Source: Cinnamomum chago (taxonomy: Eukaryota > Streptophyta > Magnoliopsida > Laurales > Lauraceae). Taken from it: a stretch of DNA of 64,000 nucleotides. The stretch spans positions 27,535,001 through 27,599,000 of the forward strand of contig CP142461.1 in assembly GCA_038049695.1 (NCBI GenBank), written 5' to 3'. This document shows, piece by piece, positions 1 through 64,000 of the stretch (position 1 is the stretch's first letter; each line of letters begins with the position of its first letter). Both the position numbers and the translations under genes were made by a program. Under the pieces are notes generated by a model. It ran no database searches, was not told the origin of the DNA, and saw only the letters and a list, made by a program, of their open reading frames with translations.

Positions 1-706
1 GCGGAAATCAGCAGATGGCCCGAGAATGCCTCATAGCCGTAACACCTGGGGGAGCGGAGCCGAGACAGGTGCATATGGCCGAGCTTGAAGCCGAGATTGA
101 GGATGTTGGGCGGACGACAGGGCAGAAAAGCATAGAGGACCTCACCGAGGTCAGGATCAATCCCGAGGACGCCGAGCGCTACTTCATGCTGGGTAGCCAG
201 CTCCCCGACACCGAGAAGGCCGAGCTGCTAGACTTCCTACTTCTGAATAAGGATGTCTTCGCCTGGACTCCATATGAGATGCCAGGAATCGACCCCAAGG
301 TCATGTGTCACAAGCTGAATGTGGATCCCGGACACAAGCCCATAGTGCAGAAGGCTCGTAGGACGGGGATCCCGCAGACAGAGGCAGTAATCGAAGAGGT
401 GGATAAGCTCCTCGAGGCTGGAGCGATCCGCGAGGTGCACTATCCCCAGTGGCTCGCCAACACAGTGGTGGTAAAAAAGAAAAGCGGCAAATGGAGGGTC
501 TGCGTGGATTTCACCGACCTCAACAAAGCTTGCCCCAAGGACAGCTTCCCCCTCCCAAAGATCGATCAGATGATCGACGCCACCTCGGGATATGACAGGA
601 TGAGCTTCCTAGACGCCTACCGAGGTTACCATCAGATCCCGCTGCACGAATCAGATGAGGAAAGAACTGCATTTATAACACCTCGAGGCATCTACTGTTA
701 CAAGGT
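1..706 (+). pseudogene. Tat-type polyprotein, first part: protease-RT linker and N-terminal reverse transcriptase
   Basis: The frame is open from the window edge, so this is the middle of a polyprotein whose gag and protease lie to the left. From about residue 80 of the visible part there is typical gypsy RT entry sequence (DVFAWTPYEMPGIDP), followed by the RT core around residues 158-230 with WRVCVDFTDLNKACPKDSFP and FLDAYRGYHQIPL. The protein stops making sense after GIYCYKV because a solo LTR begins at 707. The frame resumes at 3942 with [15 protein letters not shown]. The enzyme would copy element RNA into cDNA inside a virus-like particle in the cytoplasm. It cannot work here because the RT fold is split. 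Start codon unknown; confident on family. Confidence 0.93.
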
Positions 707-3700
707 TGTAAGACCCCGACCCGAGTGAACCCGATTAGTGCTAATTTAGTTGCGTGTTAGTACTAAGCTCGATTAGTGATTTTGACTAAGTGGAGTTTGG
801 ATTAGCTTTGTTTATAGTTTTGGGCTAATTTGAATGTTTTGATTTGCTTTGTGCTAGTAGGGCCCTTTGGGGGTTCCCTTTCTTGACATTGCATATGTTT
901 GAGGATTTATCGGAGGTTTTTACATTCATGATTTTAATCCCGTTTTACTCGCTTTGATGATCCCTACAACTTTTATGTTGATCCCGTTTTCGTTTGAGAT
1001 CCCGAAACCCGAATTCTTGGCCTTGAGGGCAAAACAGTCATTTCACACCAAATCTGTACCCAAACTCAATATTCTCGAAACCCGCGAAACATATACTTTT
1101 TGGAAACTAGATATTTCGACGAACATTTCTTCCTTCTTCGTCGAATTCATCCGAGGTTCCGATAGAGATGATTTCAGCCCATTTAGTTCCTTTAGTAGTG
1201 GGACCCAATTCATTGTTAACAAAGGGGAAGCCATTAACCCATTCACTTCACTTCCATTTTTCCAGCACAAGAGGTGAGAGCTAGGGTTTCCTTCATCTTC
1301 TTCTTGCTCTTGCCTTTTATCACTCAATCCACTCTCAAGCTTGCACCAAGAGAAGATTAGAGATCATTATCTTCTTCCTCATCACCTTAACTCTCCATTG
1401 ACACCATTGCTAGAGAAAAGCATTCATCACAAGACCTTCTTTGAGCTCACCATTGCCATTAGAGGACCTTGCAAGTAAGTAAACCCCTTCATCTCCTAGA
1501 TTGGTGTTCCTCTAACCCTATAGGAGCTTCACCTTCATTATTGGAAGGTTTCTTGGTGATTTCATTGTTTGACCATGTTAGGGTTTTATTTGAGGATTTT
1601 GCCTTGTAGCTTGGATTCATTGTCTTGGAAGACTTGATAGAGCTTGATTTCTTTGTTAGAAGACCTAAGGCAAGTGAATAAATGATGTTCCTAAGCTTTT
1701 ATTGATTTTTGGACATTTTCCATTAATGTGCATTTATTGCTTTAATTTGAAATGAATGCTCATGATAAGTATTAATGACACATTTATAATCTTGGAGAAG
1801 TAGTGGTTTATGGCAATGAATGTCTTCTTGTTTTGTTGCAAAGGTATATATAGATTGTGAAATGGTTCCCTTCTCCTTTTTCCTTGTGTTGAATGCATGG
1901 TTGATGAAGGAGAATATGGTTGATTTGATGGAGGATTTGTTGTAGTTTGGAGGGAGAAATAGGCCCCTCATTTGATGTGTAAGAAGGGCTAAAAGAAGGT
2001 TGTAAAAAGGAAGAGAAAGAGAGGAACTGAACTGCCCGAAATTCAGTTTCTGGACAGTTCGCTCGAGCGACCTTGACAGTTCGTTCGAGCGACCTGTCCA
2101 GAAAAGGATACGGTTTTCCAGCAGCTTGGTCGCTCGAACGCATTTTAATATCCGCTTGACCGATGGGTTCGCTCGAGCGAACCCTTCGATTCGCTCGAGC
2201 GATGCGGTCTGCCTGAACTGTTTTAATGCACTAGTATAGAAATTTCGACCGATCGATCGGCCCTTCGGTCCGATCGATCAGTGAATTTTGAGATTTTTTT
2301 TATGATTCTTGGTTCTAGGTGGGACCTTGGCTACCCTCCTTGGACTCACTTGACTATATGTGAGCACGTCTTGAGCCGATGCTCCTCACGGTTGGTTTGG
2401 TAACATCGATGTTCACTTCATTCAATCATGAACGGGATGGAATGACGCGATATCTTCTTTATATCTAAATACAAGACTTTTTCCTTAGTTATCGTGAATT
2501 CTATTCCTTTCGATGACTGAGTAGGTTGCTCGATGTCTCCGAATTAACATCATACCTAGGACGGACCGTTTATAGTATTGATTTTCTATCATAACATCTA
2601 GTTATAACCATAAGCTCATTTTAAGTTTTGAAAATTGTAAAAGTGCATAAGGAGCCCGGGATGTCTTCAACTCAAGGAGTACCAAGTCATATCTATGATC
2701 GACATACGGGACCCCTATTCACTCAATTAGATCTTAAAACATTTATCTTTCCCGAATTGGTATAGTTCATCATATTTCTCTATTTCCAAGATTTACATGT
2801 CATGAGTTGTTTTCCCGAAAGCATGATAGTAGCATTGACTTGTCTCGAAATGTATTGCCCGACATGAAATGACAGCGTGCCCTTGAGCACCCCCGTTTTA
2901 CCCGTTTATTTACTGTACTCGATTTACTTGCATATGTCTCGATGTGTTATTTATCCTATGAGTCGGCATCACTAAGCTTGGACACCTTGTTGGTTTGATC
3001 CACCGACTTGGAAATCCCTCTCCCGTCCCGCCAGCTGCAGTTTGGATCCCGATGCCCGGTTTATTACCGTGGTCCCGTCCCGATACCCGGTTCGCTACCG
3101 TGGTCCCGTTCCCGTATAATTATATTGTATATATGTATACGTTGTTTCTCCTCACCTTGCGTGACTGAGATCAACGTCCCGTGATACTGTTGTCACTTTA
3201 GTGACAGAGGACTTAGCTTTATGTGATTGCCACCTTGTTATTCCCGATTCCTTGGATACCTCATATATTTTTATCTTGTTTACTTGTTTTATAGCAAATG
3301 ATTTACCTGTTTTATGAGAGTTCTTGTTTAAACAGATTTCTATGCTTTTCAACAGATTTCATCTATTATATGTTGTTGCATCTTTTCATTCTCTTGCCAG
3401 ACCGTCGTGTCTGATCCTTTGCTTTGGTACTCAGGTCCCGTTGCCGGTTTCCTTGAAGAGGAGCCGGAGGAGGCGGTAGGTGAGCTGCAGCCTCTAGTTG
3501 AGTGGCGTGCTGACGATGTCATGTAGACATCGGGTTGCCAAGAGGCGTAACATTTTGGAGAGGACTTATTAACCATTCTTTTGGGTTACTCTTTTGTAGT
3601 ATTGGCCTTTGTTGGCCTCTAATTTTGGGGAATGTAACTAAATGATATTTTGTCTAACTTTAACAACTTTTGGGAAACTTGCTTTAGATCATTGCTCATT

Positions 3701-3941
3701 CTGATCCAGTTTTGATATTTAATATTAATGCTTGCATGATTAGAGATAGTCTACTATTTGATTTGCTACACGCTTCCGCACTCAACAGAAATATTCATGC
3801 AAGGTTGTGATATCCTCACCGCGGACACCTGTGGGAAATTGAATAAATTAAATATGGTGGATGTAGATAATCCTCACCAATCATCATCCACCCATTAGTC
3901 CCGATCCCGGATTGGGGATTTCCCGGTCCGGGGTCGCGACA
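707..3941 (+). mobile_element. Del/Tekay-like solo LTR nested in the Tat RT gene
   Basis: It begins TGTAAGACCCCGACCC and ends GGTCCGGGGTCGCGACA, so it has TG...CA ends with near-inverted termini. It is flanked by perfect 5-bp duplications AAGGT (702-706 and 3942-3946). Removing the element and one AAGGT restores the RT frame YCYK-VMPFG. There is no second copy of either end and no coding domain inside, so a 3.2-kb solo LTR left by LTR-LTR recombination is the simplest reading. LTRs starting TGTAA(G/C)ACCCC and ending GGGTCG(C/T)GACA are usual for Del/Tekay chromoviruses. A related LTR at 38517 and a more distant one at 19777 are in this window. A 32-bp duplication with CCGTGGTCCCGT lies at about 3049-3115. 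Lineage is inferred, the boundaries are seen. Confidence 0.9.
2051..2283. repeat. Cluster of CpG-rich palindromes in the solo LTR
   Basis: Five copies of a TCGCTCGAGCGA-type palindrome occur within 150 bp: perfect at 2059-2070 and 2191-2202, a perfect 20-bp version GGGTTCGCTCGAGCGAACCC at 2165-2184, and imperfect copies at 2081-2092 and about 2130-2140. A second core follows: CCGATCGATCGG at 2249-2260 (perfect) and a decayed copy at about 2270-2281. They lie in the middle of the LTR, well downstream of where the related LTR at 38517 has its TATA box. Function unknown. Confidence 0.9.
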
Positions 3942-6662
3942 AAGGTGATGCCCTTCGGATTGAAGAATGCCGGGGCAACGTATCAGCGGATGGTCACGAG
4001 AATGTTCCAGAACCAGCTCGGGAAGACGATGGAGGTCTATATTGATGACATGGTAGTCAAGTCCAAGGAGTCGAAGAACCACCTGACAGACCTACGCCAA
4101 ACATTTGCCATCCTCCGAAAGTTCCAGCTCAAACTAAATGCTTCCAAGTGTGCGTTTGGCGTCGGTTCGGGCAAATTCCTGGGCAGCTTGGTGACCAGAA
4201 GAGGGATCAAGGCTAATCCCGAACAGATTGCAGCCATCCAGCGCCCCACCTCGGCCAAGCAAGTCCAGCGACTCATAGGAATGGCTGCTGCACTCAACCG
4301 CTTCATCAGCCGAGCCTCGGATAAGTGCCGCCCTTTCTTTCAGCTCCTGAAGAAAAGTTCCAAGTTCCAATGGACTCCTGAATGCGACTTGGCACTAGAA
4401 ACGCTCAAAAGGTACCTCTCCTCACCGCCACTTTTGTCCACTCAGTCGCAAGACGATTTTCTCTATCTTTACCTTGCAGTCTCGGACCATGCGGTGAGCT
4501 CGGTGCTGGTTCGAGAAAGCAACAAGCAGCAGTACCCCATCTATTACACCAGCAAAACCCTGCTCGACGCTGAGACCAGGTACCTACCACTTGAGAAGCT
4601 AGCACTGGCACTGATCAGCGCCTCTCGCAAGCTCTCCCATTACTTCCAGACACACACGGTGGTGGTCATCACGGAATTCCCACTCAAATCTCTCTTCCGC
4701 AAGGCGGACTTTTCTGGCCGCATCTCCAAGTGGGCCGTCGAACTAGGTCAGTTCGATATCCAATATCAACCCAGAACGGCGATCAAGGCACAGGTCCTGG
4801 CAGACTTCGTCGTCGAATTCACCTCTCCTAGTTCGGCACCGACCTCGCTCGATACCGAACTGGGGGACCCCAAGAGCAATGATGAAGCTGAAACCGAGAC
4901 CGAGGAAGACCAGTCTTGGAAAAAATTCCTTGAGTCAGCCTGGAAAGTCTTCGTTGACGGATCGTCAACTACCAGAAGAGCAGGCGCCGACGTTGTCTTT
5001 CAATCTCCAGAAGGACTAGTCATTTAGCAAGCACTGACCCTGGACTTCAAGGCATCAAATAATGAAGCAGAATATGAAGCACTGATCGTCGGTCTCGGCA
5101 GTGCAAAGGTGCTGGGGGCGCGTCGGGTGGCAGTCTTCAGTGACTCCCAGTTGGTGACGAGCCAGCTGAGCGGAGACTACCAAGCCAGAGATGAAAGGAT
5201 GATGGCCTACCTAGCCCACACCAGGCAGCTCCTCTCCCAGTTTGAAAAAGCTGAAGTCAGGCAAATCGGCAGGGAGTCCAATCGCCATGCAGACGCCCTG
5301 GCAAGCTTGGCCTCGGCCGTAGAAGCTGGGAAGAGAAGGACAGTGGATGTGGGGGCGCTGGAAAGACCGAGCATAGAGCTCCTTCCAGTTCGGCAAGTAT
5401 TGCGCACCGATCTCGGCCCAAGCTGGATGGACCCAATCGTGACATTTTTTAGAGAAGATAAGCTCCCTGAAGACAAGACTGAAGCTCACAAGGTCAGGCT
5501 GAAAGCAGCTCACTTCTGGCTATCACCGGATGAAAAGCTCTACAGAAAATCCTATTTAGGACCATACCTCCAATGCGTCCATCCGAGCAAAGTGGAAGAC
5601 TTCCTCTTTGAAATTCACGAGGGAATCTGTGGAAGCCACATCGGGGGAAGATCACTGGCTTACAAAGCTATCAGCCAGGGCTACTGGTGGCCCTACATGC
5701 AAAAAGATGCCCAGATCTACGCCAGGAAATGCGAAAAATGCCAGAAGTTCTCCCATTCCCTTCACCAGCCAGCTCGGGACCTTAGCCCTATCTCTAGTCC
5801 TTGGCCCTTCGCTCAATGGGGACTAGACATTGTGGGGCCTCTTCACCGAACTCCAGGAAACAAGAGATGGCTGATGGTGGGCACCGATTACTTCACAAAA
5901 TGGATTGAGGCGGAGGCCTTATCCTCCATCATCGAGCACGACACAAAGAATTTCGTATGGAGGAACATCGTCACACGATTAGGGATCCCCAGGACCCTGG
6001 TCTCGGACAACGGAACCCAGTTCGATTCAAAATTCTTCAAAAACTTCTGCCAGGAGCTCGGCATCAGGAACCTCTATGCAACCCCGGCCTACCCACAGAG
6101 CAATGGGCAGGCGGAAATCTCAAACAAAGTGGTCCTGGAAGGACTGAAGAAAGGGCTCGATAAAGCTAAAGGCAGGTGGACAGAAGAATTGCCAAGTGTC
6201 CTTTGGGCGTACAGAACCACCCCGAGGCGATCCACCTCGGCAACCCCTTTTTCATTAGCCTACGGGATGGAGGCTGTAATCCCTCTCGAGGTCGGCCTCC
6301 TGACCTTAAGGACGAATCTATTCGATCAAGGGCAGAACGAGATAAACCTCGCCAGAGAGCTCGACCTGGCCGAGGAACGAAGGGAAGCAGCGTCCGTGCG
6401 TCTGGCAGCCTATCAGCAGCAGCTGTCCCGAGGATATAATCAGAAGGTTAGAGAAAGAAGGTTCTTGGTTGGAGAACTAGTCTTAAAGAAAGCGCTCCCA
6501 GCTGATAAAGATCCTAATGAAGGCAAACTTGCGCCGAACTGGCTCGGCCCCTACAAAGTGGTCTCAGTCTCAGGAAGGTCGGCCTACAGACTTGAAGGGA
6601 TGGATGGCAAGGAGTTGCCACGACCATGGAACGCTGCGCACCTCAAGAAATATTACTTCTAG
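3942..6662 (+). pseudogene. Tat-type polyprotein, second part: RT palm, RNase H and integrase
   Basis: Continues the RT after the solo LTR. The catalytic YIDD box is at 4038-4049, followed by the RT connection and its RNase H-like part ([14 protein letters not shown], about 4550). A second RNase H follows, with FVDGSS near 4950, NNEAEYEAL near 5055, FSDSQLV near 5140 and NRHADALA near 5283; two RNase H domains are a mark of the Tat lineage. The integrase has its zinc-binding His/Cys module at about 5600-5750 (CEKCQ) and the DDE residues in WGLDIVGPL (~5820), SDNGTQF (~6003) and GQAEISNK (~6106). It ends AAHLKKYYF, the usual Tat end. A TAG at 5025-5027 breaks the frame between VI and QALTL inside the second RNase H, probably a GAG to TAG change. 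The frame is otherwise open to 6662, so this copy decayed only lightly apart from that stop and the nested LTR. Confidence 0.95.
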
Positions 6663-6740
6663 ATTGTACTCAAAATGATTGATCAATAAAGAAGAGCCTT
6701 TTGACAAAGATCTGCCTTATGTCCTTCCAGTTGAAAACAA

Positions 6741-7125
6741 GGCTCCGGCCCTCGCGCCAGCCTCCTTGAGTTCGGTCACAGGACCAACTCCCCAAGGCTC
6801 CGGCCCTCGCGCCAGCCTCCTTGAGTTCGGTCACAGGACCAACCCCCCAAGGCTCCGGCCCTCGCGCCAGCCTCCTTGAGTTCGATCACAGGACCAACTC
6901 CCCAAGGCTTCGGCCCTCGCGCCAGCCTCCTTGAGTTCGGTCACAGGACCAACTCCCCAAGGCTCCGGCCCTCGCGCCAGCCACCTTGAGTTCGGTCACA
7001 GGACCAACTCCCCAAGGCTCCGGTCCTCGCGCCAAGCCTCCTTGAGTTCGGTCACAGGACCAACTCCCCAAGGCACCGGCCCTCGCGCCAGCCTCCTAGA
7101 AGCCAGTCACAAGACCAAGGCTCTG
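6741..7125. repeat. Seven tandem copies of a 55-bp GC-rich unit
   Basis: Units begin with GGCTCCGGCCCTCGCGCCAG at 6741, 6796, 6851, 6906, 6961 and 7016, with a final one at about 7072 that is one base longer and then decays. Spacing is 55 bp, which is not a multiple of three, so the ORFs across it are frame artefacts. The array sits right after pol and before the 3' end of the antisense gene. Such tandem arrays in the region between pol and the 3' LTR are common in Tat elements. Confidence 0.95.
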
Positions 7126-7493
7126 TCCCTCACAGCAACTCCGAGCAACAATCACCACGGGATGCGAATAGGGCCATCCGCGAAGGCACAGAGTTCGGCC
7201 TACGCACAAGTTTGGTCCAAGCCCAGCTCTCCAGCGAACGGGCCGCATCTCGGGGTATGAGCCGAAACTAACTGCAAATTCCTTCCTGAGAAAGAAGGGT
7301 TAAAGTCTAGATGCTCTACCGACCTCAAAGACTTGCAAGATTTCGCACCAAAACATCCACATCACATAGCAGGGAGAAAGAGATAGGAAAACAGTTGGTG
7401 AATCAAAAAGAAAAATTCATTAATGGAGGAATGGATACAGAGCTTTCTATACAATCCGAAAGAAAAGAAAAAATTACATAAGAGATAAAAATC
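7126..7493. other. Spacer between tandem array and antisense gene
   Basis: No coding signal. It should contain the 3' untranslated region and polyadenylation signals of the antisense gene, whose stop codon is at 7494-7496, and the end of the sense transcript leader toward the array. Nothing else recognised. Confidence 0.5.
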
Positions 7494-9885
7494 CTATGGC
7501 TTCTCGAGCGCCGCTTCTTTATTTTCTGGAGCTGGAGGATCTGATGGGGCAGGAGCATCAGATGGAGGAGCCAGAGGAGGAGCCTGGGTCGCTTCGGCCT
7601 CGATGGGGGTCGGAGGAGGAGGGGGCACGTCTGGAACTTCGGTAGGGGTCCCGGGAGGATTGGAGCCAGGCTCTGATTCTGAACCCGGCACTGCAGGCTG
7701 GAACTTGGGAAGGTCCGCGAATATGGGATCGTCCTCAGAAATCCCATACTTGCGGAGAACCTCCTTACACCCCATCTCAAACAGCACCGGGCTCAGATCC
7801 ATGATTTGAGCCGTATACTCCTCCGACGCCCAGTCCACCCCCTCTTGATAAGCTTTTGCGGCTTGGGCCCTCAGGGTGGACTCGACATCGGCCTTCTCTT
7901 TCCTGGAGGCCTCGAGCTCGGACTCCTTCCTGGCCAACTCGTTCTGCTTTCCAGCAAGCTCGGCCTCCCTCTTGGCGAGCTCGGTCCCCTTTTCGGCGAG
8001 CTCGGCCTCCAGAGTGGCCGCCCTCTTGGCCTTATCGTCAAAGGCGCCCCTCAAATTTTTGTTCTCGCCTCGCAACTTGATAATTTCGGCCTTTGCCGCT
8101 TGTTGCTCAGTTGCAGACTGAGCGAGCTTCTCCTCCGCCTTCTTTATTTCGGCCGCGCTGGCCTCCAGCGCGCCCCCCATCTTCTTCTTCTCCTTCTCCA
8201 GGGCGGCGATATAGGCAGTCCTTTCCGCCAGCCTATCCCTTAGCACCTGAGTCCTCTGTACATTCTACAAAAGGATAAAAATAGTAAGGGGATCGATCGA
8301 TTCAAGCAACCAGGGGGCAGAAATTTGAAACCAGGAGGAAGAAGACTACCTCAAGTGACGCCCTCATCGTCTGATGAAGTAGACTCGCCGACGCAACCTT
8401 CTTGTGCTTCTCCATGTCCAAGGGGAGGGCACATCCCCGGCCAAGGGTCACGACCGACTCCCAGCTGGAGCCCAGCATCTCCCCCATGGTCATGGGCTCG
8501 TTGGGGTTGAGGTCGAAGTTGGGCATCCAAGGTGCCGGCACTGAAGGCTGGGCCTGCGACTCCGCTCCCTGGGGCCTCCCCTCCACGCCCGCCAGGCGAG
8601 GCCTCTTCTCGGGAGGGGGCCCCTCGCCCTCCTTTCTGGCCTCAACGGGCCGAGACCAGGTATCCCTCTGCGGCTGCGGCAGAGCTTCCTTCGTGGGCTC
8701 GACCACCCGCGACCTGCTGTCCTTGAGCGGACGAGATTCCTTGGGCTGCCAGACCTCCTTGGGGGGTTCCACCGACCTCCCCTTCTTAGCTTTTGAGGAG
8801 GCGGCCCCAACCGCTCCCGACGCTGCTCCCGACGAGACGGAGGAAGCAGCCGCTGCGGAGCCTTGGGAGGCACCCGACCCACTGGGGGCACGATTGGAGG
8901 CGGGGGGAGCTCGGCCCGCAAAAATCGCAGCACCCAAGTTCTTCAAGGGGGGGGGCGCTGTCCTTCCATCTCTTCCTCTTCTTCTCCTCTTTGACCTCGG
9001 GAGGGAGGGCTGTCGGTAATGACAATCGGGTCTTGAGGCTCCGTGGCTTGGCCGCTGGTCTCGGCAAGTGCGAGTACGACCTCCCCTACCGGTGCGAGGG
9101 GGACCTCGGCAGTCTTACTAGTATAAGACCGGTACCGCAAGTTGTACCCAAGAAGAGAGAAGGCAGCTCGGTCGTGGTGACCGTGGTAACTGCTAATCTT
9201 CTCCAACCACGCGTCGTTCCTCTTCCACTTGTCGAAATTGGCCTCCCTCCTCCTCTTCTGAATGCCTGCGTAAGAAAACAGCAAGGGCGTCAGCTTGGCA
9301 TAAAGAAAAGAGCAAAAACAGCACGAAGGACAGGTATTTACTGGGAGGGGCCCCAGGTTTCCGTGGGACCTGGATTCTCCTCTCCACTTCGGTCTCGGTA
9401 CCCTTGAACTCCCAGTTCCCCGAGACCAAGATCCGTTCGTATCCGGCGTACTTGTTCGAGTCCTCTAGGGCATTCACCAAGGGCCGACGCCTGGGCTTCA
9501 CCCGGAGATAGTAAAAATCCTCACCCCCTGCAGCTTTGCAGATGTCATAAACATCTTCTATGTCATGTACCCCGAGATCGATGTCGAGGATCTAGTTTAG
9601 CTCCGCCATGCCCATTATAATCTTGAAACCATTCGACATCAACTGGAAGGGGCAGATGTGCCACGCATTGAGGCAGGACCGGAGGAGCTGATGGATGGGG
9701 AACCTGACCCCCCCTTCACACACTGACAGCAGGGTGAAAGGCATCCAGTTGTTGTACCGGGTAAGGCCACCAGGAAGGTCCCCGAGGTCGTCAGGTTTAA
9801 CCAAGACGTCGGCCGGGATCTTAAACGACGACCTAAAGGCTTCCAAGGCTGCAGGACCCTCTAACCAGTGGCTATAAATCCCCAT
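7494..9885 (-). pseudogene. Spliced antisense gene of the Tat element (putative gypsy-type transposon domain plus coiled coil)
   Basis: Three exons can be read on the minus strand: 9885-9342, 9265-8350 and 8264-7494. Both introns (76 and 85 nt) start with GT, end with AG, and join the frames exactly. The product would be about 743 residues. The first exon holds RFPIHQLLRSCLNAWHICP and QLMSNGFKIIMG, resembling the Pfam 'putative gypsy type transposon' family (Transposase_28). The middle is Ser/Ala/Pro-rich and charged. The last exon has a long Ala/Glu/Lys coiled coil (ALEASAAEIKKAEEKLAQSA) and a Pro-rich tail. Two defects: a TAG at 9594-9592, and a 1-base indel in a run of nine Gs (8947-8955). 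Function of this protein in Tat elements is not established. Gene structure is well supported, the domain name moderately. Confidence 0.85.
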
Positions 9886-10164
9886 TTCTTGGAAGGATAG
9901 GAGGCAGGTGACTAAGAATGAAAAACTGGAAAAACCCTAAAAGACCTAAACCTTCTGAAAGCGAAGAGAAGAAAGGAGGCACAAAGAAATAGCAGAGAGA
10001 GAAGACTCACAGAAAGGATGCTGAAGATTACTGAGGACGGAGAAGCAGAAGGCTAGAAAGAATTCGTGTTTCAGCAAAATCTGTGGCAGAACTTTGTCTT
10101 CAACAGAGCTCTCCTTCTCAGGCAAACAGCCAAGGTAAAAGAGAAAGGGAAGGGGGCGCTTCCA

Positions 10165-10172
10165 TTTTTATA
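10165..10172 (-). promoter_or_regulatory. TATA box for the antisense gene
   Basis: On the minus strand TATAAAAA lies in CCCTCTATAAAAATGG, about 280 bp upstream of the first ATG at 9885. It is the only clear TATA sequence between that ATG and the LTR, so it is the likely core promoter. The 5' leader (about 9886-10140) has no other strong feature. Confidence 0.6.
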
Positions 10173-10477
10173 GAGGGAACACCCCTATTCATTACCCTGC
10201 CACGCGTCGTTTCGATCCCGGCGACCGACCAGACAGGAGACTCCACGTGGCGGCAACGGTTCGCCTTCCCCCACGCCTCTGGTACGATATTTATCACCTC
10301 GGACATACGGAACGGCGTCCCACGTGCTTGACAGAGCGAAGCCATTATGGTGCCCTATTTATTGCCTAGGGCAGACGGAGGGGCGTCATGATGAGAATCT
10401 CATAAAAGCAAGATACGAAAAGACGGCCCCATCGCTTCCGAATCGTATCTCCCGACCCCGGACTAAGCCCAAGGGGT

Positions 10478-10494
10478 CGAGAGATTAGGGGCAA
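10478..10494 (+). promoter_or_regulatory. Polypurine tract of the Tat element
   Basis: GAGAGATTAGGGGCAAT directly precedes the first base of the 3' LTR (TGTGTGGGGTCG). A purine-rich stretch at this spot primes plus-strand cDNA synthesis. Confidence 0.65.
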
Positions 10495-11135
10495 TTGTGT
10501 GGGGTCGTTCGGTGCTCGCGGATTTAGGTGGGGTCACCCTCTAGTCTCGGTTACCATTGGTCTCGGCACCGCTCAAGGTCGGCCGCAACGTCATCTAGGA
10601 AGAATCGTAGGGCGAGTCTCGGTGGCTACGTCACGAGTCCCGACCTCGGCCTCAGCCTCTTTCTGATCTCGGCCCCTGTCACTCAGCCATTAATGTGGCC
10701 ATATATGCGCTGTCATGACGGGATCGGCAAACTGACAACAGAGTGGGCGCCGGACCTAGATAAGGAGCACGCCTTATCTAAAGTCATGTCCATAGGCAAG
10801 GGGTACTGGTCCGATGGGACATTCCCTTTTTACCTACCCCCACTCAGGAGGTACGAATACACGCTGATGGGACTGCCATCCCTTCATGTGGACAGTGCCA
10901 TGATGACTCTCACGTCTATATATATTGAATGAAGGAAAACCATGCGAGGTAGCATAATCCTCCCCTCCCAGAACTCTCTTTCTCCATTCTCTTTCAGTTC
11001 TCACACTGACTTGAGCGTCGGAGGGCCTTCGGCTGCCCATAGCCAGGGTCTCTGACTGTCATCTTCTTCCTTTCAGGTCATTGGAGGCCCGATCCTTTCC
11101 CTTCGTCTTCCCCAAATCCTCAAATCAGGAGCTTG
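10495..11135 (+). repeat. 3' LTR of the Tat element (right end approximate)
   Basis: It starts TGTGTGGGG right after the polypurine tract. A TATATATAT box is at 10917-10925, followed about 70 bp later by CTCTTTCTCCATTCTC and then the lineage-typical CTTGAGCGTCGGAGGGCC. No CA end with a matching TSD is seen. The sequence turns AT-rich and unlike the element after about 11135, so the end may be truncated. The 5' partner is outside the window. Confidence 0.7.
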
Positions 11136-12671
11136 ATCCTCCATTAGCTAAGTCCGTAATTTTTAGGCACTTACTTATAGAAACTGTGTGGATAAAAAAC
11201 ACAGCATAAGAACCATGCAAGGCTTATTTAGATATAAACCACATGAAAACCACCAAAAAATCACATAAGAAAATTAATACAAGAATCACATGAGCATCAT
11301 GCTCAAATAAACTCACATATATGTAAATGAAAAAATAATAAGAGGACCTGGCCGGGCTTAGTATTGTCCAACCGTCAATTGGCGGGCTTGTACAAATTAG
11401 CTTTCGGGCTTTTTAAGAAAAAAAAAAAAGCTTCATTTTGCGGGCATTTTGAGGGTCGGGTCAGGTACCTCATAGGGGCCGGATCAACAATGCTACTGGG
11501 CCTATTAAGTAGCTCTTATGCACAAGCATACTATAGAAATTTGGAAACCTGTTTCATGAGGCCTCGAGAGATTAATTGCTTCTCTCAAGCAGCTCTTGGT
11601 GGAAAATCCAAGTATTTCTTGACGTAGAGAACTCGAGAAACATGACATGGCACTCAACATTCATACGAAGAACAAGCCAAAACCAAGTGATCTTAGCAGT
11701 AAGCAGCATGTTTGAATGCAAATGCTATGGGCATCTATGATGCACGGTTACTTCAAAATGGGCAAAGTATCGAGTCATATTGTATTCAATAGTTAACTTT
11801 TTATGTGCATAATCTATGTCCCAGTCATGTCCATGGCATATATCCATGCTGTATCCAAGCATCCTAGATGAGCATATAGCTCAATATTCTAATTTGCAGC
11901 TAAAGAGATGCCACTTCTGATTGCATTAGTTGCCCTCAACAGTAGACTGAACCACCGCTTAAGGCTATATGAGTTCATAATAGACACTAAGGGCAATGAG
12001 ATGCACTAGCTCCACTGCCTACAGAGTAAATCAAGGAGGTGATGCAAAATTCAATTGCTTTTCTAGTTTCATCTTCTCTTCCATGAGCAGCTTACCCTCT
12101 TCCTTTGCAGCTTTGGGTTCCTATCCGTGCATGAAAGCTTCTTTTTGCATACGCGTTTTTCATGATGTTTAGGAAAAAGTATTTACGTATCCTTTCCTGT
12201 TAGCAACTCTCGCGTTGACATTGGAAGAGATAGAATCATGCTCATGCCCATGAATATGAGATGGAAATAGAAAAACATACCAGAAGCTATGATGCCCATA
12301 CACGGATACTTATGGTGACATGAATATAGGGATCAGGAATACAACTCTATAGTTTTTGAAATGTAAGACAAGGATATGGATATGGCTGTCCTAATTTTTT
12401 TTTTCTTTAGAAAATTTCTGAATTAATAAAAATATCACAATTAACATTCCTGCCATTTTTAATGTTGAAAAGTGATAAAACTAAATGACTATGAGATGGA
12501 TTTGGCAAGAGGCAAATGCTAAACTCATCTCCTAGAAGTATCGAGTACAGTGGGTGTTGTATTAATCCGACGTGGATATGCTAATATAAAGTATCCGGAT
12601 ATGATAGATACAGGACAATCCAAAACCTTTGAATTATCTTAAATCAGCATATCTATAGCAACAAATAACTA
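11136..12671. other. AT-rich unassigned stretch
   Basis: No ORF with recognisable content, no tRNA or rRNA, no clear terminal repeats. The 87-codon ORF at 11364 has no motif and starts in low-complexity sequence. Confidence 0.4.
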
Positions 12672-12692
12672 TATTTAAATCAAAGAAGTATT

Positions 12693-12846
12693 ATAAGGTC
12701 ATTGCTTTGGTGCAATGGTAAAAGTCTCTCAGGTTTGAGACCTGCAATCAACCGCTTTGTGCAAAATTGCGAAAGATTAGGTCTGTCTCCAATCTTAACC
12801 CTCCCAGAATCCTATTTCGGTGGAACCCACACTAGGTAATGACCTT
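12693..12846 (+). mobile_element. Au-like SINE
   Basis: A 154-bp tRNA-derived element. It has an A-box-like GGTGCAATGGTAAAAG at its left end and a B-box-like GGTTTGAGACC about 40 bp later, then the layout of plant Au SINEs (CTTTGTGCAAAA, AACCCTCCCAGAATCC, ACCCACACTAGGTAATGACCTTT). It is flanked by a 21-bp target-site duplication with one mismatch (12672-12692 and 12847-12867, core ATTTAAATCAAAGAAG). Such a long TSD fits L1-type target-primed insertion. It has no poly(A), as usual for Au. Confidence 0.85.
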
Positions 12847-13059
12847 TATTTAAATCAAAGAAGCATTCTGGTTGTGGAATGATGTTTCAACCAAAGATAC
12901 TATATAATGATTAGGTAGACAATGCATAACAGATCATTCAAGAATGATTACCTCTAAGTTGAGGGGGCGTGAGAGTCACATGAGAGCGAATGCAAGCCTG
13001 AGAGTAGAGGCTCTTAAACATTGTAAAGCCCTTTTTTTTTTTTACTGCTGATTAGGAGA

Positions 13060-13160
13060 TTGGGTTTGGCTCGGGATGGATCGGAATCGAGAAACAAAAT
13101 TCATATAGCTAATCTCAACATAGTTGGGACAAGGCTTTGTTGGTTATTATTATTATTAGG
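13060..13160 (+). mobile_element. Possible SINE 3' tail
   Basis: The sequence CATATAGCTAATCTCAACATAGTTGGGACAAGG followed by TTGTTGGTTATTATTATTATTA resembles the widespread 3' part of tRNA-derived plant SINEs that end in short T-rich trinucleotide repeats. A 5' promoter part and a TSD were not identified, so family and left edge are uncertain. Confidence 0.4.
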
Positions 13161-14440
13161 AGATAAGTGAATGACTAGCTTGGTTCAATTGATGGGCCCT
13201 TCAACTGATTGTAAAATTTCCCAATACCTATTCTCTGCCACTCTTTCATTTCAAGATTATAAAAAGATCCACATCATGATACCGATGCAGATGCAATGTT
13301 CTGCAAAATTTTTACAAAGTTGCATGATCTTGAACGGATTTTTTTTTTTTTAAATAATCAAAAAATAATGAAAGTGAGTGAAGAAAGGCAAGATGACTAA
13401 GAACAGATAAAAGGAAGGGATACATAAAGATAAGAAATGCAAGTTCGACTCTAGTTAAAAGGAGGATAATAAAGATTCAAAAATAAAAAATAAAGAAATA
13501 AAGATCTATTCAGAGGAAATAAGAACAAAAATACCGTGATGGTTTGGAAGACATCACTTATCCCTACATTTTTTTCATCAATGGAAGCAATATTATCATG
13601 CATACATTCCTTTGCATATGAGACAGGAAACAGGTGAAGGAATGGAGTTACAGAGACGTGAAGAAAGAAGAAAGAAGGGAAACTGTTTTGCATTCTAACT
13701 TGGTGTTAGAGAAGGGGATTCATTAACCATTTGCCTTTTACATTGGGGAAGAGGAAGAGTCAAATGAGAAGCATTTTGCTTTCCTGAATGATAATGAGAA
13801 GCATAATATTATGAGGGAGTGTTATAAACAGAAATAATCAAAACTTCAGAAAAAGAGGGACCTGTAGTGCCTGCAACAACCTTCCCTTATATTGATTGAT
13901 GCTAAATAATAGGAAGCGGGAGATAGTGGGAAGGCAACACTCAACAGAGTGAGGTTGGGAAGGCACCACTCAACAGAGAGAGGTGTATACCTCACAAAAG
14001 GTGAGAGAGGCCACATAACTAACAGTTTTAAATATGTCCCTGGCTGTTGCGCAGCTGGTTCGGAAAATGAGTGTGTAAGAGACCCCAATGTAGGAAAAGA
14101 AAAGAAAAAAAAGATGCCCTAGATAGATTTGGCTGCCTCCAACGATACCATCATTGCTGAAAAAACTTAGAATGTGATGTCAGACATGTAATTCAATCAG
14201 TTACATCTTAGGCAGGACAGCTACAGAAGGCCCCTATTTAGGAAAAAAGGGGGGAAGAGATGAGGAAGGTGCGGGTAGAAATTAGTCTTATTGCTGGTAG
14301 AAATTAGTTTTATCTTGTTCAGTAGAACAAACTTCATCTTTCTAATAATCATTTGTTATTTTAGTTTTTGAGGAGAAATTTGTTCGCTTGGAAACAATTT
14401 TCTAAAAAAAACACGGGCAAACAAAATGTCATAGCAAAAG
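13161..14440. other. Unassigned AT-rich stretch
   Basis: Simple A- and GA-rich runs, with no coding signal beyond short unmatched ORFs. A 34-bp near-repeat with GGAAGGC(A)ACACTCAACAGAG occurs twice near 13930-13980. Confidence 0.35.
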
Positions 14441-14444
14441 GGAG

Positions 14445-14945
14445 AATTTCCCAGATTAAACTAGAATCAGTTCCATTCCAGTCATTCCATTTCTTCAAAC
14501 TAAGTTATTCCAATTCATTTCGACATTGCATCCAAAGTCCAAACACACCTATGTCAAACAATACAAAGCACAAACTCAAACCAAATCTGTCAACTTCAAT
14601 TACATAAAAAGGATACGACATTACATGCTTCCAAATCAACAAAACCTCTAACAGATAGCATCAGTACAGCTCATTTCAAAATCAACCTCAAAACTAATTT
14701 AATTTAATTTAATTAGGGACCCGTAATTCTCCAATTCTCAGACTAAACTAGAATCAGTTCCAACCCAGAAAGTAAATTAAGTTATTGCAATTCATTTTAA
14801 CAGTGCATCCAAACACACCTTATATTAACAATAAAAGGATCTGCCTATATGTTAAAGAACTAGAACCAAATCTGTCAACTTCCATTAGATAAAAAGTTAT
14901 TACATACTTCCAAAATCAGTAAAACCCTAACAGATAACAATCTCA
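14445..14945. repeat. Direct duplication of about 210 bp downstream of the chaperone gene
   Basis: Two copies, about 14445-14660 and 14737-14945, share the ordered blocks AAACTAGAATCAGTTCCA, TTCCAATTCATTT / TTGCAATTCATTT, GTGCATCCAAACACACC-like, CCAAATCTGTCAACTTC and ACCCTAACAGATA-like. The second copy runs into the stop codon region of the minus-strand gene at 14943. The duplicated piece is therefore likely the 3' untranslated region of that gene and its downstream flank. Confidence 0.75.
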
Positions 14946-15692
14946 GGTATACAATTCAGAATCAACACGACCATCCTTAACCCAATCAGATCCTACACTC
15001 TCTTTGAAATCCAAATCTGGCAACACGTCTTTCATCAAAGATTTCAACAAAGAAACAACAGAATTACCCGAATCCGGCCACGACAAGCACAACGTCCCCT
15101 TGATCTTCTTCACTTGGCACTGCGCCAAGATCGTCGCGGCCAGGCCATCGATCACGCTTCCAGAAGGGAAGTAATCCACGCCCTTCAAAACCGAACCTTC
15201 CGATCTCTGCCTCAACGTCTCGAGCTTGAACGCGACAGCCTCGTCGGTGGAGAGCCGGCCGCGGAAGTTCAGACGCTGGATCGAGTCAAAGACGACGACC
15301 CTTTCGGGGCGGAGCTCGTCGAGAAGGGTTTTGGCGACGGCGTGGGATCGTTCGCCGGAGACGGGGTATTGGACGGCGGCGAGGAGGGTGGAGGGACAGG
15401 CGGGGAGGGAGAAGAGGTTGAAGGAGCGGTGGCGGGGGCAGGGGAGAAGGAGGTTGCCGGAGAGGGGGATTTCAGGGAGGATTAGGGTTCCGATTAGGGT
15501 TTTGGAGGAGATGTGATGGAGGAGGGAGAGAGAAGGGGGAGAGATGGAGATGATGAGGAGATCAGGGTTAGGGTTAGGGTTCGAGAGGAGGAGGAAAGGA
15601 GAAGGGAGAGGAGGAGATGGAGGAGCGAAGTTGTTGAGGTCTTCAAGGAAGAATCTGGAAGGAGGAGGCTGCTCTGTTAGCACGTCTTCCAT
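14943..15692 (-). CDS. Probable proteasome assembly chaperone 1-like protein
   Basis: An intact, intronless 249-residue frame starting MEDVLTEQPPPSRFFLEDL and ending at a normal stop. I recognise it as like the plant proteins annotated as proteasome assembly chaperone 1 (PAC1/PSMG1), which share the PPPSRFF...LNNFAPPSPPLPSPFL start and the SERSH/GERSHAVAK, FDSIQ and DYFPSGSVIDGLAA blocks near residues 110-195. In eukaryotes PAC1 pairs with PAC2 to help assemble the alpha ring of the 20S proteasome in cytosol and nucleus. No signal peptide or membrane segment. Codons are GC-rich compared with the flanks, as expected for a real gene. It is the only intact host gene in the window and stands between transposons. 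It could alternatively be an uncharacterised conserved plant protein; frame confidence is high, product name moderate. Confidence 0.72.
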   Translation of the reverse strand: MEDVLTEQPPPSRFFLEDLNNFAPPSPPLPSPFLLLSNPNPNPDLLIISISPPSLSLLHHISSKTLIGTLILPEIPLSGNLLLPCPRHRSFNLFSLPACPSTLLAAVQYPVSGERSHAVAKTLLDELRPERVVVFDSIQRLNFRGRLSTDEAVAFKLETLRQRSEGSVLKGVDYFPSGSVIDGLAATILAQCQVKKIKGTLCLSWPDSGNSVVSLLKSLMKDVLPDLDFKESVGSDWVKDGRVDSELYT

Positions 15693-15762
15693 GTCTGGGT
15701 AGCTTGTTGCACTCTTCTTTGTTCTCTCGTCTGTTCTGCCTCGTGGAAAGGAGAAAGATGAT

Positions 15763-15770
15763 TATATATA
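15763..15770 (-). promoter_or_regulatory. TATA box of the chaperone-like gene
   Basis: On the minus strand TATATATA lies about 70 bp upstream of the ATG at 15692, in ACTTATATATAATC. The short leader between them has no upstream ATG in a good context. The hAT MITE at 15825-16208 sits just behind this core promoter. Confidence 0.6.
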
Positions 15771-15824
15771 AGTACTTAATTACTTCTACTTTAGAGAAAA
15801 CTACCAAAAGAAAATGATTATAGG

Positions 15825-16208
15825 TAGGGATGTAAATGGTACCCGATTTTTTGAATATCCAGAGATTCCGACCTGTTAAAATTGGGTCTGTGTTCTTATT
15901 TAGGCCCCGATAAGTAAATGAGTCCGGGTCTGGTTCCACCTTGGTTCGGATCCGTGGACCCGAGACCCGATATATTATCTCAATTTTCGAAAATCTCTTC
16001 TAAAATCATATTTTTTTAATATGATTCTCTACCTAAATCCGGACTCGGATCCAAACCCGTCCCATATATAGTTCCGGTTCCGGTTCTAGAGCCAAGAAAC
16101 CGGTTCCGAAACGGTTCTGGGTCCAGATCCGGTTCCACCTTCTCCTTAACGGTTCCGGTTCCGGGTCCACCATGGACTATGACCGGAACCGACCCGTTTA
16201 CCACCCTA
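15825..16208. mobile_element. hAT-type MITE
   Basis: 384 bp with short terminal inverted repeats TAGGGATGTAAA and (reverse complement of the right end) TAGGGTGGTAAAC. The flanks show an 8-bp duplication with one mismatch: ATTATAGG (15817-15824) and ATTATACG (16209-16216). An 8-bp TSD and a TAGGG start are typical of hAT. Inside are many ACCCGG / GGTTCCGGTT motifs. It has no coding capacity and lies about 55 bp upstream of the TATA box of the minus-strand gene. Confidence 0.8.
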
Positions 16209-16239
16209 ATTATACGTGGCCACTAACCAAAAAAAGATA

Positions 16240-18419
16240 TCCATTATTTTATATATTAAAAAGCAAAGGGCGAAGTGGGCTGTGGTGGGTGCTACCTCGT
16301 TCCTGAAAAGTCTCTCCTTTCATAAAAATATAAAAGAAAAGAAAAGAAGGGAGTTATTGATTTCACACGAGGCCTTCTCAATCTTTCCTTCTCAATCTCC
16401 TTAAATCTCCTAACTCTTAAAATCTCTCAATCCCCTCCAATCTTCCCTAAAAAAATCTCTCATTTAGATTATCACCGTATCATCTCACTGCAATCTTTCT
16501 GAGATATCATGATCATTGATTTAGTGATCTGGGTCTCCTAAAATCCATACCACAAAACTCATGTGTTCATATCATCTCACAACAATCTGGGTCTCCAGCA
16601 CATTGCAGCGGCAGCCCTATTACATCTCCGTCTCCCTCATCTCCGCCCATGTGGGTTCTCCCTCATCTCTACCCAGCACATCTCTGTTTCAAGTTATTTT
16701 TCTTGCAACTTTATATTTGATTCATCTCCGGATCTGGTTTTGTCAATGCCACTGTGGAAGATCTTCTGATGCCTCAACTCTTGCTGTTTATATTGACATT
16801 GCAGTGGCAGCCGACCTCCAGCACATTGCAGCGGTAGCCCTATTACATCTCCGTCTCCCTCATCTCCGCCCATTTTAGTTCTCCCTCATCTTCGCCTAGC
16901 ACATCTTTGTTTCAAAGTTATTTTTCTTACAACTTTATATTTGATTCATCTCCGGATCTGGTTTCGTCAATGCTACTGTGGAAAATCTTCTGCTGCCTCA
17001 ACTCTTGCTGTTTCTATTGACATTGCAGTGGCAGCCCTATTTGGATCATCTCAGGCTCATCGTCATTTCATCTAAGGTAATGATGCTTCCCTGTCCTTTC
17101 CCTTTTCCTTGCACTACTTCCCTTTCTCTTCTTTTCCTCTCTTTACTTCGTTCTCTTTCTTCTTCTTTTCTTTTTCTTCTTCCCTTTTTCTTCTTCCCCA
17201 TCTCCTTTTTCCTCTAGACTAGATCGAGATCCGTCAATGCTGCTGTGGAAAATCTTAAGAATGCATTTAACTTAGACCAATGTTCAAAAGTATTGCACAT
17301 GGATAGACCATTATCATTCGTATCTTGTAATAAGTGTGATAAAAAAATCGATCCAGGTATAAATAATGGTCAATGCAATCATTGCACTTTCCCCACGTGA
17401 ACAAACAAAATAAGGTAAGTTATTAATAATGCACAACTTTCATGTAATATGTTAGATTTATAAATTAAAATATAGTCATTTAAACTTTATAATTTTTACT
17501 TTTATAACTGTAGATACATTGCAACAATAACTGTAATGGATCACACTGGAAGTGCAACATTTTTTCTCTATGACAACGTCGTTAAAAAATTCTTGAATAC
17601 ATCATAAGAAAATTTTGAAGTAAATGCAGCTAAGGTAATGACACAATGTTTGTTTGTTTCTATTCTTTTTAATATGCTCCTATCATATACAATATATCTA
17701 AATCTCAGTTATCTAATTCTTTGTCTTGTAAATTTGATTTTATCACATTTTGCAGGATGATTGGTACACCCATTTCGCACCTCAAATCCACAAAGCACTA
17801 TGGCAAGAATACTTGTTCCATCTAAAGATAAGATCAAACATGAGCAAATCTACATTGGATAGTGGAGTTCCAACTTAAAAAATAGAACTCATAAACGCTA
17901 ATCATGAGGGAAAGTTCTTACTATCAGAAATAGAACATTGTGAGCCTTTACAATTTTGTTTTAATAAGATTTATTCTTTTAAAAGATTGTTTCATTTCAC
18001 TAACTTATTTTCACTTATGTCAACAGTGTTGAAGATGAAAGATGAAATCAACACTTCAGCCATTAGGATAAGTAATGCACCTGGTCGATTAGAAAGTAAA
18101 GTGATAACCTCAGTGACTAACGCAAATACAAGTGGATGAATTGCACAATCCTCTTAGTAATAAAAAAAACTGAATTATTTATTATTCACTTTTATGTTTG
18201 AAGCAGAATTCATTATTTATTATTGTGCATAAACATACTTATTTCATAAACTTTTAGTTTATATTATTTCATATTACAATATTATGGTATGACAGTTATG
18301 TGTAACTATACTTGTGCACTGGTGTCTATATGATACTATCTATTTCAATTAAATAATATCTTTTCTCTTACTTCAATTTAAAATATATTCTCACTTTTAG
18401 CCCAGGCCTTTGTTACTAG
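16240..18419 (+). mobile_element. Helitron 1, non-autonomous deletion derivative with an RPA tail
   Basis: It begins TC (A|TCCATTATTTTATATATT) and ends CTAG followed by T (GCCTTTGTTACTAG|T), matching Helitron ends between a host A and T. The first 1.0 kb (16247-~17290) is closely repeated in the next element (18421-~19420). The 3' end GGCCTTTGTTACTAGT is nearly the same as that of the minus-strand Helitron ending at 40796. A 223-bp internal duplication begins at 16595 and 16818. Between the ends only an RPA-like gene tail is present and the Rep/helicase is missing, so this is a deletion derivative of the larger element. No strong 3' hairpin is seen just before CTAG. Confidence 0.75.
17294..18139 (+). 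pseudogene. RPA1-like C-terminal single-strand DNA-binding fold in Helitron 1
   Basis: Exon-like pieces at 17294-17414, 17514-17634, 17756-~17939 and ~18028-18139 have GT/AG borders. The first holds a four-cysteine zinc motif (VSCNKCDKKIDPG then CNHC), the second ITVMDHTGSATFFLYDN, which together mark the C-terminal OB fold of the large RPA subunit. Plant Helitrons often carry RPA-like genes, thought to bind single-stranded DNA during rolling-circle transposition. In-frame stops (for instance before TNK and after LNTS) and the missing N-terminal domains make it a pseudogene. Confidence 0.8.
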
Positions 18420-18420
18420 T

Positions 18421-19420
18421 TATATATATTAAAGCAAAGGGGGAGGTGGGCTGTGTGGGTGCCACATTATCCCTGGAAAGTCTCTCCTTTCAGAGAAATA
18501 TAAAAGAAAAAAAAAGGGAACGATTGGTTTCACATGAGGCCTTCTCAATCTCCTCAAATCTCCTAACTCCTAAAATCTCTCCATCCCCTCCAATCTTTCC
18601 TAAAAAATCTCTCATTTAGATTACCACTGTATCATCTCACTGCAATCTTTCTGAGATTTCATGACCATTGACTAAGTGATCTGGGTCTCCTAAAATCCAT
18701 ACCACAAAAACTCATGTGTTCATATCATCTCACGGCAATCTGGGTCTCCAGTACATTGCAGCGGCAACCCTATTACATCTGGGTCTCCAGCACATTATAG
18801 CGGCAACTCTATTACATCTCCGTCTCCCTCATCTCCGCCCAGCACATCTCTGCTTCAAGTTATTTTTCTTGCAACTTTATATTTGATTCATCTTCAGATC
18901 TGGTTTCATCAATGCTGCTGTGGAAAATCTTTTGCTGCCTCAACTCTTGCTGTTTTGATTGACATTGCTGTGGCAGCCGGCATCTCCGCCCATTTTAGTT
19001 CTCCCTCATCTCCACCCAGCACATCTCTTCTTCAAGTTTTTTTTTTTTTTTTTTTTTTTGCAACTTTATATTTGATTCATCTCAGGATCTGGTTTCGTCA
19101 ATGCTACTGTGGAAAATCTTCTGCTGCCTTGACTCTTGCTGTTTCTATTGACATTGCAGTGGCAGCCCTATTTGGATCATCTCAGGCTCATCGTCATTTC
19201 ATCTAAGGTAAGGGTGCCTCCCTATCCTTTCCCTTTTCGTTGCACTGCTTCCCTTTCTCTTCTTTTCCTCTCTTTTACTTCCTTTTCTTTCTTCTTATTT
19301 TCTTTTTCTTCTTCCCTTCGTCTTCTTCCCCATCTCCTTCTTCCTATAGACCAGATCCGGGTCCGTCAATGCCGTTGTGGAAAATCTTATGAATGCATTT
19401 AACATAGTCCAATGTTCAAA
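18421..19420 (+). repeat. Helitron 5' region shared with Helitron 1
   Basis: Homologous to 16247-~17290: AAAGCAAAGGG(G/C)(G/A)A start, AAGTCTCTCCTTTCA, the CACATTGCAGCGGCA and CTGCTGCCT(C/T)(A/G)ACTCTTGCTG blocks, and TTTGGATCATCTCAGGCTCATCGTCATTTCATCTAAGGTA near the end. Contains a T run at 19039-19059. It probably includes promoter and leader. The two elements diverge just after AATGCATTTAAC(T/A)TAG. Confidence 0.85.
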
Positions 19421-19499
19421 AAACCTAGACCCAAATAAGGGGAAGAACTTCTTCTCTGCTGATAACAACCAATTCAAGTTGGTAATATTGCATCCAATG

Positions 19500-19776
19500 A
19501 TTCTTGAGATATAAAGAAATTGATGAAATAAAATAGTACTTTGATTGTCGTTATCTTTCGGCCTCAGAATGATGCTAAAGAATATTTGAGTTCAGAATGC
19601 ACCATAGAAATCCTATTGTTGAACGCCTACAAAACCATCTCGAAAATCAATAGGTTGTGGTTTTTAGCGATAACGACAATCTATCATCTATTTAAAATAG
19701 ACCAGGAGTGAATAAAACAATGTTCACAGAGTGGTTTGCAATAAATCGCCAAGATCCAGAAGCCAAAAGTCTTAGA
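19500..19776 (+). pseudogene. Helitron Rep/helicase, fragment 1 (region between Rep and helicase)
   Basis: Read in one frame, it matches the stretch after the Rep domain in plant Helitron proteins: FDCRYLSASE, IFEFRMHHRNPIVERLQNHLE, VVVFSDNDN, NRPGVNKTMFTEWFAINRQDPEAKSLR. Several TGA/TAA/TAG codons interrupt it (after SE, near CxR, after ENQ, after SSI). The catalytic HUH part of Rep is absent: the sequence upstream is shared 5' noncoding sequence, so a deletion removed it. The fragment ends at 19776 where the solo LTR enters, and the next residues YVDFLMNYTW continue at 22943. Confidence 0.85.
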
Positions 19777-20121
19777 TGTGAGGCCCCACTCTTTGTGGGC
19801 CCTCTAATTGAGTTTTTGAATACTAATTAATACTAATTATTAGCTAATTATGTTAATTAGGGGTTAATCAGGGTAGTTATGTATTAATCTCCTAAGTTGT
19901 AGTTAGACTAGCTTAGTTGAGTTAGTAGGGAGTCTTGTGTAATTCTAGAGTTAGTAGTGTGATTGGAGGCCCTTACTAGGGTTTTGAGTGAACTATAGGG
20001 GGTTATTCCTAAAAAGCACCTTCTAGAACTTTCCCACCTAAAGACCCATTTGCCCCTAACCCTAACCCTAATCCTATGCAACCTCAAAAGCCATTTCAGT
20101 CATTAGCCACTCCCCCAAATC

Positions 20122-20128
20122 TATAAAA
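20122..20128 (+). promoter_or_regulatory. TATA box of the solo LTR
   Basis: TATAAAA in CAAATCTATAAAACCAGC, about 345 bp from the LTR start and followed by a CT-rich leader (CTCTCATTTCCCTCTTC), as expected for the U3/R junction. Confidence 0.6.
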
Positions 20129-20610
20129 CCAGCACTAATCCCAAGAAAAACCCTAGCAACTATTCCTCTCTCATTTCCCTCTTCTTTCTCTCTCATTTCT
20201 TCCCTAAGAGTTGAGCTACTGTTGTGCTGGAGAAATATACTTAGGAGCTGCAACATCTTCATCCTCATCTTCTTCTTGGATTAGCTTGGTACTCCATAAA
20301 AGGCAAGTGCACTATACTTTTAGCATAGAATGTATGTGGTTTGTTTCCTTGATTCTATGTTTCAATTTAGTCATTAACTTGTGCTAGTTTCACTTTGAGC
20401 TTAGTTGTTTTGGATGGTTGGACATTGATGGATGGGTTTCACCCCCATTTGGAAGATCAATGGGCCTAATTGGTGTTGGATGATGGGCATTATAGTGGTT
20501 TTGTGTTTTTCAATGATTTGGTGAAGTTTGGGAGTGATTGGAGGTGTTTTGGTGGAAAATCGGGTTGAAAATGGAAAAATCCCGAAAACTGGGTTCTGCA
20601 GGATTTTTGT

Positions 20611-21205
20611 AGTGTGCCAGGTTGACCTGGCACTACCAAGGTCGACTTGGGTACACTAAAATCTGCAGGACCAAGTCTCAGTTAGAAAAACTTCTACAGG
20701 ATATATTTCAGTGTACCAGGTCGACCTGGCCCTGCCCAGGTCGACCCGAGTACACTATTTCTACAGAAAATAGCTCCCAGTTGATAATTCCTGCAGGTTG
20801 AGTTTTTCAGTGTACCAGGTCAATCTTGGCCCTGCCCAGGTCGACCGGGAACACTGAAAACTGGGGAAAAACAGCTCCCAGTTAATTCTTCTACAGAACT
20901 GATATTCCAGTGTGCCAGGTCGACCTGGCCCTGCCCAGGTCGACCCGGGTACATTGTTTTTGAAGGAAATGACTGAAAGTTGGATTTTCTCCTGAAACAC
21001 AAGAAATGCAGTGGAAAATGTCTGAAAGCTGGGACATCACTGTTTCCAAGGTTTTTGGTGTATGCGGTCAACCACCCAGGCCAGGAGGTTGATCGGATAC
21101 ATTGGGAACCTTTGAAAACAAATTAAGTCTTCCAGGAGGCCTGAACCAGATTTTCCAGTGCACTCGGTTGACCCACCAGGCTAGGAGGTCGACCGAGCAC
21201 ACTGG
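20611..21205. repeat. Array of GGTCGACC palindromes in about 100-bp modules
   Basis: Four modules start near 20611, 20711, 20808 and 20910. Each has GTGTRCCAGGTCGACCTGG, a short spacer CCCTGCCCAGGTCGACC, and a tail with CTACAG...CTCCCAGTT. Perfect palindromes are CCAGGTCGACCTGG at 20716-20729 and GCCAGGTCGACCTGGC at 20914-20929; the 20614-20633 copy has one mismatched pair. Two looser modules follow at about 21063-21105 and 21155-21205 (CGGTTGACC...GGTCGACCG). Confidence 0.9.
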
Positions 21206-22942
21206 GATCAGTGATTTTCCAGTCTTCAGTAGTTTGGAGTTGTGATCAGTTGTGGGGCCCATTGACCATCCAAATGGACATTTATCAATGTATTAAGCCC
21301 GAGTCAACGGTGTGGCTCAACCTTGACTTCTGGGGACCACCGATTAGGGTTTTGATCGTTTAATCTAAGATGATTAGAGCCTTAAACGTTGTCAATGATG
21401 CCCGTAACCTTAGGAGCACCAAACACAGTATCCTTTGGCATCTGAGACTTCATTTAGAGATCTAATTACCGGAGATGGACCTGAACCTGAATGTGGCCCA
21501 TTACCTAGGATTGGACTGTTGCTATTTTCCCTGTTGATTCTCTTACAGAAGTTCATACTTCACCTTTCTTATTTACTGTCATTCTTATATCCTTAGTGTA
21601 GTTAATAACTGCTAATTAATGGAAATGGATGATCTGAACCTATGATATCTAGAGGTGACCCGATAGTATGATTTGGAGAACATTGACCCGTGTCTGTGGC
21701 TAGGCGGGCCCTTATTGGGCCTAAGTATGGAGATGTGTACCCTTAGATTGGAGAGGTAGTTTATATTGGGATTTTAAGTCATTATGGATTAGAAGGAACT
21801 GTTTATCAGTATAAATGGATATGTTGCCTCGTTTGGACGGTTTTAGACCAGGCCATGTACTGATGGGCCTTGGTATGGATCCAACGAGTGGGCTTGGACT
21901 TGGACTATAATCCATGGACTGATTTGTGTATGAACCGCTTAGAGACTTGGTTAGGACCTTGTTCACGCAAGGCAAAGCTTAGACAGACACAGACCCTTAG
22001 AGTTATTCTTGAGTCGGCATAGACATTCACTCGGTTGATTTAAGCTCAGCCTGTGGACTGATCATCCCCGGTAGGAGCTATTATGAGTGTTGAGAGGCTA
22101 TCATGATGAGCTATGTTGTTAAGACGGACGGTGTGATACCGGGTCCAGTCTTCGAGTGATGAGTGTGATGAGATTGATGAGTGATTTACGGGATTAGTAA
22201 TTCCCAGCACTGGTGAAATTCCTCGCCGCAACTGTGTTCAGTATGGGAGGGCCGCGGCATAATATCCCGCGGTATTCCAGCTCGTGTGAATGTGCCATTT
22301 TGTAGTAGATTAGATGTTGTATATTTATCCTGATTCCTTATGCTTATCTTGCTCAACTGCTTAACTCATTTACCTTGTTACTCCTTAATTTATATACCTG
22401 TCTCTATTCATTTGATATATATGTCGTATGTTATTAGTATATTGTGACTTGCCAGATCTTTTAGATCTGACCCATCTTTGGTGCTTAGGCCTTGACCCAG
22501 AGATCGCAGAGGATGCGCTTGCGCTCGTAGAAGCGCCCGTAGCTGGAGAGTTCGCGTGGGGCCCGGCTGACCCAGATGTCGAGCCGGAGGGTGGAGAGCT
22601 TTTACCAGGGTTTTGAGAGTTCACTTTATTTTGGGTTTTGAGGAAATTTTGTAGTGAGCTGGGTAATTAACAGAAAGGTATTAACTTTTCTTGTCTTACA
22701 ACTGATACTTACAAAACTAGACTACTGTTCAGCTCTCATTTAATACATATATTGATACTCATTGCTTCCGCTTACTTGTTATGCTTCCGCAATTTAAGTA
22801 TTGTTAGTATATCGTCCAAAAGTTTTAAATTGGACCTCACTGCGGGCCTACGATCTTGGAAGTTCTCAGATTTTCCGGGAAGTAGCGCGCCAACTTCGGA
22901 TATTCGAACGACTTTATCGGTATCCGGAATTGGGGCGTTACA

Positions 22943-23843
22943 TTAGATATGTTGACTTTCTAATGAATTACACTTGGAAAAGTAATGAAAACATATGGTA
23001 AAAAAGAAAGTGTCGGAAATGCATTGGGAGATTATATTATGCTCCATTTAATACAGGTGAAATGTACTATTTGAGAATGCTCTTACATATTATACGTGGC
23101 GCTAAAAGCTATAAAGATCTAAGGACAATCAACGGTACTGTGCATGATTCATTTAAACTGGCATGTTCGGAACTTGGATTGCTTAATGATAACAATGAGT
23201 GGGACAATGCGATTTGCGAAGCATCAACTTGGGCTACAGGACATCAATTAAGGAACATGTTTGCAGAAATACTGATATTCTCTGAGGTTACAAATCCATT
23301 ACAATTATGGGAGAAAAATTGTCAATCACTTTCTAAAGATATAACAATGAGACTAGAGAGACAAGGATGCACAATAGATTCAAAATTTTCTATATTTGAA
23401 ATTCAAAATCAGGCACTTATTGAAATCGAAACCATCTTAAATAAAAATGGAAGATCATTAAAGGAATTCACAAATATGCCATTCCCTCGCTATGAAGACG
23501 CCGATTACATCTCAAATAGGCTGCTCCATGAAGAAATGTCCTACAATACTGAAGAACTTATCTTTGAGTTTGATATCTTATGTACAAAACTAAATCAGGG
23601 ACAATCTAAAGTATTTCACAATATCATGACATTATGTCAAGAAAAAAAAAGGTGAAATCTTTTTTGTCAATGGCAGTGGTGGAACAAGTAAGACATACTT
23701 GTGGAAAATAATTATTACAAAGCTTAGAAGTGATGGAAAAATAGTTTTGGTTGTTTCATCATCAGGAATAACACCTTTGTTGTTGTCAAGAGGTCGCATT
23801 GCACACTCACGCTTCAAAATCCCACTGGAACCTCATGAGACAT
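22943..23843 (+). pseudogene. Helitron helicase, fragment 2 (N-terminal helicase with Walker A)
   Basis: Continues YVDFLMNYTWKSNENIW, then GEMYYLRMLLHIIRGAKSYKDL and TWATGHQLRNMFAEILIF, all typical of the Helitron helicase domain. The longest open frame is 23062-23655. It ends in a run of nine A (23642-23650) that is one base too long; the next frame gives FFVNGSGGTSKTYLWK, the Walker A loop. The canonical loop is GxGGTGKT, so here a Ser replaces a Gly. Pif1-like helicase unwinds DNA during rolling-circle transposition. The fragment ends at GACAT (23839-23843), the TSD of the LTR element. Confidence 0.9.
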
Positions 23844-26421
23844 TGATCGTGAGCTCCAAGTATAGAGCCGCGATGTAGTAATAAACTGGTGAGACCGGGT
23901 CGATCCACATGGAGCAATGTAAATTAAGATTCCTTCTCAACTTATACCTGCCCTAAATAAAATCTAATTCTAGCCTAAAATCTAGAAAAAAAACATTCAT
24001 CATTCCTACTTTCCAAAAATTAAATTAATTACAATCCAATGAAAAGAAAACTTCCTAAATCTAAAAATCCTAAAATAAAAAACTAAAATTGCTACAAAAT
24101 AACACACAAGCTAGAACATCAAGAATAAAAAGTACAAAAAAATAAGAAACTAAAATAGAAACAAAAGAAACCTAAATTAAAAAGTTAGTAATGCAATGTA
24201 TGCCATGAGATGCTAAAAATTCTAAGTCTTAAAAACTAGTATGTAGGGCCGTTTTTATGCATGATTTTTCCTAATCTAATGCAACCTAAAACTGAGTTTA
24301 ATGGCTGGGTTTTTAACTACAATGATGCATGAATCAACTAAAAAAAACGGAAGTGAAAAATGTTTTAAAACAAAGAAGATATGAATGCGTAAATATGACT
24401 TTAAAAACTAAAACTGTGCAGAAATTCTGCACGCAGACAGCCTAACATGCCATGCTCAACCCACCGGGTTCACAAACCTCCTGAAATCGTTTGGATCTGA
24501 GATTTTGGGATGTGATAAACCATATGCTGAACTTTAATTTCTCCAAATTTCACAGAAAAATATCATGGTTTGACTGGTCTACCCACTTCAAACATTTTGC
24601 AAAAAAACTGTTTCTGCAGGTTTCCTGAAATTGTACAGAAAGTGAGCTGTTTGGTTGTCCAACATAGGTTCATCAAAACTGATTTTTAATTTCTGTCTTA
24701 AAGATCTGAAGGCTTCAATTTCCAGCTACTTAAACATGCACTAGTCATATGATATGAAGATATATGCAATGAACTCTAATCCCAACCCTAAACTATGCAT
24801 AAAATTCACATAATTGCGTAAGAAGCATAAGAAGAAAAGAAAACAACAACTGTTTGAAATTAAATGTATGTAGTGCAAAAGCATTAAATGTGTGGATTGC
24901 AATGAAATTAAATGTGTGGCATTGACAAGAAATTAAATGTGTGGATTTTTCAATAAATGTAAATGTGTGGGAATTGCAATAAAAATAAATGTGTGATAAG
25001 TGTGCTCTTCTTTTTTTATCCTCAAATCGGGTTCATAAGTACTTATTCCATGCCCTTAGGATCTTGGGTTGTCAATCCAAGAACAACAACAAGGAAAACA
25101 CAATTCAAGCATTAATCACCTAAGAAAAAGAATAAAAAAATCACACTTGTACTAATATGCAATGTTTTTACATAAAAGATGGAGAAATAAAATTCCAAAA
25201 AACAACTACATACTAGGATGAAAGGAACCTCTCTAGTTGAAGCTTCAAGTTGGGACAAGCATTCTTGAAGAGAGATGAGCTATGGTAGAGAAAGGAGATG
25301 GGTAGAATGATGGAGGAATTACACTAGTGAGGGGGTCTTTTCTTTCATGAGAGGAGAGGGATGCATATGCCTTCAATTTATAGATTTTTTCCCTCTTTCT
25401 TTCCTTCTTTGCTCCAAGTTTGTAGCATGCAATCTTCTTTGTATGGAAAGTCCCTTCCTTGGCCAACAAGTCTGCAAAGAAATAGCAAGGTGAGTGAGAG
25501 ATTTCTAGTGCTTTCCATGTGCAGAATTGCAATCTTGAGTAGAAATTATAGCACCAACTTCCAGAGCCCATATCTTCCTCGTTTTAGCTCCGATTGGAGT
25601 AATCTTGGATTCTAAAATTTCTACTCGAAAAGAGCTTTCCAACGGTGTATGGACTGCACCAATCCGACGGCTGGATTAAGAGTTATGGCCAATTTAATAC
25701 TGCTGCCCCTGAAAAATCCGAAAATAATTGTGCACATATGGAATGTTAGTTGTGCAATGGGTTGTGTGGGACCCATGTGGACATCCAAAGGCATCTTGGG
25801 ATATTTCTTTCCATGTTTCTTGACTCTCCTTCCCTCTTTGGTTTGCTTCCAAGCTTCTTTGATTGACTAGTCAACTCTTTTCGCAGACTTTCCTTTCTTG
25901 AATTTCTTTCTTGATTTTTGAGTTTTCAAACTTAGTAAGAATTAGATCTTACCAAATTTGAAATTTTCTTTCTTGATCTTGAAATTACAAATCTAGCTTT
26001 CCATTGTTGACTTTTCAAACTCTCCAAAAATACCACGATATGTGGGTCCATTTTGAAAGATGTCCTACCCTTGATCTTTCTCAAATTTCACCAATGTAGG
26101 TCCATTCTTGATTTCTCCTACACAAATTAAAACAAATGGATTCAAGAATAATTTTATGTAAGGAACTTAAATGGACGATGCATGGGACCGTACTTGATGC
26201 ATAGAAAATAATCGACTTTCCAAAAGTAAATCTCCAAAAATGGCAGGTTTCATGAATTTATGCATAAAGTTTGATTTTTGAGCGAATTATGGATGAATGC
26301 ACTACAATGGACCCTAAATGCATAAAACATGATTTGACACTAAATAGAGTTCTTTAATATCAATAAGCCCTTAAAATGGTCCAAAATGTGTATGAAAATG
26401 TGCACTTTTCAGGACTCATCA
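23844..26421 (-). repeat. 3' LTR (by transcription) of the non-autonomous Athila-like element
   Basis: 2578 bp, homologous throughout to 30207-32795. It contains a short direct-repeat cluster TTAAATGTGTGG (about five copies, 24885-24995) and a minus-strand TATAAATT near 25380. The 108-codon minus ORF at 25245-25571 is also found in the other LTR only because the LTRs are copies. Confidence 0.92.
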
Positions 26422-27890
26422 CACCCCCTACTAGCATTTTGCTAGTCCCTAGCAAAAACTGCAAAAAACATGAGGTTTTAATCCTAACTTAATCTAAAAC
26501 TAATGTAACAAAACTAACTAAAAATTAATGCAATGCCACTTTCGCTGGCACTCTCGACTGCATTTAGCGTATGTAGTAAGCCCTTATACCCCTAGGTTCC
26601 CCCTAGTGGACGAGTTGTGCCTCGTGAGGGTTTGCAGTGAATGTACCCACAAAATTCATTTTTTTTTCAAAGGGATCTTTTTAAATGAAGATTTACAAAC
26701 ACCGGATATTCTCGATTTTCAGAATTTTCAAAGCAAAGGCAAATTTGACACTCGGTTCACAAATCCCATCTTTTGGTCTGAAATTCTTGAATTCATGCTA
26801 ATTTGATTGTGCACGGTGAAATAGTGTGTATACGTAAAAACAAATAAGCTTCAAATGATCCGCCAAGATTCCCATGAAAACAATTTTCAATCCAAAATTT
26901 TGGGCCACCTAACCCTAGCAAAGAAAAACAATATTCCTCTCAAGGCAACCATGATGGCTTTCACACTACTATTTTTTCAAAGGCCGCAATTTTTTTTTAA
27001 ACACACACATGTGACTGTGCAATGCCTAGGTCCTTTAAGCTTTCTAAGTAACTCATGTAACGAGAATTAGGCCAATGACTCCCAAACCAGATGGCTTTAG
27101 AGCACGGGCTTACTGGCTCGGGTTAAAAAGGCTACGAACCCAAACTAGTCACACAATTTTTTTTATTCTTTTCAACACTTTTTTTTTCTCTTTTTTTTTT
27201 TTGTTTTTTTTAACAGTCCCCAACAATAGGCAGCCCTTTCAACGGCTCTATGCCCGAATTAATTCAACGGCTCTATGGCCAACAAAACCAGATGAACCAG
27301 GAACTTGTAAAACTAAGGGTCGGTTTTCCATCATATTTTCAATCCAATCGTCAAAGAAAAATGGAAATCATGGCTTGGCATTCAAAAACTTTGAAAACAT
27401 ATATAGACTGTGTAAAAGTGGGGGATCAAAATTTAGCACTTTTCCAAAAACTCTTTCCTTAAACAAAATAGTAAACCATTGTTCTCTCTTTGCCCAAAGC
27501 ACCAAAAATTCCAAGGTTCAAGATATCTTTGTTTCATAAAAATCCTCTCGAAATTTCCTTGTTCCCAAGAACCAACAAAATAACAACTTTTTTTTGTTTT
27601 TTGGAAAATCAAAAGAAAATTGTGTAAAACTTTTGTCTAAAGATGGACAAGTGTGCTTGTTCCCACCCCCTAACCTAAGATGAACATCGTCCTTGATGTT
27701 ATGCATGTAGCGCAAAAAAAATATAACATGAGGAAAGTAAATGACAGGAGGGTAAAGGGGAAGAAGTCACCTGAAGATGTAGCTTTTTAGATCTCTGTCC
27801 ATGGTGAGACGAAACAAAGAAAACAAAAGGAAAAAAAAAGCTACTCTACTAAAAGAAAAGAAAAATCTACAATAAAAAGAAAGGAAAATC
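26422..27890 (-). other. 3' noncoding interior of the element, with purine tract
   Basis: Next to the LTR the minus strand reads TAGGGGGTG|TGATGAG, a short polypurine tract (26422-26430). Further in are one diverged copy of the CAACCATGATGGCTTTC / CCCCAACAATAGGCAGCCC repeat (26944-27250) that is expanded at 48926-50375, a T run near 27160-27210, and the Athila-type TTAGGGGGTGGG phrase at about 27660-27690. No coding signal. Confidence 0.65.
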
Positions 27891-29616
27891 CTACACTACT
27901 TGATCCAAATCCATGAATCCACCCGGATCCCAGATGAAGTTTTCCTCAGCACAAATCACAAGAAACACATAAAGAGATGTTACCATGGGAACGTGAAGCA
28001 CATTGAATATAAGGACCGCATGATGTTTGTTGTAAAAGTGTGGAAAAAGGACCACTATGAAAAATAATTCCTCCTCCCTGAAAAATGGGTCTTTGAATGG
28101 AAGGAGAGGAGGACGCAATGAACAACTGGGTGGCCCCATGTCCTCCCATGCCACAAATTCTTTTGACTTAATTTCCACAATGTCCATAGGCACGGGCTCA
28201 AATGATTCCAAAGTGTTAGGCTCGAAGGTTTGAATAGGACCACCCTCTAGTTCCAGGAGTTTCTCTGAATTACATTGAGGGCCAAGAAATGCGATGGCAA
28301 TTTCTCTTATGGTCGGATCATCAGATTTCATGAAGAATTCAATACATGATTCCAAGGATTCCACATTGTCCGAATTAGAAATCTGAAAAATGGGGTCATC
28401 CTCCCAATAGTAATCTTGCATTTGGGCCTCATTGGGCGCATTCGCGGGTCCATCAATCATGGGAAAATCAATTTCTAGGAAATCCGCAATTCCAGAATCA
28501 TCAAAAGAATTGGACCCAAAGTAAGGATCAACATAAAAGGGCACAATATCTTCTTCGAAGGGGTCCACATTCTCATTCGGATCAAACAAGTGAGGGTTGG
28601 AGGAATTTGGCTCATAGGGTTCATAATCTGATTCATGCAACGCACCATCATCCATATCCACAGGTGCACCCTTGAATATCCTCTGCGTATTTGTGCAATC
28701 CATATCCGTCGGATTTTCAATGAGTGATGGATCATCATGTTGAAATTCATTCCCACTGCCAAGGGTGTCATTTACTTTTTTCATTTGAAGTGCAGTTTGA
28801 CTAATTGAAGTCATTAGTCTTTCCATGGATTGTGCATTGTTCTGTATGGATTGCATGGTGTTTTGCGTGAACGTGATGAATCTGGCTAAAGTGTCCTCCA
28901 AGGAGCCCTCCGGGGGTGGTGGTGGTTCATATGATCATTTAGGCGGTGGGGAGTCATTAGGTGCATATGAACAAGGGGAAGAATGGGGTGCATATAAAAT
29001 ATCCCGTGAAGGGTAATCATACGACCCACCTAGAGTAAATTCTTGGAGATAAAAATTTCCCATATCAAGCCCATCTTGCCAATTGTCAGGAGTCACATTG
29101 CACATGCTACTCATGTTACTCATTTCATCGTGGCAAGTCCATTGATTTGCATTTGAATCTCCTTGCCATTGAATTCCCACATCCATATTTGAAGGAGCGA
29201 ATGAGTGCGTGGGGTATGAGTAATCATGTGGGGGCCCGTGTTGGTTGATCATCTTCCATTATCATTCCATTGATACCCTCCATGCACTCCTCATTATAAT
29301 CACGACCATAGTGATTGGCCCATTTCCACCCATATGTGGAACCTCTTTCCAACGAACAAGTTATTTGATGTATATTTGCATTCCATTCTTGTTCGCGCAA
29401 CTCCCTTAGGGATTTGTGATTATTTGAAGCATCATCAGAGTTGCTTTGATAAAATCCCCACTTATTCGTATATGAGTTAATGTAAGTTGACAGGTACGTA
29501 TCCGTGGGGTGTAGGTACTCACGCCAGGACTTCTTTGGGCTATCATTATTGATTTTGCCCTCATTGGTTTGTCCAGAATTTGGTCTCCTCATGTTTGTGG
29601 ATTTCCATTGGTCCAT
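27891..29616 (-). pseudogene. Long ORF of unknown family in the non-autonomous element
   Basis: Three minus-strand frames in a row look like one gene of about 570 codons: 29616-~29240 (starts MDQWKSTNMRRPNSG), ~29250-28938, and 28934-27891. The first and second are joined by a one-base shift near 29240. The second and third share one frame, split only by a TGA at 28937-28935. Composition is unusual: Asn/Ser/Tyr/Gln-rich at the start, then strongly acidic (DPNENVDPFEEDIVPF), with a hydrophobic stretch near the end (VTSLYVFLVICAEE). The segment EDTLARFITFTQNTMQSIQN could form a coiled coil. Position after the primer site is that of gag, but no zinc knuckle or gag motif is seen. Function unknown. 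Confidence 0.6.
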
Positions 29617-30182
29617 TTTTTTGGAATCACTTCTTCTTGGTTTTTTTTTTTTTAATTATTATGAGAAAGGAAATGAAACTAGCATACACAAGCAGCAACT
29701 AAGTTAATTCCTAAAGTTGGAAAGTTTCCCTAAGTTCTTGGAAAGTTTCCCTAAGTTCACCAACCCGGCTCTATGAAACCAGCTCGGCCAGTTCAGCCCC
29801 CAGGTAAGGGTAGGATCACGAACGAACCAGTTTGAAGGACCCTTGCCTAGAACAGTCTAGCTGTCTCCAAACTCTTGACAAGGCTTTGCTTCGGCACCGA
29901 GATGATCAAGGACATCAATTAGGTCACTTTGGTTCACTTTCTTCTAAAAAGATTTAAAACAAGTTGAGAAAAATAAAGTAACTTTGCCAATTTTAAAAAA
30001 GTTTTCTAAAAAAAATTCAATGATGTGTCCTTTCTAATTAGCAATCCATGCACTTTCCTAATCCAATTTAGGGCGGTTTAACATTCCATGCAAACACCTC
30101 CTAATCTAAAAAGATGACAAAAATAGCAGACCCATAAAACAATGTAAATAAGGAAAGTTAGAGAAGTTACCTTATATGGCGC
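29617..30182 (-). other. Leader between primer site and ORF
   Basis: Noncoding, with a poly(A)/T run at 29641-29652 and a duplicated TTGGAAAGTTTCCCTAAGTTC at about 29716-29760. Nothing else recognised. Confidence 0.45.
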
Positions 30183-30200
30183 TCCCCGGCAACGGTGCCA
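30183..30200 (-). promoter_or_regulatory. Primer-binding site for tRNA-Asp
   Basis: The minus strand reads TGGCACCGTTGCCGGGGA, complementary (one change) to the 3' end of plant tRNA-Asp, six bases inside the 5' LTR. It fixes the orientation of the element. Confidence 0.85.
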
Positions 30201-30206
30201 AAAACT

Positions 30207-32795
30207 TGATCGTGAGCTCCAAGTGTAGAGCCGCGATGTAGTAATAAATTGGTGAGACCAGATCGATCCACAGGGAGCAATGTAAATTAAGATTCCTTCT
30301 CAACTTATACCTGCCCTAAATAAAATCTAATTCTAGCCTAAAATCTAGAAAAATACATTCATCATTCTACTTTCCAAAAATTAAATTAATTACAATCCAA
30401 TGAAAAGAAAACTTCCTAAATCTAAAAATCCTAAAATAAAAAACTAAAATTGCTACAAAAGAACACACAAGCTAGAACATCAAGAATAACAAGTACAAAA
30501 AAACTAAGAAACTAAAATAGAAACAAAAGAAACCTAAATTAAAAAGTTAGTAATGCATTGTATGCCATGAGATACTAAAAATTCTAAGTCTTAAAAACTA
30601 GTATGCAGGGCTGTTTTTATGCATGATTTTTCCTAATCTAATGCAACCTAAAACTGAGTTTAATGGCTGGGTTTTTAACTACAATGATTCATGAATCAAC
30701 TAAAAAAAACGGAAGTGAAAAATGTTTTAAAACAAAGAAGATATGAATGCGTAAATATGACCTTAAAAACTAAAACTGTGCAGAAATTATGCACGCAGAC
30801 AGCCTAACATGCCATGTTCAAGCCACTGGTTCACAAACCTCCTGAAATCATTTGGATCTGAAATTTTGGGATGTGATAGACCATATGCTGAACTTTAATT
30901 TCTCCAAATTTCAAAGAAAAATATCATGGTTTGATTGGTCTACCCACTTCAAACTTTTATGCAAAAAAAACTGTTTCTGCAGGTTTCCTGAAATTGTACA
31001 GAAAGTGGGCGGTTTGGTTGTCCAACATAGGTTCATCAAAACTGATTTTTAATTTCTGTCTTAAAGATCTGAAGGCTTCAATTTCCAGCCACTTAAACAT
31101 GCACTAGCCATATGATATGAAGATATATGCAATGAACTCTAATCCCAACCCTAAACTATATATGCATAAAATTCACATAATTGCGTAAGAAGCATAAGAA
31201 GAAAAGAAAACAACAACTGTTTGAATTTAAATGTTTGTAGTGCAAAAGCATTAAATGTGTGGATTTCAATGAAATTAAATGTGTGGCATTGACAAGAAAT
31301 TAAATGTGTGGATTTTTCAATAAATGTAAATTAATGTGTGGGAATTGCAATAAAAATAAATGTGTGATAAGTGTGCTCTTCTTTTTTTATCCTCAAATCG
31401 GGTTCATAAGTACTTATTTCATGTCCTTAGGATCTTGGGTTGTCAATCCAAGAACAACAATAAGGAAAACACAATTCAAGCATTAATCACATAAGAAAAA
31501 GAATAAAAAAATCACACTTTTACTAATATGCAATGTTGTTACATAAAAGATGGAGAAATAAAATTCCAAAACACAACTACATACTAGGATGAAAGGAACC
31601 TCTCTAGTTGAAGCTTCAAGTTGGGACAAGCCTTCTTGAAGAGAGATGAGCTATGGTAGAGAAAGGAGATGGGTAGAATGAGGGAGGAATTACACTAGTG
31701 AGGGGGTCTTTTCTTTCATGAGAGGAGAGGGTTGCATATGCCTTCAATTTATAGATTTTTGCCCTCTTTCTTTCCTTCTTTGCTCCAAGTTTGTAGCATG
31801 CAATCTTCTTTGTATGGCAAGTCCCTTCCTTGGCCAACAAGTCTGCAAAGAAATAGCAAGGTGAGTGAGTGATTTTTTGTGCTTTCCATGTGCAAAATTG
31901 CAATCTTGAGTAGAAATTATAGCACCAACTTCCAGAGCCCATATCTTCCTCGTTTTAGCTTCGATTGGCATAATCTTGGATTCTAAAGATATCTACTCGA
32001 AAAGATCTTTCCAACGGTGTATGGACTGCACTAATCCGACGGCTGGATTAAGAGTTGTGGCCAATTTAATACTGCTGCCTCTGAAAAATCCGAAAATAAT
32101 TGTGCACATATGGAATGTTAGTTGTGCAATGGGGTGTGTGGGACCCATGTGGACATCCAAAGGCATCTTGGGATATCGCTTTCCTTGTTTCTTGACTCTC
32201 CTTCCCTCTTTGGTTTGCTTCCAAGCTTCTTTGATTGACTAGTCAACTCTTTTCGTAGACTTTCATTTCTTGAATTTCTTTCTTGATTTTTGAGTTTTCA
32301 AACTTAGTAAGAATTAGATCTTACCAAATTTGAAATTTCCTTTCCTGATCTTGAAATTAAAAATCTAGCTTTCCATTGTTAACTTTTCAAACTCTCCAAA
32401 AATACCAAGATATGTGGGTCCATTTTGAAAGATGTCCTACCCTTGATCTCTCTCAAATTTCACCAATGTAGGTCCCATTCTTGATTTCTCCTACACTAAT
32501 TAAAACAAATGGATTCAATAATAATTTTATGTAAGGAACTTAAATGGACGATGCATGGGACCCTACTTGATGCACCGAAAATAATCGACTTTCCAAAAAT
32601 AAATCTCCTAAAATGGCAGGTTTCATGAATTTATGCAAAAAGTGTGATTTTTGAGCGAATTATGCATGAATGCACTACAATGGACCCTAAATGCATAAAA
32701 ACATGATTTGACACTAAATAGAGTTCTTTACTATCAATAAACCCTTAAAATGGTCCAAAATTTGTTTGAAAATGTGCACTTTTCAGGACTCATCA
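30207..32795 (-). repeat. 5' LTR (by transcription) of the non-autonomous Athila-like element
   Basis: 2589 bp, matching 23844-26421 with scattered single-base changes and small indels (for example an added TATA in CTATATATGCATAAAATTC near 31156). The TTAAATGTGTGG repeats recur at 31249-31370. Ends with GACTCATCA directly before the GACAT duplication. Confidence 0.92.
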
Positions 32796-33443
32796 GACAT
32801 CATGTTGCTCCATTAGTAAAAAAATCAAATTTGGCTGATCTTATTCGAAATAAACTTTGATTATACGGGACGAAGCACCAATGATGAATAAGCATGCCTT
32901 TGATGCTGTTGATAGAACTCTACGTGACGTACTCAATGTGTCTAACCATACTGTAGCCTCTAAATTATTTGGAGAAATAACTGTTACATTTGGTGGAGAT
33001 TTTAGACAAATTTTGCCTGTAATTAGAAAAGGAAGTAGAGAGGATATAGTTTCTTCTTCAATTGCAAAATCTTTGATATGGAAGAATTGTAAGGTTCAAA
33101 ACCTAATTGAAAATATGCGGCTACAAAATTTAACAACCGATGATGATATGACATAGTTTGCAAGATGGGTATAAAGTATTGGAGATGGAGAATGCAACTC
33201 TACCAGTGATGATGATGACGACAACTTGGTTGAGATACCATCTGATTTAAGAATTGATACATACAATATTGATGAGATTATGCCACTGATAAACTTTGTT
33301 TATGAGAACATAGATAAGAATTATAAAGATCTATCTTATCTGAGAGATAGAGCCATCTTAACAATTCTAAATGATTATGTTGAAAAGATTAATGGTGTAG
33401 TTCTCTCAATGATTCCTACACAAGGGCAAACATATTTAAGCGC
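32796..33443 (+). pseudogene. Helitron helicase, fragment 3 (Walker B and motif III)
   Basis: After the GACAT duplication the helicase goes on with SNLADLIRNK, then LIIRDEAPMMNKHAFDAVDRTLRD (Walker B, DE kept; Trp replaced by Arg) and ITVTFGGDFRQILPVI, all standard in Helitron/Pif1 helicases. A run of seven A near 32819 and the stretch around 32857 each need a one-base shift to stay in frame. A TAG at about 33154 interrupts after DDDMT, and a second open frame (33226-33443) follows in the same region of the protein. It ends TYLSA at the MITE. Confidence 0.88.
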
Positions 33444-33994
33444 TAGGGGTGAGCGTCTGTCTAACGAACCGAAAGTTCGATCCGAACCGAACCGAATTTT
33501 TTTATTTGGTTCGATTATACGGTTAAATTGGTTAGGTTCGGTTAAGATTTACAACAAATTTGGATAATATAGTTCGGTTCGGTTTTGGATTTTTTTTCAC
33601 CAAATTAACTGAATTAAACGGATTTATTAATATACATATAAAAGTTTGTATTTTAGATATATAAAATATATAAACTCTTAAGGCTGATAAACTGTTGAAT
33701 ACTTGGTTTTAATATCTTTTTTATTTTGGATATTTAGAATTTGCTAGTTGTCTATACTTTGGGTTTTTTTATTATTGAAATATTCCCAACAAATTTGGGC
33801 CTCATAATAACAAAGCCCAACATATGGCCTTTCGACCGAATTGACCGAAATTTAACCGAAATATTTTTGGTTCGGTCGAATTCGGTTACAACTCATAATT
33901 CGGTCGGTTCGGTTAAGAGTTTCTTCGACCGAAATATTTCGGTTCGGTCAAAATTTTGACCAAACCGACCGAACCGACCGAATACTCATCCCTA
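33444..33994. mobile_element. hAT-type MITE nested in the Helitron helicase
   Basis: 551 bp, starting TAGGGGTGAG and ending CTCATCCCTA (10-bp inverted repeat with one mismatch). A perfect 8-bp duplication TTAAGCGC flanks it (33436-33443 and 33995-34002). Removing the insert and one repeat restores the helicase frame TYLSADTM. The interior is rich in GGTTCGGTT / AACCGAACC motifs. No transposase. Confidence 0.93.
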
Positions 33995-34575
33995 TTAAGC
34001 GCCGATACAATGGTGGAGGCTGATAGCAATGAAAGTAATCAAGGAATCTTGCACACTACAGAATTCCTTAATACATTAAATGTTTGTGGATTGCCAAATC
34101 ACCGTCTCGACCTCAAAATTGGAACTCCGATAATGCTAATTCGCAATCTAAATTAGTTTATTGGGTTATGCAATGGAGCGATGCTTATTATAAAGGAATT
34201 GAGACACAAGGTAATAGATGCAGAGATAATTACAGGAATAAATATAGGAGAATGTGTCTTCATACCACGCATTGTAATGTCAATGGTTGTAGAGAATGGC
34301 CATTTATACTGAAGAGAAGACAGTTTCCAATAAAAGTTGCATTTGCTATGACAATTAATAAAAGTCAAGGACAAACACTACAAAAAATAGGCCTCTATCT
34401 CCTTAAACCCGTCTTTTCTCACGGCCAACTATATGTAGCTATTTTCAGAGTCACAAAAAAATTTGGACTGAAAATATTACTAAAGAAAAATGATGGCATC
34501 CCTCTTGGCTATACAAGACATGTTGTAAACAATGAAGTGTTGAATGAAGTAAAAAGGCATTCCACGAACTCATAA
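33995..34575 (+). pseudogene. Helitron helicase, fragment 4 (C-terminal helicase motifs)
   Basis: Picks up at LSADTMVEADSNESNQGILHTTEFL, then the GLPNHRLDLKIGTPIMLIRNLN block, a one-base shift, and AFAMTINKSQGQTLQKIGLYL with VFSHGQLYVAIFRVTKKFGLKIL near the end. These are the last conserved helicase motifs (V and VI) and show that the protein was once complete. It ends near 34575 with a stop. Confidence 0.88.
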
Positions 34576-34699
34576 TAAAGGTAATTGTTTTTCCTTTAAA
34601 CCCTATAAAATATGTCATCATAATTCATATAATGCTTGTCGTTAAAAATGGATCATAATCTTTGTTCTTATTACTAGAGGATCTGAAAATCATTCAATC

Positions 34700-35290
34700 A
34701 TAAATGTCATCCAAGAGATATCATCGCCTAGAAGAACTCCACTATTTTTCTGATAGATGGCATATCAAAGTAAGGCTTAGCAGAGTTCTTGAAGATAGAG
34801 ACTATCATACAAGAAAGGGATCAGGAAGAATAAATAAACTTATTCTTATTGATGAAAAGGTAAAAAAGTAGTTTGCATAGATTTGTTATTACATTAAATA
34901 TTTAATATTAAATCTAATTTAATTTCTGTTTTCTATTTTTAAATTACAGGGCGATCAAATTCTTTTGACATTATTTAATGACGAGATCCCAAAATTCGGT
35001 AACAACTTATGTGAGTGTAGTTGTTACACCATAAGAAATATTCGGTTAAACCAGCTTCAGATGCATACAATGTTGTCAAGCATGATTATCAGCTTTCATT
35101 GGCAAGAGATTCCTCAATCGTACAAATAACTTATGCATGTCATGAAAGTCCATTCATCAAGTATTACTTTGTTCCAATTGATACACTTCCATCTCTACTA
35201 AATAAAGTCAAATTTCTTCCAGGTATTACATGAAACGGATTTTGCTAAAATGGAAGAATGGATTGAATGAGCAATTCAAAAGCTAAGATC
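34700..35290 (+). pseudogene. RPA1-like N-terminal OB fold in Helitron 2
   Basis: Exon 34704-~34858 starts MSSKRYHRLEELHYFSDRW and has HIKVRLSRVLEDRD, ending at GATGAAAAG|GTAAAA. The intron ends TTACAG, and exon 2 starts at 34950 with GDQILLTLFNDEIPKFG. A frame change near 35030 leads to YSVKPASDAYNVVKHDYQLSL, typical of DNA-binding domain A of RPA70. It follows the helicase on the same strand, the gene order expected in a plant Helitron. The C-terminal zinc part seen in Helitron 1 is not found here before the copia LTR. Confidence 0.75.
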
Positions 35291-35299
35291 CATGCTCAT

Positions 35300-35750
35300 T
35301 TGTGCTTTGGGCCAGAAAAATCATGCCCATACAAGAAGATACCAATGGCCTAAAATAAAAGATGTTACCAACAAGAAAACCATAGATGAAGAATAGAACA
35401 TGGCACCTGCAGTTCACATGATGCACAACCAATCGACAATATTTATTAGGGTCCAAACATTTCTTAAATTGACCAACCCATCAACGACATCTTTAGGGTC
35501 GATTGGAAATTTAGTAGGTTAGATCTTCCAATCATCTCTTCCTTTAATCGAAAACTTGAACACTCAAGGAAGAATGAAGAAGATGAAGAGGTTATCCATG
35601 CTCAGGGTCGAATGCGACGCTCACTTGTTATTGCGAGGGTCGCAGTCGACCCTCAACACAGAAAATGAAGGTCGAATGAGACCACCAAAAAAATGGTAAA
35701 AAAGGTTACTTTTTCTGTATGGATTCCTTGTTTGGTGCACTACTGTCTAA
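35300..35750. repeat. Unassigned stretch with imperfect AGGGTCG...CGACCCT palindromes
   Basis: AGGGTCGCAGTCGACCCT at 35635-35652 has 7-bp arms and a 4-base loop. A weaker copy AGGGTCGAATGCGACGCT is at 35603-35620 and a half-site GAAGGTCGAATGAGACC is near 35668. No coding signal. It may be a remnant of another LTR or Helitron 3' sequence. Confidence 0.5.
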
Positions 35751-36120
35751 TGTTAGGGATTTTGTATATTGCAATTTGATGGATGCATTATCATTTTAGC
35801 ATCATTCGAATTTTCACACATGCATTGATTTAGAAAATCTTGAAATCTTGATTTACACATGCATTTTTTTCAGACTTGTAGGAATATTGATTTATGCATT
35901 TTTTGATTTTAAACTTGGATGCATTTAAATTTGAAAAGGAGTTTTATAAATCAAGCTAGCCTATGTTTTAAATCTTTCAAACCATTTTAGGCTTTTTATG
36001 TTTCATGTTTTTAATTCTCTTAGTTTGATTTAAATCATGATTCCAAGCCTGATTTAATGGTCTAAAAGTCCCCACAAGAAATTATCTTTTAATATGCTTT
36101 TTTGGGGAAATTGGTCCCTG

Positions 36121-36246
36121 GGCCTGGGTCGACCGAGCACATTGCAGGTCGATCGGGAAAGAGCCGTTGGAGCTTTTTTTTTCAAACGGTCAGATTTATG
36201 ACCGTTGAGCCCAGGTCGACCGGGGAAAGGTGCAGATCGACCGGGG
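36121..36246. repeat. GGTCGACC palindromes and a hairpin upstream of the copia TATA box
   Basis: GGTCGACC at 36127-36134, GGTCGATCGG near 36147, CCAGGTCGACCGGGG at 36211-36225 and GATCGACCGGGG near 36235. Between them AACGGTCA GATTTA TGACCGTT (36185-36206) is a perfect 8-bp inverted repeat with a 6-base loop. All lie within 150 bp upstream of the TATA box. Confidence 0.85.
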
Positions 36247-36269
36247 ACTCTCAAGAACTCAATTTTGAG

Positions 36270-36276
36270 TATAAAA
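36270..36276 (+). promoter_or_regulatory. TATA box of the copia solo LTR
   Basis: TATAAAA in TTTTGAGTATAAAATGAGG, located about 520 bp into the LTR and 25 bp after the last palindrome. Confidence 0.7.
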
Positions 36277-37096
36277 TGAGGTTCATTCCTTTGGAAAAGA
36301 AGTTGAAAAGGAGAGGAACTAAGAGCCACTCTTGAGGAGTTTGGAGACAAGGAAAAGGGGAATGAACTAAGAGAGACCAAAGGATCATTAGTAAAGCTAA
36401 AGCTTGGATCAATGAAGTTAAATATTTAAGTAAGCTTTACTTTTATTAATCATATGTTATATGCTTTGTTTAAATTATTGGTAAATGAATTTTAGCATGA
36501 TAACTATGATGTGTTGAATCCATTCTTCATTTAATTTTTGATCTAAGTTGGATTGGATTCTTCACCTTGATTTCAAACCAAGTTTGTTTTAAAATCTTCT
36601 TTAATCATTCTTAGCCAAAATCTTTGATTTCTTTTATAGCATGATTCATTTACTTGGTTGAATCTTTATTTGTTGTTTCCATTCATTTGAACCTTAGTTA
36701 AATTAGTTTGGTTTTGAAAACAACATTGCACATGCATCACATGTTTAGAGTTAATTAGTTTCATACAACTTGTCAACCTTTGATTTTCATTTCATCAACA
36801 AGTTTGTATTCATACATGTGATTTGCATTTCACTTCAATCAAAACTTTTTATGTGCCTTAAACTTTTAAATGCTTTGAGCATATATTGATTGAGCTTACT
36901 TTTTAACTTGATTGAAGTTATCACACACACACACACACACATCATGAGCATACACCTTTGCATTCATATAGTGTTTGTGTGAGTTAGATTTTCAATTTCA
37001 TATCCGCCTATTTTAGAGGCATTGTAATTGAGCTTAAATTGTATCTCTTTTAGTGTTTGTGTAGACACTACTTTGAGAGAAATTATTATTCTTCTA

Positions 37097-37266
37097 AAGG
37101 TTATTGCTTAGCCTAAGAAAAGCATAGTGTAGAGGTTATTGCTTAGCCTTGGAAAATCATCTAGTAAAGGTTATTGCTTAGCCTAGAAAAACACATTGAT
37201 AGGTTGTTGTTCAGCCTAAAAAAACTTAATTGTAAAGGTTATTGCTTAGCCAATTGAAAAGCATAG
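37097..37266. repeat. Five tandem copies of a 33-36 bp unit in the copia LTR
   Basis: Each copy begins GGTTATTGCTTAGCC (one is GGTTGTTGTTCAGCC) and continues with an A-rich tail, at about 37097, 37131, 37166, 37200 and 37236. Repeats of this type are common in the R/U5 part of Sirevirus LTRs. Confidence 0.85.
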
Positions 37267-37517
37267 ATAGTGGAAATCCAGTGGGGTGTTGGATCACAAG
37301 CCGGTAGTGGATGTAGGCATTGAGGCCGAACCATTATAAATCATTGTGTGATGGTGCATGCTTTGTGGTGATTGTTTTTGTTAGCTTCCGCATTTTATTT
37401 TATAATCAACACTTGTGACTAGTTAATTTTAAAGAAGTTAAAATTTGTCATAATTGGTCACTAATTTGTGGCTCACCCTATTCACCCCCCCTCTAGGGTT
37501 AGGATCCCGGACTTTCA

Positions 37518-38516
37518 GCTAAAGTTCCCTATTTAGTGCAGTGGCCATTTAAAGTTATTTTTTTGGTAAAATCCCCTATATCTTAACTCACTTCTTTTTA
37601 ACTTTATGATGTTTGTTTGCCAAGGAATAAAATAGAAAAGGGCTTAAAATTGCTGAGATTTTACTTTAATTGTGTTTGAGCGCATTGTTGGGGAAAAATA
37701 AAGCGAACCTGTTGCTGAGTTGGATTCTACATTCTAGTCACTCACCCTACTTCAAGTTTCTGTAGAGGGAGAAGGGAGGGGAGAAAATAAAATTTTAAAG
37801 TAATCTTGTCTATTATGTTCTACTAAACTCAATTACATCCACCAATATATAAAAAAAGTAAAGGAAAAATTGCTAAATAAAATTCTTAACTTAAATATTA
37901 AACACACTCCTAATCAAATAAGCAAACCTAATTAAATAAGAAAAGCAATATAATTCTAACTTGCATAGCGCCACCAGCCTAACCCCTTTAGTGAGTGTGT
38001 TGAGTTAGCGATGACTCCAACAATTACCACATTCAACTATAATATCTCATTTTACTCTTATTAGAGAAAGTCGCTTATCCCTTTTAATTTGCTGCAATAA
38101 CCTTGGCCCTACATTCGAACCACTACCCTTCTCCACCACTACAAGTGGCTTCCTTGTCGAGTTAAGGAGGGATGGGGTTGAATATACAGCCAAGATGGAT
38201 TATTTATTGCGCCAATGCAGTGAGAATGGTGAGGGAAAATAAAGAGGGGGAACTGTTGGGACCAGATCGAGAGCATAGAGACACCTACAAAAGAAGTGCA
38301 GGGTTGGGGAAGGCCCTAGTAGACAAGATGACAAACACAATTGACCAAACTAAAGGTACAACAGCCATCCAAACAAAAAAAAATCAATTGCAGTTTATTT
38401 CAACCCACTCTACTCTAACTTTATCCTGATTGGAGTTGTCACTTCTCTTCTACTCCTCCCCTCATGCAAACAAATAAGCTTTAAAGTCACACTTGACTCC
38501 TCTTCTACTCCTCTCC
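37518..38516. other. Unassigned stretch between copia LTR and Del-like LTR
   Basis: AT-rich, no motif-bearing ORF; the 85-codon ORF at 38172 is not recognised. Confidence 0.35.
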
Positions 38517-40795
38517 CGTAAGACCCCGACCCCTGATTTTTAGAATTATTGCTAATTAAGTTGTGGGTTAGCCCTTTAAGTGAGATTAGAGGTTGTTTGG
38601 CTATGTTTGTGAGTTAGAATAGCTTTTCATTAATTTTGGAAACTTTAGAGAGCCTTTGGACCTAACTTGATACTCGTATGGTCCTATGTGTCATGCGTGG
38701 TCATCTTGGGGAGGTTTTTCATGGTTCTTGAACATTTCCATTTCGGCTTCGTTTGACTGATCTCATCATTCCCTACAACTTTCATATTCACCCCTCGTCC
38801 CCATTCGAAGCACCAAAAACTAGTTTTCCAATCGTCACTAAATCTGAGCCTAAATTCCGAGATTCCAGAACCATGTCAAATTTATACTTTTTTGGAAACT
38901 ATATTTTATGAGGACAATTTTTCCTTTTTCGCTGAATCCGTCAGAAGCCCAAAAATCAATGTTTTAGCCCATTCAAGTTTAAGTCGCGGTGAGGTCCACA
39001 CCCACCCATTATAAAAGGCTAGCCTCTCTTCTCCTCCTCCTTATCCATTCCAGCAAAAGTGAGAGAGCTCCAGTCCTCTCTTATTCTTCTTATTCTTCTT
39101 ATTCTTGCTTCTTCTCCTTCCAAATCAGCCCCAAACCCTTGCCAAGGAGGAAATTGAGCATGTTATCTTCTTTGCCATCTCTAGAGCTCTCCATAGAAAC
39201 CATTTTTATTCAAATCCTAGCCGAGCAGCCCCTTTTCACCAAGATCCTCTCAATCAGTGGTACTATGTGTAAGGGCTCCTTTCTATCCCTTGATATGTAC
39301 AATATCAGCCCTTAAGGATCAATTTCCCAGCCATGCTTGAGCCAATTCCAAGCCTTTCCTTATTTTCCAATTTCTAGGCTTCTAAGATGGGCATTTTGGG
39401 GGGTTTTTGTGTTAGGTGATATCTCTTAGAATTGGATTGATTATAGGCTTATTTGGGAGCATTGGAGAACAAGTTAAGGGACTGAAATCTGTTTGTTTTT
39501 TTCTAGCATTCCAATAACTTTGGGATTTTTCTAGATTGTTCCTATTCATTGCATTGATTTCATGTTTGATCTCTCTTAGATTCATGGTAATTTGTAAAAT
39601 ATTTTTTCACTTTTAGTATGTTGGGCTTTCTCTTATTTATGTGATTTCCTCTTAGTTTTCTCAAATTTTTGTTCATGTATGATGGTGTTTCTTTAATGGG
39701 AATTTGGAATTAATGGATTTGATTTAGTGCATGGTTCATGTGTTGGAATGGGTGTGGATTGTGGAGGATGAATGTTCGTTTAGAAGGGGCATTGGAGGCC
39801 AAATTTTATGCAGGAAATTCCATGGGAAGGGCTTAAGAGATTGAAGGGAAAAGGACAATAGAAAAGGGCGGAAAACCGAGACAGGAAGTGCCTAGCTCTG
39901 CTCGCTCGAGCGAGCAATGTTCCTAGGAGCGTGGCCCAGGCCAGTGAATAGGCTCACTCGAGCGAACTTTCCCCACTTGAGCAAACCCGTTTGCTGCCCC
40001 AGGTCTTGTGTGATGTTTGAAAATGGCTTTTAGCATCAGAGAAAGGGTTGTTTTGCTTTCTACCCGCACATATGGACCTGAATGGATATAGGCTGGTAGA
40101 AACGGGAGAGAATGAAGCACAAATGTGGGAATCCACCCGGAAACATGCTAAAACTTTGTTAATTGGACAACGTGGACTAGATGCTTGGAATGCCGCCGAA
40201 CTTCAAAAGCGCCAAATAATATGAGAAATCCGGCTTTCCAGGGTCCACGTGCAGTCTCAACCTGTCAACAAGACGTGTTTTTGGAAATTCATAGTTGTGG
40301 GATTCGCCCGAATGTACCTATTTTAATTTCATTGTTCATTTTTACTGATTTAAACTTCATTTTTTATGCTAATTCGATTCATAGTCTGCTAGATATTTAC
40401 CTGTTTTGGCTTTAATCGCCTAGTATTACTCGTGTTGACTAAAAATGATCGATTCTGTTATTTAGTTCGTTTTGACTAAAAACGACCAATTTTGTTTTTT
40501 AGTGTGTTCCAATGAGCTTTTATATGTACCTCGGGAGGACTACTCTTTATGTTCATGTGTGTGTATTTGACTTAGCTTGTTTGAGTAATTCCTCACCATG
40601 CTATGTGTGTTAGTTCCCCTTCAATTTGTGAAACGTCACCACTCAGCTTGGGCCACCTTGTCGGCTTGATCCACTGGCTTGGGGCCTTAATCTATTCTTA
40701 GCCAACTGCAGCTTGGATTTCTTAGTATATTATTTTGCTCGGTTCTTCGGCCGGTGCCTAGTGTGATGGCCAATTATATTGTCTTATTATATGTA
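38517..40795 (+). mobile_element. Third Del/Tekay-like LTR, interrupted by a Helitron
   Basis: Starts (T/C)GTAAGACCCCGACCCC and runs parallel to the solo LTR at 707. Matching blocks include ATTGCTAATTAAGTTG, CCCTACAACTTTCAT, CTTGG(G/A)CCACCTTGT(C/T)GG(C/T)TTGATCCAC and AATTATATTGT near the end. TATAAAA is at 39010-39016 and a CT-rich leader follows. The homology stops at 40795, where the CTAG end of a minus-strand Helitron begins. The remaining 0.8 kb expected from the 707 copy was not found to the right. Confidence 0.75.
39900..39985. repeat. CTCGAG-core palindromes in the third Del-like LTR
   Basis: GCTCGCTCGAGCGAGC at 39900-39915 is a perfect 16-bp palindrome. TCACTCGAGCGA at 39954-39965 and CCACTTGAGCAAACC near 39972 are decayed copies. 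The core matches that of the related LTR at 2059-2202, and the position relative to the TATA box is about 890 bp downstream. Confidence 0.85.
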
Positions 40796-42990
40796 CTAGC
40801 AACAAAGGCTAGTAAAATATATTAAATATTAATATATTATTTAATACACACAGTAAGTATGATAGAGGCATTGGGTCAAAATTGCATTTTTAAATACATA
40901 TAAAATTATATATTAATACATTCATAATGAGTATGTAAATTAGAATAAGCTAACTGAAAGAATATCTATTGAATTTAGTTTTAAAAAAACAGAGAAAGAG
41001 ATCACATGACATAACCATAACAACATTTCAAAAAAGAAATTCAACATCAAACCCCAAAAAAAAATTCTAAAAAAGCATAAAAAAATAAAAAAGAAATAGG
41101 TAATTACATTGAAAAGTGAGATCCTCCTTATCTACATATATAACTTAAACTGAAATGTTGTTCTCGTGTGGCTTTGCAAAACTCAAAACACCAAATTCCC
41201 ACTCTTAAGTCCAAACAAACACATTATCTGAATTACCCACATGAAGAAAACAACATTTCAACAAAGAAATTCAACATCAAACCCAAATATTTTTTATAAA
41301 AACATAACAAAGAAATGTGCAATTAAATTGGAAAGTGGCTCCTCCTTATTTACATATAAAACTCAGAATGAAATTCTATTCTTATGTGGCTTTACAATTG
41401 TACTAAAATAATTCTATTTGTTGACAATTTCTTATAATAACATGTCAGTGGTTGTCTTCATAGTGTTTGGAATTTCCTATATATCTTGTGAAATCTTTAA
41501 ATAAAAAAACCTAACTTTGTGAATTATCAATTTTAACCTACACAATTATTCAAACTCCAATTCTCAAAATGGAACGTGTGCTTGAGAATTTATGAATTCA
41601 CCTATCAAAATGGTAAAAGAGTGTAAACCGTCAATCTTTGATGAAATTATAGGATCTTTGATGAAATTGTAGAAAACAACAGATCATTAATTCAATGGAA
41701 AAAATGACGTGGATCATTAAAGTGATGACAAATAAACCTCGCATCGAAGTGAGGCGGTTGTTGATCTAACGGTGGAAAGTTCGAAATGTCTAAGAAAGTC
41801 GATCATGATCATTTATATTAATGGGAGAGACTCAACTCATTGTCTAAGTGACAAAAAGAAAAAAAACCTTCAATTCCTTGATCCGGTAGTAAAACAAATG
41901 TAGATGATCTATCCAAATGAACACCCCACCCAGCCCATTGTGTGAAATACTTTGTCAAACTGTATATTATCTTTTGGGCAGCACATTGTATATGGAACAT
42001 CTGTATAAAAGCTTTTTCTTTATAATATTCTGTTTAGGAAGATCCATTAAACTTCTAATAACATCATCATTGGCAATAAAATCTTTACAACCTCATTCTC
42101 ATAACAAAGTAGAAGAAAACAATTAAAAAGAGAAACTAATAAAAAAAAAGGGCAAGTCATATAGAGGAAACAAAACAAAAAATCACTCTAAATCCATGGG
42201 TATCAGAGTCACTGTCTCACTGTACCAGCATCTTCTGAAAGAGAAGGTGAGTCAGACACCGAATCAAACGACTCAAGGGAGGGGGACAAATCACCACCTC
42301 CGCCCCCACATATGTCCTCGATCATCTTCACCACCCGCCCCATTCTAGGCCATTAATCAGGCATCATGGCGGTGCAGACGGTCACGGTGACGATCTACAG
42401 CATTCCAACAATCTCTTCCTCAATGTCCTTGTACCTCATCAAATCCAGATCAAAAACTTCAGTCGTCCATTCCTCCCTGACAACCGACTGCCCTTGGAAG
42501 ATCGATCACTTGTTAAAGATGGAAGGCCCATGTATGGAGAGTCCCATGGAGATTGACATTCTAATGTCCTAGAGTTTCTCATTATTGCTTCCCTCTTTGG
42601 AAAGTTCATTTTGAGATTTGAAAAGTTGCTTTTGAATTTCTATAACTGATTAGCTTCCATCTTTAGGAAGTCTTTTTTGAATTTTGAAAAGTTGCTTTTG
42701 TGTTGCTATAATTGATTGATTTATGAGATGGTGGGATTATGGGAAACGATGGATTGAGGGAGAGATTATATTAGCTTAAAGAGATATTATAGGCCTTAGA
42801 GAGAAAGTTTAGGAGATTCAAAATGCATGCATGTACAAGTATCAAGTATTCCCATGTATTAGGGAGGAGGGATCGTTTGATGAACCTCACAGCATGCATT
42901 TTTTTTCTTGGGTATTTCTTCGAAATGAGAGACCTTTTAGGAATGACGTGGCTCCCTCCACAGCCCACCTCTCCTATTGTATTAATATAT
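40796..42990 (-). mobile_element. Helitron 3, minus strand, carrying a receptor-kinase gene fragment
   Basis: On the minus strand it ends ACTAGCCTTTGTTGCTAG|T at 40796, nearly the same as the 3' end of Helitron 1 (GCCTTTGTTACTAG|T). Here ACTAGC and GCTAGT form a 6-bp stem around CTTTGTT. The 5' part (about 42985 down to 42800, minus) reads TATATATATTAATACAATAGGAGAGGTGGGCTGTGG...CACGTCATTCCTAAAAGGTCTCTC, clearly homologous to the 5' ends of Helitrons 1 and 2. No TC start is visible because the CACTA element begins at 42999, perhaps inside the terminus. About 2.2 kb, with no Rep or helicase. A direct repeat of about 150 bp occurs at 41027-41195 and 41252-41400. Confidence 0.7.
42190..42553 (-). 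pseudogene. C-terminal fragment of an LRR receptor-like kinase carried by Helitron 3
   Basis: The minus strand encodes [30 protein letters not shown], two stops, then WPRMGRVVKMIEDICGGGG and a Ser/Asp-rich tail. In intact plant LRR receptor-like kinases of the atypical-kinase group (At5g58300-like), the kinase domain ends VVREEWTAEVFD(V/L)ELMRY(K/H)NIEEEMVQ(M/L)LQIAMACV...RP.M..VV(R/K)MIEDI. The match covers only the last 90 or so residues of the kinase domain. It lies in the same direction as Helitron 3, consistent with gene capture. Stops at the TAG after GML and the TAA after MMPD make it nonfunctional. Confidence 0.8.
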
Positions 42991-42998
42991 ATAATAAT

Positions 42999-43930
42999 CA
43001 CTACAACAACCTGCACTTTTACCAACGTTTTTTAGCGACGCTTTTCTAAATTCGTCGGTAAAGATTACTTTTTACCGACGTATATAATTTCATCGGTAAA
43101 GATAAGACTTTTACTGACATTTTTTTGGAAAACGTCGGCAAAAGTTCAATTTTATCATTAGCTTATTTTTCAGGGAAAATAAAAATCTTGGACTTTTACC
43201 AACGAAATATAAACGTCGGTAATAGGATACCTTTAGCGACGTTTTTTTCGAAAACGTCGGCAAAAGTCAATTTTAACATTAGCTTATTTTTTTAGGGAAA
43301 ATAAAAATCATGGACTTTTACCGACAAAATATAAACGTCGGTAATAGGCTACCTTTAGGGACGTTTTCTTTTTAAACGTCGGCAAAAGTCAATTTTATCA
43401 TTAGCTTATTTTTTAGGGAAAATAAAAATCATGGACTTCTATCGACGAAATATAAACGTCGGTAATAGGCATCCTTTAGCATCGTTTTTTAAAAAAACGT
43501 CGGCAAAAGTTCAATTTTACCTTCAGCTTATTTTCTAAGAAAAATAAAAATCAATGACTTTTACCGACAAAAAAAAATGTCTGTAAAAGTATTTTTATCA
43601 TTTTTATATTTTTATTTATCCTTTTGCCAACTTAAAAACGTTGGTAAAAGTATTATAATTTTTTATTTATTTTTCTTTTACCGACGAAAAAAACGTCAGT
43701 AAAGGTATTTTTATATTTTTATTTGATTTCTTATTTTCCCGACAAAAAAACACGTCGGTAAATATTTTAAATTTATTTTTCTTTCTTCTTTTGACAAGAA
43801 AACATGTCGGTAAAATTATTTTGATGTTTTTATATTTTTATTTTTTTGGCCGATGAAAAAAAACATCGGTAAAAGTATTTTATGTTTTTTTATTTTTATT
43901 TCTACTTTTGCCGAAGAAAAAAATTGTCGG
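42999..43930 (+). mobile_element. CACTA (En/Spm) transposon terminus with subterminal repeats
   Basis: Begins CACTACAACAACCTGCACTTTTACC. The next 900 bp are packed with TTTTACCGACG and its reverse complement CGTCGGTAAAAG (more than 20 variants), the subterminal transposase-binding type of array in CACTA elements. Part of it is built from about three tandem units of roughly 125-130 bp (43130-43500) sharing AAAACGTCGGCAAAAGTCAATTTTA and ATTAGCTTATTTTTTAGGGAAAATAAAAATCATGGACTTTTACC. The opposite end (TTGTTGTAGTG) and transposase genes were not found within the window, so the element is truncated or its right end decayed. Confidence 0.75.
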
Positions 43931-44338
43931 TAAAATTATTATTATTATTTTTTAAAATGCTATATTTGTTTTTTCAATATAATTTTCTTGTAAACCTATT
44001 TATACACCTGTATAAAAAAATTAACCTGTTCGTGTACCTATATTCATTCCAAAAAGTCTATGGAGCCTGATAGTAGAGCCCGATCCAAGCAGCTGGACCT
44101 CACGTTTAAAGAAATAGTTCTAGTGCCCGCCCACGATGAAATAGCCCGCCTGAAATTTGAGAGAAAGGGGAAAACGCAGAAAGGGAGGAGAAAGGGGAAA
44201 ACGATCAACCTCAACGATTTTCTCTCTGCAAATATGAGGAGGGCTCAACTCATCTCATCCTCTCTGCAAATCTCATGCACGGGAGCTCATCTCTTCCTCT
44301 CTCTCAATCTCGTGCGCAGATGCTCTCTTTCTCTCTCG

Positions 44339-44458
44339 ATCGCGAGGCGTTGCGAATCTCAGCTTGGTTGAACGTCCCCCATCTCTTCCTCTCTCTCGAT
44401 CGCGAGGCGCTGTGAATCTTAGCTTGGTTGAACGTCCGCCATCTCTTCCTCTCTCTTA
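44339..44458. repeat. Two tandem copies of a 60-bp leader-like unit
   Basis: Copies of GATCGCGAGGCG(T/C)TG(C/T)GAATCT(C/T)AGCTTGGTTGAACGTCC(C/G)CC...CTCTTCCTCTCTCTC at 44339-44398 and 44399-44458, with a third partial copy to the left. CT-rich sequence of this kind fits a 5' untranslated leader, perhaps of the GRF gene downstream. Confidence 0.8.
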
Positions 44459-45346
44459 ATCTCGCAGCAGCTCCTCCCTTCCTCCCTCATCGCAACAGCG
44501 TCCCTCCCCATCGCATCCAGCATCCCCCTCGCAGGTAACCCCATCGCAGCAGGAACCCTCTGAATTGTTTTGTTTTTCTTTTCTTTTTCTGCATTTTGTT
44601 GCTTTGGACGACATGCTATGATGGGTCCTCTGTAAGAAATTGGCATTTGGCAACTCATGATCTCAGCTAGGTTGTCCATGGGTTTGTGAGATGTCTACTG
44701 TTGTTAGACATCATCTTCTAGCATCTTTTTCAATTTCCTTGGGTATTTCATCCCTGTCTTACTTGGTTTTATTTCTAGTTTACATGGGTGTCTGTAATTT
44801 TGTTTTGATAAGACATTGGGTGTGTTTGTAATTCTAATCAGCTCTCTCCTCTCTTTTGTTGATGGCTCTTCATTTTTTATTTCTGTTTCTAGGTCTTTTA
44901 TTGTGGGATTATCCTTTTTTTTTAGTGATAAAATCGTTGATCGTCAGAGAAAGACAGGAAAGGTTAATCCCAATAAAATCGTTGATCATAAAAAGACCCA
45001 GAAGATGAAAAGGCGTGAAAGTGAAATTGATCTTTTGCTTGTTCTTTGTTGGAATTCCAACATCTTTTTCAATATGAAAGGAGTTAGCATCGGGCCTTCT
45101 CATTTATGGCTACAAAATTAGTGGGATTACTAATATGATATGACTGGATTATGTGATTTATTTTTTGGTTTTGATATATTCTTATTGCACAGGATGTGGG
45201 CTTTCTTTGGGTGCTAGATTGTGGGTTTGAGTTATTGCATAGGGCCTATTGATCTTATGTTACTATAAGGATTATGTATATCTATACCAATTACTAAAGT
45301 CTTTGTCTGCCAATCCCTTCTTTTGTTTGTGAAGATCTTGAAGTAA

Positions 45347-45741
45347 ATGGCTTCATATGCCTCTTCTGGAAATTCGAATTGGCCTCAACGTTTATGTCGA
45401 TGTGGTGTTGGCAACTGTGTAGTGAAGGTTTCGCGATCATCAAATAATTACGGGAGACAATATTATTCCTATCCACAACCATCGGTAAGAATGCAATAAA
45501 CTTTGGCATTTTCCTTATTTTCAATTCTTATTTATTTTTTCATATAGACAAATATGTACCAACTAACGGCATATATTTGCCATTATTTGTGAGAGGAAAA
45601 AACAGGCTTGCAACAACTTCATTGGTTGGTGTGAAATGTTGTTACAAGATTGGAGAAGCTTGAACAAATTTGTCGAGTCTTCACGGTTGTTATGATTGTT
45701 TATGGTGTACTGCTTGGGATATTATTGTGTCGAATGTAGCA
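45347..45741 (+). pseudogene. GRF zinc-finger, single-membrane-segment protein
   Basis: Exon 1 (45347-45484) starts MASYASSGNSNWPQRL and has CRCGVGNCVVKVSRSS and GRQYYSYP. After a GT...AG intron (45485-45605) exon 2 gives ACNNFIGWCE. Cys-x-Cys, the downstream aromatic-rich YYSYP and the C...FxxW/C motif are the GRF zinc-finger pattern found in many small plant proteins of unknown role, in which it is often followed by a coiled coil and one membrane helix. Here that part, RLEKLEQICRVFTVVMIVYG VLLGILLCRM, is in another frame, so a one-base or two-base shift near 45640 is needed. Without it, the protein stops at 45695 after 75 residues. It lies 3' of the CACTA terminus and may be captured or a former host gene. 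Confidence 0.7.
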
Positions 45742-46141
45742 TCCAAGCTTTCCTCTTCCAGATGAGAAGCTACTATTATGTAAGGGGTTGGTTGATAGGT
45801 TTAATGATAGACTCCAAATTCCTTTCCTTTTTTGTTAAACTTTGATTAATGGAAGTTGTTGTTGTATGAACCAAATGTATCTGGGGTGAATGAATGAAGA
45901 ACTTATTTTTGTGTCTGTGTATTCTCATTTTGTTGTCTCATCTTTTGAGCACCTGATAGAGTTTTATTTGGCATTTTGAATCTTGTGAGATTTTGTCTAA
46001 AGAGGCCCAAGGGACAAGTATTATCGGCGATTCCATTTGAAGAGAAAATTAAATATAGAACTATTAGAAAGTGATTGATAAACCTAGAATGATTTCAGGT
46101 ATGAAAACCTCTACAAAGTGAATGGAATTTTCAACGTTCTC

Positions 46142-47832
46142 AACTCCGTTAAGAAAATCTGCACGAACCAAGCTGAGTACCCCTGTTTAGCACACTTTTT
46201 AGCCCACTTCCAGAGGGATTTTTTCGACGAAATTTGGGGATTGCAAAGTCCACATTATGATGTTAAAATCTGCTATTTTTTGATAAATTAGAATCACGTT
46301 TGTCTGCATTTCAAACCGCGCACTTTTGCAACTCCGTTGAGAAAATCTGCACAAACCAAGCTGAGTACCACTTTTTAGCACACTTTTTAGCCCACTTCCA
46401 GGGGGATTTTTTCGACGAAATTTGGGGATTGCAAAGTCCACATTATGATGTTAAAATCTGCTATTTTTTGATAAATTAGAATCACGTTTGTCTGCATTTC
46501 AAACCGCGCACTTTTGCAACTCCGTTGAGAAAATCTGCACAAACCAAGCTGAGTACCCCTGTTTAGCACACTTTTTTAGCCCACTTCCAGGGGGTTTTTT
46601 TTGACGAAATTTGGGGATTGCAAAGTCCACATTATGATGTTAAAATATGCTATTTTTTGATAAATTAGAATCACGTTTGTCTGCGTTTCAAAATGCGCAC
46701 TTTTGCAACTCCGTTGAGAAAATCTGCACGAACCAAGCTGAGTACCCCTGTTTAGCACACTTTTTAGCCCACTTCCAGAGGGATTTTTTCGACGAATCTT
46801 GGGGATTGAAAAGTCCATATTATGATGTTAAAATCTACTAATTTTCGATAAATTAGAATCAGGTTTGCCTGCGTTTCAAACTGCGCACTTTTGCAACTCC
46901 GTTAAGAAAATCTGCACGAACCAAGCTGAGTACCCCTCTTTACCACACTTTTTAGCCCACTTCCAGAGGGATTCTCTCGACGAATTTTGGGGATTACAAA
47001 GTACATATTATGATGTTAAAATATAGAATTTCTTGATAAATTAGAAGCATGTTTGCCTGCGTTTCAAACCGCGCACTTTTGCAACTCCGTTAAGAAAATC
47101 TGCACGAACCAAGCTGAGTACCCATGTTTAGCACACTTTTTATCCCACCTCCAGAGGGATTTTTTGATGAAATGTGGGGATTGAAAATTCCATATTATGA
47201 TGTTAAAATCCGTAATTTTTTGATAAATTAGAATCACGTTTGCCTGCGTTTCAAACCGCGCACTTTTGCAACTCCGTTGAGAAAATTTGCACGAACCAAG
47301 CTGAGTACCCCTGTTTAGCACACTTTTTAGCCCACTTCCAGAGGGATTTTTTCGACGAATTTTGGGGATTGAAAAGTCCATATTATGATGTTAAAATATG
47401 AAATTTTTTGATAAATTAGAATTACGTTTGCCTCGTTTCAAACCCCGCACTTTTGCAACTCCATTAAGAAAATCTGCATGAACCAAGCTGAGTACCCCTC
47501 TTTACCACACTTTTTAGCCCACACCCCGAGGGATTTTTTCGACGAAATTTGGGTATTGCAAAGTCCATATTATGATGTTAAAATCTGAAATTTCTTGATA
47601 AATTAGAATCACGTTTACCTGCGTTTCAAACCGCGCACTTTTGCAACTCCATTAAGAAAGTCTGCACGAACCAAGCTTAGTAACCCTATTTAGCACACTT
47701 TTTAGCCCACTTCCAGAGGGATTTTTTCGATGAGTTTTGGGGATTGCAAAGTCCATATTATGATGTTAAAATCTGCTATTTTTTTATAAGTTAGAATCAC
47801 GTTTGCCTACGTTTCAAACCGCGCACTTTTGC
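46142..47832. repeat. Nine tandem copies of a 188-bp unit
   Basis: AACTCCGTT(A/G)AGAAAATCTGCAC starts units at 46142, 46330, 46518, 46707, 46895, 47083, 47270, 47457 and 47645, and a last broken unit starts at 47833. Spacing is 187-189 bp. Each unit also has AAGCTGAGTACCCC, TTTAGCACACTTTTTAGCCCAC, GACGAA(A)TTTGGGGATTGCAAAGTCC and TTTCAAACCGCGCACTTTTGC. Minus-strand ORFs that repeat every 188 bp are side effects. Confidence 0.95.
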
Positions 47833-47833
47833 A

Positions 47834-48419
47834 ACTCAACTTTATGAACAAGTACATCCATTTCAGCAACTGTTTTCAAGTCATCAGTGAGCCTCATATA
47901 AAATGCTTTAATTTGATTTTGCTAATTATAGACAATGACAATTTTTTTAAATATAACTTCTGTCAAGTATCTACATTATTGAACAGAATTAAAACAATCC
48001 AATAGAAGGAACATTTAAAGTTCACAACGCAAGGTCAACAAGGCCAGCATCTTGACCAATCACATGCTGTGTTCCACATTTGCCCTGTTGGGGTGCAAGA
48101 TAGCCCTGTTAAGGATTAAAATTCTCCCCCAAATACCACAACAACATAGCCCTGTTCAGATTCAAGGTAAACTTAATTTGCAATGTTTCCCAGAATTACC
48201 AAAGAAACCAAAATTCACACAAAGCCCTGTTCATCCAAGATTCACAATTGAAGAAAAATCCATTCATTTACCCAACAAGATCTCTTCTATACCAAACACA
48301 AAACAGAGGGGGAGGAAGCAAAGATAGGTTGGGATGCCTTCACCTGTGAAAAATCCATTCATTTGAAACAACCATTCATAGTTAATGATACAATACTACA
48401 TAGTAAGGGTACACACTAC
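47834..48419. other. Unassigned stretch after the 188-bp array
   Basis: CCTGTT-containing tandem-like phrase (TAGCCCTGTT) four times at 48080-48230; no recognised gene. Confidence 0.35.
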
Positions 48420-51060
48420 ACACTACACAGTAATGTGATGCCTTCTCTCCTTGGAATTCATGCCAAAAGTAGATGGGTCCCATGGTGCATTTGATTCATC
48501 AATTCTCTTCCGCGGGCCCCAATTTCTAAAATTTCCTACAAAAATGAAAACAAATGTCAAAGAATAAACTATTAATATAGCGAAGGAATTATGCAAGATG
48601 CGGGCCCAATTCACATTAAATAGATGCATAAAATGTCACCATTTTATCAAATTTTCTTTAATTAAATCAATGGTGCAAATAAAATTCATCATTTTATGTG
48701 TAAATAAAAAGCAATGAGAAATTTGTGGCTTTCAATGCCAAAAATAGAGAAATTCATGATTTTATGATAAAATACAATTTTTCAATGAGTTTTGACTCGA
48801 ATTCAAACTTTGATGCCAACAGACATAAATTATGATTTTTATACTAAAATGGTGCATGATTGATGATTAAGTCCTTAATTAATTCTAAAATAATGAGGAA
48901 ATTATGCATTTTTAAGGACTTATCAGCAACCATGATGGCTTTCGCACTATTGTTTTTCAAAACGCCGTAAAATTTCAGCAACAAGCTTTGCTCTTTCTTT
49001 CTTTTTCTTTTCTCTTGATTTTTTTCCTTTCCAACGGTCCCCAACAATAGGCAACCATTTTCATGTACTCGAATCAAAGCAACCATGATGGCTTTCGCAC
49101 TACTATTTTCCAAAAGGCCATGATTTCTTTTCCGTTTCAACAGTCTCCAACAATAGGCAGCCATTTTCATATACTCGAATCAAGGCAACCATGATAGCTT
49201 CGCACTATTGTTTTTCAAAAGGCTGTGATTTTTTTCCTTTTCAACGGTCCCAAACAATAGGTAGCCCCTTTCATGTACCCGAATCAAGGGTGTACCCGAA
49301 TCAAGGCAACCATGATGGCTTTTGCATTATTATTTTTCAAAAGGTTGTGAAATTTCAACGACAAGCTTCTCTCTTTCTTATTTTTTCTTTTATCTTGATT
49401 TTTTGTCATTTTCAACAGTCCCCAACAATAGGCAGCCCTTTTCATGTACCAGAATCAAGGCAACCATGATGGCTTCCGCTCTATTATTTTCAAAAGGCTG
49501 TGATTTATTTTCCTTTTCAATGGTCCCCAACAATGGGCAGCCCTTTTCATATACTCGAATCAAGGGTGTACCCGAATCAAGGCAACTGTGATGGCTTTCG
49601 CACTATTGTTTTTCAAAAGGCCGTGAAATTTCAGCAACAAGCTTCTCTTTTTCTTCTTTTTCCTTTTCTCTTTATTTTTTTAACTTTTCAACGGTCCCCA
49701 ACAATAGGCAGCCATTTTCATATACTCGAATCAAGGCAACCATGATGGATTTCGCACTATTATTTTTCAAAAGGCCATGATTTTTTTTCTTTTTCAATGG
49801 TCCCCAACAATAGGCAGCCCTTTTCATGCACCTGAATCAATGGTGTACCCGAATCAAGGCAACCATGATAGCTTTCCCGCTATTATTTTTCAAAAGGCCG
49901 TGAAATTTCAGCGACAAGCTTCTCTCTTTCTTCCTTTTCTTTTCTCTTGAATTTTTTCCTTTTCAACGGTCCCCAACAATAGGCAGCCTTTTTTATGTAC
50001 CCGAATCAAGGCAACTATGATGGCTTTCGCACTATTGTTTTTCAAAATGCCCTTTTTTTTAATCTTTTCAACGGTCCCATATAATAGGCAACCCTTTTCA
50101 TGTACCCGAATCAAGGCAACCATGATGGCTTTCACACTTATTTTTTTAAAGGCCGTATTTTTTTCCTTTTCAACGGTCCCTAACAAATAGGCAGACCTTT
50201 TCATGTACCCAAACCAAGGGTGTACCCGAATCAAGGCAACCATGATGGCTTTCGCACTATTATTTTTCAAAAGACCGTGAAATTTCAGCGACAAGCTTCT
50301 CTCTTTCTTCTTTCTTTCTTCTCTTGATTTTTTTTCCTTTTCAACGGTCCCCAACATTGGGCAGCCTTTTCATGCACCCGACTTAATTCACTAATTTGTG
50401 GAAAAATCCACCCAGATGAACCAGGAAACCTATTCAAAACTAAGGTTTGGTTTTCCTTCATATATTCAATTAAGTAGTAAAAAGAATGGAAATCATTGTT
50501 TCACATTTAAAGCGTTTGAAAATGTATAGGAACTGTGTAATGTGAAATGATCAAAATTTAGCACTTTTTAAAAAAGATTTATGCAAACAAAAACTCTCTT
50601 TTGTCAAAATTTTGAGAATTCAAAAATTCAAGCTATCTTCCGTTTATTGAAAATTCTATCAAAAAATTTCTTTCCCTTCAAAAAAATCTAACAAGCCAAA
50701 GATAAACAGCAAAAATTCTGAAAAGAAATTTGAAAAACAACCTAAATATATAAAATAAAGAAAAAAATGTGTGAAATTTTTGTCTAAAAATAGGCAAGTG
50801 TGCTTTTCCCCACCCCCCAACCTATGATGAATATCCTCCTCATGCTATGCATGCAATGCAAAAGAATATAAAACATGACGAATAAAAGTAGACAAGGGTA
50901 AAGTGAAGACACCGGAAAATGTGAAGCTTTTTCGTAGCTTGTTGATGGTTCGACAAAACCCACAATAACAAACAAAAAGAAAATAAGTTACCCTATTGGC
51001 AACACAACTTGGAATCCACCTCGATCCTACAAAGAATTTAGTTGTATGCCCATTGTTACA
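48420..51060 (-). mobile_element. Decayed Athila-like element fragment, minus orientation
   Basis: The LTR edge is at 48925, where the minus strand starts TGATAAGTCCTTAAAAATGC; the LTR part to the left is recognised back to about 48430. The right side (50380-51060) matches the interior of the element at 23844-32795: GGCAAGTGTGCTTTTCCCCACCCCCCAACCTATGATGAATATCCTCCT pairs with 27648-27695, and GGAATCCACC(T/C)(C/G)GATCC pairs with 27915-27935. No coding domain. Left end not fixed, right end fades at about 51060. Confidence 0.6.
48926..50375. repeat. Eleven-copy tandem array with alternating 105-123 and 152-154 bp units
   Basis: CAACCATGATGGCTTTCGCACTA starts units at 48927, 49080, 49186, 49307, 49461, 49583, 49737, 49860, 50012, 50117 and 50237. 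Long units (about 153) contain AAATTTCAGC(A/G)ACAAGCTTCTCTCTTTC; short ones lack it. Each unit also has CAACGGTCCCCAACAATAGGCAGCCC. The array starts directly at the LTR edge (48925). The same motif exists in one or two diverged copies in the related element at 26944-27250, so the array is an expansion within this element type. Confidence 0.92.
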
Positions 51061-52163
51061 AAGCTTTGCTGGTTATTTGCCATCCCATAGCTATCCAAAC
51101 CATCCAATTACCTGATTAAATTAAATAATTCAACTTGAATTGCGATTTTTTTTCAAATGGTGATAATTGCATTGAGTTGAGAGATGATGTACATCAAAGG
51201 GCGTAAAAGGTCAACATTAAAAGGACAAAATTACAAAGTACTATCGATCTGGTCTAAAAAGAAGATTCATACTTTAGAGTTTTCAGGTTAAGTCCTCTAA
51301 GTAACCACGAAATGAAGGGGCCGGTTGGTCATTCAACATCATTACATATGTTATGGTACCATCATGTCTTCAGCCAGTTTCTAGTTTTTGCATAATAAAA
51401 ACAAAGAAAATATAAATAATAACTTGAAAAATGAAAACAACACTCCGAAACAATGAGCTGTCACAAAATAATGTTCACACAAGACCCTATAAAAAGCGTA
51501 ATTCCCAATAACGTTATAGAACTGCCATTGAAGATATTAACTTAATAGACCATAAAAGAAAAGACATGCTACAAGTGAAATAGTCAGAGAACAAAGAGTA
51601 GTTCATAAATCAAAGGGATCTCGGATATTCAAAGACATAAGTACAATAGGAGCACATTTGATACTAGAATGTCAGTACCTTGAGGGAGAACATCAAAATG
51701 AAGCTTAATCAAACAATAAACCACTAGGCGTTGGGCAAACATTTGGGAGCATGCATAAGTAGTCGTTAAATGAGACATGGCAGTAAAAAAGTACTGCTTG
51801 GATCAGAATATTTCAAGGAAAAAAAAATAGGTAGGATCACAAAAGTTTTGTCCAAATAAAGACATTATTTCAGCAATGTGTTCTAGTATGTGCCAATCAT
51901 ATAAAATCAATGTGAACTATATGTCTTTTATGTTAGAATGTTTTAAAGATAACAAATGAAGATGAATATCTTCTATAGACAAATGGCATGAGGAGACACC
52001 TATTCTAGAGTTCCCTCCAACATCCAGTTTGTCATTCACTTATCCGTCAAGTATGTTACAAAGGAAACGAAGGAAAAACAGTAAGAAAGGATCACACACA
52101 GTTCAAGGTAGTTTTTTATATAATATTTAGCTAGAATATACATTAAAATCATTGAAGCCTTAC
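51061..52163. other. Unassigned AT-rich stretch
   Basis: No convincing ORF or repeat. May be intron or flank of the minus-strand ABC exon that follows. Confidence 0.35.
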
Positions 52164-52252
52164 CGCTACCACTTGTACCAACAATAGCAACACTACTTCC
52201 TGCTGATATAACATAAGGTATTCCATTAAGTTTCTTTCGCTCGATTACGTAT
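52164..52252 (-). pseudogene. Single exon of an ABC transporter nucleotide-binding domain (ABCB25/ATM3-like)
   Basis: On the minus strand, after an acceptor TATTCCAG, the frame YVIERKKLNGIPYVISAGSS VAIVGTSGSG runs to a donor G|GTAAGG. It matches the Walker A region of the mitochondrial ABCB half-transporter ATM3/ABCB25 (Y-x-x-ERK-I-x-x-G-x-x-F/Y-x-x-x-AG-x-SVAIVGTSGSGK). The family exports sulfur compounds needed for cytosolic Fe-S and molybdenum-cofactor assembly. The exon is intact, but several usually conserved residues differ and no neighbouring exon was recognised within 1.5 kb on either side. A relic is therefore more likely than a live gene. Confidence 0.55.
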
Positions 52253-54204
52253 CTGGAATAAGAAAAGAAACAAAAGAAATTGTGTTAACAAATCAATAAA
52301 ACTTGAAACAGGGATAGAAATGGGAATGGAAGTATGATAAAAGCCTGAAATAAAGCCAAGAAAAAAAATACACACTAAAGACTTTTAATTTTAAAAAGAT
52401 GCCCAAAATATAATGTTCCACCAACATAAGAAACGGTTTTTTTTTAAAGAATCATATTTGAAAATTTTAAAGATGTGAATAAACATAAGGATGTCAAAAG
52501 TAACAACAAAAGAAATTAAGAAAATAAAAACTGTTAAACGCCAAAATACAGTCAAGAGAACTGATGTAGCAGTTACTCTATGGAATAGCCCTGTAGCATA
52601 CACAAATCTTAGGTTTATACTACTAGGATCTAGTGTCTTCTAAAAAGCAAAAACACATAAACGGCAGTATGCAAAGACAAGCCAAAAAAAAGGACCCTGC
52701 AGCACCGTTGGAAAATGCCCAACCACTAGGCCACGGGTTCAAGTTAAGCTACCAATTAAAAGAAGATATGAAGATCCCAACCATGGACGTTTTCCACCTA
52801 TGCAAGCTATGATGATCCCAAGTTCTGTTTCTCACTCCAAAGTTGTGAAATGCATGTTCTTCATTAGTCCTATTTCTGTCAGAGAGAATTTTAGAGCAAA
52901 TAAAAAAAAGAAAAAGAAGAAAAATAAAAGACACTTGTTGTTGAAGTGCTGCTATCAATAGTCCATACATATTACATGAAGTGCCCTCACTTAACACACT
53001 AACAGGGGAAGAGGGAAATAGATACAAATGTGCTCCTAATGTACACCACCCTTTCCAATCCAAGTATCAAAGTTCTTTGAATTTGGTACTTACGTAGGCA
53101 TTCGTACACCTTTTTTTTTTTTGAATGGTTACTTTCAGTAAAAAAAAAAAAAGACAGAACAAGAGATTGGAATGCATTCTCAGATTTTAATAAAAAATGC
53201 ATTTAGTAAATTTAAGTAAAACCAACATCAAAATTATTAAGTAAATTTATGTAAAAAAACATCCAGTCTGAACCAAGCTCAAAAAAATCAAATAGCAAAG
53301 GCATTTAAAGCTTCATTTGATATATAGCTCAAAACTGAAACATTTGTTACTACAACAACCTCACATGTTGGCTGACAGAGGCCAAAGAATGGGCATTTTG
53401 GAGTGGTGAGGTTTTTCAAATTTTTTTTTTTAAATTGTTGATGTTTGAACTTTCAATTTTTAAACCCAATGAATGGAGGCTGCCTTTGATCTTCCTGAGT
53501 TTGAACTTCACATTTCTTCTTCATTTTGCTTGATTCAATTGCATTGGATTTAGTATTTGAATGTTTTGTATCTATCTGCCTCTTGTATCTTTGCCTTGTT
53601 TGTTTGGGTGTTTCTGAACAAACAAACACACACAATAGAGAGAGAGCCAGTTTTCCAGCAATTTTTATCAAAATCCTCCAGAAAACAAACGATAGTAAAT
53701 ATGAAATACCCATATGGGAAATTTTAAAGGAACGACTTTCTTTTGGAAGAATTATTTCTTTCTCTAATCTATTCACTGCAACAAAACCAAACAGGCAGCA
53801 AAATCTATGAAGAGGAAATTAAATCAAGAGAGTGATCCCAATCTCCAAGTCCTCTACTTTCTTGTCAAAAGCAATGATATATTATTTTTCTTAAGAAAGC
53901 AAAAGCCCTTTCCTTAAAAAAAAAAAAAAAAAAAAAAATTCTTGCAACAACCCTCGGCCAAACCCCTCCATGAAACAAAGATCAAGCACCCAAATGAATA
54001 GGTAAACAATAACAATTTAATTGCTATAATTGGTATTTTGGTAGATTTTTAACCATGATTTTATAACGCATTATTTCAGGTTAAGGAGCGAAGATGAATA
54101 CAATGATCCAGATCTTCATCTTGATAGTAGTGAGAGTTTGGAAGACTCTGATTAGTTTGGGTGTTTATTCTCTTGCTGTTTTAGTGCTAGTAAGTGAAAG
54201 AAGG
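52253..54204. other. Unassigned AT-rich stretch
   Basis: Contains a T run (53108-53120) and an A run (53916-53938), and unmatched short ORFs at 52749-53063 and 53453-53810. No recognised gene. A short tRNA B-box-like GGCCACGGGTTCAAG at about 52727-52741 is not backed by a tRNA fold. Confidence 0.35.
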
Positions 54205-54438
54205 TGATAAGAGCCTAAAAAGCACCATTTAGGCCCCTTAATTTAGACTTTGATATACGCTTTGATGAGTCTAATTAGTCTAATTGTAGTATTTTCATGT
54301 TTACAGGTGTTCGAAGTGCATTGGAAAGAAATTGGTGAAAGATAGAAAAATTGGCGAAAAATCAGAAGAACTGGTGCTCATTGGCACTAGGGGTCCGGAT
54401 GCTCGGTCACAGAGACGCGTAGGACATAAATTGGTCCT

Positions 54439-54452
54439 GGCGTCCGGACGCC
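54439..54452. repeat. GGCGTCCGGACGCC palindrome upstream of the Athila TATA box
   Basis: A perfect 14-bp palindrome. A half-site GGGTCCGGATGC lies near 54388. The same core is repeated at 61384-61570 in the pol-env spacer. Confidence 0.9.
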
Positions 54453-54510
54453 CTGACCGTATGAGAGTCCGTCACATGCGCGTTTTGACGAGGTTTTTCA
54501 TCCCAAAACT

Positions 54511-54518
54511 TATAAATA
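54511..54518 (+). promoter_or_regulatory. TATA box of the Athila LTR
   Basis: TATAAATA in AAAACTTATAAATAAGAGCC, 306 bp into the LTR. Confidence 0.7.
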
Positions 54519-55302
54519 AGAGCCCAAACTCGTGTTTGGGCACACGCACATCTTGGGCAAGGTCTGGAGCAAGGTTTTGGAGCTTTTGGAAGCACGTCAA
54601 TGGGGATTTCATCAGAGATTTTTCGCCAATCGTCTTTCATGCGTAACTAAATCCTTATCTTTGGGTTGCGATGAAGCCCTAATCTCTTGTTTATGGTGAT
54701 GTATAGGTTTAGGGTTTTATTTTAAACGCTTTTGGTTATATGACTAGATGTTAATCCATTGATTGGATTTTATTAATGCAATATCTCTTTCTTTGGTATT
54801 TTAATCTTGTAGATTTGAATACTAAGTCATATAATGATGTTTGAATGAATGTGTTTGTTAGATCTAGGATAATCTATGCCATAGAGATAGGTTATGCCCC
54901 GATTCACATTCACATCCCTTATTTGTTGACTCTGAAGGTTTGTAACCAGGATGAGTCTCTATAGCGTTGATAGTGAAACCCTAGGTCTATACTTGCCATT
55001 GTGCGAGGTTAGAGTGGATTCGTACCTGTAGATCTTTTCTATGATTGAATCAACCCTGTCTTTTAATTTGTTAATTTAGGAATTACAACCAATCAACCCA
55101 ACACTTCGATTTCTAATAGGATTAGTTTAATAATCAGAACTTTGTTTTCCAATAGGATTAGTTTAGGAATTTAGGAAACAACACAACTTAGCCTTTTTGT
55201 CCCAGTGGATACGATACTCGGTTAACATCTCTGCTATTTCAAGCGGAGATGATAGCGGAGAATAAATTATATTTGCAACCTTGTTTAAGATTGGTCAAAT
55301 TT

Positions 55303-55320
55303 TGGCGCCGTTGCCGGGGA
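55303..55320 (+). promoter_or_regulatory. Primer-binding site for tRNA-Asp
   Basis: TGGCGCCGTTGCCGGGGA, a full 18-base complement to the 3' end of plant tRNA-Asp, five bases after the LTR. Confidence 0.95.
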
Positions 55321-55595
55321 CAATTAGCACGATTGTTTGTTTCTTTTAATTCTAACATTAGTTTAGCATTTCCTATTTCTTTTTTATTGTAGTTTACCAT
55401 CTTCTCTCACACCTCTACTATTCTTGCTGCAGGATATTGATTCTAACACAGAGAATCCTAAGGTTTATGCAGGATCCTAGAGCACTGTTGACAACTTGAA
55501 AGTCCTACTCAATTAAAAGGTCGCTTATACCTACAGCGCGGTAAGCATAGACTTTTTGATTCTTTTCATATAATTACAGTAAGTTTTGTGTGTGC

Positions 55596-57038
55596 ATGCT
55601 TGGTCGTCGCTCTTGTCGTCCAGATTTGATTTCTCTAGACCAAAATTTAGAGCGAGCCCTTAGAAAAATCAGATCATCTAAATACCCTTCTGCTGTCTCA
55701 CACACTAATTCACTAATGGCTGAGGAAAGAAAAGAAGATGGGGGTCCTGAGGCTCCACCACTCCGACCCTTGAAGGAGCACTATACTCCTTCAGAATACG
55801 CGTCACCATCGTGTATTCAACTGCCTGTAGTACAGGCAGCTCAATATGAAATCAAGCCTAGCACAATCAATCTTAATCCTTCTTTCAATGGCTTGAACAA
55901 TGAGGACCCGTACAACCACATTGATGAGTTCTTGGTTATTTGCTCCACGGTGCGAATAAACAATTTTAGTAGTGAGGCCTTAAAATTGTTTCTCTTTCTG
56001 TTTTCATTAAAGGGCAAAGCCAAGTATTGGCTGAGTACTTTACCTGCAAACTCTATCAATTCTTGGGCCCAACTACAACAAAAAAATTTGGATAAATATT
56101 TCTCTGTGGGCAAAACAAATCAGTACAGGAGATCTATCACATCCTTCGCCCAAACTGACAATGAACAATTTCATGAGGCGTGGGATAGATTCAAGGATCT
56201 CATTAGAAAGTGTCCTCATCACCAAATTGCCAAATGGCAATTGGTGCAATTCTTTTATGATGGGCTATCACCCGAATGGCGAAACATGGTAGTGACCGCC
56301 AGTGGGGGATCAATAATGTTAAAAAATGAGGATAAGGCATGGGAGCTCTTTGAGAATATGATCGAGACCTTCCAACACACTGCTAGATTGGAGAGGCCAG
56401 CAGCCTCTATTTTGCAAAAACCTAAGGGGGTATTTGAAATTCAGCCCTCTAATGAACTCACAACCCAAGTGGCTACCTTGACACAAAAGATAGATCAATT
56501 GATTTCTGGGGGACAATCTCTCCAATCTTCACCTCCCCAACCCCCTGCTCATCAAGATGCTTGCGCTTTGTGCAACAGTCCCGCTCATTTTGTAAGTGAT
56601 TGTCCTGCAGCACCCCAATTTCCTGAATTTGTACAAGAGCAGGTGAATGCTGCTCAGGGGTTCTCCAAACCGGGTAATGATCCTTATTCAAATACTTATA
56701 ACCCGGGATGGCGCAATCACCCCAATTTTTCATGGAAGTCGCCCGGTCAAGGCACTTCTTTCCCTCAAATGGGAAATAGGCCTAATTTTCAATATAATCC
56801 TGCGGCCTATCGTTCCCAACAATCCTACCAGCCACCGAACCCTCAACCACCTCAAAGAAATCCATCACTTGAGGAGACAGTACTGCAAGAGCTAAAGGAG
56901 CTCAAAGCAGGTAATCAACTGGTCCACTCTCATTCTCAGTCCATAGCCAAGCTAAAGGCCCAGATGGGCCAAATAGTTATTGCTCTTAATAGAAGAGAAG
57001 AGGGTCGTTTACCTAGCCAACCCACTGTCAACCCTTAG
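55596..57038 (+). CDS. gag: Athila gag protein
   Basis: A frame of 480 residues from ATG at 55596 (an internal ATG at 55716, MAEERKEDGG, is an alternative start). It has the retrotransposon gag core: INLNPSFNGLNNEDPYNHIDEF, KAKYWLSTLPANSINSW, FYDGLSPEWRNM. A CCHC zinc knuckle CALCNSPAHFVSDCP is near residue 325 and a Gln/Pro/Asn-rich tail follows. Gag forms the cytoplasmic particle and packages element RNA. The TAG at 57036-57038 separates it from the protease-RT frame, which continues in the same phase. Gag itself appears intact. Confidence 0.92.
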   Translation: MLGRRSCRPDLISLDQNLERALRKIRSSKYPSAVSHTNSLMAEERKEDGGPEAPPLRPLKEHYTPSEYASPSCIQLPVVQAAQYEIKPSTINLNPSFNGLNNEDPYNHIDEFLVICSTVRINNFSSEALKLFLFLFSLKGKAKYWLSTLPANSINSWAQLQQKNLDKYFSVGKTNQYRRSITSFAQTDNEQFHEAWDRFKDLIRKCPHHQIAKWQLVQFFYDGLSPEWRNMVVTASGGSIMLKNEDKAWELFENMIETFQHTARLERPAASILQKPKGVFEIQPSNELTTQVATLTQKIDQLISGGQSLQSSPPQPPAHQDACALCNSPAHFVSDCPAAPQFPEFVQEQVNAAQGFSKPGNDPYSNTYNPGWRNHPNFSWKSPGQGTSFPQMGNRPNFQYNPAAYRSQQSYQPPNPQPPQRNPSLEETVLQELKELKAGNQLVHSHSQSIAKLKAQMGQIVIALNRREEGRLPSQPTVNP

Positions 57039-58575
57039 AATACTTTTGAGGTGGGAAGTAGCTCTCAACCTCAGGACACTTATCATGAGGAAGCTAAGGT
57101 AGTTGTCACGCTGATGAATGGGCGTGAGGTCGAGACTAGGCCTGAGGAGCCTATGAAAATTGTTAGAGAATCTGCCCCAAACCCCAAAAGCTCTAGGGTG
57201 GAAAAGAGTCCCAAGGAAAAGGAGGTCATCCCTTCCACTTCCTCATCTATTCTGGCTGTGACACCCACTTATGTGCCTAAAGCCCCTTTCCCTACTTGTC
57301 TGGACACACCCTCTCCCTTCGGGAAAAAGGGAGCAACCATGGATGAAATGTTAGATGTGTTCAAGCAAGTAAAGATTAATCTACCTTTGCTGGATGCTAT
57401 CAAGCAAGTGCCTTCGTATGCAAAATTTCTAAAAGACTTGTGCACTCAGAAGTGCAAATTCAAACCCAATGTGTCCAAAAAGGTCCTGCTCACTGAGCAA
57501 GTGAGTTACTTAATTCAGCATGACACTCCTCCCAAGCTGAAAGATCCTGGCACCCCCACTGTAACTTGTACAATCGAGAGTCACATCATTGATCATGCGT
57601 CGCTAGATCTTGGAGCTAGTGTCAATCTCCTGCCATACTCACTGTATGAGCAAATTGGGTTGGGAGAGTTGAAACCCACAACGGTCACGTTGCAACTTGC
57701 TGACAGATCCGTCAGGGTGCCCTGGGGTATAATTGAGGATGTTCTTGTCAAAGTGGACAAATTTCTTTTTCCAGCTGATTTCATTGTCCTTGACACAGAA
57801 CCAGTGCCAAACCTGCGGAAACAAACTCCAATCATCCTCGGCCGCCCCTTCTTGGCCACAGCTAATGCAACCATTAACTGTCGCACCGGAGTTATGGATG
57901 TTTCTTTTGGCAATATGAAAGTCAGGCTAAATGCTTTCAAGGCCTCTCATGAGCCCCCGGAAAAGGAAGAATGCTTCACAGTCGATGTTGTTGAGGAGCT
58001 AGTTGATGAAGCCCTCCCTTATATTTTAACTGAGGATCCATTAGAGGCTTGCTTATCCCATTTTAGCTATGATGAGTATGATGTTGACCATTCGATTACC
58101 GAGGTCAATGCCTTTTTGGATGAGGTAGCTATGTTGGATTTTCCCCCATGGAGGACAAAGATCGAACACCTCCCTCCACTTTCTATAGCACCAGCGCCTC
58201 CCTCGATTGAAGTTCCCCCCAAACTTGAGTTAAAACAACTTCCTGCTACACTCAAGTATGTTTATCTTGGCCCAAAGGATACATTGTCAGTCATCATTGC
58301 TTCTGATCTATCTGATGATCAGGAGGGTCAGCTCTTGGATGTGTTACAAGAGCACAAAAGTGCAATCGGCTGGTCTATAGCCGATTTGAAAGGCATTGAC
58401 CCCTCCAACTGCATGCACCGCATTCATTGCGAAGATGACGTGAAACTGTCACGTGAAATGCACCGTCATTTAAATCCTAACATGAAAGAGGTGGTCATGA
58501 AAGAAGTACTGAAGCTTCTTGGTGCAGGTATTATATACCCAATTTCTGACAGCAAGTGGGTGAGCCCTACTCAGG
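57039..58575 (+). pseudogene. Athila protease and start of RT
   Basis: Same phase as gag, open to a stop at 58593. The retroviral-type aspartic protease is marked by LDLGASVNLLPYSLYEQIG (about 57603-57660; the active-site triplet DLG replaces DTG, as usual in Athila) and by ILGRPFLATANATINCRTG (about 57835). The RT linker (QLLDVLQEHKSAIGWSIADLKGID) and SDSKWVSPTQ follow. An extra base near 58576 shifts RT out of frame. The nucleotide after the gag stop does not form a known readthrough context, so the TAG is probably a mutation. Confidence 0.9.
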
Positions 58576-58576
58576 G

Positions 58577-59828
58577 TGGTGCCAAAGAAGTCTAGCATCA
58601 CGGTTGTGGAAAATGAGAACGGGGAACTAATTCCCACACGAACCACTACTGGGTGGCGCGTGTGCATTGATTATCGAAAGTTAAATTCCATGACCCGAAA
58701 TGACCATTTTCCCTACCTTTCATTGACCAGATCTTAGAAAGGTTGGTTGGCCAAAGTTTTTATTGCTTCCTGGATGGTTATCCCGAATATAACCAAGTGG
58801 CCATCTACCCCGATGATCAGGAGAAAACAACTTTCACTTGTCCTTTCGGTACATTCGCTTACCGGAGGATGCCATTCGAACTTTGTAATGCACCCGCGAC
58901 TTTTCAACGGTGTATGATGTCTATTTTCTCCGACATGGTGGAGAAATTCTTAGAGGTGTTTATGGATGATTTCTTTGTTTTCGGACCTTCATTTGATGAA
59001 TGTCTCCATAATTTGGCAAAGGTGCTGAAACGTTGTACCGAGACAAACTTGGTCTTGAGTTGGGAGAAAAGTCATTTCATGGTGCGAGAAGGCTTCATTT
59101 TGGGGCATATCGTTTCCGCTAGAGGCATTGAGGTGGATAAGGCCAAGGTTGATCTTATATCCAAACTTCCACCTCCCTCATCGATTAAGCAAGTTCGTTC
59201 CTTTTTTGGACATGCAGGGTTTTACCGCATATTTATTAAAGACTTTAGTAAGATCTCTCGACCCTTGTGTGCATTGCTCACCAAGGAGGCCTCTTTTGTC
59301 TTTAATGAGGCTTGCATGCAAGCTTTTGAGAAGCTTCGGGAGGCCCTGTCCACCGCCCTTATCATTCAGTCACCGGATTGGGCCCATCCATTTGAGATTA
59401 TGTGCGATGCTTCCGACTATGTTGTCGGTGCAGTCCTGGGCCAACGGGTGAACAAGGTTCCACATGTTGTATATTATGCTAGCAAGACCCTCTCCGATGC
59501 CCAACTGAATTACACCACGACGGAGAAGGAATTGTTAGTTATTGTGTTTGCCTTGGATAAATTTCGGTCGTACCTATTAGGATCGAAAGTCATAGTGTTC
59601 ACAGACCATGCTGCGTTGCGGTACTTATTATCGAAAAAGGACCCTAAGCCAAGATTGATTAGGTGGATTCTATTACTTCAAGAATTCGACTTTGAGATTC
59701 GGGACAAGAAGGGTTCCGAAAACTGTGTAGCTGACCACCTATCCCGGATCTTGGTGGATACCACAGGAGACACCTTACCCTTGCATGACTCATTTCCAGA
59801 TGAGTTACGGTGTCCCAAAATCGCCCCC
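58577..59828 (+). pseudogene. Athila reverse transcriptase and RNase H
   Basis: After the shift near 58576 comes GWRVCIDYRKLNSMTR, another shift near 58714 (a missing C in CATTTTCCC-TA), then an open frame to 59828. RT shows [37 protein letters not shown] and the catalytic [10 protein letters not shown] (usual YVDD replaced by FMDD as in Athila). RNase H shows [36 protein letters not shown] and [14 protein letters not shown] near 59730 ends the RNase H. Together they make and trim the cDNA. Confidence 0.95.
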
Positions 59829-61129
59829 CTGGTATGCTCATTTTGTGAATTATCTAACAGTGGGGGCGATTCCTTCAAATTGGTCCAAGCAGGACAAGGA
59901 TCGTTTCTTCTCCCAAGTAAAGATGTATTTTTGGGAGGATCCTGAACTTTTCAAGTTCTGTCCAGACCAAGTGATCAGGCGATGTGTACCCGAGAGTGAA
60001 TATAACAGTATACTTACTTTCTGTCACTCTCTTGCGTGTGGAGGGCATTTCAGTGGGAAGAAAACTGCTGCGAAAGTTTTACAAAGTGGCTTCTATTGGC
60101 CCACTCTTTTTCGAGATGCTCATCAGTTTTGCAAAACTTGTTTGCGCTGTCAGCAAACAGGTAACATGTCTAGGAGGAACATGATGCCCCTACAACCGAT
60201 TTTGATTGTAGAAATCTTTGATGTGTGGGGCACCGATTTTATGGGACCGTTTCCGTCGTCGTTTGGTTTTCAATACATTCTAGTGGCGGTTGATTACGTG
60301 TCCAAGTGGGTGGAAGCAGCTGCTACTAAGACTAATGACCACAAAGTTGTGGTCAAATTCCTACAAAGCAAAATTTTCAGTCACTTTGGCTGCCCGCGAG
60401 CAATTATAAGTGATGAGGGCATCCATTTCGTGAATAAACACTTTGAGGCGCTGGTAAAGAAGTACTCCACCACACACAAGGTAGCTACACCTTATCATCC
60501 TCAAACCAGCGGCCAAGTCGAAGTGACCAATAGGGAGGTGAAGCGTATTTTGGAAAAAATGGTGAAGCCCGACCGTAAAGATTGGTTGTTGTGGTTAAAT
60601 GATGCTTTATGGGCTTACCGTGCTGCTTACAAGACCCCAATTGGTATGTCCCCCTACCGATTAGTGTTCGGCAAGGCTTGCCACTGGCCAGTGGAACTCA
60701 AGCACCGCGCCATGTGGGCTATCAAGCAATTCAATTTTGATATGGCCGCTACCGGTTCTACTCGGAAACTCCAACTCGATGAGTTAGAAGAGATTCGGAA
60801 CGAAGCCTACATTAGTTCCAAAATTTACAAGGCTCGAACTAAAGCTTTCCATGATAAACACATTTTGTGAAAGTCCTTTGAGCCGAATCAAAAGGTATGG
60901 CTTTTCAATTCCAAGTTGCGACTCTTTCCAGGTAAATTGCGGTCAAGGTGGGATGGACGTATGTAGTAACCAAGGTTTTTGATCATGGTGCAGTAGAAAT
61001 TCACAACCCTAATACTGGGGGTTTTCTTAAGGTAAATGGTCAACGGTTGAAACCCTATATAGAGGGTATTACTGCAGGCGAAGTGGTGGAGTCCATTGTT
61101 TTAATGGACCCGTCCTATCTTATGGGCTG
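59829..61129 (+). pseudogene. Athila integrase and C-terminal tail
   Basis: A shift in a run of six C (59823-59828) leads into [18 protein letters not shown]. The zinc-binding part has [14 protein letters not shown] and CKTCLRCQ. The catalytic core has [17 protein letters not shown] (Glu-Gly instead of the usual Gly/Asn-Gly after the Asp) and [12 protein letters not shown], so D, D and E are present. The TGA at 60868-60870 falls after DKHIL; the same phase continues [21 protein letters not shown], then another shift near 60957 gives [16 protein letters not shown] and a stop at 61127-61129. Integrase would insert the cDNA into nuclear DNA. Confidence 0.93.
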
Positions 61130-62122
61130 AAAGTACTTGATGTCTAGCTGACGACGTTAAACCAAGCTCTTGCGGGAGGAATCCCGAGTGTAGATAGAGT
61201 CGTAGCGTAGGTGTCAGTGTCTTTTCATCCTTTTTGTCGTCAAAATTGAGTCCGTTTTTAGTCATCCACGTTGGAGGAGGGGGACACCTTTAGGTGGTTA
61301 GTCCTCACCATTGAGAGAGAGTTTTGGTGTAAAAAAAAAAATTAGGGCGTCCAGATTTTTTAAAGCATGCTGCTCTCTGGAATGGGACGTCTGGACGCCA
61401 GGATCTGGGCATCTGGACGCCAGGATCTGTTTTAAAGGGTCAAGTCTCTGTCTCTGGGCGTCTGGACGCCGGAGATTAAAAAAAAAAACCTGCTTTCTGT
61501 CTCCGGGCGTCTGGACGCCCGAAATTATTTGAACATTCTTGCTCTCTACCTCCGGGCGTCTGGACGTCGGAATTTTCCAAAAAAAAAAACAAACGTGGGA
61601 CACATCCTAGCAGCCCCTTCCCCATTCTCTTTTCCTCTTCTTCAACCCCCCCGCCCCCCCTTCTTCTCTCCTTCTCTCCCACAACCAACCCTCACCACCA
61701 CATACACCACCACCACTCTCCTCCTCCATTTTTCTCCACCACCATTGCCTTCCTCTCCTTCCCCTCTTCCATTCTATCTCATTCTTCTATCAAACAAGTG
61801 CCACCGGAACCCACATTCCAGCCGGCGACGTCCACGCTTTCCAGTTAGATCTCCGGCGCTCGAGTCTCTACAACTAGTTAGCACACTTGGGTTCTCTTCC
61901 CAACGAGCACTTCTACGCGCCGGCAGTGCCCGTTGATCTCCGGCGAACTTTTCGGTCATCTTCTCCGGTGACTTCACCGGAGCTCCGACGAGCAAATTGT
62001 GGGTAAATTTCTTTTTACTTGTTTTTCCTTACTGTTCTTTTTCTTAGTTATTTTGCAATTGTGTTAAGTTATTTTAGGTTTGTTTTTCCTTTTTAATTAT
62101 CATTTCAAAAACAAAACAAAAA
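61130..62122 (+). other. Spacer between pol and env-like ORF with leader-like sequence
   Basis: Begins with the Athila-typical GTCTAGCTGACGACGTTAAACCAAGC. After a palindrome array comes a strongly CT/CA-rich stretch (61600-61790, CCACAACCAACCCTCACCACC) and sequence like a 5' leader (61800-62000, CCGGCGACGTCC...CGGTGACTTCACCGGAG). A possible splice donor TGTG|GGTAAATTTC is at about 62000. No TATA box seen. May carry the promoter or splice signals for env-like expression. Confidence 0.5.
61384..61570. repeat. Array of GGCGTCTGGACGCC palindromes
   Basis: Five copies about 30-60 bp apart: GGACGTCTGGACGCC near 61385, GGGCATCTGGACGCC near 61408, GGCGTCTGGACGCC at 61457-61470, GGGCGTCTGGACGCCC at 61505-61520 and GGGCGTCTGGACGTC near 61554. 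Each is a near-perfect palindrome with one mismatched central pair. The core is that of the LTR palindrome at 54439. Poly(A) runs separate several copies. Confidence 0.9.
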
Positions 62123-63366
62123 ATGTTTCGAAGGGGGAGAAGTAAGTCCAAGGCCCCTACAGATGAGGGCTCCTCCAATCCACAACCACACAAACGAAGT
62201 GCACCCACTCCTACTCTTGAACAACCATCTATAGATGGGCCAATCGACCTTTAGAAAAGCAAGCCACATTTGACTTGAATTTTTTTTAAGCCGACCAATC
62301 CACACATTGGGCGGTTCAGCAATTACGTTTGCGTCAATGGACGGCTCTATGTGGACCTTTTCCCTCGGCGTGCCCTCGTTTGGTATGCCTTTTCTACCAA
62401 AATTTGGAAATCAAGGGGCAGAACGACAATGTCTTATCCTCCACCATTGATGGACATGACATTACTGTAACCGAGAGGGCCATTGCTCATGCCCTCGGCT
62501 GTAACCCCAATGCAGGTGATTTTCCATTTTTTCCAGCCACCCCCACTGTGGCTAGTATCACCAATGAGATGTGTGAGGGTCGGTTTAGCAAGGCAAACTA
62601 CACGAGCACTCATCGTAGTTACCTACCTCAACGGATGTGGCTGATCGATCAAGTGCTGCGTGTAAATGCATTCCCCACGCATCACAAGGACGAGAGGAGG
62701 GGGGACTTCCTCGTCACTTTGTACGCTATCCAGGTTGGATACGTGGTATCTCTCCCACGTATGATTTTTCGAGAAATGTGCAAAGTCTATAGGCTCTTTA
62801 CAGAGTCTAAAAAAGATCCGGAGAAGAAGAGACCTTTGTCTTTCCCTCATTTAATCACCAGGTTACTTCTCTCTCGTTCGGGTCCATTGGTTGTCGCCTA
62901 TCCCATTCACCTGCTAAGGAGTCTATCCCATGTTCTGACCTCTACGGTGAGGTGCGATGGACACAGAGTGTCCAGACCATTTTGCGTAATATGCAGCACG
63001 CTCACCCTGCCATGATGCCGGGAGTAGACGCACCTGTGGTTGAGCCACCGGTGCCACCTCAAGCCCCTCCTATTATACACCCTCCTGCGGGGCAGGCTGA
63101 CCCGTTCTACATGACCTATGCCCAGTACGAGGCTATATATCCTTCAAGGTCAGCAGGCCCTCCAATCCCGTCAAGTGGCCTTTGAGTCCCGCTTTGAGGA
63201 CTTTGCCACTCGCACTATAGACTCTCTTTTCGAAATGCGCTCTTTAATGAGAGGTCTGCGTAGCCTTTCCCCTCCTCACAGAGATGATCACATGCATGAT
63301 GGAGGTGGAGGGGCTGGCCATGGCGGGGATGGGAGGATGATTGAGACTGTTTCTTTTTCTTTTTAG
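62123..63366 (+). pseudogene. Athila env-like / plant transposon ORF
   Basis: Three pieces in different frames look like one protein: 62123-62254 (MFRRGRSKSKAPTDEGS), ~62330-62940 (the main conserved part, LVCLFYQNLEIKGQ, ITVTERAIAHALGCNPNAGDF, YLPQRMWLIDQVLRVNAFPT, RRGDFLVTLYAIQVGYVVSLPRMI), and ~62950-63366 (Pro-rich, then ALQSRQVAFESRFEDFATRT coiled coil and a Gly/His-rich end). The middle matches the 'putative plant transposon protein' family (Transposase_32) found in the env position of Athila elements. A clear signal peptide or fusion-type membrane anchor is not visible. Shifts lie near 62270-62330, 62940 and 63120. Role unknown. Confidence 0.8.
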
Positions 63367-63560
63367 GTAGCATTTTCTTTTTAGTTTCTCTATTTTTGTT
63401 TCTAGATTGTTGCTAACATTTTGTAGGTTCTTTAGTGCAAGTTGGGGGGTCTACCCGACTTTTCTTTACTGCGCATTGTTTTGTTCAGCAATACCCAGGT
63501 GACATCCCTCCTTTTTCTTTTACTTTATTGTCCTTTATCTTTTATTTTGTGCTTAACATT

Positions 63561-63600
63561 GTGGACAATGTTAGGTTAAGTTGGGGGGTGGGGTATTAAC
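63561..63600 (+). promoter_or_regulatory. G-rich polypurine-like tract of the Athila element
   Basis: GTGGACAATGTTAGGTTAAGTTGGGGGGTGGGG, a phrase typical after the env-like ORF of Athila elements and matched on the minus strand at 27660-27690 and 50795-50830. It is still some distance from the LTR, which lies outside the window. Confidence 0.6.
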
Positions 63601-64000
63601 CTTTGGAGTAGTCTAGGGGTAGTTTTTAACAATTTTTAGTTCTTTTTACTTGTCATCTTTTCCTTTAGTTGCATTTTAAAAAAAAAAGTTTTTGCTGGTT
63701 TTGTTAAGATTTCTAACCGGGTTTTTATGAAACGAAGATACCTTATTTTTTTTTGAAACTTTTTGTGAGGAAAAACAGAAAAACGGTTCACTATCTTGTC
63801 ATTGGAAAGAGTTTTTGAGAAAATTTTGAATTATTGATCTTTCACTTAACAAGTATTTTATAGAAAATTTGAAATGTGAAACTATGATTTCCATACTAGT
63901 GAAAACTTCAGAACAATTACGATGGAAAGCTGACCCTTGGTCATACTAAAGTCGGGCATATGGAAAGGGCTACCTATTGTTAGGGACAAAAAAAAAAGGG
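63601..64000 (+). other. 3' noncoding interior of the Athila element up to the window edge
   Basis: T- and A-rich, no ORF with motifs; the 3' LTR is not reached. Confidence 0.6.

Follow-up and report, generated by a model that had tools for sequence, protein, structure and literature searches.

Paired palindromic sites with exchangeable cores in the LTRs of Ty3/gypsy and Ty1/copia retrotransposons of Cinnamomum chago, candidate operators for dimeric regulators

Retrotransposon LTRs of three lineages in Cinnamomum chago, Tekay/Del-like and Athila (both Ty3/gypsy) and Sirevirus-like (Ty1/copia), carry clusters of GC-rich palindromes, as the original prediction had stated. The sites are dyad symmetric, they come in pairs about two helical turns apart, and in the Athila and Sirevirus-like LTRs they stand at a fixed distance from the TATA box. 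LTRs that otherwise align differ in the cassette that holds the sites, and the Athila LTR palindrome recurs as variants in front of the env-like gene. Our reading of these arrays, to which we give a probability of roughly 0.55, is that they would be DNA operator sites for dimeric regulators. We infer the binding of dimers and the promoter activity from the arrangement of the sites, and selection, either for new regulators or for escape from a repressor, may be what drives the turnover of the cores.

RESULTS

Elements and palindromes in the window. The window, that is, the whole stretch of 64,000 nt that was analysed (CP142461.1, 27,535,001 to 27,599,000; the genome has 1.061 Gb in 14 contigs), consists of nested retrotransposons (Table 1). 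We take A, B, and C to be Tekay/Del elements from their LTR ends and layout; C aligned with neither A nor B, and its label refers to layout only. A is inserted within the reverse transcriptase of a gypsy pol, whose domains were identified, and has no recognisable TATA box. B is 61% identical to A across the first 700 bp and has its array at nearly the same LTR offset; CTCGAG is indeed common to the LTRs at 2.0 kb and 39.9 kb, as predicted, but because the two LTRs are homologous these are not independent occurrences. A related LTR in L098 (L098m) sits on the 3' side of the C-terminal end of an integrase, which has a Tf2-type SH3 domain, and after another, in L102, comes TGGTATCAGAGC. E, presumably an Athila element, carries gag (PF03732), integrase, and an env-like PF20167 ORF in a Ty3/gypsy Athila layout. 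D is a solo LTR that appears Sirevirus-like and has a poly-C run. In its homologue in L104, TGGTATCAGAGC follows the LTR and there is a 531-amino-acid gag-like ORF with a CCHC knuckle recognised by eye; this ORF matched no Pfam family, and no pol was found within the L104 stretch. Rfam and tRNA scans of the window gave no hits. A search of IMG/VR for related elements gave no useful relative, and the one resulting set (80 of 288 loci kept), with matches confined to residues 2-94 of the query, the RNase H-like part, was set aside.

Table 1. Retrotransposon features and palindrome arrays, in window positions
Feature	Position	Strand	Details
A, solo LTR, Tekay/Del-like	707..3941	+	3.2 kb; TG...CA ends; 5-bp duplication AAGGT on both sides
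A unit 1	2045..2105	+	two CTCGAG palindromes, at 2059 (perfect) and 2081 (one mismatch)
A unit 2	2155..2205	+	20-bp palindrome 2165-2184 and TCGCTCGAGCGA 2191-2202; core to core 22 bp
A unit 3	2240..2285	+	CCGATCGATCGG 2249-2260 and CCGATCGATCAG 2270-2281; 21 bp apart
C, solo LTR, Tekay/Del-like	19777..22942	+	duplication TTAGA on both sides; TATA 20122
C array	20610..21206	+	six units of ~50 bp, each pairing two GGTCGACC-type sites
D, solo LTR, Sirevirus-like	35751..37517	+	poly-C run close to 3' end
D array	36127..36246	+	four GGTCGACC-type sites, arranged in two pairs
B, LTR fragment homologous to A	38517..~40745	+	TATA 39010; 3' limit approximate
B array	39899..39966	+	CTCGAG palindrome of 18 bp; another copy has one mismatch
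E, Athila 5' LTR	54206..55297	+	followed by PBS 55303-55320
E LTR palindrome	54439..54452	+	GGCGTCCGGACGCC; centred 65 bp before TATA (54511)
E pre-env array	61347..61570	+	five GGCGTCTGGACGCC-type copies plus a half copy, lying between pol and env-like ORF
E env-like ORF	62290..63015	+	PF20167 match (E 1.9e-17); pyrimidine-rich leader in front

The perfect palindromes that had been named are all present: TCGCTCGAGCGA (2059-2070 and 2191-2202), GGGTTCGCTCGAGCGAACCC (2165-2184), and CCGATCGATCGG (2249-2260) in A, CCAGGTCGACCTGG (20716-20729) and GCCAGGTCGACCTGGC (20914-20929) in C, TGCTCGCTCGAGCGAGCA (39899-39916) in B, and GGCGTCCGGACGCC (54439-54452) in E. GTCGAC had also been placed at 36127-36235; the sites there (36127-36246) are limited to 8-bp cores, GGTCGACC, whose extensions are imperfect. 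The copies at 61384-61570, listed before among the LTR palindromes, lie outside any LTR, between the Athila pol and the env-like ORF.

The expected enrichment over shuffled DNA was borne out. The window holds 10 GC-rich perfect palindromes of at least 12 bp, against a mean of 1.7 (maximum 5) in 60 whole-window shuffles and of 2.5 (maximum 6) in 60 shuffles within 500-bp blocks; 8 of the 10 are inside the named arrays and 2 in Athila coding DNA. Every window copy of GGTCGACC (8/8) and of GCTCGAGC (4/4) belongs to an array. CpG palindromic 8-mers are in excess in A (4 observed, 0.77 expected; reached in 2/300 shuffles), C (8 and 0.61; 0/300), and D (2 and 0.06; 0/300). There was no such excess in B (94/300) or in the Athila LTR (55/300), none of these 8-mers was observed in the pre-env region, and the LTR pair 23843-26421/30206-32795 has none. 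We rejected as evidence a looser count (7-bp arms, spacer 0-3, one mismatch; 300 shuffles), which gave 2/300 for A, 8/300 for the pre-env region, 20/300 for B, 24/300 for C, 59/300 for the Athila LTR, and 66/300 for D; since Athila coding DNA (0/300; 22 versus 8.9) and the Tat pol (12/300) are also high, with coding DNA scoring above the LTRs, this count says nothing alone.

The enrichment extends to a genome sample of 200 kb, made up of twenty 10-kb pieces that start at round-number positions and come from ten of the 14 contigs; its GC-rich palindromes total 32, where 20 shuffles gave 4.95 on average and at most 9. The sample added the cores GGCTAGCC, GGTTAACC, and GGGCGCCC, and its arrays in L096 and L101 matched no LTR of the window. 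As a class, GC-rich palindromic 8-mers are mildly raised there (132 versus 91.6), and the excess over reversed words is confined to a few cores, GGTCGACC (19 versus 3), GGGCGCCC (14 versus 0), and GGCTAGCC (13 versus 2), while GCTCGAGC equals its reversed word (6 versus 6).

A paired unit with two-turn spacing. The sites in A, C, and D are paired with their cores 20-22 bp apart, and outer inverted arms are present in A unit 1 and in C. The recurring unit is a pair of palindromes separated by about 20-23 bp, roughly two helical turns. Among adjacent imperfect GC-rich palindromes of the 200-kb sample, 18 were spaced by 20-24 bp, compared to 0.1 in shuffles, with 1 at 15-19 bp and 0 at 25-29 bp. 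Six different cores occur as pairs 18-23 bp apart: GCTCGAGC, GGTCGACC, GGCTAGCC, GGTTAACC, GGGCGCCC, and GTCCGGAC. The genome-wide test of spacing covers one core, GCTCGAGC, for which the genome has 16,231 pairs with 2-32 bp between the two copies, against 127 for the reversed word, itself a palindrome. Among the matches listed (45 distinct strings, some of them related, from 50 forward places in the first 13.5 Mb of one contig), the spacing was 19-23 in 35, 29-33 in 9, and 12 in 1. TTCGCTCGAGCGAA occurs 6,954 times in the genome and its reversed word 0 times. CGG-N4-CCG was found 52 times in the 200 kb, compared to 6.7 in shuffled DNA, with 27 symmetric centres versus 0.7; spacers of 3 and 5 gave 4 and 10 occurrences, and spacers of 2 (19) and 10 (26) were also raised. 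Near the cores, the similarity of the flanks is the same in direct as in inverted orientation (0.47-0.52), so part of the pairing may come from tandem duplication; two arrays are tandem repeats, with an offset of ~98 bp in C and ~49 bp before env.

Position relative to the TATA box and the env-like gene. In four Athila LTRs with 53-75% identity, the centre of the palindrome lies 65, 65, 64, and 65 bp upstream of the TATA box. Likewise, in five Sirevirus-like LTRs with 53-67% identity, D included, the proximal cores start 35-38 and 56-60 bp upstream; in D the pair begins at 56 and 35 bp from the TATA box at 36270. The nearer site is imperfect in D and L086, which read GATCGACC, and in L098, which reads GGTCAACC. 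Tekay-like LTRs have their array downstream of the TATA box, by 0.5-1.1 kb in C and 0.9 kb in B, with no fixed distance, and the arrays of B and C therefore fall within the transcript. The pre-env array of Athila, upstream of the env-like gene, consists of variants of the LTR palindrome. Ten other Athila copies were picked across env identities of 62-87%: in front of the env-like ORF, GGCGTCYGGACGCC-type palindromes number at least two in 8 of them, one in 1, and zero in 1. A palindrome upstream of the TATA box was seen in 3 of the 10 LTR windows of these copies; the remaining windows missed the LTR or lack the palindrome.

Replacement of the core. It had been predicted that cores are swapped while symmetry is kept. 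Between families this is what we see, in the Tekay-like cassette, in the change from GGTCGACC to GGTTAACC, and at the Athila site, but within arrays symmetry is mostly broken. The LTR of L086 matches A at LTR positions 1-1257 (76%) and 1897-3141 (74%), and that of L088 matches at 716-1257 (63%) and 1897-3235 (88%, and up to 99% in 100-bp blocks). Between 1257 and 1897, neither has any similarity to A; there A has CTCGAG, and both L086 and L088 have GCTAGC-type arrays, the one in L086 also holding one GCTCGAGC. L081, which has CTCGAG, aligns to A throughout at 84%. The GCTAGC cassettes of L086 and L102 are 69% identical, and elsewhere these two LTRs align only near their ends (63 and 61%). As cassette similarity conflicts with the similarity of the LTR bodies, this points to a probable exchange of cassettes or to their retention in some lineages together with replacement in A.

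Smaller changes occur at single sites. In the Sirevirus-like array of L098, 5 of the 7 sites are GGTTAACC and 2 are GGTCAACC, compared to mostly GGTCGACC in its relatives, and one GGTTAACC stands at -60. At the fixed site of the Athila LTR in L120, GGTGTCCGGACACC, a paired change turned GGCGTC..GACGCC into GGTGTC..GACACC. Such paired changes at one site are C to T on both strands, for which two deaminations could suffice; five like sites in one array of L098 are harder to explain by deamination. Within arrays, paired changes that keep symmetry were looked for in 192 pairs, of which 156 were intact, 28 changed on one side, 2 compensatory, and 6 changed on both sides without compensation (rows 39977, 54394, and 21162 are out of register, which inflates the "other" and two-sided classes). 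For the copies examined we therefore reject the maintenance of symmetry inside arrays: most departures break it, and single copies thus decay without repair.

Words shared between superfamilies. C (Ty3/gypsy) and D (Ty1/copia) have in common GCCCAGGTCGACCGGG and GGTCGACCGAGCACA, a 16-mer and a 15-mer that extend past the core, and two further words of C, GTGTACCAGGTCGACC and CCAGGTCGACCCGGG, recur in the Sirevirus-like LTR of L086. No word of at least 14 nt, simple runs excluded, was shared between C and the Sirevirus-like LTRs of L098, L103, or L104. In 200 shuffles of the comparison of C and D, the longest shared word reached 15 once and 16 never; when only the flanks of the two sites of D were shuffled, P was 1.5e-4 for the sum of equally long extensions. 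The sharing may reflect one factor reading both elements, an exchange of modules, or convergence.

DISCUSSION

If the palindromes are operators, the basic unit would be a pair of dyad-symmetric sites separated by about two turns of the helix (20-23 bp), a spacing at which two protein dimers could share one face of the DNA. The sites just upstream of the TATA box in Athila and Sirevirus-like LTRs would act as upstream promoter elements. Variants of the Athila site, repeated before the env-like gene, probably provide that gene with its own promoter or enhancer. Athila env could do without such a promoter, as PMC2829016 mentions a predicted spliced mRNA for it. In Tekay-like LTRs, the cassette 0.5-1.1 kb downstream of the TATA box would probably serve as an intragenic enhancer and form RNA hairpins as well. 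Families could change the core and keep the symmetry through tandem duplication, replacement of the whole cassette, and concerted spread of a variant through an array. Swapped words with kept symmetry resemble a lock that is changed again and again and that a paired DNA-binding protein would fit. We know of no element-encoded protein that reads the arrays of these LTRs; by its position, the Athila PF20167 ORF is suggested as a candidate for array binding. The dimeric binding protein of the original prediction, a candidate reading, fits the spacing of two turns and, for Athila and Sirevirus-like LTRs, the constant distance from the TATA box. A single, lineage-independent role agrees with the presence of palindromes in three lineages but less well with their setting, as Tekay arrays are downstream of the TATA box and fold strongly and Athila sites are upstream and fold weakly; the role need not be the same in each lineage.

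An alternative that we regard as possible but doubtful is that the units act as RNA. Transcribed pairs would form hairpins of ~20-25 bp that feed small RNAs or serve in packaging or dimerisation of the genomic RNA, and symmetry would be kept because structure rather than sequence is selected. For Tekay-like LTRs such a role is conceivable, as the arrays of B and C are downstream of the TATA box, hence transcribed, and all 18 Tekay units fold beyond their shuffles (z -3.3 to -9.8, median -5.6). Unit 1 of A (2045-2105), enclosed by the 9-bp outer arms TCTGGACAG/CTGTCCAGA, makes a 61-nt hairpin with a stem of 23 pairs and one mismatch (z -9.2), and every unit of C, with outer arms of the CAGTGTACC/GGTACACTG type, folds as a hairpin, including u5 and u6, which have decayed as palindromes (local symmetry 4/7 pairs) and yet retain the long hairpin. 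Sirevirus-like units gave a median z of -3.4 for proximal (n = 5, 0.0 to -4.0) and -5.1 for distal ones (n = 4, -0.8 to -7.2). Outer arms also fit their own partner better than swapped ones (87/184 complementary versus 57), something a plain operator would not require. Given strong Tekay folding and this matching of arms, hairpins may matter. For C, the true arrangement of the arms is equalled or bettered by 13 of the 720 permutations, itself included, owing to units 5 and 6; the arms of u1-u4 do no better than swapped ones (8/24). Maize Sirevirus palindromes have been described as hot spots of small RNAs (Bousios 2016, as described in the available portion of PMC10760457). Against the RNA account, the promoter palindromes of Athila fold weakly (z -1.2, -2.3, 0.1, and -3.3) at their fixed distance upstream of the TATA box, the proximal pair of D has a z of -0.6 in one calculation and -1.4 in another, and a hairpin requires neither palindromic arms nor a spacing of 20-23 bp. 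We favour DNA sites because the TATA distances are fixed and Athila folding is weak.

Symmetry might also be a product of mutation, with the reverse transcriptase switching template so that one arm is overwritten by a copy of its counterpart (quasi-palindrome correction), and with the product multiplied by tandem duplication. The two tandem-repeat arrays, the array-wide change to GGTTAACC in L098, and the equal similarity of direct and inverted flanks agree with this; nevertheless we think it improbable, as mutation alone leaves the narrow spacing, the fixed promoter-proximal site, the pre-env site, and the confinement to one LTR zone unaccounted for. Still far less credible is chance combined with shared ancestry, in which a few LTR families happen to bear palindromes and their copies inflate the counts. 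It is true that A, B, and the other Tekay-like LTRs are homologous, that copies in an array are not independent, that the loose count is high in coding DNA too, and that the class of palindromic 8-mers shows no more than a mild excess in the sample. However, neither the pairing of six different cores at the same distance nor the excess in the 200-kb sample is expected by chance.

The closest known system is the RM boxes (repeated motifs) of Sireviruses (Bousios et al. 2010), palindromes upstream of the TATA box and upstream of env; the part of PMC2829016 accessible to us regards them as a Sirevirus peculiarity, calling them Sirevirus specific after comparison with other Ty1/copia elements, and gives the grape Sirevirus RM as CGGTCGACCG. 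This word is present in the Sirevirus-like LTRs of L086, L103, and L104, and D has GGTCGACCG, with an imperfect left half. The CGG-CCG signature of RM boxes is carried by L086D, L098D, L103D, and L104D, as CGGTCGACCG or CGGTTAACCG, and by the Tekay-like LTRs of L086, L098, and L102, as CGGCTAGCCG; it is absent from the CTCGAG arrays of A and B, and Athila GTCCGGAC has the half-sites in reverse order. A cluster upstream of the TATA box, as in RM boxes, occurs in D and its four homologues (35-38/56-60 bp) and in the four Athila LTRs (64-65 bp) and not in B and C, whose arrays are downstream. Extra copies upstream of env are found in Athila, at 61347-61570 in the window and in most of the ten other copies. 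Neither Athila E, with its Ty3/gypsy layout, nor L098m, with its Tf2-type SH3 domain, is a Ty1/copia Sirevirus, and because of these carriers we do not file the Athila and Tekay arrays as RM boxes but only as working alike. Compared with what the accessible text of PMC2829016 describes, the same arrangement occurs here in Athila, and Tekay-like Ty3/gypsy LTRs hold paired palindromes; the pairing at 20-23 bp, the fixed distance of the pair from the TATA box, and the cassette swap are not described in that text.

Other systems are similar in part, as far as their available texts go. VANDAL elements and VANC (Hosaka et al. 2017, PMC5735166) also have short motifs that change jointly in noncoding tandem arrays, but the VANC21 motif YAGTATTAY, read by an element-encoded protein, is not palindromic, unlike the sites described here. 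In Tnt1/Retrolyc (PMC1838419) a regulatory U3 block turns over and the rest is conserved, that is, modular evolution, but the main text does not use the word palindrome and describes no symmetric replacement of a core. Maize Sireviruses (PMC10760457) have palindromes of the CACCGGAC-N3-GTCCGGTG type in the cis region of the LTR, whereas here other lineages and cores are involved. In the literature searched, mostly without subscription papers and in part as partial texts (including PMC2829016, PMC3485330, PMC10760457, PMC6911290, PMC5735166, PMC1838419, PMC11656987, and PMC4963935), we found no description of paired palindromes in Athila or Tekay LTRs and no report of an RM-like arrangement in Athila, of two-turn pairing, of a fixed distance of the pair, or of a cassette swap.

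A broader and much more speculative proposal, which we would sooner expect to fail than to hold, is that one paired-operator architecture could be common to Ty1/copia and Ty3/gypsy. The core would then be a changeable recognition code, rewritten by cassette replacement or array conversion, modules would be exchanged between the superfamilies (compare the 15-16-mers beyond the core that C has in common with D and with the Sirevirus-like LTR of L086), and the driver might be a contest with a dimeric factor, either a host repressor or an element-encoded activator such as VANC, with the env-like gene of Athila drawn into the circuit. If two more lineages, both Ty3/gypsy, use this paired unit and have exchanged its core without altering the geometry, it would be a common regulatory interface of plant retrotransposons, whose binding partner could be fished out with defined probes, and the turnover of cores would be a record of conflict between the elements and host regulation. 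The Athila arrays offer a testable promoter candidate for the env-like gene.

Motifs and features around the LTRs

In the Tekay/Del-like solo LTRs A and C, AAGGCAAGTG is found at 1667 and 20300, respectively, in each case 5' of the palindrome array, and the copy in C is situated downstream of the TATA box. This motif is a GC-AG splice donor consensus. The palindrome arrays of both LTRs may lie within an intron of the 5' leader.

In the Sirevirus-like promoters, AACGGTCA..TGACCGTT or variants thereof are present 5' of the proximal palindrome pair (36185-36206 in the solo LTR D, and in its sampled homologues L086D, L098D, L103D, and L104D), and CTAGCCGTT is present close to the TATA box in four of the five, the exception being D. 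The motif resembles the MSA element associated with cell-cycle MYB factors. The L104 LTR carries an inverted repeat, AGCGGCGG...CCGCCGCT, about 105 to 150 bp upstream of its TATA box, at the position occupied by the distal palindrome pair in its relatives.

The Helitron-like fragments adjoin LTR C and surround an element with LTRs at 23843-26421 and 30206-32795; two of their ORFs were tested, with no Pfam matches.

Helitron-like fragments and tandem arrays in the window
Feature	Position	Unit	Basis
Helitron-like helicase fragments	22949-23655 and 32854-34575		by eye
Tandem array	6738-7118	~55 bp	
Tandem array	46134-47936	~188 bp	
Tandem array	48926-50425	~105/276 bp	

By eye, a pyrimidine-rich leader with a candidate intron and ATG (61600-62122) precedes the Athila env-like ORF, a layout like that of a regular plant gene driven by a promoter of its own.
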